Origin: Mogibacterium sp.
Lineage (GTDB): Bacteria > Bacillota > Clostridia > Peptostreptococcales > Anaerovoracaceae
DNA: 64,000 nt
Direction: 5' to 3'
NCBI GenBank assembly: GCA_017512365.1
Contig: JAFWGQ010000014.1
Coordinates: forward strand, 221,634 to 285,633
Shown: piece after piece, positions 1 to 64,000 of the stretch
Layout of the letters: every line of letters begins with the position of its first letter
Numbering within the stretch: position 1 is the stretch's first letter
Made by a program: the position numbers and the translations under genes
The notes under the pieces: generated by a model
The model's database searches: none
Told to the model about the DNA's origin: nothing
The model's input: only the letters and a program-made list of their open reading frames with translations

Positions 1-667
1 CCATGTAGGTCCCTACCCAGAGTATACCGTCATCACATTCGAGGAATGAAGGCTTGTTGTTGATATAGACCCTTCCGGACATCTCGCGTGAACGGATCTC
101 ATAGAGAGGCTGATCTGCCATCCGGAGGAAATCTTCATAATCGATGTATTGTACGAAAGGCTCTCCCTTGTACTTATCGGATGTATCTCCGGTCAGCCAT
201 ATGCGCTTGCCGTCATATGCTATTCCGCCTACGTGATATTTGTTCGGGACAGTGATCGTAGATACAAGTTCTGCAGTACGGGCATCTACAGCATATATGA
301 CAGACCTGTTCTTCTTTTTTGCGTCATAGGCGGTGATCAGCCAGTAGTCTCCGGTGCTGCAGAGACCCTGAGGTATGTATTCGTCTGATGTACCTGTATT
401 ATTCCTGTTGACATAGCATGTTTCGATCAGTCCCGGTATCGGATAAGTCTTTTCATCGACCATGCCTGACGACAGTTTTTTGCTTACGCTCTCCATCCTC
501 CTCTCAAGAGCCTGCCTGTACTGACTGTGTTCGTGATATTTCTTGTATTCAAAAGACGACTGCTCCGCATGTACTTCCGCAGTCGTCACTGATACCGAAG
601 TCAGCATCAGCATGAATATTATCAGCCCGGATACGAGATGTTTTGTCATGCTTTGCAGATGATCCAT
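1..667 (-). CDS. secreted beta-propeller-like protein, N-terminal part
   Basis: An open frame runs off the left edge, so only about 222 N-terminal residues are visible and the C-terminus is missing. The start MDHLQSMTKHLVSG is followed by a hydrophobic stretch (LIIFMLMLTSVSVTTAEVHA) typical of a Sec signal peptide. The mature part has propeller-like blade sequences such as GGIAYDGKRIWLTGDT and ECDDGILWVGTYM, so an NHL/YncE-like fold is likely; the substrate is unknown. The start at 667 or 670 overlaps the ruvX stop, with GGGGAG just upstream, so translation is probably coupled to ruvX. An internal ATG at 649 is the alternative start. Coding is seen directly; the fold is inferred. Confidence 0.65.
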   Translation of the reverse strand, partial: MDHLQSMTKHLVSGLIIFMLMLTSVSVTTAEVHAEQSSFEYKKYHEHSQYRQALERRMESVSKKLSSGMVDEKTYPIPGLIETCYVNRNNTGTSDEYIPQGLCSTGDYWLITAYDAKKKNRSVIYAVDARTAELVSTITVPNKYHVGGIAYDGKRIWLTGDTSDKYKGEPFVQYIDYEDFLRMADQPLYEIRSREMSGRVYINNKPSFLECDDGILWVGTYM

Positions 668-1107
668 CATTCTCCCCGCGGCATTCTGTCAAGATATCTC
701 TGCAGGATAACTATGGCAGCCTGCCTGTCGATTATCTTTTTGCGGTCTTCCCTGCTCATGTCGGCTTCGATGAGGACTTCTTCAGCTTCTGCTGTCGAAT
801 ACCTTTCATCCTGCCATTCAACCTTCACCTTTGAAAGAGGTCCTGAGCTCTTAAGCTTGTTTTCAAGCATAGTCCTGAAGTCCCGGACCTTCTGAGTCTG
901 GACCGAATCGCTGCCGTCAAGAGAGAGAGGAAGACCTATGACCACCGTATTGCAGCCATACTCATTTATGTAATCGATGACTTTGCCGGTATCCTTGCGT
1001 ATCCCGACTCTTTCTATAGTGGTCACTCCTGTGGCGATAACGCCAAGAGGGTCGCTTACCGCGACCCCCACAGTTTTGCTTCCAACGTCAAGTCCGAGTA
1101 TCCTCAT
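667..1107 (-). CDS. ruvX: RuvX/YqgF family Holliday junction resolvase-like nuclease
   Basis: A 146-residue protein with the RNase H-like fold signature: MRILGLDVGSKTVGVAVSD at the N-terminus (first catalytic Asp), VVIGLPLSLDGS in the middle, and WQDERYSTAEAE near the end. The family (YqgF/RuvX) acts in pre-16S rRNA 5' processing and has been proposed as a Holliday junction resolvase. The ATG at 1107 overlaps the ireB stop as TGATG, so translation is coupled. The order alaS-ireB-ruvX is a conserved Bacillota neighbourhood. Length is normal for the family. Confidence 0.95.
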   Translation of the reverse strand: MRILGLDVGSKTVGVAVSDPLGVIATGVTTIERVGIRKDTGKVIDYINEYGCNTVVIGLPLSLDGSDSVQTQKVRDFRTMLENKLKSSGPLSKVKVEWQDERYSTAEAEEVLIEADMSREDRKKIIDRQAAIVILQRYLDRMPRGE

Positions 1108-1355
1108 CAATTGATGCCGAGATAATTTACAAGGATCTCCTCGAGGAGCTCGTCTCTGTCCATCTTGAGGATGAGGTTTCTTGCATTGTTGTGACTTGTG
1201 ATATATGAAGGATCACCGGAAGTGAGATATCCCACGATCTGATCGATCGCGTTGTATCCGCGGTCATTAAGAGCCGAATAGATCTCTATGAGCGCTTCCT
1301 TTTTATTTAGCTGACTGTCCTTGAACCCTTCAAACATGATTGTGTTCTTGCTCAT
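1107..1355 (-). CDS. ireB: IreB family regulatory phosphoprotein
   Basis: An 82-residue protein matching the IreB/YrzL (DUF965) family along its whole length, with the characteristic ALNDRGYNAIDQIVGYL and YITSHNNARNLI segments. In Enterococcus, IreB is phosphorylated by the PASTA kinase IreK and influences cephalosporin tolerance; the role here is by family. It lies 15 nt downstream of alaS, with GGAAGGAG as ribosome-binding site inside that gap, and overlaps ruvX by one base. The N-terminal MSKNTIMFEG carries the Thr that would be the phosphosite. Confidence 0.95.
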   Translation of the reverse strand: MSKNTIMFEGFKDSQLNKKEALIEIYSALNDRGYNAIDQIVGYLTSGDPSYITSHNNARNLILKMDRDELLEEILVNYLGIN

Positions 1356-1370
1356 AACTGCTCCTTCCTG

Positions 1371-3986
1371 TCACCCTGCGATAAGCTCTTCAGCTTTGGC
1401 AAACGCCGCGTCGACCTTTGACGGATCCTTGGCGCCGGCCTGAGCCATATTGGCCTTGCCGCCGCCGCCTCCTCCTGCGGCCGCAGCGATATCCTTGATG
1501 AGCTTTCCTGCGTGATATCCCCTTCCGATCAGGTCTTCGCTTACGGATACGATGAAAGTTACCTTTCCGTCATTTACCGCCGCGAATACCATGACCACAT
1601 CATCGGTCTTTTCCTTCACAGCATCAGAGATGCTTCTGAGCTGATCGACGTCTGTGTTTTCGAACTTTTTGGCGATCAGCTTTATACCGCTGATCTCTTT
1701 TGCTGAGCTGATTATACCATCAACCGAGCCGCTTATCTCATCAGACTTAATAGATTTAATGGTATTTTCAAGCGATTTTATATCTGCCATGACCTGACCG
1801 GCTTTTCTTGTCAGGTCTGCTTCGCTTGACTTGAGTGCAGCGGCAACATCGCTGATAGTAGTTTCCTTGCCTGCCAGATACCTGACGACATTTGATCCTG
1901 TGATAGCTTCGATACGCCTCACACCTGCCGCGATACCGGCTTCGCTTATGATCTTGAAGCCGCCTACCTTGCCTGTGTTGTCGATATGCGTACCGCCGCA
2001 GAACTCGATGCTGTAGTCTCCCATGCTGACGACTCTGACGATATCCCCGTACTTTTCGCCGAAAATTGCCATGGCACCGAGCTTCTTTGCATCTTCTATA
2101 GGCATCTCTTCCATCTTTATCGGAAGGTATTCATCGACCCTCTGATTGACGATGTCCTCGACCTTTTCTATCTCTTCCTTTGTCATAGGCTGGAAGTGGT
2201 TGAAGTCGAATCTCAGATAATTGTCATCGACATACGAGCCGGCCTGCATGACATGATCTCCGAGAACGTCTCTCAGGGCCTGCTGCATGAGGTGTGTGGC
2301 AGAGTGGCCTCTCGCTATCCTGTGTCTTCTGACAGCATCTATCTGAAGCGAGACCTTGTCTCCGGCTTTGATCTTCATGGCCGCTCCGGTATCGTCCTCA
2401 TGGATGACGTGCAGGTAGATCCCGTTCTCCTTAACGACGTCCACGACTCTGAATCTGTCATCATCGAGTACGATATAACCTGTATCGAATACCTGACCGC
2501 CGCTTGTAGCGTAGAACGGTGTGCGGTCGAATATGACGAACCTTCTCTTCTCATCGAAGCTTCCGGTATACAGAACCTCCGCATCCGCGCTCTCCTCTGT
2601 ATATCCGAGGAATTCGGTATGAGGGAGATCGCTGTATTCGGATGCGTCTCTCCAGGCGTCTTCGTCGGTATCTCTCTGGTGGGCTCTGGCAAGCTCCTTT
2701 TGAGCGCTCATGCAGTCGTTGAAGCCGTCTATGTCAGCGTTCTTTCCGTTTTCTTCGAGTATCTCCTGAGTGACCTCAAGCGGGAATCCGTAGGTATCGT
2801 AAAGCTTGAACGCAAGACCTCCCGGGAGGATCTTCTCGCCCTTTTCGTCCATGTCAGCCATGTATCCTTCAAGGATCTCCATGCCCCTGTCGAGAGTCTT
2901 GGCGAAGTTGTCCTCTTCGATCTTGATGATCTTCATGATGTAGTCATGGTTATCGACGAGTTCAGGATACGCCTTGCCGGAAGTCTCAACAACGCTTTCG
3001 GCGAGCTCGACGAGCGGATTGGCCTGAGTGATCCCGAGCAGCTTGCAGTGCCTTGCGGCGCGTCTGATGATCCTCTTGAGGATGTATCCCCTGCCTTCAT
3101 TGCTCGGAAGTATGCCGTCACCGATCATGAACGTCATCGATCTCAGGTGGTCAGTAATGATCCTTACGCTGACATCGACCTTGTGGTTGCCCGACATGTA
3201 TTCGACTCCTGCCATTTTGCAGATCGCGTCTCTTATGTACTTTACAGTATCGACATCGAAGATCGAATTCACATCCTGAAGTATGCAGGCAAGCCTTTCG
3301 AGGCCCATTCCTGTATCGATGTTCGGATGAGCGAGTCTCGGATAGGATCCGTCCTCCTGTCTGTCGAACTGCGTGAACACGTGGTTCCAGAACTCAAGGT
3401 ATCTGTCGCAGTCGCATCCGGGCTTGCAGTCAGGACTTCCGCATCCCCACTCAGGTCCGCGGTCGTAATAGATCTCGGAGCAAGGTCCGCAAGGGCCGAG
3501 CCCGATCTCCCAGAAGTTGTCTTCCTTTCCAAGACGGATGATCTTTTCTTCCGGCATTCCTATGATGTCTCTCCAGATCTCGAACGCCTCATCGTCATCT
3601 TCGTATATCGTCGCCCAGAGCCTATCCTCGGGCATTTCAAGCCATTCCGTGCAGAACTCCCAGCCCCACTGCAACGACTCCTTCTTGAAGTAATCGCCGA
3701 AGCTGAAGTTGCCGAGCATCTCAAAGAAGGTGCCGTGGCGCGCGGTCTTGCCTACGTTTTCTATATCGTTTGTTCTGATGCACTTCTGGCAGGTCGTCAT
3801 CCTCTTTTTGGGAGGAGTCTCCACACCTGCGAAATAAGGCTTCAGCGGAGCCATGCCTGAATTGATGATAAGCAGGCTCTTGTCATTTCTGGGGATAAGC
3901 GACGCAGAACCGCCCGGATAGTGGTCCTTGCTGACAAAGAAATCCCTGAACATGTCTCTTATTTCATTTACTCCGAGTTTTTTCAT
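1371..3986 (-). CDS. alaS: alanine--tRNA ligase
   Basis: An 871-residue class II aminoacyl-tRNA synthetase charging tRNA-Ala. The N-terminal catalytic core contains GTFFEMLGNFSFGDYF, and the GYILKRIIRRAARH segment follows. The editing domain has the zinc/active-site motifs HSATHLMQ and CGGTHIDNTG. The C-terminal domain ends in a Gly-rich AAAGGGGGGKANMAQAG typical of AlaRS. The ATG at 3986 (MKKLGVNE) is chosen because AGGAG lies 8 nt upstream; an in-frame ATG at 4010 would add 8 residues without a good ribosome site. A long open frame antisense to this gene is a shadow. Confidence 0.98.
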   Translation of the reverse strand: MKKLGVNEIRDMFRDFFVSKDHYPGGSASLIPRNDKSLLIINSGMAPLKPYFAGVETPPKKRMTTCQKCIRTNDIENVGKTARHGTFFEMLGNFSFGDYFKKESLQWGWEFCTEWLEMPEDRLWATIYEDDDEAFEIWRDIIGMPEEKIIRLGKEDNFWEIGLGPCGPCSEIYYDRGPEWGCGSPDCKPGCDCDRYLEFWNHVFTQFDRQEDGSYPRLAHPNIDTGMGLERLACILQDVNSIFDVDTVKYIRDAICKMAGVEYMSGNHKVDVSVRIITDHLRSMTFMIGDGILPSNEGRGYILKRIIRRAARHCKLLGITQANPLVELAESVVETSGKAYPELVDNHDYIMKIIKIEEDNFAKTLDRGMEILEGYMADMDEKGEKILPGGLAFKLYDTYGFPLEVTQEILEENGKNADIDGFNDCMSAQKELARAHQRDTDEDAWRDASEYSDLPHTEFLGYTEESADAEVLYTGSFDEKRRFVIFDRTPFYATSGGQVFDTGYIVLDDDRFRVVDVVKENGIYLHVIHEDDTGAAMKIKAGDKVSLQIDAVRRHRIARGHSATHLMQQALRDVLGDHVMQAGSYVDDNYLRFDFNHFQPMTKEEIEKVEDIVNQRVDEYLPIKMEEMPIEDAKKLGAMAIFGEKYGDIVRVVSMGDYSIEFCGGTHIDNTGKVGGFKIISEAGIAAGVRRIEAITGSNVVRYLAGKETTISDVAAALKSSEADLTRKAGQVMADIKSLENTIKSIKSDEISGSVDGIISSAKEISGIKLIAKKFENTDVDQLRSISDAVKEKTDDVVMVFAAVNDGKVTFIVSVSEDLIGRGYHAGKLIKDIAAAAGGGGGGKANMAQAGAKDPSKVDAAFAKAEELIAG

Positions 3987-4021
3987 TTTTCTGTCTCCTG
4001 TCATCCGCAAAAATCCCTATT

Positions 4022-4050
4022 ATTATAACACTTTCAGCTTGGCATTTCAC
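4022..4050 (-). promoter_or_regulatory. candidate promoter for alaS-ireB-ruvX
   Basis: Minus-strand TATAAT (4022-4027) with GTGAAA 17 nt upstream (4045-4050), lying within the end of the DUF896 gene. The -10 is perfect and the -35 matches 4 of 6. It would start a short leader before alaS. No T-box leader fits in this gap. Confidence 0.5.
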
Positions 4051-4234
4051 CATTTGTTATATTTGTGTCGTCGACTATCTCTATGGATTCCAGCGAAGCT
4101 CTGACATCAGACCTGATCTCATCGAGGAATTCCTGTCTGAGTTCGTGCTGTTCAGCTCTTTCCTCCTCGGTAAGGCCTTCTGCCTTTGACTTGTGAGCCA
4201 ATTCGTTTATTCTGTCAATTTTTGTTTTTTCCAT
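4034..4234 (-). CDS. DUF896 (YnzC/YaaI family) small protein
   Basis: A 66-residue protein starting MEKTKIDRINELAHKSK and containing the family signature GLTEEERAEQHELRQEFL, followed by a basic helix and a short acidic tail. YnzC forms a helical hairpin in Bacillus; its function is not established (SOS-related roles have been suggested for a paralogue). The ATG at 4234 is chosen over an upstream in-frame one at 4270 because the recognisable family start is MEK and AAAGG lies upstream. That ribosome site lies in one arm of a 12-bp inverted repeat (4241-4294). Confidence 0.85.
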   Translation of the reverse strand: MEKTKIDRINELAHKSKAEGLTEEERAEQHELRQEFLDEIRSDVRASLESIEIVDDTNITNGEMPS

Positions 4235-4240
4235 AATAAA

Positions 4241-4294
4241 ACTGCCTTTCGTCTTTAATGATCCGTACATCGATAATCTAACACGAAAGGCAGT
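4241..4294 (-). promoter_or_regulatory. inverted repeat that could hide the DUF896 ribosome-binding site
   Basis: Two perfectly complementary 12-nt arms (ACTGCCTTTCGT at 4241-4252 and ACGAAAGGCAGT at 4283-4294) are separated by 30 nt. In the transcript the downstream arm ends a few bases before the DUF896 start and contains the AAAGG Shine-Dalgarno, so pairing would occlude it. A TTGAGT/TAGATT promoter-like pair overlaps the upstream arm. The repeat is seen directly; control of translation is inferred. Confidence 0.45.
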
Positions 4295-4300
4295 ATAAAC

Positions 4301-4816
4301 TCAACAGCCGGACATCTCGGTCCATAGTCTGCGGTCCACTTCATCCTTGAGATGCAGGAGGAATACCTTTGCAGTCGGTTTAGTTTCGAATCTGTCCATG
4401 AACGGACAGTTCATTTTTCCGTTTTTTATATACAGACGGTAAGCAGCGTCGATAGAATTCCTGATATTGTGCTCGATCCTTGCTATGCCGTTTATGTCAT
4501 GCTTTCTTGCAATATGAGGATAGATGTCTTTGCTGAGACATACGTCGAGTGTTCCGTGATCGGTTATTATGCAGACCGCGTCCTTTATATATGTGTAACC
4601 GCGGCTCTTTATGTTGATGCTGCACTCATTCAGCAGGTCGTGTATAACGGTCATGAGTTTCATGTTATGGTGATACAGGTCTTTTTCCGCTCTTTCAGAC
4701 GGATCGAACGCATATGTGAGATGTTTTCTTGTCCTGACATGCTTTCCGACTTCGGAAATCTCGCGGATCAGGTCTTTGATCAGCTGATATTCGTAATGGT
4801 TTCTTTCCGTTTTCAT
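4301..4816 (-). CDS. stand-alone Spo0A C-terminal-like DNA-binding protein
   Basis: A 171-residue protein. The middle and C-terminal parts resemble the Spo0A effector (Spo0A_C) domain: VIHDLLNECSINIKSRGYTY aligns with the domain's first helices, and LSKDIYPHIARKHDIN followed by ARIEHNIRNSIDAAY matches its recognition-helix region. No receiver domain is present: the first 60 residues are a charged helical segment without the acidic pocket. The tail, KMNCPFMDRFETKPTAKVF, is also unlike Spo0A. The ATG at 4816 has AGGAG 8 nt upstream and follows comEA by 15 nt. Likely a transcription factor not controlled by phosphorylation; targets are unknown. Confidence 0.7.
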   Translation of the reverse strand: MKTERNHYEYQLIKDLIREISEVGKHVRTRKHLTYAFDPSERAEKDLYHHNMKLMTVIHDLLNECSINIKSRGYTYIKDAVCIITDHGTLDVCLSKDIYPHIARKHDINGIARIEHNIRNSIDAAYRLYIKNGKMNCPFMDRFETKPTAKVFLLHLKDEVDRRLWTEMSGC

Positions 4817-4831
4817 GGTCACATCTCCTTT

Positions 4832-5491
4832 CTAGCAAATTATGCTGTCCTTTATCTTTTCATAGATCCCGCTGCCGATACCTTTCACTGACATTATGTC
4901 CTCTTTGTTCCTGAACCTGTTGCTTGTCCTGTATTCGATGATCCTGTCCGCCATGACTTCGCCTATTCCGTTAAGGGTCATGAGCTCATCCTTCGAAGCC
5001 AGGTTTATGTTGACAAGGCCGCTTGTTCCTGCAGCCGGAGAGGCGCCGGTCTGCCCGTCCATCACAGCCGCTGCCGGGTCGCCTTTTGCAGGAATCACTA
5101 TCTTTTCACCGTCCTCCACGAAAGATGCCTGATTGACCGAATTGGTATCGGCGTCTTCCGTCAGGCCTCCTGCCATCTCGATGACCATGTACAGCCTTGT
5201 ATCCGGGGAGACCTTGTAAACTCCGGGTTTTGCGACCGCTCCGCCCAGATCCACATAAATGATCCTATCTGAAGAATCGGGCCCATCCGTTTCGACGGAT
5301 GTGTCCGTTGTTTCTGACGCAGCGGCATCAGCCGTTTCGACAGTTATATCCGCTTTGTTAGCTCCGTGTATCCTGAGGATCACAGCGATAAGAAGTATCG
5401 CCGTTATGGAAAGGATCTTTACGAGAGTCTTCCTGTCCCTGATAAGGTCTTCGACCGCGTCTCTTATCTTGTCTGCAGCATTATCTTTCAT
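4832..5491 (-). CDS. comEA: ComEA-like DNA-binding competence protein
   Basis: A 219-residue membrane-anchored protein. There is one transmembrane segment near residues 24-42 (LVKILSITAILLIAVILRI), a polar linker, an SLBB domain (IIYVDLGGAVAKPGVYKV to VEDGEKIVIPA), and a C-terminal double helix-hairpin-helix DNA-binding domain (INLASKDELMTLNGIG and IMSVKGIGSGIYEKI). ComEA binds incoming DNA at the cell surface during transformation. No comEB/comEC follows here; the next gene downstream is the Spo0A_C-like regulator. A good promoter lies 32 nt upstream. Confidence 0.92.
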   Translation of the reverse strand: MKDNAADKIRDAVEDLIRDRKTLVKILSITAILLIAVILRIHGANKADITVETADAAASETTDTSVETDGPDSSDRIIYVDLGGAVAKPGVYKVSPDTRLYMVIEMAGGLTEDADTNSVNQASFVEDGEKIVIPAKGDPAAAVMDGQTGASPAAGTSGLVNINLASKDELMTLNGIGEVMADRIIEYRTSNRFRNKEDIMSVKGIGSGIYEKIKDSIIC

Positions 5492-5522
5492 GAGAATCCA
5501 CCTCTTTCCGGATGATGCTGCA

Positions 5523-5551
5523 ATATTATTTATATTTTACGAATGTGACAA
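5523..5551 (-). promoter_or_regulatory. promoter of comEA
   Basis: Minus-strand TTGTCA (5546-5551), 17-nt spacer, TAATAT (5523-5528). It lies between the obgE terminators and the comEA ribosome site (AAAGAGGTGG), making comEA the first gene of its unit. Confidence 0.6.
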
Positions 5552-5608
5552 ACAGGCAAAGAACTGCGATAATTTACCGAAACGGAACATAATTTGACCG
5601 AAATCCGT

Positions 5609-5633
5609 CAAAAAAAGACCGCGTTAGCGGTCT
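5609..5633 (-). terminator. intrinsic terminator downstream of obgE
   Basis: In the minus-strand transcript the stem AGACCGC/GCGGTCT with loop TAAC is followed by seven U. It is the second of two terminators in tandem after obgE. Confidence 0.8.
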
Positions 5634-5672
5634 CAGCGTTTCATCGGGTGCATCCGATGCAGGAAACGATGC

Positions 5673-5697
5673 AAAAAATGACGGAAAAAGGCCGTCA
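5673..5697 (-). terminator. terminator overlapping the obgE stop codon
   Basis: In the transcript TGACGG pairs with CCGTCA around a CCTTTTT loop and is followed by six U. The first TGA is the obgE stop codon itself, so the hairpin starts within the coding end. Confidence 0.7.
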
Positions 5698-6978
5698 GTC
5701 CTCAGTGTATTCGAACTCAAAATCCTCGATCCTGACGGTATCTCCCTCTTTGAGTCCGAGGTCCTGAAGCAGTTTGATGCCTCCCTGCTTCACGATGTAA
5801 TTATACAGATATCTCATGGATCCGCTGTCGTTGAAATTGGTCGAATTGAATATCTTTGAAAGCTGCCTGCCTTCGAGCACATAAACGCCGTCATCATCGA
5901 CATATCCGCTTATAAGCCTGTAATCTGCTTCGTTCTCATCGGCTTCGAAGTCAAACATGGTCATCGGCTCTTCCTCAGGCTCGACATATTCCTCGATGCA
6001 GCGGAGCGCGGCGTCCATGAGTTCGTCTATTCCCTGACGCGTCGCGGCACTTATCTGATAGACCTCTCTGCCCTCTTCCTTCATGAACTGAAGGAACTCA
6101 TCCGCCTTTTCGCGGTCGAATATGATGTCCGTCTTGTTTGCAGCAACGATCTGAGGCTTTTCGGCAAGTCTGGGATCGAACTGCAGAAGCTCGGCGTTGA
6201 TCTTTTTATAATCTTCGATAGGATCTCTGCCTTCAGATCCTGAAACATCCACTACATGTATCAGCACCTTCGTTCGCTCTATATGTTTGAGGAATTTAAA
6301 ACCCAGTCCCGCACCCTGAGATGCGCCTTCGATTATTCCCGCGATATCCGCCATTACAAAGCTGGTGTCGTGCAGATACACGACCCCGAGATTGGGATCG
6401 ATGGTCGTAAAATGATATCCGGCTATCTTGGGCTTTGAATTGGTGCATACCGAAAGAAGCGTGGATTTGCCTACATTAGGGAAACCGAGCAGTCCTACAT
6501 CTGCGATGAGCTTGAGCTCGAGAACCACTTCTCTTTCCTTGCCGGGAGTGCCGGCTTCGGCAAAATTAGGAGCCTGGCGTATGCTGCTCTTGTAGTGCAC
6601 ATTGCCCTTGCCTCCTCTGCCGCCCTTTGCAGCGACAACGGAATCTCCGTCTTCGACGAGATCCTTCATCAGATGACCTGTCTCCTTATCTATTATCATC
6701 GTGCCGACAGGCACCTTGATATACAGATCCTGACCCTTCTTGCCGTATCTGTTTCTCTTCATTCCCGGCTGGCCGTTCTCTGCCTGATACTTCCTCTTGT
6801 ACTTGAGGTCCATCAGCGTCCTGAGATTGCGGTCGGCAACGAAAATAACACTGCCGCCGCTGCCGCCGTCACCGCCGTCCGGACCCCCGTCCGGAACGTA
6901 CGGATCGCGCCTGAAAGTTACCGCGCCGTTGCCGCCGTTGCCTGACTTTATTGTGATTTCTGCTCTGTCTACAAACAT
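5695..6978 (-). CDS. obgE: Obg family GTPase
   Basis: A 427-residue ribosome-associated GTPase involved in 50S maturation and stress signalling. The N-terminal glycine-rich Obg fold (MFVDRAEITIKSGNGGNGAV to about residue 158) precedes the G domain, with G1 GFPNVGKST, G3 DIAGIIEGA and G4 NKTD, and a C-terminal OCT domain ends in acidic residues. The ATG at 6978 is chosen because it starts the conserved MFVDR; the frame remains open upstream to 7035, but that extension lies in a terminator hairpin. The gene follows rpmA behind that hairpin, so expression probably depends on readthrough or an unseen promoter. Confidence 0.97.
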   Translation of the reverse strand: MFVDRAEITIKSGNGGNGAVTFRRDPYVPDGGPDGGDGGSGGSVIFVADRNLRTLMDLKYKRKYQAENGQPGMKRNRYGKKGQDLYIKVPVGTMIIDKETGHLMKDLVEDGDSVVAAKGGRGGKGNVHYKSSIRQAPNFAEAGTPGKEREVVLELKLIADVGLLGFPNVGKSTLLSVCTNSKPKIAGYHFTTIDPNLGVVYLHDTSFVMADIAGIIEGASQGAGLGFKFLKHIERTKVLIHVVDVSGSEGRDPIEDYKKINAELLQFDPRLAEKPQIVAANKTDIIFDREKADEFLQFMKEEGREVYQISAATRQGIDELMDAALRCIEEYVEPEEEPMTMFDFEADENEADYRLISGYVDDDGVYVLEGRQLSKIFNSTNFNDSGSMRYLYNYIVKQGGIKLLQDLGLKEGDTVRIEDFEFEYTED

Positions 6979-7020
6979 ATCTGTGAACCGATCCTTGCGC
7001 AAACTGAAACTAAAAATGAA

Positions 7021-7050
7021 AACTGGCTCCTGCATGTGCAGGAGCCAGTT
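7021..7050 (-). terminator. perfect 30-bp palindrome between rpmA and obgE
   Basis: A 14-bp perfect stem (arms 7021-7034 and 7037-7050, core CTGGCTCCTGCA) is followed in the minus-strand transcript by TTTTCATTTTT. It is a strong intrinsic terminator or processing hairpin just 4 nt after the rpmA stop and before obgE, so it could make obgE a low-level readthrough gene. Confidence 0.8.
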
Positions 7051-7053
7051 CCG

Positions 7054-7314
7054 TTACGCTTCTTTGCTGTAAACGCTGATCTGCTTTCTCTTCTTGTCGT
7101 ATCTCTCGAACTTTACTGTTCCGTCGATCTTCGCAAAGAGAGTGTCGTCTCCGCCCTTGGCTACATTGTTGCCAGGATGGAACTTCGTGCCTCTCTGTCT
7201 CATGAGAATGGATCCAGCACTTACGAATTCACCGGCGCCTACCTTGAGTCCAAGACGTTTCGCCTCGGAGTCTCTGCCGTTCTTGGAACTTCCTACTCCT
7301 TTTTTACTTGACAT
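7054..7314 (-). CDS. rpmA: 50S ribosomal protein L27
   Basis: An 86-residue L27 whose N-terminus reaches the peptidyl transferase centre. It begins directly [20 protein letters not shown], with GGAGG 7 nt before the ATG. Many Bacillota make L27 with a short N-terminal extension (an F-rich motif before A-SKKGVG) removed by the protease Prp, encoded between rplU and rpmA. Here the extension is absent and only 16 nt separate rplU from rpmA, so there is no prp gene at this locus. The remainder is standard, including [20 protein letters not shown]. Confidence 0.98.
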
Positions 7315-7330
7315 CCTGATTCCTCCGTTT

Positions 7331-7870
7331 CTACTTAGCCTCGATAGCAGCGATGATGTCAGCCTTTGTAGCCTTTGAGCTTACCTCGACTCCCATCTCC
7401 TTGGCTACTGCCAGAAGCTCGTCCTTCTTCATCGAAGCGCTGACCTTTGCCTTCGGTGCAGCAGCCTTCTCTTCCTTCTTTGCAGGCTTCTCCGCCTTTG
7501 CAGGCTTTTCTGCCTTGGCAGGCTTCTCAGCCTTGTCGGCCTTAGTGGCAGCCTTCTTGCCGGCGCCGCCGATATCAGTGATCTTTACGAGCGTGAACGG
7601 CTGTCTGTGTCCGTTCTTGCGTCTGTAATCCTTCTTAGCCTTGTACTTGTAGATGATGATCTTGTCACCCTTGCCCTGCTCGAGGACCTCTGCAGTGACC
7701 TTGTAACCCTCTACGAACGGTGTACCTACGACAAGCTTGTCTCCTCCGACAGCTACGACTTCATCGAACACGATCTTGTCGCCTTCTTTGGCCTCGAGCT
7801 TCTCTACTCTGAGCTCGTCGCCCTGCTGTACTCTGTACTGCTTGCCACCTGTTTTGATGATAGCATACAT
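7331..7870 (-). CDS. rplU: 50S ribosomal protein L21 with extra C-terminal domain
   Basis: A 179-residue protein whose first ~103 residues are ordinary L21 ([58 protein letters not shown]). Then comes a linker of repeated KAEKPA units (about residues 110-140) and a final ~38-residue segment, [20 protein letters not shown] and following, that looks like a helix-extension-helix (SAP/Rho-N-like) nucleic-acid-binding fold. The usual L21 length is about 103. The ribosome site is AGGAGG. It heads the rplU-rpmA unit with its own promoter and a leader hairpin. The extension could bind rRNA or DNA; that is inference. Confidence 0.95.
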
Positions 7871-7901
7871 AATATATAATTCCTCCTTGAACCAGACTCG
7901 C

Positions 7902-7936
7902 CGGAACCCGGGTGCTGTGCTTTAAAACCCGTTCCG
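7902..7936 (-). promoter_or_regulatory. candidate L21 autoregulatory leader hairpin
   Basis: In the 5' leader of rplU, CGGAAC pairs with GTTCCG and, inside a small bulge, GGGT pairs with ACCC. It lies between the promoter and the rplU ribosome site, the position where Bacillota L21 leaders (Rfam family L21_leader) occur. The hairpin is seen; membership of that family is inferred. Confidence 0.45.
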
Positions 7937-7954
7937 AGCGGTTAACCGACAAAG

Positions 7955-7983
7955 ATGATACTACATTGTAATTGCAAGGTCAA
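7955..7983 (-). promoter_or_regulatory. promoter of rplU-rpmA
   Basis: Minus-strand TTGACC (7978-7983), 17-nt spacer, TATCAT (7955-7960). It predicts a leader of roughly 78 nt before rplU. Confidence 0.65.
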
Positions 7984-8030
7984 GAAGGAATTTCATTATT
8001 TATATAAGAGAGTTTTTGTTTCCGGAGAGA

Positions 8031-9116
8031 TCACTCGATAACGACTCCGTCTGCGTCGACTTTTATGTCGTCAGCACCGGCTCCCGCCGCGCCCGGAGAA
8101 GATGCCCTGAGATGTTCCATGAGCTTGCCGCGGATCTCCTCGAGAACTGCAGGATTCTTTTCGAGGAACTCTTTTACGTTCTCCCTGCCCTGTCCTATCC
8201 TCTCGCCGTTATAGCTGTACCACGAGCCGGACTTGTCGATGATCCCGATATCCGAGGCCATGTCGAGTATGTCGCCCGAAAGCGATATGCCCGTGCCGTA
8301 CATGATATCGAATTCAGCCTTTCTGAACGGAGGCGCGACCTTGTTCTTGACTATCTTGACTCTCGTCCTGTTGCCGAACACTTCCTCGCCCTTCTTGATC
8401 GTATCGATCTTTCTGACGTCCATCCTCATGGAAGCGTAGAATTTCAGGGCGCGTCCGCCTGTAGTCGTCTCGGGATTGCCGAACATGATCCCGATCTTTT
8501 CCCTCAACTGGTTGATGAAGATCACGCAGGTCCCCGACCTGTTGATGGCGCCGGCGATCTTTCGAAGGGCCTGAGACATGAGCCTTGCCTGGAGTCCTAC
8601 ATGAGAATCTCCCATCTCGCCCTGTATCTCCGCCTTCGGTACGAGAGCTGCTACAGAGTCGATGACTATGATATCGACTGCGCCGCTCCTTGTGAGCATC
8701 TCGCAGATCTCCAGAGCCTGCTCTCCCGTGTCAGGCTGCGAGACGAGAAGCTCGTCCACATTGACGCCGAGATTTCTGGCATATACCGGATCGAGAGCGT
8801 GTTCGGCGTCGATGAACGCTGCCTGTCCGCCTTTCTTCTGACATTCGGCGATAGCGTGCAGTGTGAGAGTCGTTTTGCCTGATGATTCTGGTCCGTAGAT
8901 CTCGATTATCCTGCCTTTCGGATAACCTCCTACTCCGGTCGCGAAGTCAAGGCTCACAGAACCCGTGGAGATGACATCGATATTCGTCACAGGTCCGGAC
9001 TCTCCGAGCTTCATTATCGCGCCCTTGCCGTATTGTTTCTGTATCTGATCGAGAGCCTGCTGCAGTGCCTTGTCCTTTGCGGCGCGATCAGCGCTGTTGT
9101 TCATGTTGTCTGCCAT
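8031..9116 (-). CDS. recA: recombinase RecA
   Basis: A 361-residue RecA that forms filaments on single-stranded DNA, catalyses strand exchange and triggers LexA cleavage. Walker A is [10 protein letters not shown]; other conserved parts are [35 protein letters not shown] and [17 protein letters not shown]. An acidic tail ends [13 protein letters not shown]. The ATG at 9116 (MADNMNNS) has AGGAGG upstream. It is a single-gene unit with a near-consensus promoter and a LexA box in the leader, so SOS induction is expected. Confidence 0.99.
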
Positions 9117-9137
9117 ATTTCCTCCTGGATCACGTAT

Positions 9138-9151
9138 AGAACGCTTGTTCG
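9138..9151 (-). promoter_or_regulatory. LexA (DinR-type) SOS box of recA
   Basis: Minus-strand CGAACAAGCGTTCT matches the Gram-positive SOS box CGAAC-N4-GTTCG at 9 of 10 fixed positions. It lies just downstream of the recA -10, where bound LexA would block transcription. Confidence 0.85.
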
Positions 9152-9156
9152 TATTC

Positions 9157-9185
9157 ATATTACCTGTTCTGACATGTCGTGTCAA
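9157..9185 (-). promoter_or_regulatory. promoter of recA
   Basis: Minus-strand TTGACA (9180-9185), 17-nt spacer, TAATAT (9157-9162). The -35 is perfect. The SOS box follows within 6 nt. Confidence 0.8.
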
Positions 9186-9238
9186 TATTATATTTGCGCT
9201 GCCGGCTTCATGTCGAACAAAAAAAGCACTCTATCCGA

Positions 9239-9261
9239 CAATAAATCCCCGACTTTCGGGG
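9239..9261 (-). terminator. probable terminator after cinA
   Basis: In the transcript CCCCGA pairs with TCGGGG around AAG, followed by an imperfect U-rich ATTTATT. It separates cinA from the recA promoter. Confidence 0.55.
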
Positions 9262-9293
9262 CTTGCCCCTCAGCAGGCAGATGCACCATCGTT

Positions 9294-10523
9294 TTACCGG
9301 ATAAGCAGATAGACTGCTCTGAGCATCCGGAGCGTGATGTACCTTCTGTTCCACTTCCTTTCATTTCTGGAAGTCTTTATCTCTGCATGTCCGGTCACGT
9401 CTCCGAAGGCGTATCCGATATACGCCTCGCCGGCTTCATGCCCCTCATCGGCGTCGGGTCCGGCGTAGCCTGTCACTGAAACGGCGATATCCGCCCCTGA
9501 GCGGGCTTTTGCACCTGCAGCCATGGCTTCGGCCGTTTCGGCGCTTACGATGCCGTATCGGGCGATTATTCCCCGATCGACTCCGAGTTCATCCGCCTTT
9601 GCGTCTTCCGAATATGTTACATACGAAGAAGAAAGCACTTCGGACGCACCCGCTACATCCGTGATGGCGGAAGCGAACAAGCCCCCCGTACATGATTCGG
9701 CTGCAGTGATGCGAAGGCCCTTTTCCCTGAGTATCCTGACGACTACCTCGTTCAGGTCCTCGTCATCAAGGCTGTAAATGTATTCCCCTGCCAGTTCGTC
9801 TATCCTGCCGGTCATCTGATCGACCGCATGCTTCGCCTCTTCCAGGGAATCTCTCTGTGAAGCTACTCTGAGCGTGCACTCTCCCTCCTTGGCGTAGGTA
9901 GCGATCGTAGGATCGGTCTGGCCGTCGATGAGAGGCATCAGCAGCATCTCAAGATCCGATTCGCCGATGCCTATCGTGCGTATCACCCTGTAATACATCT
10001 TCTTTTCCATGAACTGTTCGAGGTACTGCCTTACACCGTTCTCGAACAGCCAGGTCATCTCTCTCGGAGGGCCCGGGAAGCATATGGCTGTCCTGCCGTC
10101 TTTTGACAGCGCGAAGCCCGGCGCAGTGCCGGACGCGTTGTAGAAAGGAGTGCATCCGACAGGAAGCAGCGCCTGCTTCAGATTGTTCTCGGGCATGCTT
10201 CGCCCCCGTTTGTCGAAGAATGCCCTGAGGTCCACGATGACCTGTTCATCAGTGTACATCTCCGCGCCCATGTATTCCGCGACCGTCTCCTTCGTGAGGT
10301 CGTCCTGCGTAGGCCCGAGGCCTCCGGTAAGCAGAACGAGGTCCGTGTCTATGAAAGCTTCCGCGAGCTTTTCCCTGAGCCTTGCGGGATTGTCTCCCAC
10401 CACAAAGTGATACATCACGTCAAAGCCCATGTGATTGAGCTTATCTGACAGATATGCTGCGTTCGTGTTGACGGTCTGTCCGAACAGAAGCTCTGTCCCG
10501 ACAGCTATTATCGAAGTTTTCAT
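9294..10523 (-). CDS. cinA: CinA family protein (competence/damage-inducible; NMN deamidase type)
   Basis: A 409-residue two-domain protein. The N-terminal molybdopterin-binding-like domain (MKTSIIAVGTELLFGQTVN, LLTGGLGPTQDDLTKE, CFPGPPREM) has COG1058 pyrophosphatase-type character; the C-terminal PncC-type domain (ITAAESCTGGLFASAITDVA, AVSVTGYAGPD) acts in NMN deamidation in relatives. It sits between pgsA and recA, an order common in Bacillota. GGAGG lies upstream of the ATG, and pgsA ends 20 nt before, so it is the last gene of ftsK-rimO-pgsA-cinA. Confidence 0.96.
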   Translation of the reverse strand: MKTSIIAVGTELLFGQTVNTNAAYLSDKLNHMGFDVMYHFVVGDNPARLREKLAEAFIDTDLVLLTGGLGPTQDDLTKETVAEYMGAEMYTDEQVIVDLRAFFDKRGRSMPENNLKQALLPVGCTPFYNASGTAPGFALSKDGRTAICFPGPPREMTWLFENGVRQYLEQFMEKKMYYRVIRTIGIGESDLEMLLMPLIDGQTDPTIATYAKEGECTLRVASQRDSLEEAKHAVDQMTGRIDELAGEYIYSLDDEDLNEVVVRILREKGLRITAAESCTGGLFASAITDVAGASEVLSSSYVTYSEDAKADELGVDRGIIARYGIVSAETAEAMAAGAKARSGADIAVSVTGYAGPDADEGHEAGEAYIGYAFGDVTGHAEIKTSRNERKWNRRYITLRMLRAVYLLIR

Positions 10524-10543
10524 CAGATGATCCTCCGCCTGGA

Positions 10544-11077
10544 CTACATGCTGAAGACGTCTTTGTTCTTCAGAACATATTCGAAGCCGGAGTAAACTGT
10601 CATGACGAGAGATGCCCAGAACAGTATGTTCGCGATGAGCATGACAGTCGTTTGCGCCTTAGGAACGGAAAGTGCAAGCAGATATGCGATCACGGCGAAC
10701 ATCTGCAGTACGGTCTTGACCTTGCCCGACATACCGGCGGCCAGCACCTTTCCCTCTGATGCGGCCACAGTCCTCATGCCTGCGATAATGAATTCTCTCG
10801 CCAGTATGATAATGAGCATCCAGGCTTTGATAAGATCCGATTCGATGAAGAGGCAGAGAGCCGAATACACCAGTATCTTGTCTGCCAGCGGATCCATTAT
10901 CTTGCCGAAGTTCGTCACGAGGTCACGCTCGCGCGCTATCTTGCCGTCAAAGAAGTCGGTCACCGACGCGGCGCAGAACAGTACAAGGGCTGCAGGATAA
11001 TATCCCGTCATGAATGCCGCGATAAAGAACGGCACCATTATGATCCTCGCGATCGTTAATTTGTTAGGGAGATTCAT
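10544..11077 (-). CDS. pgsA: CDP-diacylglycerol--glycerol-3-phosphate 3-phosphatidyltransferase
   Basis: A 177-residue integral membrane enzyme committing CDP-diacylglycerol to phosphatidylglycerol. The CDP-alcohol phosphotransferase motif D-G-x2-A-R-x8-G-x3-D-x3-D appears as DFFDGKIARERDLVTNFG followed by KIMDPLADK. About six hydrophobic segments follow, and the start MNLPNKLTIARI is typical. GGAGG precedes the ATG. It lies 27 nt after rimO. Confidence 0.96.
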   Translation of the reverse strand: MNLPNKLTIARIIMVPFFIAAFMTGYYPAALVLFCAASVTDFFDGKIARERDLVTNFGKIMDPLADKILVYSALCLFIESDLIKAWMLIIILAREFIIAGMRTVAASEGKVLAAGMSGKVKTVLQMFAVIAYLLALSVPKAQTTVMLIANILFWASLVMTVYSGFEYVLKNKDVFSM

Positions 11078-11104
11078 GTCTTTTCCTCCGTTTTCTGTAT
11101 TGAT

Positions 11105-12412
11105 CTATATTTCAGAGCCTTCGAGATCGTATTCGAAGGCATCTGTGATCCTGACACTGACTATATCGCCGGGCACATGAGCTTTTTCTGAAGAGACCGT
11201 TACCGCGCAGTCTATCTCAGGCGCATCATAACGAGTTCTCCCTGTATAGAGGCCGTCGCCGATGATCTCATCTATCATGACCTCATATGTCCTTCCGATC
11301 TTCTTTTCGTTCAGCTTTTCGCTGACGGCAAGCTGATGCTCCATCACGCGGTCCCGCCTGCTGATGCGCACTTCCTCATCCACTTTGCCGTCCATCGTAA
11401 ACGAAGGAGTACCTTCCTCCTCCGAGAAAGCAAAGGCCCCGAGCCTGTTTATATCCCAGCTGTCGATGAAGCCGGCAAGAAGATCCATGTCGCCTTCGGT
11501 CTCGCCCGGAAAACCTACGAGCAGCGTCGTGCGTATATGCACATCGGGGATGCGCTCCCTCAGCTTTGTTATGACCGCCCTGATCGAATCGCCTGTGGAC
11601 TGCCTCCTCATGAGATGCAGCACGTGATCGGAGATATGCTGTATAGGCATGTCGATGTATTTGCAGATTTTCGGTTCCTGAGCGATCACATCAATAAGTT
11701 CGTCAGTAATACCATTATCGTAAACATACATCAGCCTTATCCATTCGATGCCGTCTATCCCGCAAAGCCGTCGAAGCAGCTTCGGAAGCTCCGGCTTCCC
11801 GTACAGATCGCGGCCGTACTGCGAAGTATCCTGGGCTATGAGTATGAGCTCCTTTATGCCGGCAGCGGCCATGTCTTCGGCTTCCCTGATGCAGTCCTCC
11901 ATCTTCTTGGACCTGAAAGGACCTCTGATAAGAGGTATTGCGCAGAAACTGCAGTTGTTATTGCAGCCTTCCGCTATCTTGAGATATCCGTAATGCGATC
12001 CTTCATCGAAGAGGCGCTTTCTGTATCTGAGATCGTCAGTGCTGTCTCCTACCATGTCCCTTGAGGCGGGACTGTCCCCGAGCAGCACCGAAGGCAGATC
12101 ATCATAATCGTTCACACCGAAGAACATGTCGACTTCGGGCATCTCTTCGGAAAGCTCTTCGTGATAGCGTTCTGCGAGGCAGCCTGTGACTACGAGTTTC
12201 TTGTGCTCTCCTCTTTCCGCGGCGAGCTCGAAGATCCTCTCTATGGATTCCTTCTTTGCGTCCTCGATAAAACCGCAGGTATTGACTATGAGTATGTCTG
12301 CTTCCTGCGGATCAAAAGCAATGCCGCAGCCTCTCTCAGCGAGAGAAGCCGCAAGCATCTGCGAATCATATTCGTTCTTGGCGCATCCGAGCGTATCGAT
12401 ATATACCTTCAT
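11105..12412 (-). CDS. rimO: ribosomal protein S12 methylthiotransferase RimO
   Basis: A 435-residue radical SAM enzyme that methylthiolates the conserved Asp of S12. It has the UPF0004 domain (MKVYIDTLGCAKNEYDSQM with cluster cysteines, NTCGFIEDAK, VTGCLAERY), the radical SAM motif CNNNCSFCAIP, and a C-terminal TRAM domain. GCAKNEYDS rather than a MiaB-type start supports RimO over MiaB. The ATG overlaps the ftsK stop as TGATG, so it is translationally coupled. Confidence 0.96.
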   Translation of the reverse strand: MKVYIDTLGCAKNEYDSQMLAASLAERGCGIAFDPQEADILIVNTCGFIEDAKKESIERIFELAAERGEHKKLVVTGCLAERYHEELSEEMPEVDMFFGVNDYDDLPSVLLGDSPASRDMVGDSTDDLRYRKRLFDEGSHYGYLKIAEGCNNNCSFCAIPLIRGPFRSKKMEDCIREAEDMAAAGIKELILIAQDTSQYGRDLYGKPELPKLLRRLCGIDGIEWIRLMYVYDNGITDELIDVIAQEPKICKYIDMPIQHISDHVLHLMRRQSTGDSIRAVITKLRERIPDVHIRTTLLVGFPGETEGDMDLLAGFIDSWDINRLGAFAFSEEEGTPSFTMDGKVDEEVRISRRDRVMEHQLAVSEKLNEKKIGRTYEVMIDEIIGDGLYTGRTRYDAPEIDCAVTVSSEKAHVPGDIVSVRITDAFEYDLEGSEI

Positions 12413-15400
12413 CAGTAGGAATCCTCGCTGTCAGCATCCATCACCATGCGCCTTACGGATTCAGGCAGAGAATTGAACGAATCCATGGCCTGCGTATTGC
12501 TGAGCTTGTTTTTATCATGGCCTTCATCCTCAGGCGGTGCTGCTTCATGCGTCTCGCCGGCTGCCTCCGGCGGCACTGTCTCCTGAACAGGCGAAGGAGC
12601 AGCTTCGGCGTCTGCCTCTGCGGATTCCGCATCCTCAGCATCATCATGTACGCCGTAGTACTCGTCCTCCGTAATGAGGAGCTGACGCGGCCTCGATCCG
12701 TCCGAAGGACCTATTATACCCTTCTCCTCTATCTCGTCGATTATCCTCGCAGCCCTGTTGTATCCTATCCTGAATCTTCTCTGGAGCATGGATACAGACG
12801 CCTGTTTGGATTTGAAGATGAATGCTATGGCATCTTCGGTAAGCTCATCCTGCGGCTCCGAGCCGCCCCTGCGCCCGTCGCTGTCTATGGCTTTCTGGAT
12901 CTCGTCGTCATACGCCGGATCTCCGCCCTCTTTCTTGACGAACCTGATGATCTTGTCGATCTCTTTTTCGGATATGTATGGGCCCTGGACCCTGTATGGC
13001 TTTGTGGAGCCCACAGGAGAGAACAGCATGTCGCCTTTTCCGAGCAGCTTCTCGGCGCCTGCCATGTCGAGTATGGTCCTGGAGTCGAACTGCGAAGCCA
13101 CGCTGAACGCGATCCTCGAAGGTATGTTGGCCTTGATGAGGCCGGTGACTACGTCTACAGAAGGCCTCTGTGTCGCGACTATGAGATGCATACCGGCTGC
13201 TCTTGCCTTCTGGGCAAGCCTGCAGATGGAATTCTCGACCTCTGAAGGCGCTGCCATCATCAGATCGGCAAGCTCGTCGATTATGATGACGATCTGCGGC
13301 TTGCAGTCGGCCCAGCGGTGGTTCATCCTCATGAGCTCGTTGTAGGACTCAAGATCCTTGACGTTGTTTTCGGCAAAGAGCTCGTACCTCTTATCCATCT
13401 CCTCGACAGCGATGGCAAGAGCTCTCGACGCCTTCCTGGCATCAGTGACGACCGGAGTGAGCATGTGCGGTATCCCGTTGTAATTACCGAGCTCTACCAC
13501 CTTAGGGTCTATCATTATCAGCTTGAGATCCGACGGCTTCGCCTTGTAAAGAAAGCTGGCTACTATGGAATTGATGCATACGGATTTACCGGAGCCCGTA
13601 GCGCCGGCTATGAGCATGTGCGGCATGTCATGAAGGTCAGCGACCACATTATTGCCCGAGATGTCCTTTCCGACAACGAATTCGATCTTCGAAGGCGCGT
13701 TCATGAATTCATCCGAATCGATGAGGTCGCGTATGAAGACCGGCGAAGGCTTGTCGTTTTCGACCTCGATGCCGACAGCAGCCTTGCCCGGTATAGGCGC
13801 TTCTATGCGTATGCTCTTGGCCCTGAGGTTCAGGGCTATATCATCGGCGAGCCTGGTGATGCTGGCGACCTTGACGCCCGTGGCAGGCTGCACTTCATAT
13901 CTCGTTACCGATGCTCCCTGGGTAACTGTCAGCACCTTCGCGTCGACTCCGAAGTCGTTCAGCGTCTGCTCAAGCAGGTTTGCCTTGTCCTGGAGCTGTA
14001 TGTCGCTCATCATCTGCTTTGAGCCTGTGTCCCTTTTGAGAAGGCTCACAGGAGGGAATTCATATCCGCTGTCATCAGATGACGCGCTGAATCCGGCGGC
14101 GATAGCCTCGTCTGCCGCCTTGTCCTCCGCAGCGGTCTCCTTTTCAGCCTTTGCGGCAGATGAAGAGCGCTTCTTCGAAGAGGACGGGGAGCTTCGCTTC
14201 GGCTCCGGCGCGTCTGTCACAGCAGCCGCTGTTTCGACGGCCTCAGCGGCAGCCGGAGATGCCTCCGGCCTTCTTCCTCCGTGAGCGTCGAGTCCGAAGG
14301 ATCCGGAGTGCCCCGTATCATCAGGATCACCGAGCCCCAGGCCGGTCTTTGGCCTGGTTTTGTTCCTGTCGGATCTCCTGCCCGGATATCCGTAATCCGC
14401 TTCTTCCTTTTCGAAATCTCTGTTTTCCGCATACATGCTGCGTACGACAGGCTTGTCTCCGTTCATCCCGACTTTTTCCGGAGCGGTCTTGAGTTCCTTT
14501 TCAGAGCTGTATGTTTCGCCGGTCTCGCTGTCAATGGCGAAGAAGCCCTTTAACTTTCCGACCAGGGTGTTCCTGTTCTGTCCGCCGGATCTTTCAGCCG
14601 GAGGCGGAACTACCTGAGTATAATCGATCTCAGCGTTCCTTCCGGATGGACCGAAGGGTTCGGGTATGTCTGCCGCAGGCGTACGGGAGACGGCAGGCCT
14701 GTCTTCAGATCTTTCTTCTCTGCTTATGCCGCTCAGTATGGACTTCCACAGAGAAGGCTTCGGCTCTTCGGAAACGGCCGCAGTCGTTCCTCCCGGAAGC
14801 TGAGCGACTTTCTGGCGCTCGTCCTCTTCGATCTCCCTCATCATGCGGCGCGCCTCGGCTTTCCTGACATAGCTGTCAACGAATCTGGATATAGGAGAAT
14901 TTGCGACGAGGAATACGGATATGACGAGGACCGTCAAAGATATTATGAGAAGTCCCGGCATGCCGAAAAGCTTGGCCAGTATGGAGCCCAGCTCCATCCC
15001 GATGACGCCTCCCATCTCGCCTCTCACTCCGAGTATGTAATAGTCCGCGATGTCGGCGAAGCCGTATCTGAGATTGTACGGGTCTATGAACCTGAATGAA
15101 TTCAGAATGCACAGATTGATGAAAATGAGCAGACTGAATATCGTTGTGCGCAGGCCTATGTGAGAAAGCCTGCCCGCGAACAGCAGAAGTGCAAATATCA
15201 GTACGAGGAACGGCAGCACGTATGCCATGGCTCCGAAAAGGCCAAGACAAAGATCGTGCACCTTCATGCCGAAGCTGCCGGTCGTATCCATTACGACTGT
15301 AAAGAAAAGGAAAACCGCAACGGCAAACAGAGTGATGCTCCAGATCACGTCAAGATTGCGTCTGTCGCGGTCACTCCTGCGCTTCATCTCATCAAGGACT

Positions 15401-15513
15401 TCCTGCTTTGTAGGATTCGGCGTCTGTGCAGATCCCTCTTTCGGTTTATTCTTGCTGCCGGGCGGTCTGCCCGGACCTCTTTTCTTCTGACCGTTACTGT
15501 TTTGCTGTGCCAT
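12412..15513 (-). CDS. ftsK: FtsK/SpoIIIE DNA translocase with N-terminal AT-hook
   Basis: A 1,033-residue septal DNA pump. After a basic N-terminus come about four transmembrane helices (roughly residues 50-225), a long low-complexity acidic linker, the motor domain with Walker A GATGSGKS (about residue 640) and Walker B VIIIDELADL (about 748), and a C-terminal winged-helix gamma domain that would read KOPS-like sites. Two features are unusual: an AT-hook core, GPGRPPGSKNKP, within the first 30 residues, and an acidic tail of about 75 residues after gamma. The ATG at 15513 (MAQQNSNG) has AAAGGAG upstream; the frame stays open further upstream across the promoter. Confidence 0.96.
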   Translation of the reverse strand: MAQQNSNGQKKRGPGRPPGSKNKPKEGSAQTPNPTKQEVLDEMKRRSDRDRRNLDVIWSITLFAVAVFLFFTVVMDTTGSFGMKVHDLCLGLFGAMAYVLPFLVLIFALLLFAGRLSHIGLRTTIFSLLIFINLCILNSFRFIDPYNLRYGFADIADYYILGVRGEMGGVIGMELGSILAKLFGMPGLLIISLTVLVISVFLVANSPISRFVDSYVRKAEARRMMREIEEDERQKVAQLPGGTTAAVSEEPKPSLWKSILSGISREERSEDRPAVSRTPAADIPEPFGPSGRNAEIDYTQVVPPPAERSGGQNRNTLVGKLKGFFAIDSETGETYSSEKELKTAPEKVGMNGDKPVVRSMYAENRDFEKEEADYGYPGRRSDRNKTRPKTGLGLGDPDDTGHSGSFGLDAHGGRRPEASPAAAEAVETAAAVTDAPEPKRSSPSSSKKRSSSAAKAEKETAAEDKAADEAIAAGFSASSDDSGYEFPPVSLLKRDTGSKQMMSDIQLQDKANLLEQTLNDFGVDAKVLTVTQGASVTRYEVQPATGVKVASITRLADDIALNLRAKSIRIEAPIPGKAAVGIEVENDKPSPVFIRDLIDSDEFMNAPSKIEFVVGKDISGNNVVADLHDMPHMLIAGATGSGKSVCINSIVASFLYKAKPSDLKLIMIDPKVVELGNYNGIPHMLTPVVTDARKASRALAIAVEEMDKRYELFAENNVKDLESYNELMRMNHRWADCKPQIVIIIDELADLMMAAPSEVENSICRLAQKARAAGMHLIVATQRPSVDVVTGLIKANIPSRIAFSVASQFDSRTILDMAGAEKLLGKGDMLFSPVGSTKPYRVQGPYISEKEIDKIIRFVKKEGGDPAYDDEIQKAIDSDGRRGGSEPQDELTEDAIAFIFKSKQASVSMLQRRFRIGYNRAARIIDEIEEKGIIGPSDGSRPRQLLITEDEYYGVHDDAEDAESAEADAEAAPSPVQETVPPEAAGETHEAAPPEDEGHDKNKLSNTQAMDSFNSLPESVRRMVMDADSEDSY

Positions 15514-15562
15514 TAATGCTCCTTTTGGATGCCCTGAGGCATATAATGTATATAGCCGTACT

Positions 15563-15590
15563 ATTATACCACAATATATTGGCTTCACAA
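15563..15590 (-). promoter_or_regulatory. promoter of the ftsK-rimO-pgsA-cinA unit
   Basis: Minus-strand TTGTGA (15585-15590), 16-nt spacer ending in an extended -10 TGG, then TATAAT (15563-15568). It abuts the rpmF terminator. Confidence 0.6.
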
Positions 15591-15591
15591 A

Positions 15592-15620
15592 GTAAAAGAA
15601 AAGCCCCTTTTACGGGACTT
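15592..15620 (-). terminator. terminator of rpmF
   Basis: In the transcript AAGTCCC pairs with GGGGCTT around a GTAAAA loop and is followed by TTCTTTTACT. It lies between rpmF and the ftsK promoter. Confidence 0.65.
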
Positions 15621-15651
15621 TGTCTTGCTCTTGATGATCTGTTCCTCTTTA

Positions 15652-15831
15652 TTATTCAGCGTTCACGACGTCCTTGCCGTCATAGTAACCGCATACAGGA
15701 CATACTCTGTGAGGAAGCTTTGGCTCATGGCACTGAGGGCAGATCGAAAGTCCGGTCATGCTCTTCTTCATATTAGCAGCCTTTCTGCCGCTTGTCTTAG
15801 CCTGTGAAGTTTTCCTTTTAGGTACTGCCAT
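15652..15831 (-). CDS. rpmF: 50S ribosomal protein L32
   Basis: A 59-residue zinc-binding L32: [18 protein letters not shown] at the N-terminus, then CPQC and CPVC cysteine pairs flanking a knuckle. The ATG at 15831 has AGGAGG upstream; the frame-extending GTG three codons earlier overlaps that ribosome site and is rejected. It has its own near-perfect promoter and a terminator. The usual neighbours yceD and plsX are not here. Confidence 0.98.
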
Positions 15832-15894
15832 TGTCGACACCTCCTTGTATTCTTATCTAATTCGTTATCTTTATCTCTCTTGTCGCACCGGTAT

Positions 15895-15923
15895 AGTATA
15901 TTCACAGCGGTGCTTTTTGTCAA
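15895..15923 (-). promoter_or_regulatory. promoter of rpmF
   Basis: Minus-strand TTGACA (15918-15923), exactly 17-nt spacer, TATACT (15895-15900). One of the strongest promoters in the window. Confidence 0.85.
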
Positions 15924-15996
15924 CAAAAAAAAGAATTTTTGAATTTGCTATGGATTTATCAATCTGTTTGTGTTACATTATCATTGTTGTCAATAA

Positions 15997-16073
15997 CGGG
16001 GTGTGGCTCAGCTTGGTAGAGCGCTTCGTTCGGGACGAAGAGGTCGCACGTTCAAATCGTGTCACCCCGACCA
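15997..16073 (+). tRNA. tRNA-Pro (anticodon CGG)
   Basis: A 77-nt cloverleaf: acceptor CGGGGTG/CACCCCG, D arm GCTC/GAGC, anticodon stem CTTCG/CGAAG with loop TTCGGGA giving anticodon CGG, and a T arm with loop TTCAAAT. The 3' end is A-CCA and CCA is encoded. It is the only plus-strand gene in the left 21 kb and lies between divergent rpmF and convergent tmcAL. Confidence 0.97.
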
Positions 16074-16078
16074 CGTAG

Positions 16079-16110
16079 GGCGCCGGTCATGAGGCCGGCG
16101 TCTTTGCTTT
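16079..16110 (+). terminator. terminator after tRNA-Pro
   Basis: CGCCGG pairs with CCGGCG around TCATGAGG and is followed by TCTTTGCTTTGTT, six nt after the tRNA CCA and just before the tmcAL stop. Confidence 0.7.
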
Positions 16111-16112
16111 GT

Positions 16113-17276
16113 TCAGATCATCACGGGCTTTCTTACGTGATCTGAGTATTCGGACGCATCCCTGCCTGTCATGAGGCTGTAGATATCAGCTGCATGCACG
16201 TCGAGCGAGAGCATGTCCGCCGCGGCCTCATCCAGCAGGCCCGCTTCCTTGTTTATGTTTGTTATGACAGGAAGGCCGCGGCCCTCCCTGCCTTTCATCT
16301 CTGCCAGCAGTTTTCTGCCTTTTCCGGTAAACCCAAGCACCCTTATATATCCCGGTGAACCGTAAGGATAGCGCGACCTCGTTATGCCGAGTATCGTCTG
16401 CATGCAGAGTCTGGATATCCTGGTATACGTATATCTTCTTGACTTGACAGAAGAGATGATGCCTTCGAAGCTGTCTTCGGACGACGCCGCGTCCGCGAGC
16501 AGATTGGCAAGGCCTTCACCTCCGGACGGACAGTCCTCAATGGCGGATGCATCCGAAGACATCACAGCGTATCTGAGGACCTTCGTCCATTCATCGGGAA
16601 ATGTCAGCGCGGATCTTTCCAGAGCATCAGAAGACGCTTCAGGCATGCTGCCTTCGAGTTCCCGCAAAGCAGCCTCTCTGCGACCTCTGTTCTTTGACAG
16701 TATGCTCCTTATCTCTGAAGAGCTCAGAGCATCCGTCCTCTTTACCGTGACCGGAAGAGCTTTTTCCATGCAAAGCACATACTCAAGTCCGAGTATGTCG
16801 TTGGAACTGCCGGGTATGTCACAGCCGGAAAGCTCTTTGAAGACCCTGGCTCTTGCCGCCGGCCAGCTGAGGCCTTCCGGGACGAGTGCATTTATCCCCT
16901 CTTCTATCGCCCTGCGATTCTTCCTGATGTATCCGGCAGCTCTGCCGATCGAATCAATGTCCCCGCTCTCGCTTCCGAAAGCTATGACTGAGCAGCCGCA
17001 TTCCTCAAGAATTCTCACCGCTGCTGAAGCATACTGAGACGCGTTTCCGAGACAGAACAGTGTCGGTATCTCAACGATCAGATCCGCTCCCGTTCTGAGA
17101 GCCGCCTCAGTCCTTGCCCATTTGTCCGTCACGGCGGGCTCTCCTCTCTGGACGAAGTCTCCGCTCATTGCAATTACAAGAGCATCGCAGCCTGTAAGTC
17201 TGCGAGTTTCTTCCATGAGATATGCGTGTCCGTCATGGAGCGGGTCGAATTCAGCTGTTATTCCGCTTGCTTTCAT
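16113..17276 (-). CDS. tmcAL: tRNA(Met) cytidine acetate ligase
   Basis: A 387-residue YlbM/TmcAL family nucleotidyltransferase, which uses acetate and ATP to form ac4C34 in elongator tRNA-Met. The N-terminal nucleotide-binding motif is ITAEFDPLHDGHAYLMEETR (family form: NPFHxGH), followed by AMSGDFVQRGEPAVTDKWAR and FGSESGDI. The length fits. It lies downstream of the coiled-coil gene behind a terminator and converges on tRNA-Pro. Confidence 0.95.
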   Translation of the reverse strand: MKASGITAEFDPLHDGHAYLMEETRRLTGCDALVIAMSGDFVQRGEPAVTDKWARTEAALRTGADLIVEIPTLFCLGNASQYASAAVRILEECGCSVIAFGSESGDIDSIGRAAGYIRKNRRAIEEGINALVPEGLSWPAARARVFKELSGCDIPGSSNDILGLEYVLCMEKALPVTVKRTDALSSSEIRSILSKNRGRREAALRELEGSMPEASSDALERSALTFPDEWTKVLRYAVMSSDASAIEDCPSGGEGLANLLADAASSEDSFEGIISSVKSRRYTYTRISRLCMQTILGITRSRYPYGSPGYIRVLGFTGKGRKLLAEMKGREGRGLPVITNINKEAGLLDEAAADMLSLDVHAADIYSLMTGRDASEYSDHVRKPVMI

Positions 17277-17285
17277 TTCGGATAA

Positions 17286-17318
17286 GAAAAAACAGGGCCG
17301 CCGGATAACGGAAGCCCT
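17286..17318 (-). terminator. terminator after the coiled-coil protein gene
   Basis: In the transcript AGGGC pairs with GCCCT, with CCG/CGG pairing inside, followed by GTTTTTTC. It separates the recG-rsmD-coaD unit from tmcAL. Confidence 0.65.
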
Positions 17319-17336
17319 TGAGTGTCTGTGCCGTTC

Positions 17337-17927
17337 TTACTGTTCCGGAGCAGGTTCCTCAGGTACGGTTTCTGCAGGAGCCGGCATTTCATCACCGATC
17401 GGCACTCTTTCGGCCAGAGTCTTCATCTCCTGCCTGTTCTGATTGATCTTGGCGTTGATGCTTGCGAGCATCTGGTAGAAGTATTCGGACATAGGCTCGA
17501 TGTACGAGCTGCCTACGCTGTCGATATCCGACTGCATGTTGTACAGAAGCTTGTCGATGTACTCATACGATCTGTACTTCATGTAGTTCGCATGGTTCTC
17601 TGCCTCCCTGAGGATGGCGTCAGCTCTCTTCTGGGCATCCTTGTAGATATTGTTGTTGTTTACAAGATACTCGACCTGTTCCTTGGCCTCGTTGATCATC
17701 CTGTTGTATTCCTTCTTGGCGTCGCTGATGATGCGGTCTCTCTCCTGATCCAGCCATCTCGCCTGCTGTATGTCGCGCGGAAGATTGGCGCGGATGTCTT
17801 CGATGATCTTCTGAGCTACATCGAGATCGATGATGCCTTTCTCCGAAAACGGCATTTTGCTCGATGAAGTGATGAGATCCTCAAGCTCTTCGAGAAGAGA
17901 AATCAATTTGATGCTGTCGTCGTTCAT
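17337..17927 (-). CDS. coiled-coil protein, DivIVA/V-ATPase-subunit-H-like
   Basis: A 196-residue protein that I do not assign to a named family. It begins with an acidic helix, then a long charged coiled coil (about residues 60-125: ARWLDQERDRIISDAKKEY and EAKEQVEYLVNNNNIYKDA) like those labelled 'ATPase subunit' in Clostridia. It ends in a Pro/Glu tail (PAPAETVPEEPAPEQ) and has no membrane segment. AGGAGG lies upstream of the ATG. It sits between coaD and tmcAL, so a role in cell-envelope or division organisation is possible but unproven. Confidence 0.75.
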   Translation of the reverse strand: MNDDSIKLISLLEELEDLITSSSKMPFSEKGIIDLDVAQKIIEDIRANLPRDIQQARWLDQERDRIISDAKKEYNRMINEAKEQVEYLVNNNNIYKDAQKRADAILREAENHANYMKYRSYEYIDKLLYNMQSDIDSVGSSYIEPMSEYFYQMLASINAKINQNRQEMKTLAERVPIGDEMPAPAETVPEEPAPEQ

Positions 17928-17962
17928 TTATACTTCCTCCTGAAACAATGAGTTCTGGTTGT

Positions 17963-18451
17963 TTATCTTTCTTTGAGTTTGTCTCTGATCCTTGCGGCTG
18001 TGTACGGATGTATGAGTCCGCTTATATCGCCTCCGAGGGCCGCTACCTCCCTGACTATGCTCGAACTGATGAATGAACACTTGGGATCCGTCATCAGGAA
18101 CACCGTCTCGGTGCCTTCCGTATAAAGAAGAGCGTTCATCTGGGCCATCTGGAACTCGTTCAGAAAGTCCGCAGTATCTCTGAGACCTCTTACCACGGCC
18201 GCAAAGCCGTTTTCGTTCACATAATCTGCAAGGAGCCCGCTGAAGCTGTCTATGCGCACATTTGGGATGTGCCCTGTGACTTCACCCGCTATCTCAACTC
18301 TTTCATCAACGGTGAAAAACCCTGTTTTCTGAGGATTTACCACCACCGCAACGGTAAGTGAATCATACATCGCCGCGGCTCTTTCTATGATATTGAGATG
18401 TCCGTTCGTCAACGGATCGAACGAACCGGCAAAAAGGGCTTTTCTTTCCAT
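17963..18451 (-). CDS. coaD: phosphopantetheine adenylyltransferase
   Basis: A 162-residue enzyme of coenzyme A synthesis, transferring AMP to 4'-phosphopantetheine. It shows the nucleotidyltransferase motif AGSFDPLTNGHLNIIERA at the N-terminus, VRGLRDTADFLNEFQMAQMN, and the C-terminal FISSSIVREVA. GAGGAAG lies upstream of the start. The order rsmD-coaD is conserved. Confidence 0.98.
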   Translation of the reverse strand: MERKALFAGSFDPLTNGHLNIIERAAAMYDSLTVAVVVNPQKTGFFTVDERVEIAGEVTGHIPNVRIDSFSGLLADYVNENGFAAVVRGLRDTADFLNEFQMAQMNALLYTEGTETVFLMTDPKCSFISSSIVREVAALGGDISGLIHPYTAARIRDKLKER

Positions 18452-18499
18452 ATGTGAACTTCCTCGCTTTGTGTAAATATTAGCAAAACGAAATATCTT

Positions 18500-19051
18500 T
18501 TACAACATGTAAACATCCACGCCTATGCTGCCGTAGCGCTTTTCTCTGAAGCGTCTGAGCTCACCGTAGGTTTCTGATAATTTGTTATCGTATAGATGCT
18601 CAGCGACCACTATGCTTCCCTCGTCGAGCAGACCGTATTCCTGCAGCATGAACATCGCTGTTTCATAATATGAAGTTTCGCCGTACGGAGGATCCATGAT
18701 GACAACGTCGATCTTTACGCCTTCTGATGAGCCCGCGATGTCTGCGATGGCCGCCCTGTAGTCCCTGCCTATGATCACAGCTTCAGGGCCCGCTTCGCAG
18801 TGTGCGATATTGGCCGCAAGTATCTTCTGATTCGCCCTGTTCGCCTCGCAGAACCAGCAGCGATGAGCGCCCCTTGAAAGCGCCTCAAGGCCCATGGCCC
18901 CGCTGCCCGCGAACAGATCGAGGACAGCCGCATCTGGCAGCCACGGCTGTATCATGCTGAATACGGCTTCGCGCACCTTTTCGGTCGTAGGCCTGATTCC
19001 GTGCGGTATTTCGAGTTTTCTGTACTTGTACTTTCCTGATGTTATCTTCAT
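18500..19051 (-). CDS. rsmD: 16S rRNA (guanine966-N2)-methyltransferase
   Basis: A 183-residue SAM-dependent methyltransferase: MKITSGKYKYRKLEIP at the start, the RPTTEKVREAVFSMI signature, SAM loop VLDLFAGSGAMGLEALSRGA, and catalytic VIMDPPYGE. It lies 10 nt after recG with only a weak AAGAAG ribosome site, so coupling to recG is likely. Confidence 0.97.
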   Translation of the reverse strand: MKITSGKYKYRKLEIPHGIRPTTEKVREAVFSMIQPWLPDAAVLDLFAGSGAMGLEALSRGAHRCWFCEANRANQKILAANIAHCEAGPEAVIIGRDYRAAIADIAGSSEGVKIDVVIMDPPYGETSYYETAMFMLQEYGLLDEGSIVVAEHLYDNKLSETYGELRRFREKRYGSIGVDVYML

Positions 19052-19061
19052 ATCTTCTTAT

Positions 19062-21107
19062 TCAAATGATATTTGAGTTGTCCGAGGCCGAATCACGGAC
19101 CATGCGCTCATACGCGTGAGCTGTGTCCGTGCCGCCCGGATCCCTGATTATCCTGTCAGCGTCTTCAGTCGCGGCCTCGAGTATGTCCGTATAGCGCGAA
19201 AGCGCCAGAACATCAGAGTTGTAATTGCCCGACTGCATCGTTCCCATGAGGTCGCCGGGGCCTCTCAGTTCATAATCGGCCTCGCTTATCTCAAAACCGT
19301 CGCTGATCTCGGTCATGACTTTCGCCCTGGCAGAGGCTGTCTCCGATCTGCTGTAATTGATGAGCCAGCAGAATGACTGTCTTTCGCTTCTTCCGACACG
19401 GCCTCTCAGCTGGTGGAGCTGGGCAAGACCGAAGCGCTCTGAATTCTCGATGATTATCATCGTCGCTTCCGGCACGTCAATCCCCACCTCGATGACTATT
19501 GTCGAAACGAGTATCTGCACGCGGCCGGCCGCAAAATCAGTCATGACTGCGGCTTTCTCGTCTCCCGAGAGCCTGCCGTGCAGCAGTGCGGCCTCATGCG
19601 ACGGATATCTCTTCCTTATCTCCCCGAACAGCTTCTCGACGGAGTTCATATCCTCATCGTCAGCGTCTATGCTCGGGGCTATGACATAAACGCGGTTGCC
19701 CTTTTCGAGCTCCTTTGCGGCATCCACATAGGCCCTCTCGCGTCCCTCGGGACCGGCCGCGCGCGTTATGACAGGCCTCCTCCCTGCAGGCATCGAGCGA
19801 ATGATGCTGAAATCCATGTCGCCGAATACCGTGGCGGCAAGTGTGCGTGGTATTGGAGTCGCACTCATGACGCATACGTTGACGCTTTTTCCCTTGCCCG
19901 CGAGCGTCTTTCTCTGCGCCACGCCGAACCTGTGCTGCTCGTCTGTTATGACGAGCGCCAGATCGGAAAAGAGCACATCCTTCTGTATGATCGCATGAGT
20001 GCCTGTCAGGACATCTATTTCTCCGGAGGCTATGCCGTCGATCACAGCTCTTCTCTCTGAGGCTTTCATCCCGCTCACAAGCAGTGCGCATCTGATCCCG
20101 AGAGGCTCAAGATCGCCGCTTATCTTTTTGTGATGCTGCCTCGCGAGTATCTCGGTCGGAGCCATCATGGCCGACTGCATTCCCGCGCGTGCGCATCTGT
20201 ACATGGCGGCTTCAGCGACAACGGTCTTGCCGCAGCCTACGTCTCCCTGCACAAGACGGTTCATCGGACGCATGCTGCCAAGGTCATCCATTATCTCATC
20301 GACGCATTTCCTCTGTCCGTCTGTCAGCTCGAAGGGAAGAGAACCGAGGAACCCGTCGAGAGGGACTTCCGGGACCGAAGCGTCACGCGCGCCCTCCTCT
20401 ATCAATACGCGGTTCATCCTTACCGTCAGCTGATACATCAGCAGTTTGTCGTATATCAGCCTGTATCTGGCAGCTTTATAGTGCTTTTCGGACTCGGGGA
20501 AATGGATATTGCGGTAAGCGAATCCAAGACCGGCAAGCTTTCTTTCCTTTACTATTTCCTCCCCCAGCCAGTCTTCCCCGAGGTCGGTCTGATCGAGCGC
20601 CGCGCTGATCCACTTGCGCAGATTTATGTCAGTAAGACCGGCGCTGTGCCGGTAGACAGGAATGATGCCTCTGATGTCGCGCTCTCCTCCGGCTTTGCTC
20701 ATCTCAGGATTGGTCCATACCCTTGCGCCGTTCCTTATCCTCATTCTGCCGAAGAGTATATAGTCCTCTCCGACGCTCAGGGACTTCTTCAGATACGGCA
20801 TATTAAAAAAGACTGCATGATAAATGCAGCTTGAGTCTCTGAGTGTGCATTCGACCATGGAGCGTCTGCCGGAAAGCGGCCTGAGTGTCACCTTTATGAG
20901 CCTGCCGCTGACGAGGCTGTCCTTTTCGGTGCCGGCGTCCATTGCGCTGACGACCCTGCGTCTGTCCCTGTACTTTACGGGATAATAATCGAGCAGGTCC
21001 TGAACGGAAGTTATGCCTGCCGCTTCGAGCTGGTCCTTCTTCTTTGCACCGATCCCCCTGATGAGGCTTATATCGTCTTCCGGATACAGTACAGGCAGAT
21101 CAGGCAT
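19062..21107 (-). CDS. recG: ATP-dependent DNA helicase RecG
   Basis: A 681-residue replication-fork-remodelling helicase. It has an N-terminal wedge/OB domain (DRRRVVSAMDAG, LVSGRLIKVTLRPL), helicase domain 1 with Walker A GDVGCGKTVVAEAA and box II ITDEQHRFG, helicase domain 2 (IVIEVGIDVPEATMIIIENS, QLRGRVGRS) and a C-terminal motif, SDGFEISEADYELRGPG. Its start overlaps the upstream Asp23-like gene by 8 nt. Confidence 0.98.
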   Translation of the reverse strand: MPDLPVLYPEDDISLIRGIGAKKKDQLEAAGITSVQDLLDYYPVKYRDRRRVVSAMDAGTEKDSLVSGRLIKVTLRPLSGRRSMVECTLRDSSCIYHAVFFNMPYLKKSLSVGEDYILFGRMRIRNGARVWTNPEMSKAGGERDIRGIIPVYRHSAGLTDINLRKWISAALDQTDLGEDWLGEEIVKERKLAGLGFAYRNIHFPESEKHYKAARYRLIYDKLLMYQLTVRMNRVLIEEGARDASVPEVPLDGFLGSLPFELTDGQRKCVDEIMDDLGSMRPMNRLVQGDVGCGKTVVAEAAMYRCARAGMQSAMMAPTEILARQHHKKISGDLEPLGIRCALLVSGMKASERRAVIDGIASGEIDVLTGTHAIIQKDVLFSDLALVITDEQHRFGVAQRKTLAGKGKSVNVCVMSATPIPRTLAATVFGDMDFSIIRSMPAGRRPVITRAAGPEGRERAYVDAAKELEKGNRVYVIAPSIDADDEDMNSVEKLFGEIRKRYPSHEAALLHGRLSGDEKAAVMTDFAAGRVQILVSTIVIEVGIDVPEATMIIIENSERFGLAQLHQLRGRVGRSERQSFCWLINYSRSETASARAKVMTEISDGFEISEADYELRGPGDLMGTMQSGNYNSDVLALSRYTDILEAATEDADRIIRDPGGTDTAHAYERMVRDSASDNSNII

Positions 21108-21501
21108 TGTTCCTCACCACATCTATGCTGCGCTTTTCGATCTCGTCCGACATGATGCCTCTGACCTTGAACTTTATGATCTCCGGCCTGTCGAGTCTGA
21201 GCATGTCAAAATCCTGTTCGATCCTTTCGAATACATCTCCGGCTGCGGCGGGTATGCTGGTTCCGGCGTAAAGTATCACATATATCTTTACTGTGACGCG
21301 CCCCTTCTTGTCCGAGACATCCACCGCGTCGTAGTAGTCCGGATCGATCAGGGGAGTCGGCTTCTCCTTGATCAGCTTGCCTTTTTTGTTGCACAGCAGA
21401 AGAACGTCAGACATGCCGAGCAGGTCTTCAATGATCATGCGCTCTATAACGCCCTTATTCACGGCTACAGCGCCGAAATCGTTCCTTACTATTACAGACA
21501 T
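21100..21501 (-). CDS. Asp23/Gls24 (YloU-like) family protein
   Basis: A 133-residue protein of the Asp23/Gls24 family: VRNDFGAVAVNKGVIERMI at the start, a central VTVKIYVILYAGTSIPAAAGDVFERI strand-helix unit and IIKFKVRGIMSD at the end. In Bacillota the usual order is rpmB-yloU-yloV(fakA)-recG; here recG overlaps this gene by 8 nt, so yloV is missing at this place. The ATG at 21501 has only TTTTAGGG in front, soon after the rpmB terminator. Confidence 0.85.
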   Translation of the reverse strand: MSVIVRNDFGAVAVNKGVIERMIIEDLLGMSDVLLLCNKKGKLIKEKPTPLIDPDYYDAVDVSDKKGRVTVKIYVILYAGTSIPAAAGDVFERIEQDFDMLRLDRPEIIKFKVRGIMSDEIEKRSIDVVRNNA

Positions 21502-21510
21502 CCCTAAAAC

Positions 21511-21537
21511 AAAAAGTCTTAAGCTTTCGCTTATGAC
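21511..21537 (-). terminator. terminator of rpmB
   Basis: In the transcript TAAGC pairs with GCTTA around a GAAA tetraloop (outer GTC/GAC) and is followed by five U, only a few nt before the Asp23-like start. Confidence 0.7.
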
Positions 21538-21555
21538 CTGCGGTTGCTATGCTTA

Positions 21556-21747
21556 TCAGACGGCACGGTTTACCTTGCCCGATCTGAGGCAGCTTGTGCA
21601 CACGGAAGCTTTTCTGACTCTGCCGTTATCGTTGATCCTTACGGTCTGGATATTGGCGTTCCATTTTCTTTTTGTATGGATATTGGAGTGAGAAACAGCG
21701 TTTCCCGATGTCTGACCCTTGCCGCATACTTCGCATTTTCTGGACAT
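21556..21747 (-). CDS. rpmB: 50S ribosomal protein L28
   Basis: A 63-residue zinc-type L28: MSRKCEVCGKGQTSGNAVSH, then KRKWNANIQTVRI and the second pair CTSC near the end, giving two CxxC motifs. The ATG at 21747 has GGAGGTG upstream; the frame extension starting with GTG overlaps this site. It has its own promoter and terminator. Confidence 0.98.
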   Translation of the reverse strand: MSRKCEVCGKGQTSGNAVSHSNIHTKRKWNANIQTVRINDNGRVRKASVCTSCLRSGKVNRAV

Positions 21748-21802
21748 TTGCCGCACCTCCTTTTTAGTATCGTTATCATCGCGCGCTTTTGCACGCCCGA
21801 TT

Positions 21803-21831
21803 ATTATACACAGTCGTTTTCCTTATTGCAA
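21803..21831 (-). promoter_or_regulatory. promoter of rpmB
   Basis: Minus-strand TTGCAA (21826-21831), 17-nt spacer, TATAAT (21803-21808) preceded by TGTG. Confidence 0.75.
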
Positions 21832-21891
21832 GGACTTTTTTTGCCTTTTCTCATGCTCTGTTTTCAATGCTTTGCCGATATCCGAATACTC

Positions 21892-21920
21892 TTCAAAATG
21901 GAGCCTTTTAAGAGTATAAT
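21892..21920 (+). promoter_or_regulatory. promoter of the M20-like/PBP unit
   Basis: TTCAAA (21892-21897), 17-nt spacer, TATAAT (21915-21920). It is divergent from the rpmB promoter and gives a leader of about 65 nt before the ATG at 21991. Confidence 0.55.
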
Positions 21921-21990
21921 ATTAAATGTATATATATGCGCAGCAGGAACATTTCATCACCCTGTGCGCGAACTGAAGGATTTGGATCAA

Positions 21991-23469
21991 ATGGGTAAAC
22001 TTCTTAAGAACAACAAATTCCGGATCATACTTGTCATCGTCATCGCTGCAGTTGCGGCCGGAGTATCGATCCGCATGTCACAGAACACCAGGCTTCTCGA
22101 CAAGGCCGCGTACAGGGAATTCAAGGACGCGGTCAACGAGGTCGCCGATTCCGAAGCCGGAGGCTTCGAGGATCAGGAGGCTCTCCGCACATTCATAAAG
22201 ACCTGGTTCGACAACTACGGTCTCAGGTATGAAGAGGACAAATACGGCAACATAATCTTCGACAAGGCTCCTGTCAAGCGCAAGAAAAACGTCACCCCTA
22301 CCCTGGTCTGCGTAAGCATGAACTACGAGACCGCCTGCGACAATGCCCAGCTGCTTGCTTCAGCAGCAGCCATAGCTCTGACCGGCATAGAGTCAGGCCG
22401 GCAGACTGTTATTTTCGTTAATGACGAGCAGAACCTTGGCAAAGGCTACAAAGGCCTCACAGATGATTATGTGACTTCCAGATCAAAGGTCATCTACATG
22501 GACAAGGGCTCGACGCTTTACCTCTCCACCGCTTCTTTTGAGAAGGTGTTCTCGCACTTCTCTCTTGATGCTGAACGTGAGGAGAATGTCTGCGACACTG
22601 CCGTCAAAGTGAAGATCAAAGGTGTGCCGTCAGCTGTAGTCACTACGAATGTCAGCAAACAGCCTGACCCCGTATCCGCTTTCTCAGGCATGCTGTCTCG
22701 TCTCAAGGGCAAGTCGGCGATATACCGCGTCGCTGATGTCAGTGTGGAAAGCAACGGAGACATGTATCCTGTAGGGATAGAAGCGACCATAACGCTGAAT
22801 TCCTACGCCGCCGGATCCTTCACTTCCTATCTCGACAAGAGGATCAAGGCATGGGAAAAAGCATACGGCAAGGACAACGAGGATCTCGAGTTCTCGTACA
22901 AAGTCATCGATGATCCGGAAGCCCTCCCGGAGACTACCTATACGGCGGAGACCACGGACAGGCTTGCCGGCATACTTTATACAGTCAAGAGCGATACATA
23001 CAGATACGGCGAGAACGACGTCATCCCCGAAAACAAGAAGGTCGGCGACATCAACGGCATCAACGCCCTTATCGGTCTTGAAGCCGGCGAGGACAAGATC
23101 AGTATCAGGGTAATGACTCAGGGTGCCGACGACATGTTCACCAACCGCATACTTTACGACAACAAGGCTGCAGCCGAGCTTTATCAGTGCAAATACATTC
23201 AGGATGACAAGATCGACGCTTTCGTCAATACGAAGGATTCACTCTCGCTCACGTTCAAGAAGACGTATGACAAGGTGAACGACACTTCTTCGGCAGGATC
23301 AGAGCTCAGAATGGATACGGACAATTTCTTTACGCCGTGCTCATATCTGCAGTCGATCAACGGCGAGGCAGACATCATCCACCTCAGGATGGACAGCACC
23401 AACGCTTCCAACCTTGCGAACACCGTGCTCTGCTATATTAAGACCAAGGGAAACACCTCTTTCTTCTGA
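21991..23469 (+). CDS. membrane-anchored M20-peptidase-like protein, probably not a metalloenzyme
   Basis: A 492-residue protein starting MGKLLKNNKFRI with one transmembrane helix (about residues 10-28) and the rest predicted outside. The sequence resembles the M20/PepD peptidase fold: LRTFIKTWFDNYGLRYEEDK then YGNIIFDK corresponds to the usual 'GL...D..GN' start. Where M20 enzymes carry the metal ligands H-x-D, this protein has LVCVSMNYETACDNAQLL, with no His-Asp pair. It is followed 47 nt later by a class A PBP on the same transcript, so a non-catalytic cell-wall role is plausible. The ATG at 21991 has AAGGA upstream; the open frame extends further upstream without support. Confidence 0.65.
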   Translation: MGKLLKNNKFRIILVIVIAAVAAGVSIRMSQNTRLLDKAAYREFKDAVNEVADSEAGGFEDQEALRTFIKTWFDNYGLRYEEDKYGNIIFDKAPVKRKKNVTPTLVCVSMNYETACDNAQLLASAAAIALTGIESGRQTVIFVNDEQNLGKGYKGLTDDYVTSRSKVIYMDKGSTLYLSTASFEKVFSHFSLDAEREENVCDTAVKVKIKGVPSAVVTTNVSKQPDPVSAFSGMLSRLKGKSAIYRVADVSVESNGDMYPVGIEATITLNSYAAGSFTSYLDKRIKAWEKAYGKDNEDLEFSYKVIDDPEALPETTYTAETTDRLAGILYTVKSDTYRYGENDVIPENKKVGDINGINALIGLEAGEDKISIRVMTQGADDMFTNRILYDNKAAAELYQCKYIQDDKIDAFVNTKDSLSLTFKKTYDKVNDTSSAGSELRMDTDNFFTPCSYLQSINGEADIIHLRMDSTNASNLANTVLCYIKTKGNTSFF

Positions 23470-23516
23470 ATATGATATAACTCGAATTCAACAGTTTGAC
23501 TGATCGGAGGATCAAG

Positions 23517-26500
23517 ATGAGATCGGACAAAGACAAAAGGACTGAAACTGAAAAAGAAATCGATGATTTCCTTTCAAAGTTCGAAAGCCCTGCTGACAAA
23601 ACATCTGCTGATTTCAGCAAATATCTTGAACCGGAAGAGACCGGCGAACCGAAAGAGAACGTCGCTCCGGAAGAGACTGTCGGTCCGGAAGAGACCGGCG
23701 TTCCCGAAGCGCCGTCGTTCGTATGGAAAGATGTGGCACCCGACGACGCTCTTGATGAGTTTTTTGCATCCGGTAAAAGATCCGAAGGCTCCGGTTCCGG
23801 GCCCGAGGTAATGAATGACGCTGACGAAAAGCAGGAAGCAGAAGAAAGGCCGGTAGAAGCGTCAGAAGAAAAGCCTAAAAAAACGTCGGAAGAAACGCCG
23901 GAAGAAAAATCCGAAGAGCCTGAGTCAAAAGAAACGCCTGCGCCGAAAATCAAAGTAGACAGAAAAAAGCGCAGAAAAAAGTATCATAAAAAGACATCCC
24001 CTGCCGCAGAGCCTGAAGTCAAAAATGAGGTCGAAAACGGACCGGAAGCAAAAGAAGCTGAGCCTGCAGCAGTCGTAACCGAATCTGAAGCAACAGAAGC
24101 TCCGAAGGATAACATAAAGGAAGAAGTAAAGAAAGAACCTGCCGCATACTATAAATCAGAAAGAAAAAAGCGCAGGAATAAGGATTACAGGAACATCTCA
24201 TCTGTCAGTACATCAGAAGTCGAAGATGCAGATGCTGCCGGATCAGATATAGAGGACGTCGTAAGCGCCGCCCTGGTTCCGGGGGCCGGTGCTGAAATGT
24301 CCGGAAACAAGGCCGGCAGAAAGAAAAAGAGATCGCGCAGCAAAAAAGAAAATGCCCCGCGCGAGGTCATCAGGGATACAGGCAGTTCGGAAAAGGACGC
24401 GATCAAGGAAGAAGACGGGGATCTGAAGGATGACAGCAGCAGTACAGCTGAGGGTGAAGTCAAAAAGGACAGTTCCGTAACCAGATTCAAAAGAAAAAAG
24501 ATCGACGTCAAAAGACCGGGCAAGAAGATCAAGCAGAGCGTCATCTTCAGAAAGACGTCCGCTATTGCCCGAAAGATCAAAAAACGCAAGGGAGACCGTA
24601 CTCTCGGCGAGTTTCTTTTCCTCAAGCCTAATCCTGACTACGATCCTTCCAAGGGCGAAAAATACGAAAAAGACGGAAGGACTGTAAAAAACAAAAAGTA
24701 CAGGCTCAGCTTCCTCAAGGTGCTCGGCAATCTTGCTGCAGTGTTCATGGTCTTCGTGCTTGCCGGCATGATTTACGCGATCGCCTGCATCGCTTCCGCG
24801 CCTAAGTACGATTACAAGGATATTTATGCTGTGGTGGATACCGCGTCCGTGGTATATGACGATCACGGTGAACCTATCGACAATGTCTTCTATACCGAAA
24901 ACCGAAAGGTCATAGGCTATAAGGATATGCCTGAAGATCTGGTCAATTCCTTCATAGCCATTGAAGACAAGACCTTCTGGAAGCACCACGGCTTCAACTG
25001 GACCAGAATGATAGGAGCCATAATTTCTTCTCTGACCGGCCACGGACAGATAAGCGGCACCAGTACCATAACCCAGCAGCTCGCCCGCAACGTCTATCTT
25101 GCGGATACCAAGAGCGTACGAAGCATAAAGCGCAAGCTGCTTGAGATGTATTACGCGGGCCGTCTGGAACACAACCTGAGCAAGGAACAGATCGTCGAGG
25201 CATATCTCAATACGATCTACCTCGGCCACGGATGTTACGGTGTAAACGCCGCTGCCAGAACTTATTTTTCCAAGGATGTAAAGGATCTGGATCTTATCGA
25301 GTGCGCAGCGCTTGCTGCACTGCCTCAGTCGCCTGACACCTATGCCCTGCTGAAGCTGCAGAGCGAGGCCCAGGATGCCGTTGATCCTAAGGTCATCGCG
25401 ACGGAGCCTGACACGATAGTCACTAACGATGTCTCCAAAGGCAGGCGGCAGCTGACACTTGATCTCATGCTTGAACAGGGAATGATCTCTCAGGCAGACC
25501 ACGACAAGATATATGATCTAAGCCTCAACGACTTCATAGATCCGACGATCAGCAATACGGGAAGCGCCTATTCGTATTTCCATGAATATCTGGTCGACAC
25601 CATCATAAACGATCTCGTTGAGCAGCACGGAATGACATATGAGAATGCCGAGCGCACAGTGTATACCAGAGGCCTTCAGATCTATTCGACCCTCGACAGC
25701 ACAGCGCAGAAGGTCATCGTCGATGAATTCCAGGATGACAGCAACTTCCCTTACGTTGATCCGCCTCGCGATGAAGACGGCAACATGCTCAACAGCGAGG
25801 GCGAAGTCGCCATGTATGACTACAACAACGACTTTGACGAGGATGGAAACTTCAGACTCAGCGGAGAGAACGGCGATGTCAGTGTCAACGGTGACGGCAG
25901 CGTGACCATAAACAAGGGCAAGAAGCTGCACATTTATGAGACAGAGACCAACGACGGTACGGATTACAGTATAGAGTTCAGGAGTTATTACCTCTACGAT
26001 GATGAGGATGTCCTCTATTCGATCTCCGGTGGTTATGTGAATATCCCTATGGGATACAAGTCGCTTGATTCGGGCGGCAATGTCGTTGTATCCGCTGACT
26101 ACTTCAGCGATCCTGCATACAGCGGAAATGTTCAGATAGACGGCGGTGACGTGATATTCAAACCGGGCAGCTACAGCCTGTCTACCAAATCGCGTCAGCC
26201 TCAGGCCGCCATGACGATCGTAGGCGTCGGCACCGGCGAGGTAAAAGCCATGGTCGGAGGACGTACATCCGGCGGACAGAAGCTTCTCAACAGATCACTC
26301 AACCCTCGTCAGCCGGGCTCTTCCATCAAGCCTCTTGCCGTTTACGGCGCGGCTCTCCAGAAGAGCTTCGAGCTGCAGAAGGACGGAAAGAAATGGAAAT
26401 TCACGGACTTCGGCATCGATGAACAAGGTACCAAAGGCTGGGGCGACTATCTCACCTGCCACTCTTCCGTTGAGGATGAAAGATGCAAGATAGAAGGAAG

Positions 26501-27596
26501 ATACTGGCCTAACAATTTCAGCAACTCGTTCACAGGCAAGAATAATTTCATTACTGCCATACAGCATTCCATCAATACCTGCGCTGTCAAGATACTGCTG
26601 CAGGTCGGTTCGGATTATTCTGTAGCGCAGCTCAAGAGATTCGGTATCTCCACAGTGCAGGACGATACCAGCAACCCTGTAAATGACGTCAACCCTGCCG
26701 CCCTCGCTCTCGGAGCCATGACTGAAGGTGTGGAACCTCTGGAAATGGCTCTGGCATACGCTTCATTCCCGGGCGGAGGAAAGCTGAACACGCCTGTCTG
26801 CTACTACAAGGTTCTTGACAGAAACGGCGAGGTCCTGCTCGAGGGGAAGTCCGAACAGTCTGAAGCTCTCAACGAAGGTGTTGCATGGATCATGACCGAT
26901 GTCCTCCAGTCCGTAGTCAGTTCAAACGGATACATGTACGTCGAAGGAGTTTCACCCGGCGGCAAGACCGGTACGACCAATGATGAATACGACATCTGGT
27001 TCGACGGATTCACGCCGGCATATGCAGGCGCGCTGTGGATCGGCACAGATGAAAACGTCGACATGAACACGACTTCAACTCCGGCAGCCAGGCTCTGGGG
27101 CAACATCATGAACCAGATCCCTGCCGCAAAAGAAGGCGAATACAGAGATCAGCCTTCGAATGTCATATACACGTCCGGCTGTTATTTCACTGACGGGACC
27201 GAGACAGGACTTGCATACTGGAGCGGAGCCGAGGAAAGGAAGAAAGCCGAAGAAGCCAAGAGAAAGGCCCGCGAAGAGGCAAAGAAGAAAGCGTATAACG
27301 CGTGGCTCAAGGAAAGAGAAAAGCATAAGATATGGATCGACGACCAGTACGAAGACGTAGTTGTAGTCGATAAGGAAGCCTGGACAGAAACCACTACCGA
27401 GATCATCGGATATGAGCAGATGCAGGATCCTGCTTATCCGGATGACCCGACAAAAACAGTTGATGATCCGAGCCGTCCTATCTACAGGACGATCGACCAT
27501 CCTGCAGAAACGCATACTGAAAAGAAGCTTGTAAAGAAAGGTCACTGGGAGTACGAACCGGGATATCGTGACGGAGATTTCAAATACAGCGGCTGA
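23517..27596 (+). CDS. class A penicillin-binding protein with long charged cytoplasmic extension
   Basis: A 1,359-residue bifunctional peptidoglycan synthase. Residues 1-400 are very charged, Glu/Lys-rich and predicted disordered, with recurring basic clusters (DRKKRRKKYHKK, SERKKRRNKDYR, GRKKKRSRSKK). One transmembrane helix follows (about 402-425). The GT51 domain has IAIEDKTFWKHHGFNW, GTSTITQQLARN and YLNTIYLGHGCYGVNAAA. The transpeptidase has PGSSIKP (nucleophile Ser about 933), HSINT and GGKTGTT (about 1148). The C-terminus adds an E/K helix and a Tyr/Pro-rich tail. The ATG at 23517 has CGGAGG upstream. PBP1a homologues are usually 700-900 residues. Confidence 0.95.
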   Translation: MRSDKDKRTETEKEIDDFLSKFESPADKTSADFSKYLEPEETGEPKENVAPEETVGPEETGVPEAPSFVWKDVAPDDALDEFFASGKRSEGSGSGPEVMNDADEKQEAEERPVEASEEKPKKTSEETPEEKSEEPESKETPAPKIKVDRKKRRKKYHKKTSPAAEPEVKNEVENGPEAKEAEPAAVVTESEATEAPKDNIKEEVKKEPAAYYKSERKKRRNKDYRNISSVSTSEVEDADAAGSDIEDVVSAALVPGAGAEMSGNKAGRKKKRSRSKKENAPREVIRDTGSSEKDAIKEEDGDLKDDSSSTAEGEVKKDSSVTRFKRKKIDVKRPGKKIKQSVIFRKTSAIARKIKKRKGDRTLGEFLFLKPNPDYDPSKGEKYEKDGRTVKNKKYRLSFLKVLGNLAAVFMVFVLAGMIYAIACIASAPKYDYKDIYAVVDTASVVYDDHGEPIDNVFYTENRKVIGYKDMPEDLVNSFIAIEDKTFWKHHGFNWTRMIGAIISSLTGHGQISGTSTITQQLARNVYLADTKSVRSIKRKLLEMYYAGRLEHNLSKEQIVEAYLNTIYLGHGCYGVNAAARTYFSKDVKDLDLIECAALAALPQSPDTYALLKLQSEAQDAVDPKVIATEPDTIVTNDVSKGRRQLTLDLMLEQGMISQADHDKIYDLSLNDFIDPTISNTGSAYSYFHEYLVDTIINDLVEQHGMTYENAERTVYTRGLQIYSTLDSTAQKVIVDEFQDDSNFPYVDPPRDEDGNMLNSEGEVAMYDYNNDFDEDGNFRLSGENGDVSVNGDGSVTINKGKKLHIYETETNDGTDYSIEFRSYYLYDDEDVLYSISGGYVNIPMGYKSLDSGGNVVVSADYFSDPAYSGNVQIDGGDVIFKPGSYSLSTKSRQPQAAMTIVGVGTGEVKAMVGGRTSGGQKLLNRSLNPRQPGSSIKPLAVYGAALQKSFELQKDGKKWKFTDFGIDEQGTKGWGDYLTCHSSVEDERCKIEGRYWPNNFSNSFTGKNNFITAIQHSINTCAVKILLQVGSDYSVAQLKRFGISTVQDDTSNPVNDVNPAALALGAMTEGVEPLEMALAYASFPGGGKLNTPVCYYKVLDRNGEVLLEGKSEQSEALNEGVAWIMTDVLQSVVSSNGYMYVEGVSPGGKTGTTNDEYDIWFDGFTPAYAGALWIGTDENVDMNTTSTPAARLWGNIMNQIPAAKEGEYRDQPSNVIYTSGCYFTDGTETGLAYWSGAEERKKAEEAKRKAREEAKKKAYNAWLKEREKHKIWIDDQYEDVVVVDKEAWTETTTEIIGYEQMQDPAYPDDPTKTVDDPSRPIYRTIDHPAETHTEKKLVKKGHWEYEPGYRDGDFKYSG

Positions 27597-27622
27597 TGAT
27601 AATATGTGATTAAATCTGATGC

Positions 27623-27650
27623 AGAGGGCGGCGATGACCGCCCTCTCTTT
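27623..27650 (+). terminator. terminator after the PBP gene
   Basis: AGAGGGCGG pairs with CCGCCCTCT around CGATGA and is followed by CTTTATGATT. The rest of the gap to 27750 shows nothing I recognise. Confidence 0.8.
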
Positions 27651-27750
27651 ATGATTGTTACCCCTTTCCCTTCTTCTGTGCTTGTTAATTTTTTGTTCAA
27701 ATTTCAATGGTTTTGAAGAAATGTGAAGATTTTGTGATCGCCATTTCATA

Positions 27751-27779
27751 TTGACTTCACAAATGACCGATAGTAAAAT
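27751..27779 (+). promoter_or_regulatory. promoter of the sodium symporter gene
   Basis: TTGACT (27751-27756), 17-nt spacer, TAAAAT (27774-27779). It implies a leader of about 50 nt before the AAGGAGG ribosome site. Confidence 0.75.
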
Positions 27780-27835
27780 GTAAATGTATGTAAAGACGCA
27801 TACGCGTTTTAATTTTTTTAAGGAGGTATTTTGTT

Positions 27836-29224
27836 ATGGAAAATCAAAGCAAAGGCCAGTTTAACTCCAATTTCGGATTCCTCATGGCCGCACTTGGTTC
27901 CGCAGTAGGTCTCGGTAACCTCTGGGGCTTCCCGTACAAGATGGGTCTCGGCGGAGGATTCGCATTCCTTCTCATCTACATGATCCTTCTTGTAACGGTT
28001 GGTTACCCGCTGGTACTTTCCGAGATCGCTATCGGACGTAAGTCGCAGAAGGCTGCTATCGAAGCATACAAGGAGATCGACCCAAGATTCACATTCAACG
28101 GTGTTCTCCAGACAGCAGTACCGTTTTTCCTGATCGCATTCTACTGCACATTCGGTGGATATGTAATGAAGTTCTTCTTCAAATCCCTCGGAATGTTCGT
28201 AGGAAACAAGTTCGATCCGGGTGAAACATTCAACGCAACACTTACAAGCGGTTCATCTGTTATCTGGGTACTTATCTTCCTCGGACTCACAGTACTGATC
28301 GTGCTCGGCGGTGTATCCGGCGGTATCGAAAAGTTCTGCAAGGTAGCCATGCCGGCGCTCTTCGTGATGCTTATCATCATCGTGATCAGATCCTGCACAC
28401 TTCCGGGAGCAGGCAAAGGACTCGCTTTCCTGTTCAGGCCTCATTTTGAGGGAATGAACTCGGCAGCAGGCTTTTTCAACACATTGAAGCTTGCCGGAAG
28501 CCAGATGTTCTTCTCACTCTCCCTCGCTTCGGGATGCCTGATCGCTTACGGCTCATATCTCGATAAGAAAGAGGATCTTGAGAGTGATGCTGTCATCGTT
28601 GCTGTCGGTGACACATGCGCTGCACTGCTGGCCGGAATGGCTGTAATGCCTGCCTGCGCAGCTTACAACATTGAATTCGGTGCCGGTCCTGGACTTCTCT
28701 TCGTATCCATGCCTACAGTATTCAATGACATGAAGGGCGGAGCATTCTTCGCATTCCTCTTCTGGCTGCTCGTATTCTTCGCCTGCCTCTCGTCTTCGAT
28801 CGGCATGATGGAGGGCGGTATTTCCGCTATCCTCGACAGCAGGATAAAGAAAGGAAAATCCGCAAACAGATTCGCAGTCACGATGGTTATGGCAGCATGG
28901 GCGCTCATCGGAAACATGATGACAACACTCGACGGACTTGGAGCAAGAACTACACTGAGTTGGTTCCGTCCGTTCGGGATCCCTACAGTACTTGATTTCT
29001 GGGATGTACTTGCGGAAGGTATCCTGATGCCGCTCACAGGTCTGATCATGGCTATACTGATCGGCTGGGTCGTACCTCACTACATCGATGACGAAGTTGA
29101 GTCGAGCTCCGCATTCAAGAGCAAAGGCTTCTTCAACTTCTGCATCAAGTGGCTCGGACCTCTCTTCATGGCACTTATCGTTTACGGACAGCTCTACAGC
29201 ATCATCGTAAACCGTGCACTGTAA
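27836..29224 (+). CDS. neurotransmitter:sodium symporter (NSS/SNF) family transporter
   Basis: A 462-residue integral membrane protein of the LeuT/NSS family, importing an amino acid or related amine with Na+. The TM1 signature GFLMAALGSAVGLGNLWGFPYK contains the unwound Na+/substrate site, and YPLVLSEIAIGRKSQKA follows in TM2/loop. About eleven to twelve hydrophobic segments are visible. AAGGAGG precedes the ATG. It is monocistronic with a strong promoter and terminator. Codon use seems highly regular (many GGA, ACA, CTC), suggesting strong expression. The substrate cannot be read from sequence. Confidence 0.95.
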   Translation: MENQSKGQFNSNFGFLMAALGSAVGLGNLWGFPYKMGLGGGFAFLLIYMILLVTVGYPLVLSEIAIGRKSQKAAIEAYKEIDPRFTFNGVLQTAVPFFLIAFYCTFGGYVMKFFFKSLGMFVGNKFDPGETFNATLTSGSSVIWVLIFLGLTVLIVLGGVSGGIEKFCKVAMPALFVMLIIIVIRSCTLPGAGKGLAFLFRPHFEGMNSAAGFFNTLKLAGSQMFFSLSLASGCLIAYGSYLDKKEDLESDAVIVAVGDTCAALLAGMAVMPACAAYNIEFGAGPGLLFVSMPTVFNDMKGGAFFAFLFWLLVFFACLSSSIGMMEGGISAILDSRIKKGKSANRFAVTMVMAAWALIGNMMTTLDGLGARTTLSWFRPFGIPTVLDFWDVLAEGILMPLTGLIMAILIGWVVPHYIDDEVESSSAFKSKGFFNFCIKWLGPLFMALIVYGQLYSIIVNRAL

Positions 29225-29248
29225 AGAGTATTGCAGATAGACCAAAAG

Positions 29249-29274
29249 ATCCCGGCTCCGGCCGGGATTTTGCT
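29249..29274 (+). terminator. terminator of the sodium symporter gene
   Basis: ATCCCGGC pairs with GCCGGGAT around TCCG and is followed by TTTGCTT. Confidence 0.85.
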
Positions 29275-29295
29275 TGCCCTCCCCTTTCAGCGGTT

Positions 29296-29324
29296 TTGAC
29301 AGATCCGGATATAACGGTTACAAT
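29296..29324 (+). promoter_or_regulatory. near-consensus promoter predicting a leaderless mRNA
   Basis: TTGACA (29296-29301), exactly 17 nt, TACAAT (29319-29324). The ATG of the MgtC-like gene begins 6 nt after the -10, so the transcript should start at or next to the A of ATG. No Shine-Dalgarno is present between them. Confidence 0.8.
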
Positions 29325-29330
29325 AACAGC

Positions 29331-29834
29331 ATGAAAATGATATCTGAAATGTTTCCAATACTCGCGACTCCGAATATCGTCGCGCTGCTCGTAAGGACCC
29401 TGCTCGTTCTCATATGCGCAGGTATAATCGGATATGAGCGAAATGAACGCGGTGCCGCCGCGGGCTTAAGGACGCATATCCTCGTGTGTCTGGGCGCCAT
29501 GATAGCCATGTCTACCGGACAGTATGCGGGAATGTTCTATACTACCGATATTTCGCGTATAGGAGCTCAGGTGGTATCCGGTATAGGTTTCCTCGGCGCG
29601 GGCACTATAATCGTAAATAAACGCCGTATAACGGGTCTTACGACAGCTGCCGGGCTCTGGGCGGCAGCCTGTATCGGGCTTGCCATAGGAGTAGGCTTTT
29701 ATGAGGGAGCGATCATCGGTACGATCGCCGTTTACTTCACGGAACGAGCACTGCTCCGCTTCTCCAAAAGCATCCCTTTAAGACACGCGGATGTAAACAT
29801 CCCTGAAAGTGACGATATCGACATAGCAGAGTGA
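29331..29834 (+). CDS. MgtC/SapB family membrane protein
   Basis: A 167-residue protein with four to five hydrophobic helices carrying the MgtC signature: IIGYERNERGAAAGLRTHIL and VCLGAMIAMSTGQYA, then GIGFLGAGTIIVNKRRITGL and TTAAGLWAAACIGLAIGVGF. The family is tied to Mg2+ limitation and intracellular survival in some bacteria; here only the fold is evident. The start MKMISEMF at 29331 abuts the promoter -10 and lacks a ribosome site. The C-terminal ACT-like domain of long MgtC proteins is absent. Confidence 0.92.
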   Translation: MKMISEMFPILATPNIVALLVRTLLVLICAGIIGYERNERGAAAGLRTHILVCLGAMIAMSTGQYAGMFYTTDISRIGAQVVSGIGFLGAGTIIVNKRRITGLTTAAGLWAAACIGLAIGVGFYEGAIIGTIAVYFTERALLRFSKSIPLRHADVNIPESDDIDIAE

Positions 29835-29870
29835 ATATGAATATGACATAAAGAAATGCAGGTATTGTAA

Positions 29871-29915
29871 ATGCCGGAGCGGCCCTGTCGGGTCTCTCCG
29901 GCATCTTTTGTTTTA
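29871..29915 (+). terminator. terminator between the convergent MgtC-like and giant surface protein genes
   Basis: ATGCCGGAG pairs with CTCCGGCAT (inner CCC/GGG), followed on the plus strand by CTTTTGTTTT. The same hairpin lies after the minus-strand stop at 29929 and may serve both genes. Confidence 0.75.
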
Positions 29916-29928
29916 CCGTTGATCCGGT

Positions 29929-32900
29929 TTACCTTCTGCTGCGGTTTTCGCGGGTCCTCTGCGTCACGTACACTGACAGCAGTATCATCGACAGAATCAT
30001 TACCACTACCCACAGGAAGGCTGCGTTTTCTTCATCCCCAGTGCGGACTTTCTTGCCGTCACCGTTGGTATTGGCCCTGTTCGCGCAGTCAGGATCGAAC
30101 TTGGCTACGAATATCGTGTTGCCGCCTGCATCCACGGATTTTACCCATCCGACGAACTGCATGTTCTTATGGCGCGGATCCTTCGGAACCTTTACGCTGG
30201 ACGGATCGTTGGTCAGCTCGCTTATGAGCACAGGCTTGCCACTGAGCGGATCGATGTATGTAGTCACAGGTGTGACCTCAGGTGATATCTCGCTGTAGAC
30301 CGCAACGAGCACATAGTTGCCGTTGTCGTCCCAGTTGAGATCCCATCCTACGAACCTGACGCCTTTGTGCTTAGGATCTGACGGAGCGCCCGTCCTGTTC
30401 TCCGCGGCTTTCCTCGCCTCTTCCGTGCTCTTATATGATGCGGACTTTATGATCATGGCATTCTTACCGACAGGATTCTTCGGATCGACATATATCACGT
30501 CTCCGCGAAGCGGGATCTCTCCCTTTTCATTCGTCACTGTAACAGCGTAATGCCTCTCATAATAATCCTTCCCTTGCTGAGGCGAAGCGTCAGCGGTAGG
30601 TTCGTATGAATCTCCCTTCTTCTCGTACAGACCAAGCTCTTTAGGATTATCACTTTCTCCCACACTGACCTTGTCAAATCTTACCTTGGTCTCTCCTACG
30701 TGAGCGGTATAACCCTTAACAGGCTTTTCCTCGACGGTATATATCACGTCATAGGAGTTCCCGCCCTTATGATATACCGTATCCAGATTGTCCCAGGTAT
30801 ACTTCATGGCAGCGTCAGGATCGCTCTTGTCATATTTGATGGTCTGAGTATCGATGGTCCTTCTGGCGCCGTCGATGCCGTCGATGATCTGTATGAGCGA
30901 TACTTCCACAGACGTCCTGCCCGATTTATCGGATTTGTCGCCTTCCCATTTCTTTGTTACGGTAAGCGAAGTCTTGGCTCCGACGCTGTGTGTGTTGGTA
31001 ACAGTGAATCCTTTGTTGTCTCCGGTCACAGAAACATCATATCCGGCAATGCTCTTTTCGGACACCTTGTACGTGATCTCTTCACCATTCTCGTCATACT
31101 TCGGAAGTCCCATGAACGTATGCTTCCATTTCTGAGCATCTCCTTCGGCCGCTTCGTCCTTCGAGAGTTCGAAGTGTCTGACGACCTTGTCATGTTTTAC
31201 GTCTCTGAGGTACAGCGTTATATGATCCGGTCTGAGCCCGCTGCTGTTCTCGTTATCGTTCCACACCTTTGTAACAGGGATATCTATAGTTTCCTTTTTA
31301 AATGCGTTGACGATCTCGAACTTGCCCGGCTCTTCAACTCTGTATACAGGTTCCGCATAATGGCTGTCTTCTATTTCTGCCTCTTTTACCATGTAGAGGA
31401 TCGGGACGGTTGCCTTGCCTGACTTGTCTTTTTCAACAACAGGCAGATTATTCCAGGTATGCTCCCAACCTGATGATGAATCTACTCCTACGCTATCATA
31501 AGGCTCATCCTCTACGGTATCGCCCACCTTTCGCCAGAGCTCAAATGTGACTTCATCAGGCCGATGCTTATAGTCTTCATTTTCCCAGACATCTTCGTCA
31601 TCCCAGATCTTTGTCGCTGTGACATCTGTGACAGGCTCGGCATATGTGTTTGTGACAGTGAAGCCGTTTTCAAAATCTCCACTGATCTCTGTAATATAGC
31701 CGTAAACCGGTTCTTCCGTGACTTCCCATGTGAGATCAGTGTCACTGTGATGACGCTTCGGTATATCGTTCCATGTCACAGTTCTATCCGACTCTGTCTC
31801 CGCATCCTTTGATATCGTCTTTGTCCCTGCGTCATAAACGATCAAACCGTTCTCCTTGCCATACAGATGCAGGACAACATCGGACCTGCTGAGTGAAGTA
31901 TCGACGCCATCGGATTCTACCCAGACCTTGGTCGCACTGATGCTTTGTTCAACTGGTTCATGTCTGTTTGTTATGCGGACTCTGTTGTTCCAGTCTTTAG
32001 GTTTAGAATCATACCAAGTCTTGTCGGAACTCTGGTACTCGACAGCTGCCTTATATCCTTCCGGCACATTCTCTTCGGATATCGTGTAGTCGTACCTGGA
32101 TCCATCCGCCTTATACACCGGCAGATCCCTGAATGCCGACTTCCAGTTATTATCATCGCTCAAAGTCAGGCTGTCGACAGTTTCGCCATCTGCTGAAACA
32201 TTGACAGTCACAGATCCAGGTCTCATTCCGTCCTGATCATTCGCATCATCCCATTTCTTCGATACAACTATCGTAGTGGAACCCGCATCTTTGACGGTAT
32301 TTACGAATACCGGTATAGCGCTTCCAACCGCCTTGCCGTCATATCTGACGGTCGTGACGATGCTGTCTCCGGAACGCTCTGCGTGCACATGCACCTCGTG
32401 CTTTGAGCCATCGTATATCACATCATCGTACTTGAATCTGTGGCTCTCCTTTTGCTCCGGAGTTGCATCAGCATACCTGACATCAGTCTCCTTGCCTTCA
32501 TCGTCAAGCATCCTGGCATCATCAGGGATGACTTCGCGCATGTCATAATAGAAGTCTCCTTCATAGACCTCGCCTGTTACAGTTCCCTGTCCATCTGATT
32601 TTTCAACGAGAGTCAGGTCCCCTATGCTGTATGTGATGTCGCCGAATACAGCCTGGCGCTGGCTTTCAGAAAGCTTATCGTTATCAATGGTCACTATGCC
32701 ATCGGATGCCGGAAGAGGTATGTCTGTAATGATCCTGCCTCCCTCATCCTTTTTCAGCTTGTCGCGGTCAGCAAGGCCGTCCGATCCTTCTATCAGACTG
32801 CCCTTATCATCATATGTTCCGATGCCGACCGGATCGAGCTTGAATACGAATCCGTCGCTTTCCGTCCAGTCGCGTCCCGCGAGTTCTTTGACAAGACTTA

Positions 32901-35900
32901 CGGATGCTGTCCCGGCGCCGGTCTCCGGCGCATAGACGTTCGTAACGTAAAGTTTCTTTTCAAGATCTTCCGTGGTGTACTGCGATCCGTAGCTGACATC
33001 CTTATCGACGGCTTCATCCCAGTCTTCTCTGTATCCTTCAGCCTCCTTTCTGTCGGCATAACGTACAGTATCGTCTACTCCGTAGTATGTGATCACATTA
33101 GGATTGACCGCAGCATCTTCTATCACGCGCCATACAAGCTGTTTGTCAGCAAGATGGTTATTATCGCCATTATCGGCAAATACCGGTATATTGCTGAATT
33201 CATGCTCATACACGGACACTGTTACTGCCAGACCGTTGATGTTGCCATGCGAAGGATTGCCCGCGCGCTTATAATCAGCTGACGTAAATGTATGCGTATC
33301 GTAGTCTATCCAGGCGTCTTCACCGGAATCCATTTTGCGGTACTGCAGTCTGACAACGACGTCTTCTTCAAGATCACCTCTCCAGATCTTGACTGCTGTG
33401 ATATCGCGGGTCGCCTGATCCACAAACTGCGCGCTTTGTGACTGTTTGCCTGTTTCCGGATTGTATCGTGGTTTCAGGCCATATCTGTCAGTGAACATGC
33501 CTATGCTTACATCAAGCGTTCCGTCTCCCTTGTCGATAATGGTCACTTTCATGTACTCTGGGTCTTTATCTATCGGAAGATCATCAGCAAACGACTTAAT
33601 TTCCTCAAATACATACATGTACTGAGCATAGGAAGTGTTCGCCGGAACATCCCTGCCGTTCGAGTATTTCAGTTCACCTGCATTCTTGGTTACCTTATTC
33701 AGGTCCTCTTCCGTGAATATGAGTTTCGGATAAGTGAACTCAAAGGCATTGTTCGTGCCTATCTTACCATTCGGAACAGGTACGCGGATCTTATGCGCGC
33801 CTTCTGATGTGTGCACAGCCTTGCCGTCATTCAGAGCTCTTTCACGATCATCTTCTGTCTGTGTATCCTGAGCCGGGAACTCAGACTTATCGGCGTCATT
33901 GAACGGAGCTCCTCCGATCGGAGCCATTGTGAAGTCGAACTTATCGTCCTTCGTCCACTTGCGTCCCATGATGTACTTCTCGCCATCAGCTGCCACTACG
34001 GCTTCGGTGCTGTACCTGTTGGTAAATACAGGCGTGAACTGAGTCCCTGTCGTTATTTTGCCTTCTGTCTTTTCATCATAGGCGACCTGAACGACAAGAT
34101 CCTTTGTACGGTTCTCGCGTACTTTCACATGCACGGTATGTACTTTATTGTCGTATGTCACTCCTTTATATGTATATGTCCCGTCATCATTCTGCGTTGC
34201 TCCTTCAGGAACTACCTCTTTTACGGTATAGAAGAAGTCTCCCTGCATATGCCCGTCATTATCGTCATATATAAGATCGTCTATCGTGTAGGTGATGGAG
34301 CCGAATCGGGCAAGACGCTCGCCCTCGCCTACTATCTCTTTTGCATGGACTGATCCGTCGGCATATTCAGTCCAGTTGGCAGCCATGGCCCGGTTGGTTT
34401 CTGTCTGAGGATCAAGTTCAGAAGATATCACCGATGCAGGCATCGGAATGTTTGTGCCGACTTTGCTGTCCATTACGACCTTGCCGTCTTTGGTCACAAG
34501 TTCGCCTCCGGAATCATACGTGCCCATTCCTACAGCAGTCAGCTCAAACTTGTAGCGATCCGCCGGATTTCCATTGCTGTCCGCGCTCAGCCACTCGCGT
34601 CCGAGAAGCTGTTTGACGGCAGCGATATTGGACACATTGGTCGCAACAGTCTTATTGACCACCGTAACAGCATCGCCTCTGGTATCGGTGCCTGTCCAGT
34701 CTTTTATCTCCGTCTGGCTTTCTCCGACGCGGTATGTGGTCTCATATGCGCTTGAGCCCGATGCTTCTCTGACGCGGTATACGTATTCGCGTCCGGTAGG
34801 AACGCCCTTGGCGTCGTTATGTTCGTATTTTTCGAGGCCGGTGAACACATAGCTCGAGCTTTCTTTGAGTGTGCCGTCTTCATTGTAGAAGTCACTGATA
34901 TTGAAGACATGCGTTCCAACAGGATCCCAGGCGTTGATATTCGTAGGCAGTACCACAGGAATCGTGTGAGCCTGATCACTGTAATATTTGCCGTCCGCAT
35001 CGATGTATACCGGATAGCGGCGCAGATTGACCGTCACTGTGTCCATAGGGTCTGTTTTATTGCCTACGTTATCGACCCATTTCTTGGTCACAGTGATATC
35101 GATGGCAAGGCGGTTTCTGAAGTATCCTGTTGCAACATAAGCGTAATCTCCGCCTTCAGATGCATCTGCAGGCGCGATCTCTCCTGTCTTTGCATTTACA
35201 AGGAGTTTAGGCTCATGCTGTTCACGTCCCTCGAGAGGCTGTGTGCATGCGGCGTCTAGGAAGTATTCCTGATCGATCCTGAGAGTGCCGTCCTCGTTGT
35301 CTGTGACATTGACGCGCAGATAGATGTAGTTGTCATCATATTCGAGGTCGCTCACCTTGCTTACAGCCGGATCGTCGCACTTCTCCAGTTCCTTGAACTG
35401 ATATACGAAAGTACCGCACAGTATTCCGTCCGATCCCGCAACAAGGTCTCCCGAATTGATGTAGTTCACGTCTACGGCACGGGCCATATCGCTTCCGGAA
35501 TCCGCTCCCGTAGCGGCATAGTTTCCGGCTGTTCCGTCAACGTATACGCCGTCGCTTTCTCCATATCCGACCGGACCTATCACGCCGACAACAGGATCTG
35601 TCTTGCCCGGATCATCAGGATCTTTCATGCGAACCGGAGAACCGGACAGATTCGTATATTCGAACGCAAACCTGTCGCCCTCCTTGAATTCGCGGCCAGC
35701 AATGCGCTTTATTACATATCCGTGTATCTCGCCGTACGCCTTGTACTCGTTTACGAATACAGGCACGGCGCTTGAGCTGTCTTTGCCGTCCCAGAAGCGC
35801 TGGGTCGTAACGTTGCCGTTTCCGTCATCAGCGGCAAGTATGCGGAGAGTATGGACATCATCTGTATATGTGATGCCATTTTCGGTTTTTCCTCCGACAG

Positions 35901-38900
35901 GATCGCCGCTTTCATCTACTTCATATACCTTGTAGAAGTACTCTGCAGTCCCGTCCTGCGGCACGGACGCGCCTGAAGCTCTGCCGCTTACGAATATGAT
36001 GTTGGCAAAGTCTACAGATCTGCCTATTGCTCCGACACGTTCTTTTGAGGCGTCTACCGATGTGATGTCATCACGCCCGGTGGATGGATCGCCGTCATCC
36101 GGGAGAGGGACCTTGCGCTTTTCATCTTCTTCATCAGGGCCAAAGTCTATCGGTTTTCCGTCATCGTCGATGCCCTTGATGGCCTCGATCCTGAAGTAGA
36201 ATTTATCCGTGCTGTTCCAGCGGCGTCCCTCAAGTTCTTTGACGACATTAGGTCTGGCAGCGCCCACGCCGTCGTATTCGTTTGTGTTTGTCACCTGTAC
36301 ATTGCTGTCCTGATTTGCCGTGAAATACTGCCCCGTCGACGTTTCAAGCACGCGGTAAACGTATTCAGTGCCGTTCCTGTCGTATTTTTCAAGCTTTTTG
36401 AAGGTATATGAAGACTCGGCAGGATCTATCAGCTTGCCGTCATCGTCATAGAACTCTTCAGTCGTAAATGTATGCGAGACTCCCTCGACTTTTTCCCACT
36501 TATCATCAGGCGTCCACTTTCCGTCTGTTATGCCGGACTCAGGGTTGCTCCTGATATCCGCGTCAGTCGTGCGGTAAAGATCGAATGTCACATTGCTTGT
36601 CGGGATGCCGTCCCAGACTTTTTTGACTGTGAGTTCTGTCAGAAGTATGTTTGTTATCCTGACGTACTTTTCCTTATCTGTGTTCCAGCCTTCCGGAAGC
36701 GAGGTGCTCCAGCTGCTGTTGTCGAGGCTGTACTCGATGAGCGATGTATAATAATCATCCGGCACGGCCATCTCTCTGGCAGTGTATTCGTAAGGCGTAT
36801 TATCCTCATCATACATCGGCAGATACGCAAACTCTGCCTCCCATGCAGGATCATCATCTTTGCGCATGAGTCTCAGATTGTTAGGCAGCAGTGTTCCGTT
36901 TCTGTACAATGCCACTACAACGACATTGCCGCGTTTTGTGTCATCGTTATTGTCTTTCCACTTCTTGCTGACATGCACCTTTGTAGTTGCAGTGTCCGTG
37001 AGCATAATGACGCGCGGTTCAGTATCGCTGCCTTCCCGGATGACCTTAGGCTCGGCAGACTCAAAGTATCCGCTGCCTGCATCGGTCTCAACTATCTCGT
37101 AGATATAGTCATTGCCGTTTTTATCGGTAGCAGGCAGATCCTTGAATGTCACAGGAAGCTTATCGGCCGCGACTGTCGCCTGACCATCTGCGTATGTTAT
37201 CTCTACAGGATCTTCTCCTCCCTGTGCATGCCCGTAGAGCTTGGCGTTTCCGTCGAGTTTATCCAGTATCTCAGTGTTTCCGCCTTCGATCCTGCGGGTA
37301 AGCTGGATCGTGATAGCCGGACGTCCTGCTATAGTCTCCTCATCATTCGTATCATGCCATGTCTTCTCCACTCTGAGATCCATGACATTTCGATAAATGT
37401 TGGTGAACGTTACGTCATAGCCATCTCCGGCGCGCGGGAACTCAAGAGGCTCAGTGAAAGCCTCGTCACTGTAGAACGTGCACCTGGTGTCGATAGTTCC
37501 GTCAAGCTTGTCTATGGCCGTAAGTTTGACATAGATCTCTGTTTTGTCCTTGTCCACTCCGGTCACGCTGTGATCCTTCTCAACGAGCTTCGCTGGGAAT
37601 TCGCCGTATCTGACATCCTTAGGCACAGGCGTCACACCGTCAGAGTAATACAGATCATCTTCAGCTGCCGTTGTATTGTTCAGCAGTTCAAGTCCGATGG
37701 TGTTAGACTGGAAAGTGCCTGCATGATTCTCTGTCGTCTTTTTTATAACGACATCTCCGGTAGAAACTCCGGGACCGCCTGCTATCGGCTTCAGTTCGAA
37801 AGTGAAGCCGTCGCTGTCTATAAGGTAATCCCAGCCCCGATCATCCTCTGAGCTGCCCTTGTCCACGAACTTCCGGAGCTTTATCTCAGCGATGCCTTTA
37901 GCATCATATATGTTAGTAAACAACGGCGCGCTGGCGCGAGGATTCGATGCGTTCTTTGCATCATTCTCAGTATCATAGTATGTAACTGTAGTGCTTAGCG
38001 TTCCCAGGCGGTTATCGCTTACGTCGATGCGAGCGTAGTAAACCAGTCCCTGCGTCTTCGGAGTGAATCCGTCGGCAAGGTTTTCTTCATCCTCAGTGAT
38101 CTTATAGAAGAATGTTCCTTTCAGGAATCCGTCAGCAGCATCATAATCCAGCATTTCATCAGTAAACCGGGTATCCTTTATCGCTGCATAGCGGCCGCCT
38201 ATTCCCGAAACAGGATCGGAATTCCCGGCATATGCCTCGTACTGCCCGTTCGCGTTCATGTTCGCGTTATCGCCTGTACTGCTGTTTCCTGATGCGCCCC
38301 GGTTGTTCGGATCTATCGTATTGCCCGGAAGAGGCACGTCTGATTTATTTATTTTTTTGTTTTGATCGCCGCCCTTGTAACTGTGTATAGTATCTGATTC
38401 ATATGGCTCTATAAAGAACTTGAATCTATCTATATCCTGCCATGAACGTCCTTCAACTTCCTTTATGATATCCATTCCGGCTTTGCCGTTTGCATCATAA
38501 ACATTGTTGAAGTTCGCATAAGATGTGTCTTCATGCTTCTTTGAAGGCTCTTCTCCGCTTATTATCTTATAGACAGGCCCGGACACCTTAAGTTTTCCAT
38601 CGTTGTTGGTCACTGTAACGATGGCATTATAATGAGTTTCCGAGTATTGGATAGAAGTGTTTGTTCCCGGCTTCTCATATATCTCATACACGAAGCTGCG
38701 TCTTTCTGCATATAAGCCGTCGCTCTTCACAAGATCATCCATCGTATATGTGATCGGCCTGAACTCCGTGGTCCCGCTCGTCGAGTACGGTGATACGGAC
38801 GGACTTACAGTCGCTTTTGCTGTCCCGCCTGCAGCTGTCCCGTCAGGCATCGGAACATCGTCCTTGCTGTAATCGTCATCCAGTTCGACTTCTGTCTGAC

Positions 38901-41900
38901 TCTTTGATACTCCGACCGGCTTCATCTCGAAGTCGAATCCGACGCGCGTGATAGGACGCTCGAACAGATACTTATAGACCTTCTGCACGTAAACGCCTTC
39001 AGCATCATATATGTTGCGGACCGTCAGTTTATTTGTTGAAGTTGCCGTGGACGCTGTGGCTATAATATTTCCTTTTCCGTCATCCCTTAATGCAACGGTT
39101 ACCGGATGGGATATCTCAGGGTCATAGGTTATTCCATTCATGACCCATACATGAGCGTCACGCACCTCAATAGGAGTCTCGGTGCCATATACAAGAGTCT
39201 CATCATCCTTCGCAACAGCGCCTGCAGGTATGTCCTCACGTATGTTGTAAGTGACGGAACCATGCGCAGCGTCAGTCTCGGTAAACTTCAGAGTCCCGAG
39301 AGTGACATTTCCTTCACCGTCGTTTGTCTTGCCCTTGATGTCATTTCCGTCCTTATCCTTTACGACCTGTTTATTTGAATCATAAAGCGTAAACCCGAAC
39401 TGACCGGCAGACAGGTTTCCTCCGTCAAGGACTTTTGTGAGTTCAAGAGATAATTCTCCCTCGGCCGTATACCTGTTCTTTATCACAGGATAATGCCCTG
39501 AAGTCGGGTCATTTGAATCGAATATCTTGTTTTCTTCTGCTACGGAGCCTTTGTAATAAATGACATGCGGATCTATGGCAATTCCACTGCTGTCCTTAGC
39601 GATCGTTACAATGATAATGTACCTGGCTGTTTCCTTGATCCCGTAATCGATATGCGGATCTGCCGCAGATGTATCTTCGGTTATTTCATATCTCAGATCT
39701 TTGTGCTTGCCAGCCTTTATGCTGTTATATACAGAATCGAATTTGACAGCCCCGAAGTTTACTTCTCTTGCATTTGTGACCGTCACAGTTTCCGTTGAAC
39801 CAGTAAGAACAGCTCCCGGAGGTATGTCTTCCTGTGAAGGCAGCGGAGCCCCGTCTTTACCGGTAAGGATCAGATCAAAGCTCATGTCCTCAGGCCATAT
39901 AGGAGCATCGCTGCTGTCGACCAGACTCTTGGAGGCGAAGAAATTACGGCTGCTTCCATGCTTGCGGTTTGTTACAACAAGTGCCTGGCTCTCAGGCGCT
40001 GTATCCGAATCATAGTACAGATCAAAGTCAAGCGTGCCGTCGCCCTTATCTTTAGGTACAACTTTTATCGTATGATATCCGGCAACAAGCTTGCTTATGT
40101 CGAGATCCCATTCATCAGCAACGTAGCCGCTGAACTTCGGCTCTTCTTCCGTCACTTTATATACGAACTCCTTGCCTGCATCTGACAGCCTGAATTCACC
40201 GAATGTCCAGATCGCTCTGTGGTTGGTGTCTTCATCGTCTGTCAGTCTTGCGGCTCTGCGCGCTTTTCCAGGCTTCGGCATCGTTGCGGTGGTATATCCT
40301 TCTGGCGCTTCATGCGGCTCAAGCCTGAACCAGAAGTTCATGTCCTCGTCCCAGGAGATGCCGTTCAGCAGCTTGCGCACCATGACGGTGGCATCGCCTT
40401 TCGCGTCATATGTGTTGGTGAAGTCGGCTTCGCTGCCGTCTGCGTAAGTGATCACGGCCTTAAGCTTTCCGTCAGTGTCCTTAGTGACAACGACAGTTAC
40501 GTTCTCTCCGTCCTTGGTATCATTCGTAACGCCGGCAACTTCACCGGACTCAGTCACCTTGAAGCTGTAGGTTCCTGTCTTGCTGAACTGATAGCTGATG
40601 CTTCCTTCGGCATAGCTGTCAGTGTTGCCGGATTTGCCATGGCGAGTCATGTTCGCTATCGTTATGGATTCCGCTGACGAGCTGAATCCGGCGGCCAGTC
40701 TTGCCTTCTCAGCCTTTGAAAGGCTTTCATCAGGAACATACTCCGCCTTGAAAACGAATGCGTCATCAGCTTTCAGATTGCGCCCTCTGAGGATCTTCTT
40801 CACTTTGATGTCCGCATTGACCGTCTGTTCATGCCTGTTCAGGACCTTAGCAGAATCATATTCCGCATCTGCAAGCACTGTGCCGTCATAATTGTCATTT
40901 ATAACATCACCGGCGCTGACGCCGCTGGCAATGCGCGCAGACAGAGTGCCGTCAAGATTATTGACAACTACGACCGTGACCTTTGTTCCGCCGTCAGCCG
41001 GCTGTACGAGGCCTTTATTGTTTTCCGTTATCGGTGTTTCATATACATAAAGATCCTTGTAATAAGTACCGTCCGGATTTTGATCCAGGTTGATCCACTT
41101 GTCCGGAGTGAGCAGATGATCGATCACCTTCATCTGGGCTCTTGCTCTGCCGTTGTCATCAGTGATGATGCGGAATGCTATATCTTCGAAGACTACATCC
41201 TTCGTTTCAGTCAGTCCGTCTTCAGAGAGAACGCCTTCCCTGATGCGGATGCTGTCGCCCACCTTGTCGCCGGAAGCACTCTGTCCGGTGTAAAGCGACA
41301 GCACAAAATCCCAGTCTGACAATCTTGTCGAACCGGTCATGATCTTGGTAGCGTTAATGTCAAGCGTGCCATTTGGCTCCTTGATATTTGTGATGGTCCC
41401 GCCATTCAGCGCTTTATCACCATCCGAATATACAGGCGGCAGATATCCGTCGATCTGATTCTCTGTTACCCAGTATACGTACTCATATCCTTTATCGTCA
41501 TACCTGGCCTGATCCTTGAATGTATATGAAGTTTTGTCGTTGTCCCAGATCGGGGTCGCTGTTACAGACTCTACGTCTGAACCTTCCTTCTTTGACTTCC
41601 TGAACAGATTCAGATCAGGTTTCGGACCCGCTGCATCGTCTTCTTCCCTGTCCTTCCAGACCTTGGTGCCGGTAACATCGATCTTTCCCTCTATGGTGTT
41701 TACGATGGTTCCGCCGTCAAGCGCTTTGTCCGTTCCGCCGCTCTCTCCTGTATTCTCATAAGAAACCGTGTAGCCTTCAGGAGGAGTCTCAGTCACACTG
41801 TAAGTGCGCAATGCGCCATTTTCACTGAATTTACTGAGACCGATGACGGTATAAGTGTGAGTCGCGTCGTCCCAGTCGATATGCGGTTTATCGACAGTGC

Positions 41901-44900
41901 CCGAGCCGCCTCTTGCATCGGTCCAGCTGACAGTCAGCTTTCCTTTCAGTTCGGCCGAATCGCAGTGCGTAAGACCTCCGTCGACCCATTTTTTGGTTCC
42001 CGATATCGACGTGATGTCATATGTGTTGATCACGGTATTTGCAGCCGGTATCACGCTCTTGATGTAATTGGCAGGAACATCGTCATCAGCCTCGTCTACC
42101 GTATAATTGATCTTAGTGCCGTCTGAGTTGTATGCCGGCACTTCCATTACCTTACGCCAAAGGGCATCATTGCTCGTCGCATCCAGTGCTTCTGTAAGCG
42201 CGACTTTTTTAATGCTCGTGTTTCCGCTTACGCTCCATCCGTCTTCAGGCGTGAGTACATTGGCATCTGTCGTGTCGGCGGTCAAAGTCAGGGTCACGCT
42301 GTCAGGCCTCTTTACCTTGCTGATCCCATCCGCATCATTGTCTATCCAGATCTTCTGCAGAATCAGGTCGCGCGATCTGACAGTGTTTTCGAATTTCGCG
42401 CCGTCCTGGTCGTATGTCACTGCAGCGTTCAGGTCTCCTCTGCCGTTATCCGTGACTTTGACCGTTACCGTCTCAGCGTGAGAATCAATAGTGACATCAT
42501 CGGTGCCGCGTCCGTCGACCTGAAGCTCTTTTATCGTATATGTATAGGTCCAAGGCCCGTTGTCCGGATCGGTCGTGTCAGCAGACGTGCATATCCCCTT
42601 CTCCTTGTCCTGATTTACTTTGTCGAGGTTGTACGCGATACTGAAGCTGATCTTTCCGTCCGCATCGTTTGCGTAAGTTCCGATGACATTGCCCTTACAG
42701 TCTTCCAGAGTAAAATAGAAATCGTTCGCTCTGAGAAGCCCTCCATTCAGAACTTTTTCCGCTTCTATGGTGACATTTCCTGACGCGTTGTATTCATTGG
42801 TGAATATCCCGGCTTTGACAATGCTGCTTGAGGCTCCCTGTGTGCTGAAGCCTGTGCCGAGATAGGAATCGCCTGCACCGTCATGGTTGCCGTTAACTGC
42901 AACTACCTTAATATTGCCTGCGCCGTCTTCACGCACGGTAACAGCGACGGTCCTGGAATTTTTGTCGGTCGTTACGCCGCTGCCGTCAGTACTTGTTTCT
43001 TTTATCCTGTATATGAATGTTTTTTCGTAATATCCGGTTTCGGTGCGTACGGCGTCATATGCGCCCGGCTCCGCGGCGGTTCGTTTCAGATCATTCTGCG
43101 TGAATGTGACCGCGCCGAATTCGATCGTGCCGTCCGCCTGATTGCTGACCTTGTTCGGCGCAGGAAGCGGCGCTCCTGCTGTCACTGCTTCGATCTCAAA
43201 TTCGAAATCTCCCGCAGCGAGGTCTCTGCCCTTTATCTTTTTCTGAGCTTTGATGGTCACATCGCCGCTCGCTTCATATTTATTTGTAAATACAGGTCCA
43301 TCCTGCGGTATTTTTGATACAGTTATCTTTCCCGTATTGTCATCGCGTGTGACTTTTACCTTCATCTGGAAAGCAGTTGCCTCGCTATTGTGGGAGTCAT
43401 TCGTATATCCCGGCGCGGCACTGCTGCTCTCCCACACTTTGTATGTGAAGATCCGTTCAGACATATAGTAAGAGCCTACCGCATCGTTCGGAGCAAGAGA
43501 TCTGTCGTCGACGCGCTTTTTGCCTTCAAATGTCCACAGCGATTCGGCCGTATCTCCCTTTGCCGCCTGGCGCTGGGATTCTGTCGCTTCAGCATATTTT
43601 ACAGTTCCGGCATCATAAGTAGTGCCGTCAACTACTATTGCCTCTGAATTGACAGCGTCATCAGGGATCGGGCCATATACAGTATTGCCGTAGGTCCATT
43701 CTATAACCTGTTCCTTGCCCTGCTCTGATTTCTTTATCTCTTTTTTCAGATCATCATTTTTGTATGTGATCGCTTTGTCGAAGCCGATCACGGCCTGGAC
43801 ATCATTGGTCCCGCCCTCTCCGGCATTCGTGGTCTTTATCTTCTGAGTTGAACTGACTGCTGTGCCGCCGTAAGTTCCTCCCGGCATAGGAGTATTATTA
43901 GCCCTGAGCTTTGTATCGACTCCATAGCCTTCTTCCGTATCCACAGCTTTTATGGTGAAGCTGTTTTTGTACTGATCCGCCGATATCGGACGGCCGTTCA
44001 GATCCTTTATTATCTCAGGCTCAAAATCCGTTTTATTATCATAATCGTTTTCGAAATATACAGGCTTGAGATCGACTTTCGCTATGTCAAGATCGCTTGA
44101 CTGACTTGCAGTAGCATCAACACCGCCAATATAGAACTTGCCTGCTAGCTCATCGTAGACTACGTCTACAGTCAGTACCTGCATGGCGGAGTCATTTTCC
44201 ACCATTGGTCCGTGCTCAGGATTCTCACTTACCGTGTACTTGAACACAGCGGAATAAACGCTGCCTTTTGCGCCGTCCACGAAAACGCCTGCGCCCGGCA
44301 GCGATTCAAAGGCAGTCCTGTCCGCAGCATCATTCATGTCGAAAGTCCTTGTGACCTTCTTCTGTGTTGCAGGATCCGCATACGTCAGAGTCCAGAAACG
44401 CACCCTCGATCTTTCTTTATCAGAAGCCGAAGCATAAGTGACTGCTTTTTCCTTAAGATCGCTCTTCCGGTATGAGATAACTCCGAAAGCTGCGGTCTTC
44501 CTGGCCTCATTGATCTTTCCGGCAGTAGTAGTCGAAGCTACTACCTTGTCCGGCTCATCGTCTCCCCTTCCCGGTATCTTTACGGATGTCTTTACAGGCA
44601 TAGGAGTCCCGTCTTCGCCGGCAAGTATGAACACGTAGTCTTCATTGCTTCCGAATGCGCGTCCGTCAAGAGCCTTCTGTACGGATATCCTGGCTGTAGC
44701 GACCGGCTCGAGGCTGTTTATCAGGTTGTACCCGAAGTCCGCGTCCAGATCCCCGTTTGAAGTCACTGTAAGAGAATAACCTGCAGGTACGTCCTCATCT
44801 ACCGTATAGGTGATCTCCTTTCCTGATTCGTCGTACTTAGGAAGGAAGTTGACCCAGTAAGAATCGCCGGTAGCCTCGAACTCGCCGGTAGTTGAGTTGT

Positions 44901-46881
44901 ATGTATATGCCCGGAACTGGCGCTTTGAATAATCGTAGAAATAGTAAAGAGCCTTGCCGTCTGTGTTCGTAGCAGGAAGGCTGTCTGTGTCCGGATAAAC
45001 TGTTTCAGTGAAATGGTTGTTGGCTTTGCCGTCGCCCCATGTCGCCGTCCAGTCGTCATTGCCGTCATCTGCCCGTCCCGGAGCATAGCTCTGTGAAGGC
45101 AGGTAATCTTCAGGATAATGATGGCTTTCTCCACTTTCATAGTTGGCAGCGCCGTTCACATGCACCACTATGTTCTCACGTGTACCGAACTTATTGTTCT
45201 TGTCATACCATTTTTTTACGGCGCTTACTTTTACGGATACCGGCACCCATGTGACCATTATGGAGTGGTCATAATTGTTGTACGGGAATTCAAAAGTATA
45301 GCTTCCGTCATCTTTCTTGGTGATGGTTCCTGTCTTGCCGTCTGCAAGCGACACTGTTTTTGTCTCACCTGCTGCCATTTCCGCAACGCCGGAGATCTCT
45401 GTTGGTACATCGGTGATGCTGTTATTTATGCGCAGCGTGTCAAGGACATATCCCTTGTCCGGTTTCATCGTATAGACGACCGTCTTTCCGTCAGGAACAA
45501 CATACGTTCCCTGTCCGAGTATCTTTCCGCCGTCACTCAGATCGCCGCCGTAATTGGCCTCTGTCGTAGTCTGTATATTGCCTCCCGGGCCTGTGACGGA
45601 ACGTATGCGATGCCAGATCTGCGTACCGGTCATGAGAGAGGTGTTCATAACACCGTTATACGTGCCGTGTCCTGTTGTAGTCACGCTTATTCCTGATGCA
45701 GCATCGGCAGTGGTTATAAAACCGCTGACATAGGCATTGTTATTGGCCTGGGTCTGTATTTGCGGTTTAGTGTCCGCCGTAAATTTTACAGCTCCCTGAT
45801 AGGCTCCTGAGAGGACTTCCGTGATCATCGGCTGATAATAATTTTTGTTGCCGGAGTCGGGTGCGGATTCCTCGATACTGCTGTTAGGACGCACATAGAT
45901 ATCTGCTTTATTGCCGCTGTTTATGCGCAAAGCTTCACTGAAGAAGTCATATTCAGGGTAGCTGTCCTCAAAATACCATAGCGGCTTGGCATAACCAAAG
46001 CCGGAATCCGGGTCTCTGTCTATATTGAGTCCCACTGTAGGAAATATGAACGTCCCGTCTATCGGATCCCCGTTATCATCCACGACCTGTATGCGGGCAT
46101 CCATCGACAGGCCGGTAACTGCATATTTTGTATTGCTGTATCCCGAAACGGGATGATCTGTTGATCCTTTCACAGCTCCGTTATAAGTGTCATAGTATGT
46201 CGTGTCTTCGTTTCCGTACTGTACTGAATTCCCGTAGGCGAGATGAACCGCGCCGTTGAGAGGAGAATCCGCGCCTGCGCTGCCAAGACGCTGGTCAACG
46301 TAGATATGTGCATTTGAATATGTGATCTTTACACTTGCGCGGCTTCCGTCAGTAAGGACGGCGGCATTCGGGAATGTATATGAAAAGAGGTTTCCTGCAA
46401 GATAATTGTCCTGGCCTGCCTTAAGCTGCAGCTGCAGCCCGGCCGGATCATATACTACATAAGTCTTGCCTGTGCTCACCTGCATGGTTTTTATGCCGTC
46501 TGCAAAAGACGCCTGATGTGTATTGGACGTGCTCGCAAGTTTGGCGTATACACCCTGTTCAGGCGTAAGATAATTCATATCGATATATATCGTGGACAAC
46601 GGCATGGCCGATCCGAATGTCGAAACGGAGGTCGTGCTGGTCGACTGATGAACGCCGCCAACGTTATATTGAAAATTGCCTCTGGTGGTGACTGTATCGG
46701 TAAAACTGTCCTGCGCGTTGATCGTTGAATCCGCGAAAACGCCGGCCAGTCCGCTCATTAGCATGACCGCAGTCAACAGACATGTGAAAGCTATCTTGAG
46801 GCCGCGTCCGCCCCTCTGGCTGCCGCGCCTGTAAGTGATATCCCTGCCGGTATTTCCGTTGTTATCAATGGATCTGTCCAT
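29929..46881 (-). CDS. giant cell-wall-anchored adhesin of repeated pilin-linker and Cna-B domains
   Basis: A 5,650-residue protein (about 0.6 MDa). After a basic N-region, the signal segment LKIAFTCLLTAVMLMSGLAG precedes a unique ~500-residue head. From about residue 555 to 5450 the chain is a string of immunoglobulin-like modules. By eye there are about 17 FctA/Spy0128-like pilin isopeptide-linker modules (each opening like KVLNGGLLRANDFYF and closing YxAxG) and about 14 Cna-B modules (KKWDD..N...RP ... YTISEENVPEGY). These folds typically form internal Lys-Asn isopeptide bonds. Two FVGW-type repeats, a degenerate sorting signal (KVRTGDEE, hydrophobic helix, RENRSRR) follow. The ATG at 46881 is preferred; a GTG 14 codons earlier is possible. 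No sortase gene is in the window. Confidence 0.93.
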   Translation of the reverse strand: MDRSIDNNGNTGRDITYRRGSQRGGRGLKIAFTCLLTAVMLMSGLAGVFADSTINAQDSFTDTVTTRGNFQYNVGGVHQSTSTTSVSTFGSAMPLSTIYIDMNYLTPEQGVYAKLASTSNTHQASFADGIKTMQVSTGKTYVVYDPAGLQLQLKAGQDNYLAGNLFSYTFPNAAVLTDGSRASVKITYSNAHIYVDQRLGSAGADSPLNGAVHLAYGNSVQYGNEDTTYYDTYNGAVKGSTDHPVSGYSNTKYAVTGLSMDARIQVVDDNGDPIDGTFIFPTVGLNIDRDPDSGFGYAKPLWYFEDSYPEYDFFSEALRINSGNKADIYVRPNSSIEESAPDSGNKNYYQPMITEVLSGAYQGAVKFTADTKPQIQTQANNNAYVSGFITTADAASGISVTTTGHGTYNGVMNTSLMTGTQIWHRIRSVTGPGGNIQTTTEANYGGDLSDGGKILGQGTYVVPDGKTVVYTMKPDKGYVLDTLRINNSITDVPTEISGVAEMAAGETKTVSLADGKTGTITKKDDGSYTFEFPYNNYDHSIMVTWVPVSVKVSAVKKWYDKNNKFGTRENIVVHVNGAANYESGESHHYPEDYLPSQSYAPGRADDGNDDWTATWGDGKANNHFTETVYPDTDSLPATNTDGKALYYFYDYSKRQFRAYTYNSTTGEFEATGDSYWVNFLPKYDESGKEITYTVDEDVPAGYSLTVTSNGDLDADFGYNLINSLEPVATARISVQKALDGRAFGSNEDYVFILAGEDGTPMPVKTSVKIPGRGDDEPDKVVASTTTAGKINEARKTAAFGVISYRKSDLKEKAVTYASASDKERSRVRFWTLTYADPATQKKVTRTFDMNDAADRTAFESLPGAGVFVDGAKGSVYSAVFKYTVSENPEHGPMVENDSAMQVLTVDVVYDELAGKFYIGGVDATASQSSDLDIAKVDLKPVYFENDYDNKTDFEPEIIKDLNGRPISADQYKNSFTIKAVDTEEGYGVDTKLRANNTPMPGGTYGGTAVSSTQKIKTTNAGEGGTNDVQAVIGFDKAITYKNDDLKKEIKKSEQGKEQVIEWTYGNTVYGPIPDDAVNSEAIVVDGTTYDAGTVKYAEATESQRQAAKGDTAESLWTFEGKKRVDDRSLAPNDAVGSYYMSERIFTYKVWESSSAAPGYTNDSHNSEATAFQMKVKVTRDDNTGKITVSKIPQDGPVFTNKYEASGDVTIKAQKKIKGRDLAAGDFEFEIEAVTAGAPLPAPNKVSNQADGTIEFGAVTFTQNDLKRTAAEPGAYDAVRTETGYYEKTFIYRIKETSTDGSGVTTDKNSRTVAVTVREDGAGNIKVVAVNGNHDGAGDSYLGTGFSTQGASSSIVKAGIFTNEYNASGNVTIEAEKVLNGGLLRANDFYFTLEDCKGNVIGTYANDADGKISFSIAYNLDKVNQDKEKGICTSADTTDPDNGPWTYTYTIKELQVDGRGTDDVTIDSHAETVTVKVTDNGRGDLNAAVTYDQDGAKFENTVRSRDLILQKIWIDNDADGISKVKRPDSVTLTLTADTTDANVLTPEDGWSVSGNTSIKKVALTEALDATSNDALWRKVMEVPAYNSDGTKINYTVDEADDDVPANYIKSVIPAANTVINTYDITSISGTKKWVDGGLTHCDSAELKGKLTVSWTDARGGSGTVDKPHIDWDDATHTYTVIGLSKFSENGALRTYSVTETPPEGYTVSYENTGESGGTDKALDGGTIVNTIEGKIDVTGTKVWKDREEDDAAGPKPDLNLFRKSKKEGSDVESVTATPIWDNDKTSYTFKDQARYDDKGYEYVYWVTENQIDGYLPPVYSDGDKALNGGTITNIKEPNGTLDINATKIMTGSTRLSDWDFVLSLYTGQSASGDKVGDSIRIREGVLSEDGLTETKDVVFEDIAFRIITDDNGRARAQMKVIDHLLTPDKWINLDQNPDGTYYKDLYVYETPITENNKGLVQPADGGTKVTVVVVNNLDGTLSARIASGVSAGDVINDNYDGTVLADAEYDSAKVLNRHEQTVNADIKVKKILRGRNLKADDAFVFKAEYVPDESLSKAEKARLAAGFSSSAESITIANMTRHGKSGNTDSYAEGSISYQFSKTGTYSFKVTESGEVAGVTNDTKDGENVTVVVTKDTDGKLKAVITYADGSEADFTNTYDAKGDATVMVRKLLNGISWDEDMNFWFRLEPHEAPEGYTTATMPKPGKARRAARLTDDEDTNHRAIWTFGEFRLSDAGKEFVYKVTEEEPKFSGYVADEWDLDISKLVAGYHTIKVVPKDKGDGTLDFDLYYDSDTAPESQALVVTNRKHGSSRNFFASKSLVDSSDAPIWPEDMSFDLILTGKDGAPLPSQEDIPPGAVLTGSTETVTVTNAREVNFGAVKFDSVYNSIKAGKHKDLRYEITEDTSAADPHIDYGIKETARYIIIVTIAKDSSGIAIDPHVIYYKGSVAEENKIFDSNDPTSGHYPVIKNRYTAEGELSLELTKVLDGGNLSAGQFGFTLYDSNKQVVKDKDGNDIKGKTNDGEGNVTLGTLKFTETDAAHGSVTYNIREDIPAGAVAKDDETLVYGTETPIEVRDAHVWVMNGITYDPEISHPVTVALRDDGKGNIIATASTATSTNKLTVRNIYDAEGVYVQKVYKYLFERPITRVGFDFEMKPVGVSKSQTEVELDDDYSKDDVPMPDGTAAGGTAKATVSPSVSPYSTSGTTEFRPITYTMDDLVKSDGLYAERRSFVYEIYEKPGTNTSIQYSETHYNAIVTVTNNDGKLKVSGPVYKIISGEEPSKKHEDTSYANFNNVYDANGKAGMDIIKEVEGRSWQDIDRFKFFIEPYESDTIHSYKGGDQNKKINKSDVPLPGNTIDPNNRGASGNSSTGDNANMNANGQYEAYAGNSDPVSGIGGRYAAIKDTRFTDEMLDYDAADGFLKGTFFYKITEDEENLADGFTPKTQGLVYYARIDVSDNRLGTLSTTVTYYDTENDAKNASNPRASAPLFTNIYDAKGIAEIKLRKFVDKGSSEDDRGWDYLIDSDGFTFELKPIAGGPGVSTGDVVIKKTTENHAGTFQSNTIGLELLNNTTAAEDDLYYSDGVTPVPKDVRYGEFPAKLVEKDHSVTGVDKDKTEIYVKLTAIDKLDGTIDTRCTFYSDEAFTEPLEFPRAGDGYDVTFTNIYRNVMDLRVEKTWHDTNDEETIAGRPAITIQLTRRIEGGNTEILDKLDGNAKLYGHAQGGEDPVEITYADGQATVAADKLPVTFKDLPATDKNGNDYIYEIVETDAGSGYFESAEPKVIREGSDTEPRVIMLTDTATTKVHVSKKWKDNNDDTKRGNVVVVALYRNGTLLPNNLRLMRKDDDPAWEAEFAYLPMYDEDNTPYEYTAREMAVPDDYYTSLIEYSLDNSSWSTSLPEGWNTDKEKYVRITNILLTELTVKKVWDGIPTSNVTFDLYRTTDADIRSNPESGITDGKWTPDDKWEKVEGVSHTFTTEEFYDDDGKLIDPAESSYTFKKLEKYDRNGTEYVYRVLETSTGQYFTANQDSNVQVTNTNEYDGVGAARPNVVKELEGRRWNSTDKFYFRIEAIKGIDDDGKPIDFGPDEEDEKRKVPLPDDGDPSTGRDDITSVDASKERVGAIGRSVDFANIIFVSGRASGASVPQDGTAEYFYKVYEVDESGDPVGGKTENGITYTDDVHTLRILAADDGNGNVTTQRFWDGKDSSSAVPVFVNEYKAYGEIHGYVIKRIAGREFKEGDRFAFEYTNLSGSPVRMKDPDDPGKTDPVVGVIGPVGYGESDGVYVDGTAGNYAATGADSGSDMARAVDVNYINSGDLVAGSDGILCGTFVYQFKELEKCDDPAVSKVSDLEYDDNYIYLRVNVTDNEDGTLRIDQEYFLDAACTQPLEGREQHEPKLLVNAKTGEIAPADASEGGDYAYVATGYFRNRLAIDITVTKKWVDNVGNKTDPMDTVTVNLRRYPVYIDADGKYYSDQAHTIPVVLPTNINAWDPVGTHVFNISDFYNEDGTLKESSSYVFTGLEKYEHNDAKGVPTGREYVYRVREASGSSAYETTYRVGESQTEIKDWTGTDTRGDAVTVVNKTVATNVSNIAAVKQLLGREWLSADSNGNPADRYKFELTAVGMGTYDSGGELVTKDGKVVMDSKVGTNIPMPASVISSELDPQTETNRAMAANWTEYADGSVHAKEIVGEGERLARFGSITYTIDDLIYDDNDGHMQGDFFYTVKEVVPEGATQNDDGTYTYKGVTYDNKVHTVHVKVRENRTKDLVVQVAYDEKTEGKITTGTQFTPVFTNRYSTEAVVAADGEKYIMGRKWTKDDKFDFTMAPIGGAPFNDADKSEFPAQDTQTEDDRERALNDGKAVHTSEGAHKIRVPVPNGKIGTNNAFEFTYPKLIFTEEDLNKVTKNAGELKYSNGRDVPANTSYAQYMYVFEEIKSFADDLPIDKDPEYMKVTIIDKGDGTLDVSIGMFTDRYGLKPRYNPETGKQSQSAQFVDQATRDITAVKIWRGDLEEDVVVRLQYRKMDSGEDAWIDYDTHTFTSADYKRAGNPSHGNINGLAVTVSVYEHEFSNIPVFADNGDNNHLADKQLVWRVIEDAAVNPNVITYYGVDDTVRYADRKEAEGYREDWDEAVDKDVSYGSQYTTEDLEKKLYVTNVYAPETGAGTASVSLVKELAGRDWTESDGFVFKLDPVGIGTYDDKGSLIEGSDGLADRDKLKKDEGGRIITDIPLPASDGIVTIDNDKLSESQRQAVFGDITYSIGDLTLVEKSDGQGTVTGEVYEGDFYYDMREVIPDDARMLDDEGKETDVRYADATPEQKESHRFKYDDVIYDGSKHEVHVHAERSGDSIVTTVRYDGKAVGSAIPVFVNTVKDAGSTTIVVSKKWDDANDQDGMRPGSVTVNVSADGETVDSLTLSDDNNWKSAFRDLPVYKADGSRYDYTISEENVPEGYKAAVEYQSSDKTWYDSKPKDWNNRVRITNRHEPVEQSISATKVWVESDGVDTSLSRSDVVLHLYGKENGLIVYDAGTKTISKDAETESDRTVTWNDIPKRHHSDTDLTWEVTEEPVYGYITEISGDFENGFTVTNTYAEPVTDVTATKIWDDEDVWENEDYKHRPDEVTFELWRKVGDTVEDEPYDSVGVDSSSGWEHTWNNLPVVEKDKSGKATVPILYMVKEAEIEDSHYAEPVYRVEEPGKFEIVNAFKKETIDIPVTKVWNDNENSSGLRPDHITLYLRDVKHDKVVRHFELSKDEAAEGDAQKWKHTFMGLPKYDENGEEITYKVSEKSIAGYDVSVTGDNKGFTVTNTHSVGAKTSLTVTKKWEGDKSDKSGRTSVEVSLIQIIDGIDGARRTIDTQTIKYDKSDPDAAMKYTWDNLDTVYHKGGNSYDVIYTVEEKPVKGYTAHVGETKVRFDKVSVGESDNPKELGLYEKKGDSYEPTADASPQQGKDYYERHYAVTVTNEKGEIPLRGDVIYVDPKNPVGKNAMIIKSASYKSTEEARKAAENRTGAPSDPKHKGVRFVGWDLNWDDNGNYVLVAVYSEISPEVTPVTTYIDPLSGKPVLISELTNDPSSVKVPKDPRHKNMQFVGWVKSVDAGGNTIFVAKFDPDCANRANTNGDGKKVRTGDEENAAFLWVVVMILSMILLSVYVTQRTRENRSRR

Positions 46882-46944
46882 TTCGTTTCTCTTCTTATAT
46901 AACACCTGCTGTATTTTTCTCACTGACCGCTCTGCAGGCGCCGT

Positions 46945-47406
46945 TTACTTTCTGAATACCATTTCCGACCCGTTCTGCTTTATGGTGAGCTTCCTTCTTT
47001 TATACTTAAAGGATGCTTTCTGTCCGTCTATATTCATGGTCATCTTATTGATGTCATAGCTTATGTTCGTTGTCTGGCCGAAAACGTCCATTATGGCCGT
47101 CCCGTTGTCGTGGACCTCAAGCGTTATCTCAAGACCGAGTTTTTTCATCTCGTCAACATCCCCGGATGTGATACCGCCGCCGCTGCCCTCGACAGATTCG
47201 AGCACATAGCTGCCGGCGATATTGGATGCGGTCGCTTTTGATGCGCTGTGTATTCCAAGTATCACTGCCAGAAGGAGCAGCATCAAAACAAAGAGCAGCA
47301 CAACAAGCGCTTTTTTGTTGAGAGCTCCGTTTATATAAAACACGTCTGTGATCTTCTGCCTGATCGATGTGTCGTCTTTTATATTTTCAGCGGGTTTTTC
47401 AGTCAT
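46945..47406 (-). CDS. small membrane-anchored lipocalin-like protein
   Basis: A 153-residue protein with a cytoplasmic N-terminus of about 32 residues, one transmembrane helix (LVVLLFVLMLLLLAVILGI), and an extracellular domain that starts IAGSYVLESVEG and ends in short beta-strands (ATMDV-like, YDINKMTMNIDGQKASFKYK, KLTIKQNGSEMVF). This resembles lipocalin-like/DUF domains found on gut Clostridia membranes. It is the first gene of a unit with the giant adhesin 63 nt downstream, so an accessory or envelope-sensing role is possible. No named function is assigned, and the ribosome site is weak. Confidence 0.7.
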   Translation of the reverse strand: MTEKPAENIKDDTSIRQKITDVFYINGALNKKALVVLLFVLMLLLLAVILGIHSASKATASNIAGSYVLESVEGSGGGITSGDVDEMKKLGLEITLEVHDNGTAIMDVFGQTTNISYDINKMTMNIDGQKASFKYKRRKLTIKQNGSEMVFRK

Positions 47407-47478
47407 TGTGTAACTTCGTGTTCTTAGCTTTGACGCTTTGATTTTCTCTCTCCTGAATGCATAAAGCTATACATCGAT

Positions 47479-47507
47479 ATAATACTCCCAAAGCAATGTC
47501 TAATCAA
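47479..47507 (-). promoter_or_regulatory. promoter for the membrane protein-giant adhesin unit
   Basis: Minus-strand TTGATT (47502-47507), 17-nt spacer, TATTAT (47479-47484). It gives a leader of about 65 nt. The remaining stretch 47508-47640 between the divergent genes holds nothing I recognise. Confidence 0.6.
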
Positions 47508-47669
47508 CATTTTTTGCTGAAATTTCAAGCATTTGACCGTTTTTTTATTGTTAAGCACTTGAGAAAGACCGCGCGGATTTTCAGAAGTAAAGTTCATTTT
47601 CCATAATGTGGAATATACCCCTTTTGTAACCGTTTTGCAAGTATATATCTTCTAATTTTCCTATAGCTT

Positions 47670-47678
47670 TGTTACAAT
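47670..47678 (+). promoter_or_regulatory. extended -10 promoter predicting a second leaderless mRNA
   Basis: TGTTACAAT is an extended -10 (TGn + TACAAT at 47673-47678) with a poor -35 (TTCTAA, 47650-47655) at 17 nt. The ATG of the lipoprotein gene begins 6 nt after the -10, the same spacing as at 29319-29333. No ribosome site lies between. Confidence 0.55.
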
Positions 47679-47684
47679 ACAGAC

Positions 47685-48278
47685 ATGAAAAAAACGGCCA
47701 CATTTATTCTATGCATCATACTGACTTCCATGCTGTTTGCCGGCTGCGGCGGCAAGGAAAAAGGGACCATTCCCGAATCTCCTTTTGCCGGGCGGGATAC
47801 CGTCGATCTGAGCGGCTATGACAGCATGTCCGGTCACGACGGCGGCAGCCGCTTCGTCGATACCACCGTCGCAGAGATCGACCGGATGATGAGCGACGGC
47901 GAATCGTTCATTTTCTTTGCCGCTTTTGAAGACTGCTCATACTGCGATCAGATGATGCCTTATCTCAACGACGCTCTCGCGGAAGCTGATACTTACGCCG
48001 GCTATCTTGACACGCGAAAGGATTCCGACTGGATGAACAACGCGGACATAGATGATTACGATCTATTCGTAAAGCGCTTCGGCAAGTATCTTGAAAGCGA
48101 CAGCAGCGGCAGCCCTCATCTTTACACGCCCGATCTTTATGTCATCAAAAACGGCAAAGTAAAAGCGCACCACCAGGGTGTGCTTGAAAGTGCCGATGAT
48201 CCCGATCAGCCTCTCTCCTCTTCTCAGGAAGAAGAGCTGCGGGAGCTTCTTGAAGAAATGATCGACGTACTGAAGTGA
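47685..48278 (+). CDS. thioredoxin-fold lipoprotein
   Basis: A 197-residue lipoprotein. The signal MKKTATFILCIILTSMLFAG ends in the lipobox LFAGC. The mature part has a thioredoxin-like fold with FIFFAAFEDCSYCDQMMPYL, in which CSYC is the redox motif, and PDLYVIKNGKVKAHHQG matches the cis-Pro/strand region. It is close to bacteriocin-transport-accessory (Bta)-type proteins. Likely extracytoplasmic thiol-disulfide exchange; the partner is unknown. It is transcribed divergently from the adhesin unit and ends in a strong terminator. Confidence 0.85.
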   Translation: MKKTATFILCIILTSMLFAGCGGKEKGTIPESPFAGRDTVDLSGYDSMSGHDGGSRFVDTTVAEIDRMMSDGESFIFFAAFEDCSYCDQMMPYLNDALAEADTYAGYLDTRKDSDWMNNADIDDYDLFVKRFGKYLESDSSGSPHLYTPDLYVIKNGKVKAHHQGVLESADDPDQPLSSSQEEELRELLEEMIDVLK

Positions 48279-48311
48279 TGAAATGATTGTGTTCACCCAA
48301 AATAAAACAGC

Positions 48312-48354
48312 AACAGAGTGGCGGCTGTCTGACAGACATCCGCCACTCTGTTTT
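48312..48354 (+). terminator. strong terminator between convergent units
   Basis: AACAGAGTGGCGG pairs with CCGCCACTCTGTT, with a smaller hairpin in the loop, and is followed by TTTT; A residues before the stem make it usable on both strands. Confidence 0.8.
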
Positions 48355-48379
48355 GATCGATCAGTTACCGGATAAGTAC

Positions 48380-48706
48380 CTACTTGCTTCTTTTTCTGCG
48401 TTTGTACACCGTTCCGAAACCGATCCCGGCTGCAGCCAGCAGACCGATCCACAGCGCGACGTTCGTACTGTCTCCGGTATTCGTGCCGCTGCTTCCGCCT
48501 TTTCTGCTTCCATTTTCAGGATTATCCGGGTCAGGCAGTTTCTCATAGACAGGCGTAAACACTATGTTGCCTGTTACCTTAATGGACTGCGGATCATCTG
48601 TAGTTCCGGTTTCTATGACATTACCGTTCTTGTCAGCACCACTGTGGCAGCGCAGTATACTAACATTGTCGATGTATAGGCTCTCTGCGTATTCTGGTTC
48701 CCGGGT
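48380..48706 (-). pseudogene. C-terminal remnant of a sortase-anchored surface protein
   Basis: A 108-codon open frame with no credible start (only an internal GTG at 48562). It reads like the end of a wall-anchored protein: YAESLYIDNVSIL (jelly-roll last strand), VTGNIVFTPVYEKLPDPDNP, a Gly/Ser linker, GTNTGDSTNVALWIG, a hydrophobic helix and YKRRKRSK. The frame begins right after a stop at 48707-48709, and the preceding reading frame (FFVRLLLIFTDEPG) may belong to the same domain after a frameshift. The 5' part of the gene is gone. Confidence 0.7.
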
Positions 48707-49028
48707 TCATCCGTGAAGATCAGCAGCAGCCGTACAAAGAAAACATTCCCCAGAAAGGCGCTTACTCCGCGCGCAAGTGAAACTATATTTCCCAGTATGC
48801 CCTGCTCTTTCCTGTCATTCGACATCAGAGATACTATATGACCGCCACATCAAGAAGCGCGACATTTGTCATGTATATCATAATATACCCGGCAAGAATG
48901 CCGTTAAGCATCATCACGCCGACGCCGCCCGCTCCGAACGATGCATATTCTCCGAGACCTATTTTATCTTTCAGCTCAGTATTATTGCTGTCCCTGATCT
49001 CTGTCTCTTTCCCTTTTCCCTTTTCCAT
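48707..49028 (-). pseudogene. remnant of a GPH-family (melibiose-carrier type) sugar transporter
   Basis: Two short frames. The first (49028-48834) reads LKDKIGLGEYASFGAGGVG then AGYIMIYMTNVALLDVAVI, like the first transmembrane helix of GPH sugar:cation symporters, and stops. The second (from 48825, another frame) begins MSNDRKEQGILGNIVSLARG, like the cytoplasmic loop near residue 140 in these carriers. The segment between is deleted and the rest is replaced by a surface-protein tail. The first frame overlaps the end of the diguanylate cyclase gene. Family assignment is from memory of the fold and moderately sure. Confidence 0.55.
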
Positions 49029-50109
49029 ATCTTCTTCTATCCATACCTATCGATTTGTAATACCGGTATTTTTCTTCATACATCTTCTCGTCAGCTGCTC
49101 TTGCAAGTTCGCTTATTCCGCTGTCAGGGTGTTCTGAAGTACCTGCCGCGCCGCAGGAGACGCTGAGTGTGACGCCGTTTTCTGCCGACCACTCCTCTGT
49201 GCTTTTTTTGACATCGCGTATCAGCTCATCCACCTTTTCCCGTTCTGCACAGAGCAGGACAACGAACTCATCTCCGCCTATCCTGTACTGTCTCCCCCAG
49301 TCTCTGAAGCATTTCTCTATGCAGCCGGCCGCTCCGGCGATCAGCCTGTCCCCGGTCTCGTGGCCATAGCTGTCGTTCACATCCTTCAATCCATTGATAT
49401 CGATGACCACATAGTGTAAGTCATCCGGCAAAGGATCCTCCCCGATACGTTTAAGTTCTTCTTCATATTCGCGCCTGTTTGGAAGACCTGTCATCACATC
49501 GATCCTCGCGTTTTCTTCTTCCTGTACGATGCGTTCAGCCAGATTCAGCTTCAGCTGCAGAAAACCGATGCCCAGTACAAACTGGAAAACGAAAAAGACT
49601 ATGATATTGATTATCGACGCCCCGGCACCGTTTACAGAAACGATGAGATACAGCATGAGAGAATCTGCCAAGATCACGATCACCGCGTAGACAGCCGGAA
49701 TAAGCGAAAAGCTGAGCGGTACGACCATGGAAAAGGTCATGAATACAGCGGGATCTATCGTTTTCGTGACCAGAGAGTCGGAATATGTGACAGCAAGCGA
49801 CCATACAAAAAAGAATATCGCGCATACAGGATTTGCGATCCTGAGCAGTTCATATCTGTGTTCGATGTCCCTTCTCGCATACTCATTCAAAGCGATATAC
49901 ACGACAGCTACGATCAGAAGCGAAGCGTAAAACAGGCGGTATTTCATGATATACGGTCCGTACAGTCCCGGATTTACGACCGTATACCCCAGCATCATGA
50001 TCTCAAAAGCAGCCGCTATTATCAGGGCGATCATGGAAATGCCCTGGGATGAACTGTACAGACTCTTAAGTACATGTTTTCTTCTGTCTGATGTGATCTG
50101 ATTGTTCAT
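48982..50109 (-). CDS. membrane diguanylate cyclase (GGDEF)
   Basis: A 375-residue protein with about six transmembrane helices (residues ~25-200) and a cytoplasmic GGDEF domain: ARIDVMTGLPNRREYEEEL, VVIDINGLKDVNDSYGHETG, the catalytic IGGDEFVVLL, and ADEKMYEEKYRYYK at the end. It should make cyclic di-GMP. The inhibitory RxxD I-site is not conserved (RDWG at that position). The N-terminal membrane part is not a recognised sensor. The ATG at 50109 (MNNQITSD) is preferred over an in-frame TTG at 50136. It follows the DUF3089 gene by 30 nt. Confidence 0.93.
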   Translation of the reverse strand: MNNQITSDRRKHVLKSLYSSSQGISMIALIIAAAFEIMMLGYTVVNPGLYGPYIMKYRLFYASLLIVAVVYIALNEYARRDIEHRYELLRIANPVCAIFFFVWSLAVTYSDSLVTKTIDPAVFMTFSMVVPLSFSLIPAVYAVIVILADSLMLYLIVSVNGAGASIINIIVFFVFQFVLGIGFLQLKLNLAERIVQEEENARIDVMTGLPNRREYEEELKRIGEDPLPDDLHYVVIDINGLKDVNDSYGHETGDRLIAGAAGCIEKCFRDWGRQYRIGGDEFVVLLCAEREKVDELIRDVKKSTEEWSAENGVTLSVSCGAAGTSEHPDSGISELARAADEKMYEEKYRYYKSIGMDRRRYGKGKRERDRDQGQQ

Positions 50110-50139
50110 AGTTTGTCTCTCATTTCGTAATTTCAAAAT

Positions 50140-50937
50140 CTATTCCTTACTAAACCACACATCTGCTCTAAGGCGTGCGTTTTCCCGTATGTTCAGATAG
50201 AAAAACGAATAGTCGCATCCGTGACAGCTTGCCGGTCCGAAAACTGCTTCCAGGTCATCCATTCCGGTCAGTGCAGTTATCGTATACTTCTCGAATGCAG
50301 GATCCGTGACCATTACCGTACCTCTTTCCCGGTCGATCACAGCATCTGCCCTGACCGGAAGCTCGTCCATACCCGGAGTGAGAAGATGCGGAACGAAGGA
50401 ACCGAGGTTTAGTTCCGGACCTGCCGGAGTTTCATCAACGCGCCAGTTGAGGGGATTGATCGATATCGCTCCCGGAGAAACAACTAACGAATCTTTGCCC
50501 TTATTTGCCGGTCCTTCTGTGTTCCAGGATACTACGACCCCAAGGTCATCAGCGCGCTGCGCCGCTTTCACATGAGGGTTCTCTTCCAGATACTTTTCCG
50601 TCAGAGAATCACCGATGCAGTAAGCTGCTATCATGTTCGCATAGCGGTCCGGATGTTCCTTCATATATTCCGACAGCACCATGTAGCTCAGGCGCGATCC
50701 CTGTGAATGGCCTGCGAGGAAATACGGACGTCCCTGATTCAGATTCTCAAAATAGTAATCAAGAGCCGCGTAAACATCGGTTCTCGGCTCTGCCCACTCG
50801 GCCTGATCCACCTCTTCGAAGCTCATTTTGGAAAGCTTCGTGCCATTCACCTGTCTCCAGTACGGAGCGTAGAGATTGGCTGCAGGTTCGAATGCGCTCG
50901 CCTGCTGGGCAAAATTGCGCTTTGCCGTGATCCGCAT
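50140..50937 (-). CDS. DUF3089 alpha/beta-hydrolase, 5'-truncated
   Basis: 265 residues from the first ATG. The nucleophile elbow is FLAGHSQGSRLSY (Ser about 78), with YAPYWRQVNG, CIGDSLTEKYL and GSFVPHLLTPGMDELPVRAD matching DUF3089 lipase-like proteins. The frame stays open upstream to 51012 and reads AYYLYPSSCEDPLADTICSI, which resembles the first strand of the family (VFYxYPT), then hits a stop. The first ~25 conserved residues are therefore in frame but without a start, so the gene has lost its 5' end, and the copy is probably non-functional or starts internally. Confidence 0.75.
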   Translation of the reverse strand: MRITAKRNFAQQASAFEPAANLYAPYWRQVNGTKLSKMSFEEVDQAEWAEPRTDVYAALDYYFENLNQGRPYFLAGHSQGSRLSYMVLSEYMKEHPDRYANMIAAYCIGDSLTEKYLEENPHVKAAQRADDLGVVVSWNTEGPANKGKDSLVVSPGAISINPLNWRVDETPAGPELNLGSFVPHLLTPGMDELPVRADAVIDRERGTVMVTDPAFEKYTITALTGMDDLEAVFGPASCHGCDYSFFYLNIRENARLRADVWFSKE

Positions 50938-51020
50938 GATGACATTATCGATGGAACAGATGGTATCCGCCAGAGGATCCTCACAGCTTGACGGATATAG
51001 GTAATAAGCGATTTATCTGA

Positions 51021-51083
51021 TTAGCCCAAATGCCTGTCGGCCGCTGCTTTTACACAATCCCCGGCATTGCCCATGGCCCGGAT
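51021..51083 (-). pseudogene. mini-remnant of a HAD phosphatase C-terminus
   Basis: Directly after the protease stop the frame reads RAMGNAGDCVKAAADRHLG then stop. This parallels the fuller remnant at 59135-59325 (WAMRDSVKAAADYVTDSVDE...LRHFGLI) with the central part deleted. It sits exactly between the protease gene and the truncated DUF3089 frame, marking a recombination junction. Confidence 0.55.
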
Positions 51084-54000
51084 TTATCCTGCTACCTTTA
51101 CTTTAACTTTCTTAAAGACTCCGTTTTGTGCATATGCATATACATAACAGGTCCCCTTGCCTGTTGCCTTGATCACACCCTTCTTGTTGACTGTAGCAAC
51201 CTTCGCATTGCTTGTCTCATAGCTCAGAGCTCTGTGCTTCCTGACATTCATGCCGGTCTGCTTTGCTTTAAGTTTGAAGGTCTTGCCCTTCTTGAGCCTC
51301 TTTGGCTTCTTCGTCGTAATCATGGTCGGATTGCCTGCCTTGCCGCCCTTAGTCGCAACATGAATAACTTTGGATGTAGTAACTACATTGTTATTCGCGT
51401 TCAATGCTACGACCATGAACTTGTGATAAGTCCCTTTCTTTAATGCAGAGGAAATCTTAGTTACCTTGAATGACTTACCTCCGAGTTCACCAAGCTTATG
51501 CATCTTGTTGCTCCTGCCACAGGCATTGCCATAAACAACGTACTTTTTGGCACCACTTACCGCATTCCAGGTAAGCGTAATATTGGTTTTTGCCTGCTTT
51601 GTGGATTTGAGCTGAAGCGATGCATACTTACTGCCTGCAGGTCCCTCATCGCTCGTTGATGAAGTGATGGCTTTGTCTGCTGCAGCGGCTGATGCGCCCT
51701 CACCTATTGCCGTTCCGTCCGTGCCCATCTGGTTTGGATCTGAACCGGGTGCATACTGCTGCTGCGACTGTGGTTGTGGTTCTGTCTGCTGCTGTGGCTC
51801 CGGCTTTGACTCCGTTTCAGGCTTCGGATCATCTCCCGGTTGAGGATCAAGCTTCGGGATCTTCTCAGTCTTTGTCTGAGTGTCAAAGGCATCGTTTTCG
51901 AAATTGGCAGTGTAGGTCCTGACGCCTTCCTTAGTTTCTGTCGGTGCCGTGGTCTCCACGCCAAGTGCCGTTACTGTATCACTCTCTGTGTGGCTCGCAT
52001 CCTTAGTGCATACGCGTGTCGCTGTACACTTCCAGTCGTCGCCGTCCTTTGTCCATTCGTACGATGGCTCGCCCCAGACATGAGTGTGCGTATCAGGTAT
52101 CGAATTCCGAAATTTTGTAGAAATAAAGAATCTGTTATTATCGAAGCCGAAACCGTTAATCAGTGATTGATCGCCATTGACGTAGAATTCGAGTTCTTCA
52201 TCAGATGCAAACTCAGCCCCCTCCTTAGGCGCAATGTATACCCAGCATGAATACATTGTATCGGCTTCAAAAACATCATCAGGGTCTAAATACGACATGC
52301 TCGAAGAACTCAGCCACTTTTTTTCAACAATGTCGTAATGGCACGCTTCAGGTACCGTAAGATTCAAATGATCGCTCGCCTTATTACCGACAATCGGCGT
52401 TTCAAACCCGTTAACACGTACCGATTTTATCTTTATTACAGACGGTGCATCGCCAAACTGATATGTAACTTTGCTGTAAGGAGTGTTTTTAGAATCCGGA
52501 ATATCTTCGTAGCTTCCGCCCAAATCACTTTCATCATGTTTTTTAACAGTTACCATACCCGTGGATGCGTTTCTCTGAAGAACTTCAACATCAAAGGTAC
52601 CATCGCCGTTAATATCTATACACTGACCTTCCTGTAGGGTTTTACCGGCTCTTTCCAAATATGGTAAGTTGAAGAATACAGCCTCCGGCACTTGGACTGA
52701 ACCACTGCTAAGGTCAACTGTAAATTCCGATCTGTCCGCCATAACAACATTGATCGTGATATCCTGCTCCGGCATCGTAACATAAAACTTACGTGAAGTG
52801 CCCGAAGTAGATTTGATTATACTTGTGCCAGGAGAGCATGTGATATTTGATATATATTTCCCTTCACTAGGCTCATTACACTTAAAATATACTCTTTCTT
52901 CTGCAACAGCCTCTGTAATTTCGGCGGTTAATTCCGGATCTTTGTAAGCTATGCCTCCGTTAATATTGATTTCATATTTTGGTTTAGATGTCGTTTCCGT
53001 AATGGCTTTCATTGCAACATTGCTTGTAGAACCGTCATACCAGCCGTAGCCGGAAAAATAACGATAAAAAGAATTATTGGGAGCAGAGTTGAACTTGTCC
53101 CTACCGAGATAGCACTCGTCTGATGAAAAAGAATCATCCCAATCAATTGTAAACACAATACCGAACTTACTACCTGCATCACCCAATTTGAGCTTATTAT
53201 TCAGAGGAATCTCATACCAGCCGGGATATTCCGCCACGATTTGTCCTCTTGATGTAGGTTCCCCGTCATTAAAAGGATTCTTTTTACTTTCCAGTATGCT
53301 TAGATCAGCAACTGCATCCACGGTAATGGTTGCAGGAGTACCGATGAAAATTTTAGCCGCTGTAAGTTCTTCTGAATCACTATTAACTTCGAAAACTCGG
53401 AGGTAACTGTTATAATCCTCGTCTGAAGCCCACTTTGAAAGCGCGTCTACACATTTGTCATATTCATAAATCGTTGTTTTGCTATGATCATAGGGTACAG
53501 CACCATCAAAACAGAAAGCATTTCTTGGAAAGTTAGTGTCCTCATAAGAAATCCAAAGATAGCCGTAATTACCCCAATCGTCTCCCCAGCTGTTTTTAAC
53601 CAGCCATGCTCCTGGGTTGTCAGGACGACAGCCTTCGTTAAAATTGGTTATCGGATAATTGTCATCCCATCCTGCAATCTCTACCAAATGGTTGGTCATG
53701 GATGGATTTTCCTCAGTTCCTAAGCTGTTAATATATCGATATGCTCCGGTTTGTTTATTGAAAAACCCGTTGTCAACAGTGTCAGGGTCCTCACTTGCAA
53801 CTGCATCCCCGTTCCAGTACATGGACGCACCTACTCCACCGTACTTCATGATCGCCTTCTTGATGGCAGCAGCCTCTGATGCTTCACTCACTACATTATT
53901 ACCGTTTAAGAAGATAGCGTTCTTCGCACGATATGTTCTGACTTTATCTGCTGAGATGCTCTCATCTCTCGGTTGAATGGTTTTGAAAATATCTGTGTAA

Positions 54001-54518
54001 GGATCATCCCATTCATCCACCGTGCCTGCAAACGAACCGCCACGCATAAGATAAGAGGTAGCCTTAAATCTATTGCCTCCGCTGCCGGGAGCGCGATCCC
54101 ATCCGTCTTTATTCCCTACACTATATTTGCTTGTGCAATGAGCCATGTGAAGTTCTGAGAAGTCCTGGCTTCCCATTCCATTCTTTTTCATATTCGCTTC
54201 CAGAGCAGCATAGGTTCCGAATGTCCAGCAAATCCCGTTTTGTCCCTGATTCTTTACAGGTGTCTGATAGGTTTCGCGGGTGTCATATGATGACGGCAAA
54301 GAGCCGCTTCTTAGCGACTTTTTAGAGTCTCTCTTGGCGGTACTGTCATACGGGAATGCCAGTTCTGTATCTTCCGGAATCAGTCCGCTGATATACTCTT
54401 GCCCCGAGTCGCTCTGCGGCTTTTGATTTTCATGCGCCAAAGCAGTTTCAGGGAACAAGCCCATCATGATAATGAGTGACAAAAGTATGCTTGCTAACGA
54501 TTTTCTTCGTTTTTTCAT
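51084..54518 (-). CDS. secreted papain-like cysteine protease with lectin-like, FN3 and Big domains
   Basis: A 1,144-residue exported protein. Signal peptide: MKKRRKSLASILLSLIIMMG...ALA. The C1A protease domain (about 75-330) has the oxyanion Gln and nucleophile in KNQGQNGICWTFGTYAALE (Cys97), the catalytic His in NHLVEIAGWDD (about 276), and Asn in VKNSWGDDWGNYGYLWIS (about 310). A lectin-like beta domain follows (AAKIFIGTPATITVDAVAD), then a Cys-poor middle region, a Pro/Gln linker (about 860-920), a fibronectin-III-like domain and a C-terminal Big2-like domain (KVATVNKKGVIKATGKGTC). No sorting motif is seen, so it is secreted or held by the Big domain. It lies 31 nt downstream of the NRPS gene on the same strand; its middle is distinctly AT-richer than its neighbours. 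Confidence 0.93.
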   Translation of the reverse strand: MKKRRKSLASILLSLIIMMGLFPETALAHENQKPQSDSGQEYISGLIPEDTELAFPYDSTAKRDSKKSLRSGSLPSSYDTRETYQTPVKNQGQNGICWTFGTYAALEANMKKNGMGSQDFSELHMAHCTSKYSVGNKDGWDRAPGSGGNRFKATSYLMRGGSFAGTVDEWDDPYTDIFKTIQPRDESISADKVRTYRAKNAIFLNGNNVVSEASEAAAIKKAIMKYGGVGASMYWNGDAVASEDPDTVDNGFFNKQTGAYRYINSLGTEENPSMTNHLVEIAGWDDNYPITNFNEGCRPDNPGAWLVKNSWGDDWGNYGYLWISYEDTNFPRNAFCFDGAVPYDHSKTTIYEYDKCVDALSKWASDEDYNSYLRVFEVNSDSEELTAAKIFIGTPATITVDAVADLSILESKKNPFNDGEPTSRGQIVAEYPGWYEIPLNNKLKLGDAGSKFGIVFTIDWDDSFSSDECYLGRDKFNSAPNNSFYRYFSGYGWYDGSTSNVAMKAITETTSKPKYEININGGIAYKDPELTAEITEAVAEERVYFKCNEPSEGKYISNITCSPGTSIIKSTSGTSRKFYVTMPEQDITINVVMADRSEFTVDLSSGSVQVPEAVFFNLPYLERAGKTLQEGQCIDINGDGTFDVEVLQRNASTGMVTVKKHDESDLGGSYEDIPDSKNTPYSKVTYQFGDAPSVIKIKSVRVNGFETPIVGNKASDHLNLTVPEACHYDIVEKKWLSSSSMSYLDPDDVFEADTMYSCWVYIAPKEGAEFASDEELEFYVNGDQSLINGFGFDNNRFFISTKFRNSIPDTHTHVWGEPSYEWTKDGDDWKCTATRVCTKDASHTESDTVTALGVETTAPTETKEGVRTYTANFENDAFDTQTKTEKIPKLDPQPGDDPKPETESKPEPQQQTEPQPQSQQQYAPGSDPNQMGTDGTAIGEGASAAAADKAITSSTSDEGPAGSKYASLQLKSTKQAKTNITLTWNAVSGAKKYVVYGNACGRSNKMHKLGELGGKSFKVTKISSALKKGTYHKFMVVALNANNNVVTTSKVIHVATKGGKAGNPTMITTKKPKRLKKGKTFKLKAKQTGMNVRKHRALSYETSNAKVATVNKKGVIKATGKGTCYVYAYAQNGVFKKVKVKVAG

Positions 54519-54549
54519 CCTTGTGCGAACCTTTCTTTAAAATCATTCG

Positions 54550-57489
54550 TTAATTCACTACGGGGCAGTCTGCCTGAAAAGCCGCGAGTTTCCTGTGAAA
54601 GATCTCAGAGAACGCTGCTACGCTCTCCTCCTTGTATTTTCTCCTGTTGTATACGAAAACGGCTTTCAGCGGCTTGTCTTCATCCTGCTCGCTGATCATA
54701 AGCTGGAACATCGACAGGCTCCCTGTGTGGTAATCGAAGTATGCGCTGATATCCGCCCCTTCAGGAACGTTCTCAGGCAGAGCCGTTCCGTTCTGATAGA
54801 CGATGTTCATCCTTTCCGACAGTCCCGGAGACATATCGTCGAACGCGGATGAAAACGAGCTGTGACGGATGCCGTACATCGACTGATCCTTTACGTCCTG
54901 TATATATTCCTCCATTGAGCCGAAGTCCTTAAGGTCTATATTGGTCGTTATGCTTTTGGTGGTTATGCCTACGAGCATCTTCTCCCAGTTTTCTTCCCTT
55001 CCGTTATATGTCCAGCGGATCCTGACGCGCGAGTCGCCGTTATATTCCGAAAGGGCCTCAGCTGCAGCGGCTACGATCAGATTATTGATCGAGCAGCGGT
55101 AATGCGCGGCGCAGCGCCCCAGCTCGTTCAGAGTGTTTGCAGTACAGCTCGTGAACCGGCCGTTCGCATTCCCCCGGTGTTCAAAGTCGGGACGCGGGAA
55201 TCCCGAATATGACCTGGTCTCTTCGATCTCCTCCAGTATCTTTTCTGCGTGTGACAGCGCATTTGCGCGAAGGTCCCCCTGTCTGCGGAGATAAAGATAA
55301 TACAGATCATCATCGAGAGGCTTTCCCTCCAGTGCGTTGAATATATTCCGGAACATGTTCCTGACCATCGCCCTGTCGCTTATCGCGTGGTAAAGGTCCA
55401 TCAGGATGTATGTGCTTTCCGGAGTAACAAAGATCCCGCAGCGCCAAAGAAGAGAATTGAACAGCCGGAACGGTCTGACAAAACCCGGCCTGATCAGCTC
55501 TTCGAAGGTCTTCTCCGATACATATGAGATCTCTGTTTCCGGGATAAATTCCGGCTCATAGCGCTGCACCAGCTCCATTTTGCTGTCGAATCCGAACACT
55601 GTGCCGAATACCGCAAAATGCGCGAACACCTTGTCGAGAGCCTCCTTCACAGCCTCAGGCGAGGCTGTTTCCGGCAGAAGCCTGCAGCAGACCGGATTCG
55701 TCGCTATTATCTTGTTCGGTGAATACATCTGATAGTCAAGATAATACTGCTGATACGGCAGAAGCGGCTGCGGCCTGTTTCTTTCTTTCATGGCCATTTC
55801 AACTGTCTTTGTTCCGGTATCGGCTTCTGCAATGAGCTCCGCTATCCGCTTAGGTGTGCGGCCGTCGTATATCATGGAGTATGTGAGACTCTGCCCTTCC
55901 AGTTCAGCGATCAGGGCAGCGCTCCTGAGCGAGTCCCCGCCGAGATCAAAGAAATCGTCGTTGACGCCGACGAGCTCTGTCTCAAGGACATGCTCCATGG
56001 CATGGCAAAGCATCGCCTCAGTATCATTCTCAGGCGGCGCATAGTCTTTCCTGAATTCATTTATATCCGGCAGAGCAAGCGCCTTTCTGTCGATCTTGCC
56101 GTTGGCGTTCTTCGGGAACTCGTCGAGGCGGACAAAGAACTGCGGTATCATGTACGCCGGGACCTTTTCGGCCAGTTTGTCCGCAAGATACTGCTTCGGA
56201 AGAGCCTCTCCGGATCTGCTTAAATAATAAGTGCAGAGGATGACGCGGCCCTGCGAATCCCTGAAGCCTTTTGCGAGAACATCCTTTATCTCCGGCAGTC
56301 CGCGCAGTATGTTCTCGACCTCTCCTAGCTCGACGCGGTTTCCGTTGATCTTGACCATCCAGTCCATGCGGTCGATATATACGATACGGCCGTCCGGAAG
56401 TCTCTTTACATGGTCACGGGTATGGAACATCTTTTCATGGCCGTCCCCTTCCCTGCCTTTGAACGGATTGTCCACGAGCAGACTGGCGGTAAGTTCCGGA
56501 AGTCCGATATATCCCCTGAAAAAGTCCCCTGTGAAGCAGATCTCTCCTTCATCTGCCTCATTTCCGTTTTCATCCAGGATATACGCGCAGATATCGCCGA
56601 CTGTTTTTCCAAGGTATGCGTTCCCGCTGCATTCTTTGATCTCCCCGGCCATGATAACATAGCACTCCGAGATACCGTATGCCGCGATGACCCTCATTCC
56701 CTTCGGATCTATATTGAAGACCTTCTCGCCGGAGCACACTACAGTTTTCAGAGTATCCGACGCTCTGTCAAAGGTCCTCAGGAGCGAAGGCGGCATGAAT
56801 GTAGCTGTTATCTCATGATTCTTGCAGTACAGTGCCATCATGTGCGGATCCCTCAGCACTCCCGGCGGCACCAGACATACAGAGCACCCTATATACAGCG
56901 GCAGCAGCAGGTCGAAGCAGTGAGCAGCAAACGTGAACCTTGCGGTCGAGCCGTATACATCATCCGGAGTCAGCCCGATCACATCCTTCAGGTTCAGTAT
57001 CCCCATACCGCAGCTCAGCTGTGAATGGACGATGCCTTTGGGATCGCCCGTCGATCCGGATGTATAAACGATGACAGCCTCGGTATCCTCATCAGGAGAA
57101 TCATCCGGATAAGCCGGTTCGCACTCCATTGCCATGGAGTAGCTCTCTTCATCAAGGATGAACTCCGGAGAGGAGTGGCTGATGATGAATTCTCTTCTGC
57201 TTTCAGGATATTCCGAATCGAACAGGACAGCAGCATATCCGAAGATAAGGCAGCTCATGAAGGAGACCACATATTCCGGGTTGCGGCCCATGCATATGGC
57301 GACCCTCTTTCCCCTTCCGGGCTCTGTCCCGTTGTCTTCAAGGAATGCAGCCACCCTGCCGGCCCGGTCCAGCAATTCGCTGTATGTGATCTGCGGAAAT
57401 CCGCTGCTTCTTCTGATGGCGACCCTGTTACTGTTGCTTTTGAAGGATTCCAGAAGTATCCTGCCGGCTGTCATGTTGCTGTTACTCAT
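54550..57489 (-). CDS. stand-alone NRPS: adenylation-carrier-condensation-like protein
   Basis: A 979-residue protein. The adenylation domain (1-470) has A3 IVYTSGSTGDPKGIVHS, A4 with Asp193 (the alpha-amino-group-binding position) in AAHCFDLLLP, A5 AAYGISECY, A7/A8 MFHTRDHVKRLPDGRI and INGNRVELGEVE, and A10 NANGKIDRKAL (Lys465). The carrier protein has DDFFDLGGDSLRSAALI (Ser520, phosphopantetheine site). The C-terminal ~400 residues are condensation/acyltransferase-like with MDLYHAISDRAM, a variant HHxxxDG motif keeping the second His (701) and Asp (705). There is no thioesterase. The start overlaps the MATE gene by 8 nt. It probably activates one amino acid and joins it to an acceptor; the product is unknown. 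Confidence 0.9.
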   Translation of the reverse strand: MSNSNMTAGRILLESFKSNSNRVAIRRSSGFPQITYSELLDRAGRVAAFLEDNGTEPGRGKRVAICMGRNPEYVVSFMSCLIFGYAAVLFDSEYPESRREFIISHSSPEFILDEESYSMAMECEPAYPDDSPDEDTEAVIVYTSGSTGDPKGIVHSQLSCGMGILNLKDVIGLTPDDVYGSTARFTFAAHCFDLLLPLYIGCSVCLVPPGVLRDPHMMALYCKNHEITATFMPPSLLRTFDRASDTLKTVVCSGEKVFNIDPKGMRVIAAYGISECYVIMAGEIKECSGNAYLGKTVGDICAYILDENGNEADEGEICFTGDFFRGYIGLPELTASLLVDNPFKGREGDGHEKMFHTRDHVKRLPDGRIVYIDRMDWMVKINGNRVELGEVENILRGLPEIKDVLAKGFRDSQGRVILCTYYLSRSGEALPKQYLADKLAEKVPAYMIPQFFVRLDEFPKNANGKIDRKALALPDINEFRKDYAPPENDTEAMLCHAMEHVLETELVGVNDDFFDLGGDSLRSAALIAELEGQSLTYSMIYDGRTPKRIAELIAEADTGTKTVEMAMKERNRPQPLLPYQQYYLDYQMYSPNKIIATNPVCCRLLPETASPEAVKEALDKVFAHFAVFGTVFGFDSKMELVQRYEPEFIPETEISYVSEKTFEELIRPGFVRPFRLFNSLLWRCGIFVTPESTYILMDLYHAISDRAMVRNMFRNIFNALEGKPLDDDLYYLYLRRQGDLRANALSHAEKILEEIEETRSYSGFPRPDFEHRGNANGRFTSCTANTLNELGRCAAHYRCSINNLIVAAAAEALSEYNGDSRVRIRWTYNGREENWEKMLVGITTKSITTNIDLKDFGSMEEYIQDVKDQSMYGIRHSSFSSAFDDMSPGLSERMNIVYQNGTALPENVPEGADISAYFDYHTGSLSMFQLMISEQDEDKPLKAVFVYNRRKYKEESVAAFSEIFHRKLAAFQADCPVVN

Positions 57490-59128
57490 TCCTCAGATCC
57501 TCCATAACTATCCTCTTCAGTCCGAAGACTTCAGAAAAACTTATACTGTTTTTGTCCTGATGTGCCATCTGCTCAAATCTTCCTTCCGGATCAGTCAGGT
57601 CGGTCTCAATGCTGCATCTGAGTTCACTGCCGGTCTCGTAGACCCTGAGATTCAGTTCTGCTTTCTGCTGTTCTGCGTTCGCATATATCTCTGAGATGGT
57701 TTTCAGCATTTTATCCACCAGCTCCATTTTACCATCAGTGATACTGTTTTCAGTCAGTATTTGTCTGAACATGTCAGCAGCGTCATCGACCCTGTCATGA
57801 TCTTCGATATAGATCTCGCGGTCAAGCAGCTCTGTTTTATTCTCTTTTCCCCTGAGCAGCATGGTAACGATGAGGGTGACTGTTTCTCCTATGATGTAGA
57901 AAAGCCAGATGCTTTGGTGCGCACCCGTCATCAGGATTATGAACAGGGAACCGACAGGCGCTGCAAAATACTGAAGGATGCAGACAGTAAGCGAGCTCCC
58001 GAGCCTTCCGACGCCCTGGTAATAATTGCGGTAGCAGTTGTTGACAGAATTAAGGATAAGACTCAGCGCGAGGAGCCTCAGGCCGGCCACACATGAAACA
58101 AACTGAGGATCGTCTTCCAGGATGAACAGTCTCGAGATGTACGGTGCAAAAACGACGGTCACTACAGTGAATGCCCCGCAGATGATAAGGCTGTACCGGG
58201 CGAAGATCTTTTTCAGCTGAAGTTTCCTGCCTGCATCATTATCTCCGTGGAAGAGCGATGCGAAGGAAAGAGTGACTGAACCCATTGCCGATCCGGCGGA
58301 TGTAAGCGCCAGCGCAAGCGAGGAAAGAGCAGTATAGACAGCTACCTCATCCGCCAGGCTGAATATGATCAGAAGGATGTTGACAGCATAGGTCAGCAAG
58401 GATTTGCAGATATGGTATACAGTGTATGTCGAGCTGTTTTTGAAGACAGCTCCGAGCTCGACCGGCCTTGCGCTTTTCAGATCGAGCAATATCTCATTGC
58501 CTTTCCTGCAGAAGTGCAGAAGAAGAACAGCTGCCGCCGCGATATAGCTGATCGAAGAGGCCGCAGCCATTCCAAACAGTTCCCCTTTGAAATACAGGAC
58601 ATTCAGCATGTCGAGGGCTACGTCGACGGCCACCATCACAAGTATCGACGCAGTGATCCTGTTTTTATCCGAATCGATGAACATGACAGGGCTGAGAAGC
58701 AGCATGACCGAATATGCCGGTATACCGAAGGCATATCCTTTCAGATATCCCATGACCTGCAAATGCTCATAGCTCCCGCGTACCGTTCCGAGCAGTACCG
58801 CAAGCTGATCGGCGAAAAGAAAAGTGAGGACGGCTCCGGCGATGGAGATCACCATTGTCAGGATCAGGATATAGTTGAATGCAGAGGATGCCCCTTCGCG
58901 GTCTCCCTGTCCGAGTTTTCTGGCCACGACAGTCTGGAAACCTACAGCGACGGCACCTCCTATCGTAGCAAAAAAAAGGACAAGAGGCATCGCAAGGCCG
59001 GACGCTAAAAGAGCTGCTTCTCCGATAAACATGCTCGTGACTGATGAATCCACTATCACAGCTATCGTGGTCGAAAGTATCGACACAGTCTGCACAAAAA
59101 TCAATTTTCTGAATAGTTTACTGTACAT
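57482..59128 (-). CDS. MATE family exporter with C-terminal degenerate GHKL-like tail
   Basis: A 548-residue protein. Residues 1-440 have about twelve transmembrane helices of the MATE/polysaccharide-exporter superfamily (DSSVTSMFIGEAALLASGLA, FFATIGGAVAVGFQTVVARK). A cytoplasmic tail of about 100 residues follows the last helix. It resembles a shrunken histidine-kinase-like ATPase of the anti-sigma type: KMLKTISEIYANAEQQKAEL keeps the E...N of the N-box, but the G-box is absent (ETDLTDPEGRFEQ), and FGLKRIVMEDL stands for the last helix. It overlaps the NRPS start by 8 nt, so export of the NRPS product is the natural inference. The start at 59128 lies 7 nt after the HAD-remnant stop. Confidence 0.85.
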   Translation of the reverse strand: MYSKLFRKLIFVQTVSILSTTIAVIVDSSVTSMFIGEAALLASGLAMPLVLFFATIGGAVAVGFQTVVARKLGQGDREGASSAFNYILILTMVISIAGAVLTFLFADQLAVLLGTVRGSYEHLQVMGYLKGYAFGIPAYSVMLLLSPVMFIDSDKNRITASILVMVAVDVALDMLNVLYFKGELFGMAAASSISYIAAAAVLLLHFCRKGNEILLDLKSARPVELGAVFKNSSTYTVYHICKSLLTYAVNILLIIFSLADEVAVYTALSSLALALTSAGSAMGSVTLSFASLFHGDNDAGRKLQLKKIFARYSLIICGAFTVVTVVFAPYISRLFILEDDPQFVSCVAGLRLLALSLILNSVNNCYRNYYQGVGRLGSSLTVCILQYFAAPVGSLFIILMTGAHQSIWLFYIIGETVTLIVTMLLRGKENKTELLDREIYIEDHDRVDDAADMFRQILTENSITDGKMELVDKMLKTISEIYANAEQQKAELNLRVYETGSELRCSIETDLTDPEGRFEQMAHQDKNSISFSEVFGLKRIVMEDLRNE

Positions 59129-59134
59129 CGATCT

Positions 59135-59325
59135 TTATCCGATAAGCCCGAAATGCCTTAGCGCATTTTCGATGCCATCTTCATCTACGCTGTCTGTGAC
59201 GTAATCGGCCGCTGCTTTCACACTGTCCCGCATTGCCCATTCTTCGAGAGTTGATACCACTGTGTCGTCTATGTAGTTTATATAACGGCGGTTTTCTGTC
59301 ATGAAAGCAAAAGGAATCTTTCTGG
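59135..59325 (-). pseudogene. C-terminal remnant of a Cof-type HAD phosphatase
   Basis: An open frame with no useful start. It reads RKIPFAFMTENRRYINYIDD then TVVSTLEEWAMRDSVKAAAD and YVTDSVDEDGIENALRHFGL, ending IG. The end matches the Cof/HAD-IIB C-terminus ('AADYVTDSVDEDGI...AL...FGLI'). The 5' catalytic part is missing. Its stop lies 6 nt before the MATE ATG, and the MATE ribosome site is inside it, so an ancestral HAD-MATE-NRPS order is likely. Confidence 0.75.
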
Positions 59326-59341
59326 CTTTATATTATTGATC

Positions 59342-60496
59342 TTATGAGATCTGGTTTCCCTCCACATCGAATGTGAAAGATTTTGAATAATTCTGGAACG
59401 GCCATACTTCAACTGTCTTTTTCTCGTTGTTGTAAATGGCGCTGTATTGCGTCATGGAAGTGCCGGCGGCACTTGTATATGAGTTCTGTACCACACTCCG
59501 GAGTATCACCAATGCGGCGGATTCCGGCATTCTTGTATAATAATCTTTCTTTTCTGTATCCCTGTAGCATTCAAGCTGTCCCAGGATCGCAGCAAAGCGA
59601 TGATAGCCATGACCGTAACCGTAATCATATTTGTAATCTGATACCAATTCTTCGTCAGTCATTTTTACGGCCTCTTCTCTGAGCTTGCCGTTCCTGTAGG
59701 AGTCCTCCATATCATCGCTGCCCAGGTAAAAATTAGTGCAAATATCAGAAGGAATAACCTGGATCTCACTGTTACGGCTCTCGATCACGACGCTGCGTCC
59801 GCTTTCATCAGACACCATAAAATGACAGTCCTGCCAGTCTTCCGGTACAAGTATGCCGGTCTTCGTTTTCCGGATAGCCTCATCGACATTCGCGCAGTCA
59901 TCCAGTATGTAACGAAGCAGCATGCTTGATCCTGCCGGGAATCTTGAAGGCTGATCTCCTTCCTTGATATCCACACGCTGAATGGATGCGTAAAGCCCCT
60001 TTTCATTGATCCCATCCATGCACTGATAAGGCAGAATATCCAGCATATCAGGGTCAAAGCCCTTCTTGTCCGGTCCGCCCTGCTGCAGCAGCGGATCGTT
60101 TTCGCCGCACCAGACTGCATCGGCCACAGCGATCGATTCATACTTGCCTTCAGGCTTGCAGTGAAGGATGATGTTGAGCCCCGTCACTGTAGGGTCTTCT
60201 TCAGATACATGGTGCGCAAAATCATAATTCCTGCAGGTTATAGGCTCTACTCCGACGTTGTGGGTAAAAAAGACCGAGCAGCCGGGATCGATGTAACCGA
60301 TCTTCCTCATGGCGTCCATCACTTCCTGACCATAGTAGTCCTTAGTGTAGTCCATGTAATACAAATAGCCGTCATCATCAAGCCGCTTCACAGCAACATT
60401 GTTTTTATTGTCAGATACATTGTTGATAACCAGCGCCGCCGCTATCAATCCTGCCAGTAAACACGCTGCTATGATAAGATTTTTTCTATTTTTCAT
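59342..60496 (-). CDS. choloylglycine/penicillin-acylase-like linear amide hydrolase (Ntn)
   Basis: A 384-residue membrane-anchored Ntn-hydrolase-like enzyme. A hydrophobic N-terminal helix (NLIIAACLLAGLIAAALVI) leads to a short region and the presumed nucleophile Cys73 in YIDPGCSVFFTHN, then CRNYDF at 88-93 as in bile-salt-hydrolase relatives (GRNYD). NEKGLYASIQ, ESRNSEIQVIPSDICTNFYL and TQYSAIYNNEKKTVEVW fit the later strands. The Cys is internal, so autocleavage after Gly72 would be needed. Acyl-amide substrates are likely, not bile salts in particular. The ATG at 60496 is chosen (GGAG upstream); one at 60520 is possible. Confidence 0.8.
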   Translation of the reverse strand: MKNRKNLIIAACLLAGLIAAALVINNVSDNKNNVAVKRLDDDGYLYYMDYTKDYYGQEVMDAMRKIGYIDPGCSVFFTHNVGVEPITCRNYDFAHHVSEEDPTVTGLNIILHCKPEGKYESIAVADAVWCGENDPLLQQGGPDKKGFDPDMLDILPYQCMDGINEKGLYASIQRVDIKEGDQPSRFPAGSSMLLRYILDDCANVDEAIRKTKTGILVPEDWQDCHFMVSDESGRSVVIESRNSEIQVIPSDICTNFYLGSDDMEDSYRNGKLREEAVKMTDEELVSDYKYDYGYGHGYHRFAAILGQLECYRDTEKKDYYTRMPESAALVILRSVVQNSYTSAAGTSMTQYSAIYNNEKKTVEVWPFQNYSKSFTFDVEGNQIS

Positions 60497-60526
60497 TTTT
60501 GTCAGTCTCCATCTATTCATTATTTC

Positions 60527-60555
60527 TTTGGTGATGTTATAATCTCTTATTTTCC
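60527..60555 (-). repeat. short fic-gene fragment at a deletion scar
   Basis: This 29-nt stretch matches 62639-62667 inside the Fic gene with two mismatches and 22 consecutive identical bases. In both places the minus-strand frame reads KIRDYNI. Here it is joined directly to the rlmD-like repeat at 60571-60659, and the rest of fic is missing. Confidence 0.75.
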
Positions 60556-60570
60556 TCTGAATCTTTGATC

Positions 60571-60659
60571 CGATAGTAATCCTCCATCTTCACGTTCAGT
60601 TTCACATGGGAATCCGCTTTTCGGTTGCTCACCCGCTCGAGGAGCACACAACTTTCGAC
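60571..60659 (-). repeat. rlmD-3'-end-like repeat, copy 1
   Basis: 89 nt, matching copy 3 (63064-63152) with about three mismatches. The minus-strand frame encodes VESCVLLERVSNRKADSHVK then LNVKMEDYYRIKDS, like the C-terminus of RlmD/RumA-type 23S rRNA methyltransferases ('MFPHT.HVE.V.LL'). There is no start and no methyltransferase core. It stands upstream of the amide hydrolase. Confidence 0.8.
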
Positions 60660-60859
60660 TGTTGTCCGCCTGAGCAACCGAATTTCATAATATCCGCTTT
60701 CACATTCAGTTTCACGTAGGAAGCCGCTTTTCGGTTGCTCACGCGTTCAAGAAGGACAGCGACTTCCACATACCCCAAGACACCATTATGGATGTCACCC
60801 GTATGAGGGAACATTTCCACAATTCCGTCTGTATGCGGAAACATTTCTACAGTTTCCAT
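60629..60859 (-). pseudogene. rlmD-3'-end-like remnant, copy 2 (repeat core 60701-60771)
   Basis: A short frame reads VEMFPHTDGIVEMFPHTGD, with a direct duplication, then YVEVAVLLERVSNRKAASY and VKLNVKADI, a diverged copy of the repeat. MFPHT followed by VE..VLL is the signature of the RlmD/TrmA C-terminal end, here displaced and interrupted. It runs on toward copy 1 in tandem. No intact rlmD is in the window. The gap 60497-60864 has no other recognisable gene. Confidence 0.65.
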
Positions 60860-60864
60860 TTTAG

Positions 60865-61683
60865 CTATAATGCATCTTTAGGGCAGTTTTTTACACATTC
60901 CATACAAAGTATACACTCTGTGCCGTTCAACCGCTTTCTGCTGTTATCTGTTACATCGACATTCATTGGACATACTTTTTTGCACTTTCCACAGGAAATA
61001 CACTTGTCTTTATCACATTTAATGCGCAGCAGGGAGAAGTAACTCATTGGTTTCAGAAAAACAGTAATCGGGCAGATGTATTTACAAAAAGCCCGGTTGT
61101 CCTTAAATGCATAGGCCAGGATTATACCTATTGCATAATAAATTACGTTTCCTGCTATAAATGCCCAGAACATAATTCTCTCTATATTTCCGACTTTTGC
61201 AAGGAATAAGGCTGCAACAAAGATCAGAGAGACTGCAAAAGTTATATATCTGATCCATCCGATTTTCTTCCTTGGTTCTTTCGGAACTTTATATGGCAGA
61301 AAATCCAGTACCATTGCTGTCCAGCAGGCATATCCGCACCATCCTCTGCCAAACACCAATGGTCCGAATATTTTTGCTACGGCATAGTGTATTGTTGTTG
61401 CTTCAAATACACCTGTAAACAAATAGTACCAGAAGCCCTCAATCTGCATATTTTCATTACAGATGAGTCCAAAATATATAAGCATGTACAAACCGACAAG
61501 AAGCTGCACGATACGGCGGGCATACTTATGCTTCCTGATAAACAGGAAAACCCCGAGAGATATGGACAGACCGATATAACTGAAATTGAAAAGATAAAAA
61601 ATATTACCTTTTGTCAGCCATAACGTCACTGCCACGGTTTCAAATATTGCCAGCATCAGCACCGGCATCAAATATTTTTTCAA
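60865..61683 (-). CDS. NapH/NosR-like membrane polyferredoxin
   Basis: A 272-residue membrane protein with about six transmembrane helices, the GRGWCGYACWTAMVLDFLPY and CKYICPITV motifs of 4Fe-4S membrane proteins, and a C-terminal pair of ferredoxin clusters: CDKDKCISCGKCKKVCPMNV and CILCMECVKNCPKDAL. It should move electrons across or along the membrane; the donor and acceptor are unknown. The start is a TTG at 61683 with GGAGG 9 nt upstream. Copy 2 of the repeat begins 6 nt after its stop, and the winged-helix fragment precedes it. Confidence 0.88.
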   Translation of the reverse strand: MKKYLMPVLMLAIFETVAVTLWLTKGNIFYLFNFSYIGLSISLGVFLFIRKHKYARRIVQLLVGLYMLIYFGLICNENMQIEGFWYYLFTGVFEATTIHYAVAKIFGPLVFGRGWCGYACWTAMVLDFLPYKVPKEPRKKIGWIRYITFAVSLIFVAALFLAKVGNIERIMFWAFIAGNVIYYAIGIILAYAFKDNRAFCKYICPITVFLKPMSYFSLLRIKCDKDKCISCGKCKKVCPMNVDVTDNSRKRLNGTECILCMECVKNCPKDAL

Positions 61684-61744
61684 TCAATAGTTCCTCCAAT
61701 ATGCTTTTTCATCCAGTCGTAATGATTTTCATCCAAATCAGCAT

Positions 61745-61909
61745 TTATTTGGACGAAAAATATTTGCTGTCAGCACGAACGTAAAATGTACTTCTTCCGG
61801 ATCCTTCCCGAATGATAAGTCCTTCTTCAGTAAGTCTCTTAAAGGCCGCAAGGCCTGAGGACATTCCTATGCTTGGACAATGAGCTACAACCTCTCTTGT
61901 TTTAATCAT
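61745..61909 (-). CDS. 54-residue winged-helix fragment
   Basis: A small ORF starting MIKTREVVAHCPSIGMSSGL, then AAFKRLTEEGLIIREGSGRS and TFYVRADS. This is the helix-turn-helix plus wing that ends many Fic and ArsR/MarR-like proteins ('L...GLI...GSGR.T.Y'). It begins 3 nt after the Fic stop, although the Fic protein already has its own C-terminal winged helix. It is therefore likely the leftover tail of another Fic-type gene, possibly still translated through coupling. Confidence 0.6.
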   Translation of the reverse strand: MIKTREVVAHCPSIGMSSGLAAFKRLTEEGLIIREGSGRSTFYVRADSKYFSSK

Positions 61910-61912
61910 TTT

Positions 61913-63034
61913 TTAGTTTCTCCTGAATAAGTATTTCCCTTTTCCTTTTCCCTTCATAGGATATATTACTCCCCAATCCAGCATCTTTTTAATCAATGCA
62001 GACGCCGGAGAAGCCGTTATGGATAACTCACTCATCACTTCGGTACGTCCAAAAAACTGATCATACCCGAATCGCTCGAACATAACCTGAATATGCTGTT
62101 TTGTTTTATTGCTTACATCGTCAGGAACTTCAATATGCTGTTCATTTTTTTGAATATCCTGTTTTTGGCCTTGAATGTCCTGTTTTCGATCCTGAATGTC
62201 CTGTTTTTGCATTTTCCATCGAACATGCATATAACGATTCTTCAATTCGTTAGACTCTCCAAACAGGAGATTTCTTAAAAAAAGTTCCAAATACTCCGTT
62301 GTTTCCCGGATGCCTTTTGACAGATCATTGTAGTTTGCTCTTACCAGAGAATTTCTAAAATACCACGAATTTGCCGCAAAAATATCATTAGTGACATCAA
62401 ATCCCATAGATCTAAGATACTTAATGAAAAACACTGCTGTTGTTCTGGTATTTCCTTCCCCAAATGCATGTATTTGCCAGAGTCTTGATACAAAACTGGC
62501 CAGATGAGGAATTATATCTGAAATACTGTTCAGCGGATATTCATACTCATTCTCAGTCCTGATATCATATTCCAGCATTTCTCGAAGCTCCAAAGCGTTA
62601 CCGTAATGAATAGATTCTCCGTCAAGTACCCACTCCTTTTTGGAAATGTTATAATCTCTTATTTTCCCAGCATGGGAGTAGATTCCTTTAAACAGCCTTC
62701 TGTGAATTCCGATATACTGAGGCACTGAAAAAGTAAACGCATTTTCTGAAAGGATAGCGGCTATACGAGCTGAAACAATATCCGCTTCTTTCGTCCTGTC
62801 TGCGTCCCTCTCTTTTGATTCCTCATAATAACTCTCTATGAGTCTACCGGCTTCCGAAAGCGTAATCTCGCCCTCAATATTTTGTTTTGCAATATTTTTC
62901 AGATAATCAGAAGTATCAAGGCCATCGACTGCCTGAAGCCCCATTGCAGTATACCAGGCATATCCCAGTTCACGTTTGGATGGTTCTGATTGCCTGATAT
63001 ATTCCTCAAAAGGATCCTTTTTTATATCATCCAT
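61913..63034 (-). CDS. Fic family protein (AMP-transferase type)
   Basis: A 373-residue Fic protein. An N-terminal helical part (EEYIRQSEPSKRELGYAWYT, then YLKNIAKQNIEGEITLSEA) resembles a built-in VbhA-type antitoxin segment, though the inhibitory [ST]xxxE[GN] motif is not clean (AVDG). The Fic core has IHAFGEGNTRTTAVFFIKYL, i.e. H-x-F-x2-GN-x-R with Thr instead of the second Gly. Four KQDIQ-like heptad steps follow (QKQDIQDRKQDIQGQKQDIQ) and a winged helix ends in KGKGKYLFRRN. The ATG at 63034 is chosen over GTG 63043. Its start overlaps the stop of the rlmD-like remnant frame. Confidence 0.87.
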   Translation of the reverse strand: MDDIKKDPFEEYIRQSEPSKRELGYAWYTAMGLQAVDGLDTSDYLKNIAKQNIEGEITLSEAGRLIESYYEESKERDADRTKEADIVSARIAAILSENAFTFSVPQYIGIHRRLFKGIYSHAGKIRDYNISKKEWVLDGESIHYGNALELREMLEYDIRTENEYEYPLNSISDIIPHLASFVSRLWQIHAFGEGNTRTTAVFFIKYLRSMGFDVTNDIFAANSWYFRNSLVRANYNDLSKGIRETTEYLELFLRNLLFGESNELKNRYMHVRWKMQKQDIQDRKQDIQGQKQDIQKNEQHIEVPDDVSNKTKQHIQVMFERFGYDQFFGRTEVMSELSITASPASALIKKMLDWGVIYPMKGKGKGKYLFRRN

Positions 63035-63212
63035 CCGCTTCACCGCCTTTCGAGTCTTTAATTCGATAGTAATCCTCCATCTTCACGTTCAGTTTCACAT
63101 GGGAATCCGCTTTTCGGTTGCTCACCCGCTCAAGGAGCACGCAACTTTCCACATGGCAAGACACTATCAATTTGATAAACACAACTCCTCTAGTAATAGG
63201 GAAATTGTCCAT
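63027..63212 (-). pseudogene. rlmD-3'-end-like remnant, copy 3 (repeat 63064-63152), upstream of fic
   Basis: A 61-codon frame, MDNFPITRGVVFIKLIVSC then HVESCVLLERVSNRKADSHV and KLNVKMEDYYRIKDSKGGEA. The HVESCVLL part matches the RlmD C-terminus; the first 19 codons do not. It ends TGA overlapping the Fic ATG, so it could work as a coupling leader peptide. Between this frame and the terminator (63213-63303) I see only an AT-rich stretch, which must hold the fic promoter, but no convincing -35/-10 pair. Confidence 0.6.
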
Positions 63213-63303
63213 CTTTGGTAGGTAAAATTGTCATAGTGTTTTAGCCGCTTATTCTTAATCAAACCCACACTTATAATAGCAGTTTTCCAGGTTTATCGGA
63301 ATA

Positions 63304-63339
63304 TAAAAAACCTCCTTACAGCCATTGAACTGCAAGGAG
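63304..63339 (-). terminator. terminator of the recombinase gene
   Basis: In the transcript CTCCTTGCAG pairs over 10 bp (one G-U) with CTGTAAGGAG around TTCAATGG and is followed by GTTTTTTATA. It insulates fic from the recombinase. Confidence 0.8.
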
Positions 63340-63355
63340 ATTTGCCTGTGTATAT

Positions 63356-63880
63356 CTACGCCTCAACAGTGACATCGTAGCCCATTTTGAAGACTACCTT
63401 TATGTCTTTATCCGTAATAAGAATCTTCTCTATCAATTTCCTGACAAGAGCGTCATCATATTCAGTAATTCCGGTCGGAAGAGTCTTAATAAAGTCCATC
63501 AGTTTATCGGCTTGTCTGACAGCTTCCTCCTGCTCTGCATCATTAAGTAGTATCTGGTGTTTTTCATCGCGCAGTCTATATATTTCATTTACTGTATCGT
63601 CGTACTCACTGTCATTTTCATTAAGTGTGATCAGTTTCTTTTGTGCAGCCTTCAGATCCTCTTCGACTTCTTTTACCTCTTTTAATCTTTTGCTTCCCAT
63701 TGTCTTTATGAGGCTTTCCCTATACTTATCATAAAAGTCGTCTGTAAGGCTCAAAACGCCATTTATCGCCGTTATTATTGCTTCGTGTAGATCCTCTTCT
63801 CGTATGGTTCGTGAAGAACAAGGTATTCCACTGTTCTTGCTATCCAACCGACTTACACATCTACTACAATGTATTTGTGG
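63356..63880 (-). pseudogene. C-terminal part of a large serine recombinase
   Basis: A 174-codon open frame without a credible start. It begins PQIHCSRCVSRLDSKNSGIP, then CSSRTIREEDLHEAIITAIN: the end of the recombinase zinc ribbon and the transition helix seen in TnpX/phage-type large serine recombinases. A coiled coil follows (EVKEVEEDLKAAQKKLITLN, VNEIYRLRDEKHQILL) and a C-terminal beta piece, DKDIKVVFKMGYDVTVEA. A TAA at 63881-63883 stops the frame in the middle of the zinc ribbon, and the sequence to 64000 does not continue the protein in any frame I can read, so it is interrupted here. Confidence 0.7.
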
Positions 63881-63890
63881 TTAATACTCC

Positions 63891-63911
63891 TAACATCCAG
63901 TTGGGATGTTA
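63891..63911. repeat. short inverted repeat at the recombinase break
   Basis: TAACATCC and GGATGTTA, 8 perfect base pairs around AGTTG. It lies 8 nt beyond the stop that interrupts the recombinase frame, with no U tract. The 63881-64000 stretch holds no recognisable gene; it may be the end of an inserted element. Confidence 0.4.
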
Positions 63912-64000
63912 TCCATCTCGTTGCTTAAGCTGTTAGAATGAGAAGGCAATCGGTCTGACTATACACTCTCTGGATTCTTACGTCCGTTGTGGAGTCTGTC

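Follow-up and report, generated by a model that had tools for sequence, protein, structure and literature searches.

A putative single-gene fibrillar adhesin with a predicted isopeptide-bonded stalk of 31 modules in a Mogibacterium genome

The window, the whole stretch of 64,000 nucleotides of Mogibacterium sp. DNA analysed here, contains a giant gene on its minus strand (Table 1). Positions 29929-46923 constitute a single unbroken frame of 5,664 codons counted from a GTG at 46923. An ATG at 46881, which lies downstream of a purine-rich stretch, yields a 5,650-residue protein, and the GTG is an alternative start. The frame and its coordinates bear out a preliminary description of this DNA, in which a single-gene adhesin of 5,650 residues was claimed at 29929-46881. 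The protein has a calculated mass of 622 kDa and a pI of 4.65, and the G+C content across the gene (0.48-0.51) is similar to that of its neighbours. The genome, a MAG-like assembly, totals 2.46 Mb across 74 contigs, with 92.9% completeness and 6.94% contamination.

On the upstream side of the gene, a 153-residue protein with one hydrophobic stretch is encoded at 46945-47406 on the minus strand and ends 63 nucleotides before the ATG. This protein has no match in Pfam or NCBIfam, and its gene is perhaps transcribed together with that of the adhesin. Scans upstream of the adhesin gene returned five promoter-like sites (2.2 expected) and one terminator site (1.1 expected), and those downstream returned two promoter-like sites (0.6 expected) and two terminator-like sites, both on the plus strand (0.4 expected); neither the promoter nor the terminator scans provided anything usable. 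Further upstream, a 197-residue lipoprotein-like protein (47685-48278, plus strand) displays by eye a thioredoxin-type CSYC motif and matches the PedC/BrcD disulfide isomerase family weakly, below the cut-off. Relatives of this protein are found within about 8 kb of a giant adhesin in the genome G068 of the same genus (loci L051 and L072) and at locus L066. A 1,144-residue protein (51084-54518, minus strand) combines a papain-family (C1) protease domain with a C-terminal Big_2 domain and is probably another surface or secreted protein.

Table 1. The putative giant adhesin gene and the features of its product, with positions in the window
Feature	Position	Strand	Basis or remark
Giant adhesin gene	29929..46881	-	5,650 aa from ATG
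N-terminal leader, hydrophobic signal-peptide-like stretch (KIAFTCLLTAVMLMSGLAGVFAD)	46729..46881	-	By eye
Head, about 496 aa	45241..46728	-	No convincing Pfam, NCBIfam or PDB match
Module 1, Cna-B (K570 E710 N736)	44701..45240	-	Pfam search, segmentation, triad table
Modules 2-5, FctA	42373..44700	-	Pfam search, segmentation, triad table
Modules 6-8, Cna-B	41368..42372	-	Pfam search, segmentation, triad table
Modules 9-16, FctA	37387..41367	-	Pfam search, segmentation, triad table
Modules 17-19, Cna-B; in module 17 Asp3310 replaces Asn	36265..37386	-	Pfam search, alignment
Modules 20-21, FctA	35107..36264	-	Pfam search, segmentation, triad table
Module 22, Cna-B	34639..35106	-	Segmentation, triad table
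Modules 23-24, FctA; in module 24 Asp4502 replaces Asn	33412..34638	-	Pfam search, segmentation, profile HMM
Module 25, Cna-B	32914..33411	-	Segmentation, triad table
Module 26, FctA	32281..32913	-	Segmentation, triad table
Modules 27-31, Cna-B	30505..32280	-	Pfam search, segmentation, triad table
Two List_Bact (Flg_new)-like repeats near the wall	30064..30504	-	By eye; Pfam score 22.5, cut-off 27
Sortase-type tail: VRTGD, hydrophobic stretch, RTRENRSRR	29932..30048	-	By eye

The protein consists of a leader, a head, 31 modules, two List_Bact-like repeats and a sortase-type tail. Segmentation by eye and alignment divides residues 562-5473 into contiguous modules without gaps, 17 of the FctA type and 14 of the Cna-B type, which agrees with the estimate of roughly 17 FctA/Spy0128-type and 14 Cna-B modules in the preliminary description. 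They are arranged in the order C-FFFF-CCC-FFFFFFFF-CCC-FF-C-FF-C-F-CCCCC (C, Cna-B; F, FctA), and the modules thus form blocks, as had been described, and do not alternate, contrary to what had also been claimed. Translated Pfam searches recovered 12 of the 14 Cna-B modules (PF05738, all above the cut-off) and 12 of the 17 FctA modules (PF12892, 11 above it). Modules 2, 9, 12, 22, 24, 25 and 26, which these searches missed, were assigned through alignment and tiling, and an hmmscan of six pieces of the protein returned 13 FctA and 12 Cna_B stretches. SpaA domains were not found by Pfam in this protein. The claim of conserved YDAKG/YDANG boundaries holds only in part, given that YDA[K/N/E]G occurs at only four of the 31 module ends; the residue triad and the bond spacing described below are conserved instead.

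What is the biological function of the N-terminal head? The window head has no NCBIfam match at E <= 0.01, and the head profile has none in the PDB at E <= 5. Among 21 aligned heads (the window and 20 of the 21 relatives described below; L056, which is cut short, was left out) there is no convincing Pfam match, and the most frequent hit is a weak one to the InlB B-repeat model (Flg_new_2) in six heads, with a best E of 0.0053. Cys is absent between residues 48 and 1409, and hence from the head, which precludes a thioester; the ester-bond motif HxDxxDxxQ was not found in the whole protein. Because both the thioester Cys in the head and the ester motif are missing, the protein does not qualify as a TIE (thioester-isopeptide-ester) adhesin. 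Its likeness to fibrillar adhesins is one of layout, as the head does not correspond to an adhesive domain of known kind. The head is also absent from the plasmid records searched; given this absence and the even G+C content, a mobile-element origin of the adhesin was rejected.

When 47 genomes of the genus, including the own genome, were searched with the head, it was detected in five: the own genome, G063, G017, G068 and, weakly, G021. When the genome-contig collection was scanned with patterns from the window head alone, no relative was found, and a scan with two peptide patterns derived from a four-row head alignment retrieved 21 loci. Three of them (L037, L039 and L051) are G063, G017 and G068, and 18 are further ones. 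Ruminant or rumen-project labels accompany 20 of the 21, a count in which the base rate of ruminant genomes in the collection is not factored in. Eight titles name a ruminant organ or the rumen, 12 isolate names contain RUG, which we take to stand for rumen uncultured genome, and one (SIG258) is uninformative; the word rumen thus applies to the window adhesin through the labels of its relatives. Frame lengths are available for 15 of the 21 relatives, nine with 5,307-8,815 residues (including G063 and G068) and six with 1,247-1,680 residues, among which L045 stops at a contig end; the remaining six run off their contigs. A Pfam scan of five of the six short relatives identified DUF7601 stalk domains in L047, L048 and L052, seven Cna-B domains in L054 and a weak Cna-B match only in L043. 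DUF7601 is listed as a predicted isopeptide domain in PMC12617251. By their titles, the carriers of the head belong to Bacillota and Actinomycetota, and the two phyla are intermixed in the head tree, a mixing to which MAG binning errors could contribute.

These relatives bear on whether the head is adhesive at all. The product may instead serve as a coat on the surface or as a component of a biofilm matrix, with a structural head, and the lack of a known binding domain would suit such a role. However, the head is retained in frames that range from 1,247 to 8,815 residues and on stalks of differing module families, as is expected of a domain that is presented, and we consider the coat or matrix role unlikely, though not negligible. 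The head is likely to be the binding part of the protein, a candidate adhesive domain; one may guess at feed fibre, mucus or another microbe as its ligand.

The 31 modules carry the residues required for intramolecular isopeptide bonds. In MAFFT alignments of the 17 FctA modules (A3) and the 14 Cna-B modules (A4), the mean column identity is 19% and 20%, respectively. Full invariance is restricted to the Lys and Glu columns in FctA and to the Lys, Trp and Glu columns in Cna-B, and Asn occupies the sole further column with at least 90% conservation in both. The FctA modules contain Lys in 17/17, Glu in 17/17, Asn in 16/17 and Asp in 1/17, and the Cna-B modules contain Lys in 14/14, Glu in 14/14, Asn in 13/14 and Asp in 1/14. 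The module starts were picked by eye on Lys-bearing motifs, and the Lys count is to that extent built in; Glu was not used in this way. The Asp of module 24 (motif FVDQ) faces a gap in A3 and was placed by hand, the profile HMM reads the same residue, and the counterparts of this module in G063 and G068, both giant orthologues from the same genus, have Asn. The profile HMM, which was built from these modules, departs from A3 in module 12 (Asp in the Lys column) and in module 21 (Gly in the Asn column) and leaves the Asn of module 5 uncovered; the counts for modules 5, 12 and 21 follow A3.

The triad coincides with that of structurally characterized homologues. The FctA profile matches nine PDB sequences at E <= 0.01, including Spy0128 (3b2m, E 4.8e-7). 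Counting along the 3b2m alignment places the Lys, Glu and Asn of the profile at positions 23, 104 and 155 of the chain. With an offset of 13, positions 23 and 155 are Lys36 and Asn168, whose bond is named in PMC2886109. By the same offset, position 104 is Glu117 of Spy0128. The Cna-B profile matches two collagen adhesin B region sequences at E <= 0.001 (1d2p, E 1.2e-54); Lys and Glu align in all four printed copies of 1d2p, and Asn aligns in a single copy; the local alignments to the remaining three stop short of it. In PMC12617251, Lys-Glu-Asn is listed for both FctA and Cna_B, and CnaB-like domains are stated to typically link Lys to Asn or Asp with the aid of a catalytic Glu. Asp, which takes the place of Asn in modules 17 and 24, is by the same source an accepted partner in CnaB-like folds.

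The conservation extends to the nine giant relatives, in which profiles detected 276 modules, 23 to 38 per protein. Lys is present in 255 of 255 covered columns, Glu in 266 of 269 and Asn in 182 of 185, the exceptions at the last position being two Asp and one Gln; the Lys, Glu and Asn columns are not covered in 21, 7 and 91 modules, respectively. A stalk whose modules keep the fold and in many cases form no bond, and which is held together as a mostly non-covalent chain of Ig-like domains, is hard to reconcile with this conservation. The bonds are predicted from sequence, and two modules have Asp for Asn, which leaves some room for such a chain; Lys and Glu are nevertheless the best conserved columns of the stalk (together with Trp in Cna-B) and nearly invariant in the giant relatives wherever they are covered, and we regard a mostly non-covalent stalk as improbable. 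The 31 modules probably cross-link themselves.

The predicted bonds follow each other at a conserved distance. In all 30 steps, the Asn or Asp of one module is separated from the Lys of the next by 10-17 residues (median 14), and Lys and Asn within a module by 91-241. Consequently, 4,500 of the 4,895 stalk residues, approximately 92%, are located inside predicted bonds and 395 between them. In G063, the spacing is 10-16 residues in 19 of 21 covered steps (28 in total), with outliers of 46 and 137, the latter of which we read as a module missed by the profile; in G068, it is 10-16 residues in 16 of 18 covered steps (28 in total), with outliers of 42 and 47. An extended chain spans ~0.36 nm per residue, and if the bonds form, the 395 load-bearing residues would thus reach ~142 nm plus a little per cross-link, about 0.15 um in all. 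Sortase pili are usually longer than this. The suggestion in the preliminary description that the fibre is perhaps as long as a pilus is therefore probably too much. Its central idea, a single covalently reinforced fibre from one gene, fares better. That idea was to fail if most modules lacked the Lys, Asn and acidic residues; it survived, as 29 of the 31 modules contain Lys-Glu-Asn and the other two, modules 17 and 24, contain Lys-Glu-Asp, and the triads and the bond spacing together support a fibre with predicted bonds.

How would such a protein be anchored? The tail contains VRTGD rather than LPxTG, followed by a hydrophobic stretch and RR. One sortase (PF04203, 279 residues) was found in the own genome, on a different contig from the adhesin, and it belongs to class B according to TIGR03064 (170.5 bits, cut-off 153.75). 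This class B sortase would be the most likely enzyme to anchor the adhesin to the cell wall. By eye, sorting-type tails also occur in all nine giant relatives (VGTGD, VKTGD, SPETGD, APLTGD, PPTGD, LSKTGG, TPKTSD, LARTAD and LAQTSD). The pilin fold of FctA, the matches of the FctA profile to pilins and the smaller FctA frames in other species of the genus would fit a pilin or pilus part polymerized by a pilus sortase into longer filaments. However, the only sortase found is of class B and encoded on another contig (in a genome that is 92.9% complete, so that a missed pilus sortase is conceivable), none of the ten neighbour genes scanned is of the pilin type, and the stalk is already complete within one chain; we thus find polymerization into a sortase-assembled pilus very improbable.

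The giant orthologues of the genus reveal both conservation and rearrangement. The frames of G063 and G068 contain 5,307 and 5,885 residues, respectively, that of G017 runs off its contig, and Pfam finds SpaA domains in the G063 and G068 stalks. Between G063 and G068, 24 of the 30 G063 modules are reciprocal best hits in conserved order. For the window, reciprocal best hits were obtained for 16 of 31 modules in G063 and 15 of 31 in G068. The window-G063 pairs that are in order comprise modules 19, 20, 21, 23, 24 and 25 together with the five terminal Cna-B modules. Modules 4, 6 and 7 pair with a block that is early in the window protein and late in G063 and G068, and the partner of module 18 is out of order in both; these displacements indicate that module blocks have moved. 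The reciprocal hit of module 3 in G063 is weak and crosses module types, and reciprocal partners in G063 or G068 are lacking for a number of modules, including 9 and 11-14. Downstream, genes for an SNF-type transporter and MgtC adjoin the adhesin gene in both the window and G063, with identities of 79% and 63%, respectively, compared with 45% for the head. The adhesin has therefore changed faster than its neighbours at a locus common with G063. Neither of the two genes occurs within about 12 kb downstream of the G068 gene, and the genomic place is thus common to the window and G063 only.

Within the gene, the longest direct DNA repeat listed measures 38 nucleotides (71%). The best-scoring module pairs share 29% identity over 241 residues (modules 23 and 26) and 36% over 114 (modules 18 and 27), and modules 1 and 30 share one short stretch (60% over 30 residues). 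This low similarity, together with the module orthology across species, rules out a recent repeat expansion and sustains the earlier view that the modules are too diverged at the DNA level for one; the divergence appears to be old. A false joining of separate genes or repeats is conceivable, given that the assembly is MAG-like, is split into 74 contigs and includes 6.94% contamination, but giant orthologues with matching module blocks in other assemblies (one of which shares the downstream genes), DNA without long repeats that could collapse and even G+C content make an artefact scarcely credible.

From an architecture, residues, spacing and conservation in relatives that are directly visible in the sequence, we propose that the gene very probably encodes a fibrillar adhesin whose isopeptide stalk would hold a head off the cell, with the bonds, the wall anchoring and the adhesion being predicted. 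The signal peptide would export the adhesin, and its C-terminal VRTGD signal would be attached to the cell wall, with the class B sortase as the most likely enzyme. The 31 Ig-like modules would form a thin stalk that carries the N-terminal head at a distance from the cell. Within every module, the first strand would contribute a Lys and the last an Asn (Asp in two), which would join spontaneously with the aid of a buried Glu. Since each bond would close nearly the whole module, a pulling force could pass only through the ~14 residues between bonds, which would render the stalk hardly extensible and hardly cleavable by proteases. Such properties would fit a gut with shear and proteases.

The putative adhesin shares elements with several known systems. 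The B-region of Staphylococcus aureus Cna (PF05738) and the Cna-B modules of the window adhesin are both stalk repeats with a Lys-Glu-Asn triad. Cna is a wall-anchored protein with a collagen-binding head and few B repeats; unlike Cna, the window adhesin mixes 14 Cna-B modules with 17 FctA modules behind a different head. Its FctA modules belong to the same family as the Spy0128/FctA pilin (PF12892) and share the Lys-Glu-Asn triad. Spy0128 has two domains and is polymerized by sortase, according to PMC2886109 and PMC10619420, whereas the window adhesin accommodates 17 FctA modules in one chain. The closest described counterpart found, compared by description rather than by mutual alignment, is the Mobiluncus mulieris adhesin. 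According to PMC10619420 it has 7,651 residues and 51 cross-linked domains, of which 33 are of the isopeptide type and were found with Spy0128. Both are wall-anchored products of one gene with thousands of residues and dozens of cross-linked Ig-like modules, bonds and anchoring being predictions for the window adhesin. In the Mobiluncus adhesin, ester, isopeptide, disulfide and thioester links occur together and LPxTG is present (PMC10619420); in contrast, the window adhesin contains FctA and Cna-B modules only, lacks HxDxxDxxQ and combines a Cys-less head with a VRTGD tail. The tandem-isopeptide fibrillar adhesins of PMC12617251 likewise consist of a head, an isopeptide stalk and a C-terminal anchor. 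The survey was based on AlphaFold DB models with a limit of 1,280 residues, so the window adhesin is outside its set, and such a survey is blind to proteins of this length.

Giant isopeptide adhesins are already known from Mobiluncus, and the window adhesin is thus not a new kind of protein. In the literature on giant and rumen isopeptide adhesins, of which mainly the open part was covered, this family was not recognised, and the family, the head and the ruminant association look undescribed as far as the open literature shows. We tentatively raise a bolder possibility, about which we remain more doubtful than confident: the head may represent a new ruminant-gut adhesive family that has been passed between Bacillota and Actinomycetota and is carried on near-inextensible single-gene isopeptide stalks, with bonds spaced by ~14 residues in the giants examined and a stalk length tuned such that the full proteins vary approximately sevenfold (1.2-8.8 thousand residues), so as to contact a target found specifically in the ruminant gut. 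Should the bonds form, these proteins would contain very long single-chain isopeptide runs (31 modules here, 23-38 detected in the nine relatives). Protein-ligation and materials work could then draw on the family for numerous diverged, naturally occurring FctA and Cna-B modules, among them the two Lys-Asp candidates of the window adhesin, and a head without a known relative may tell how ruminant-gut bacteria cling to surfaces.

Smaller or related frames occur elsewhere in the genus. In another species (G008, contig C37, 2104-13557, plus strand), a 3,818-residue frame has 19 Cna-B profile hits above 8 bits, 17 of them in one run; a head match was not found in that genome. In the own genome, contig C72 carries a smaller Cna-B adhesin-like frame of 1,115 residues with a SAKTGD tail (5815-9159, minus strand), and contig C40 carries an 803-residue frame with an FctA match (3340-5748, minus strand) that shares 48% identity over 63 residues with the late part of the window head.
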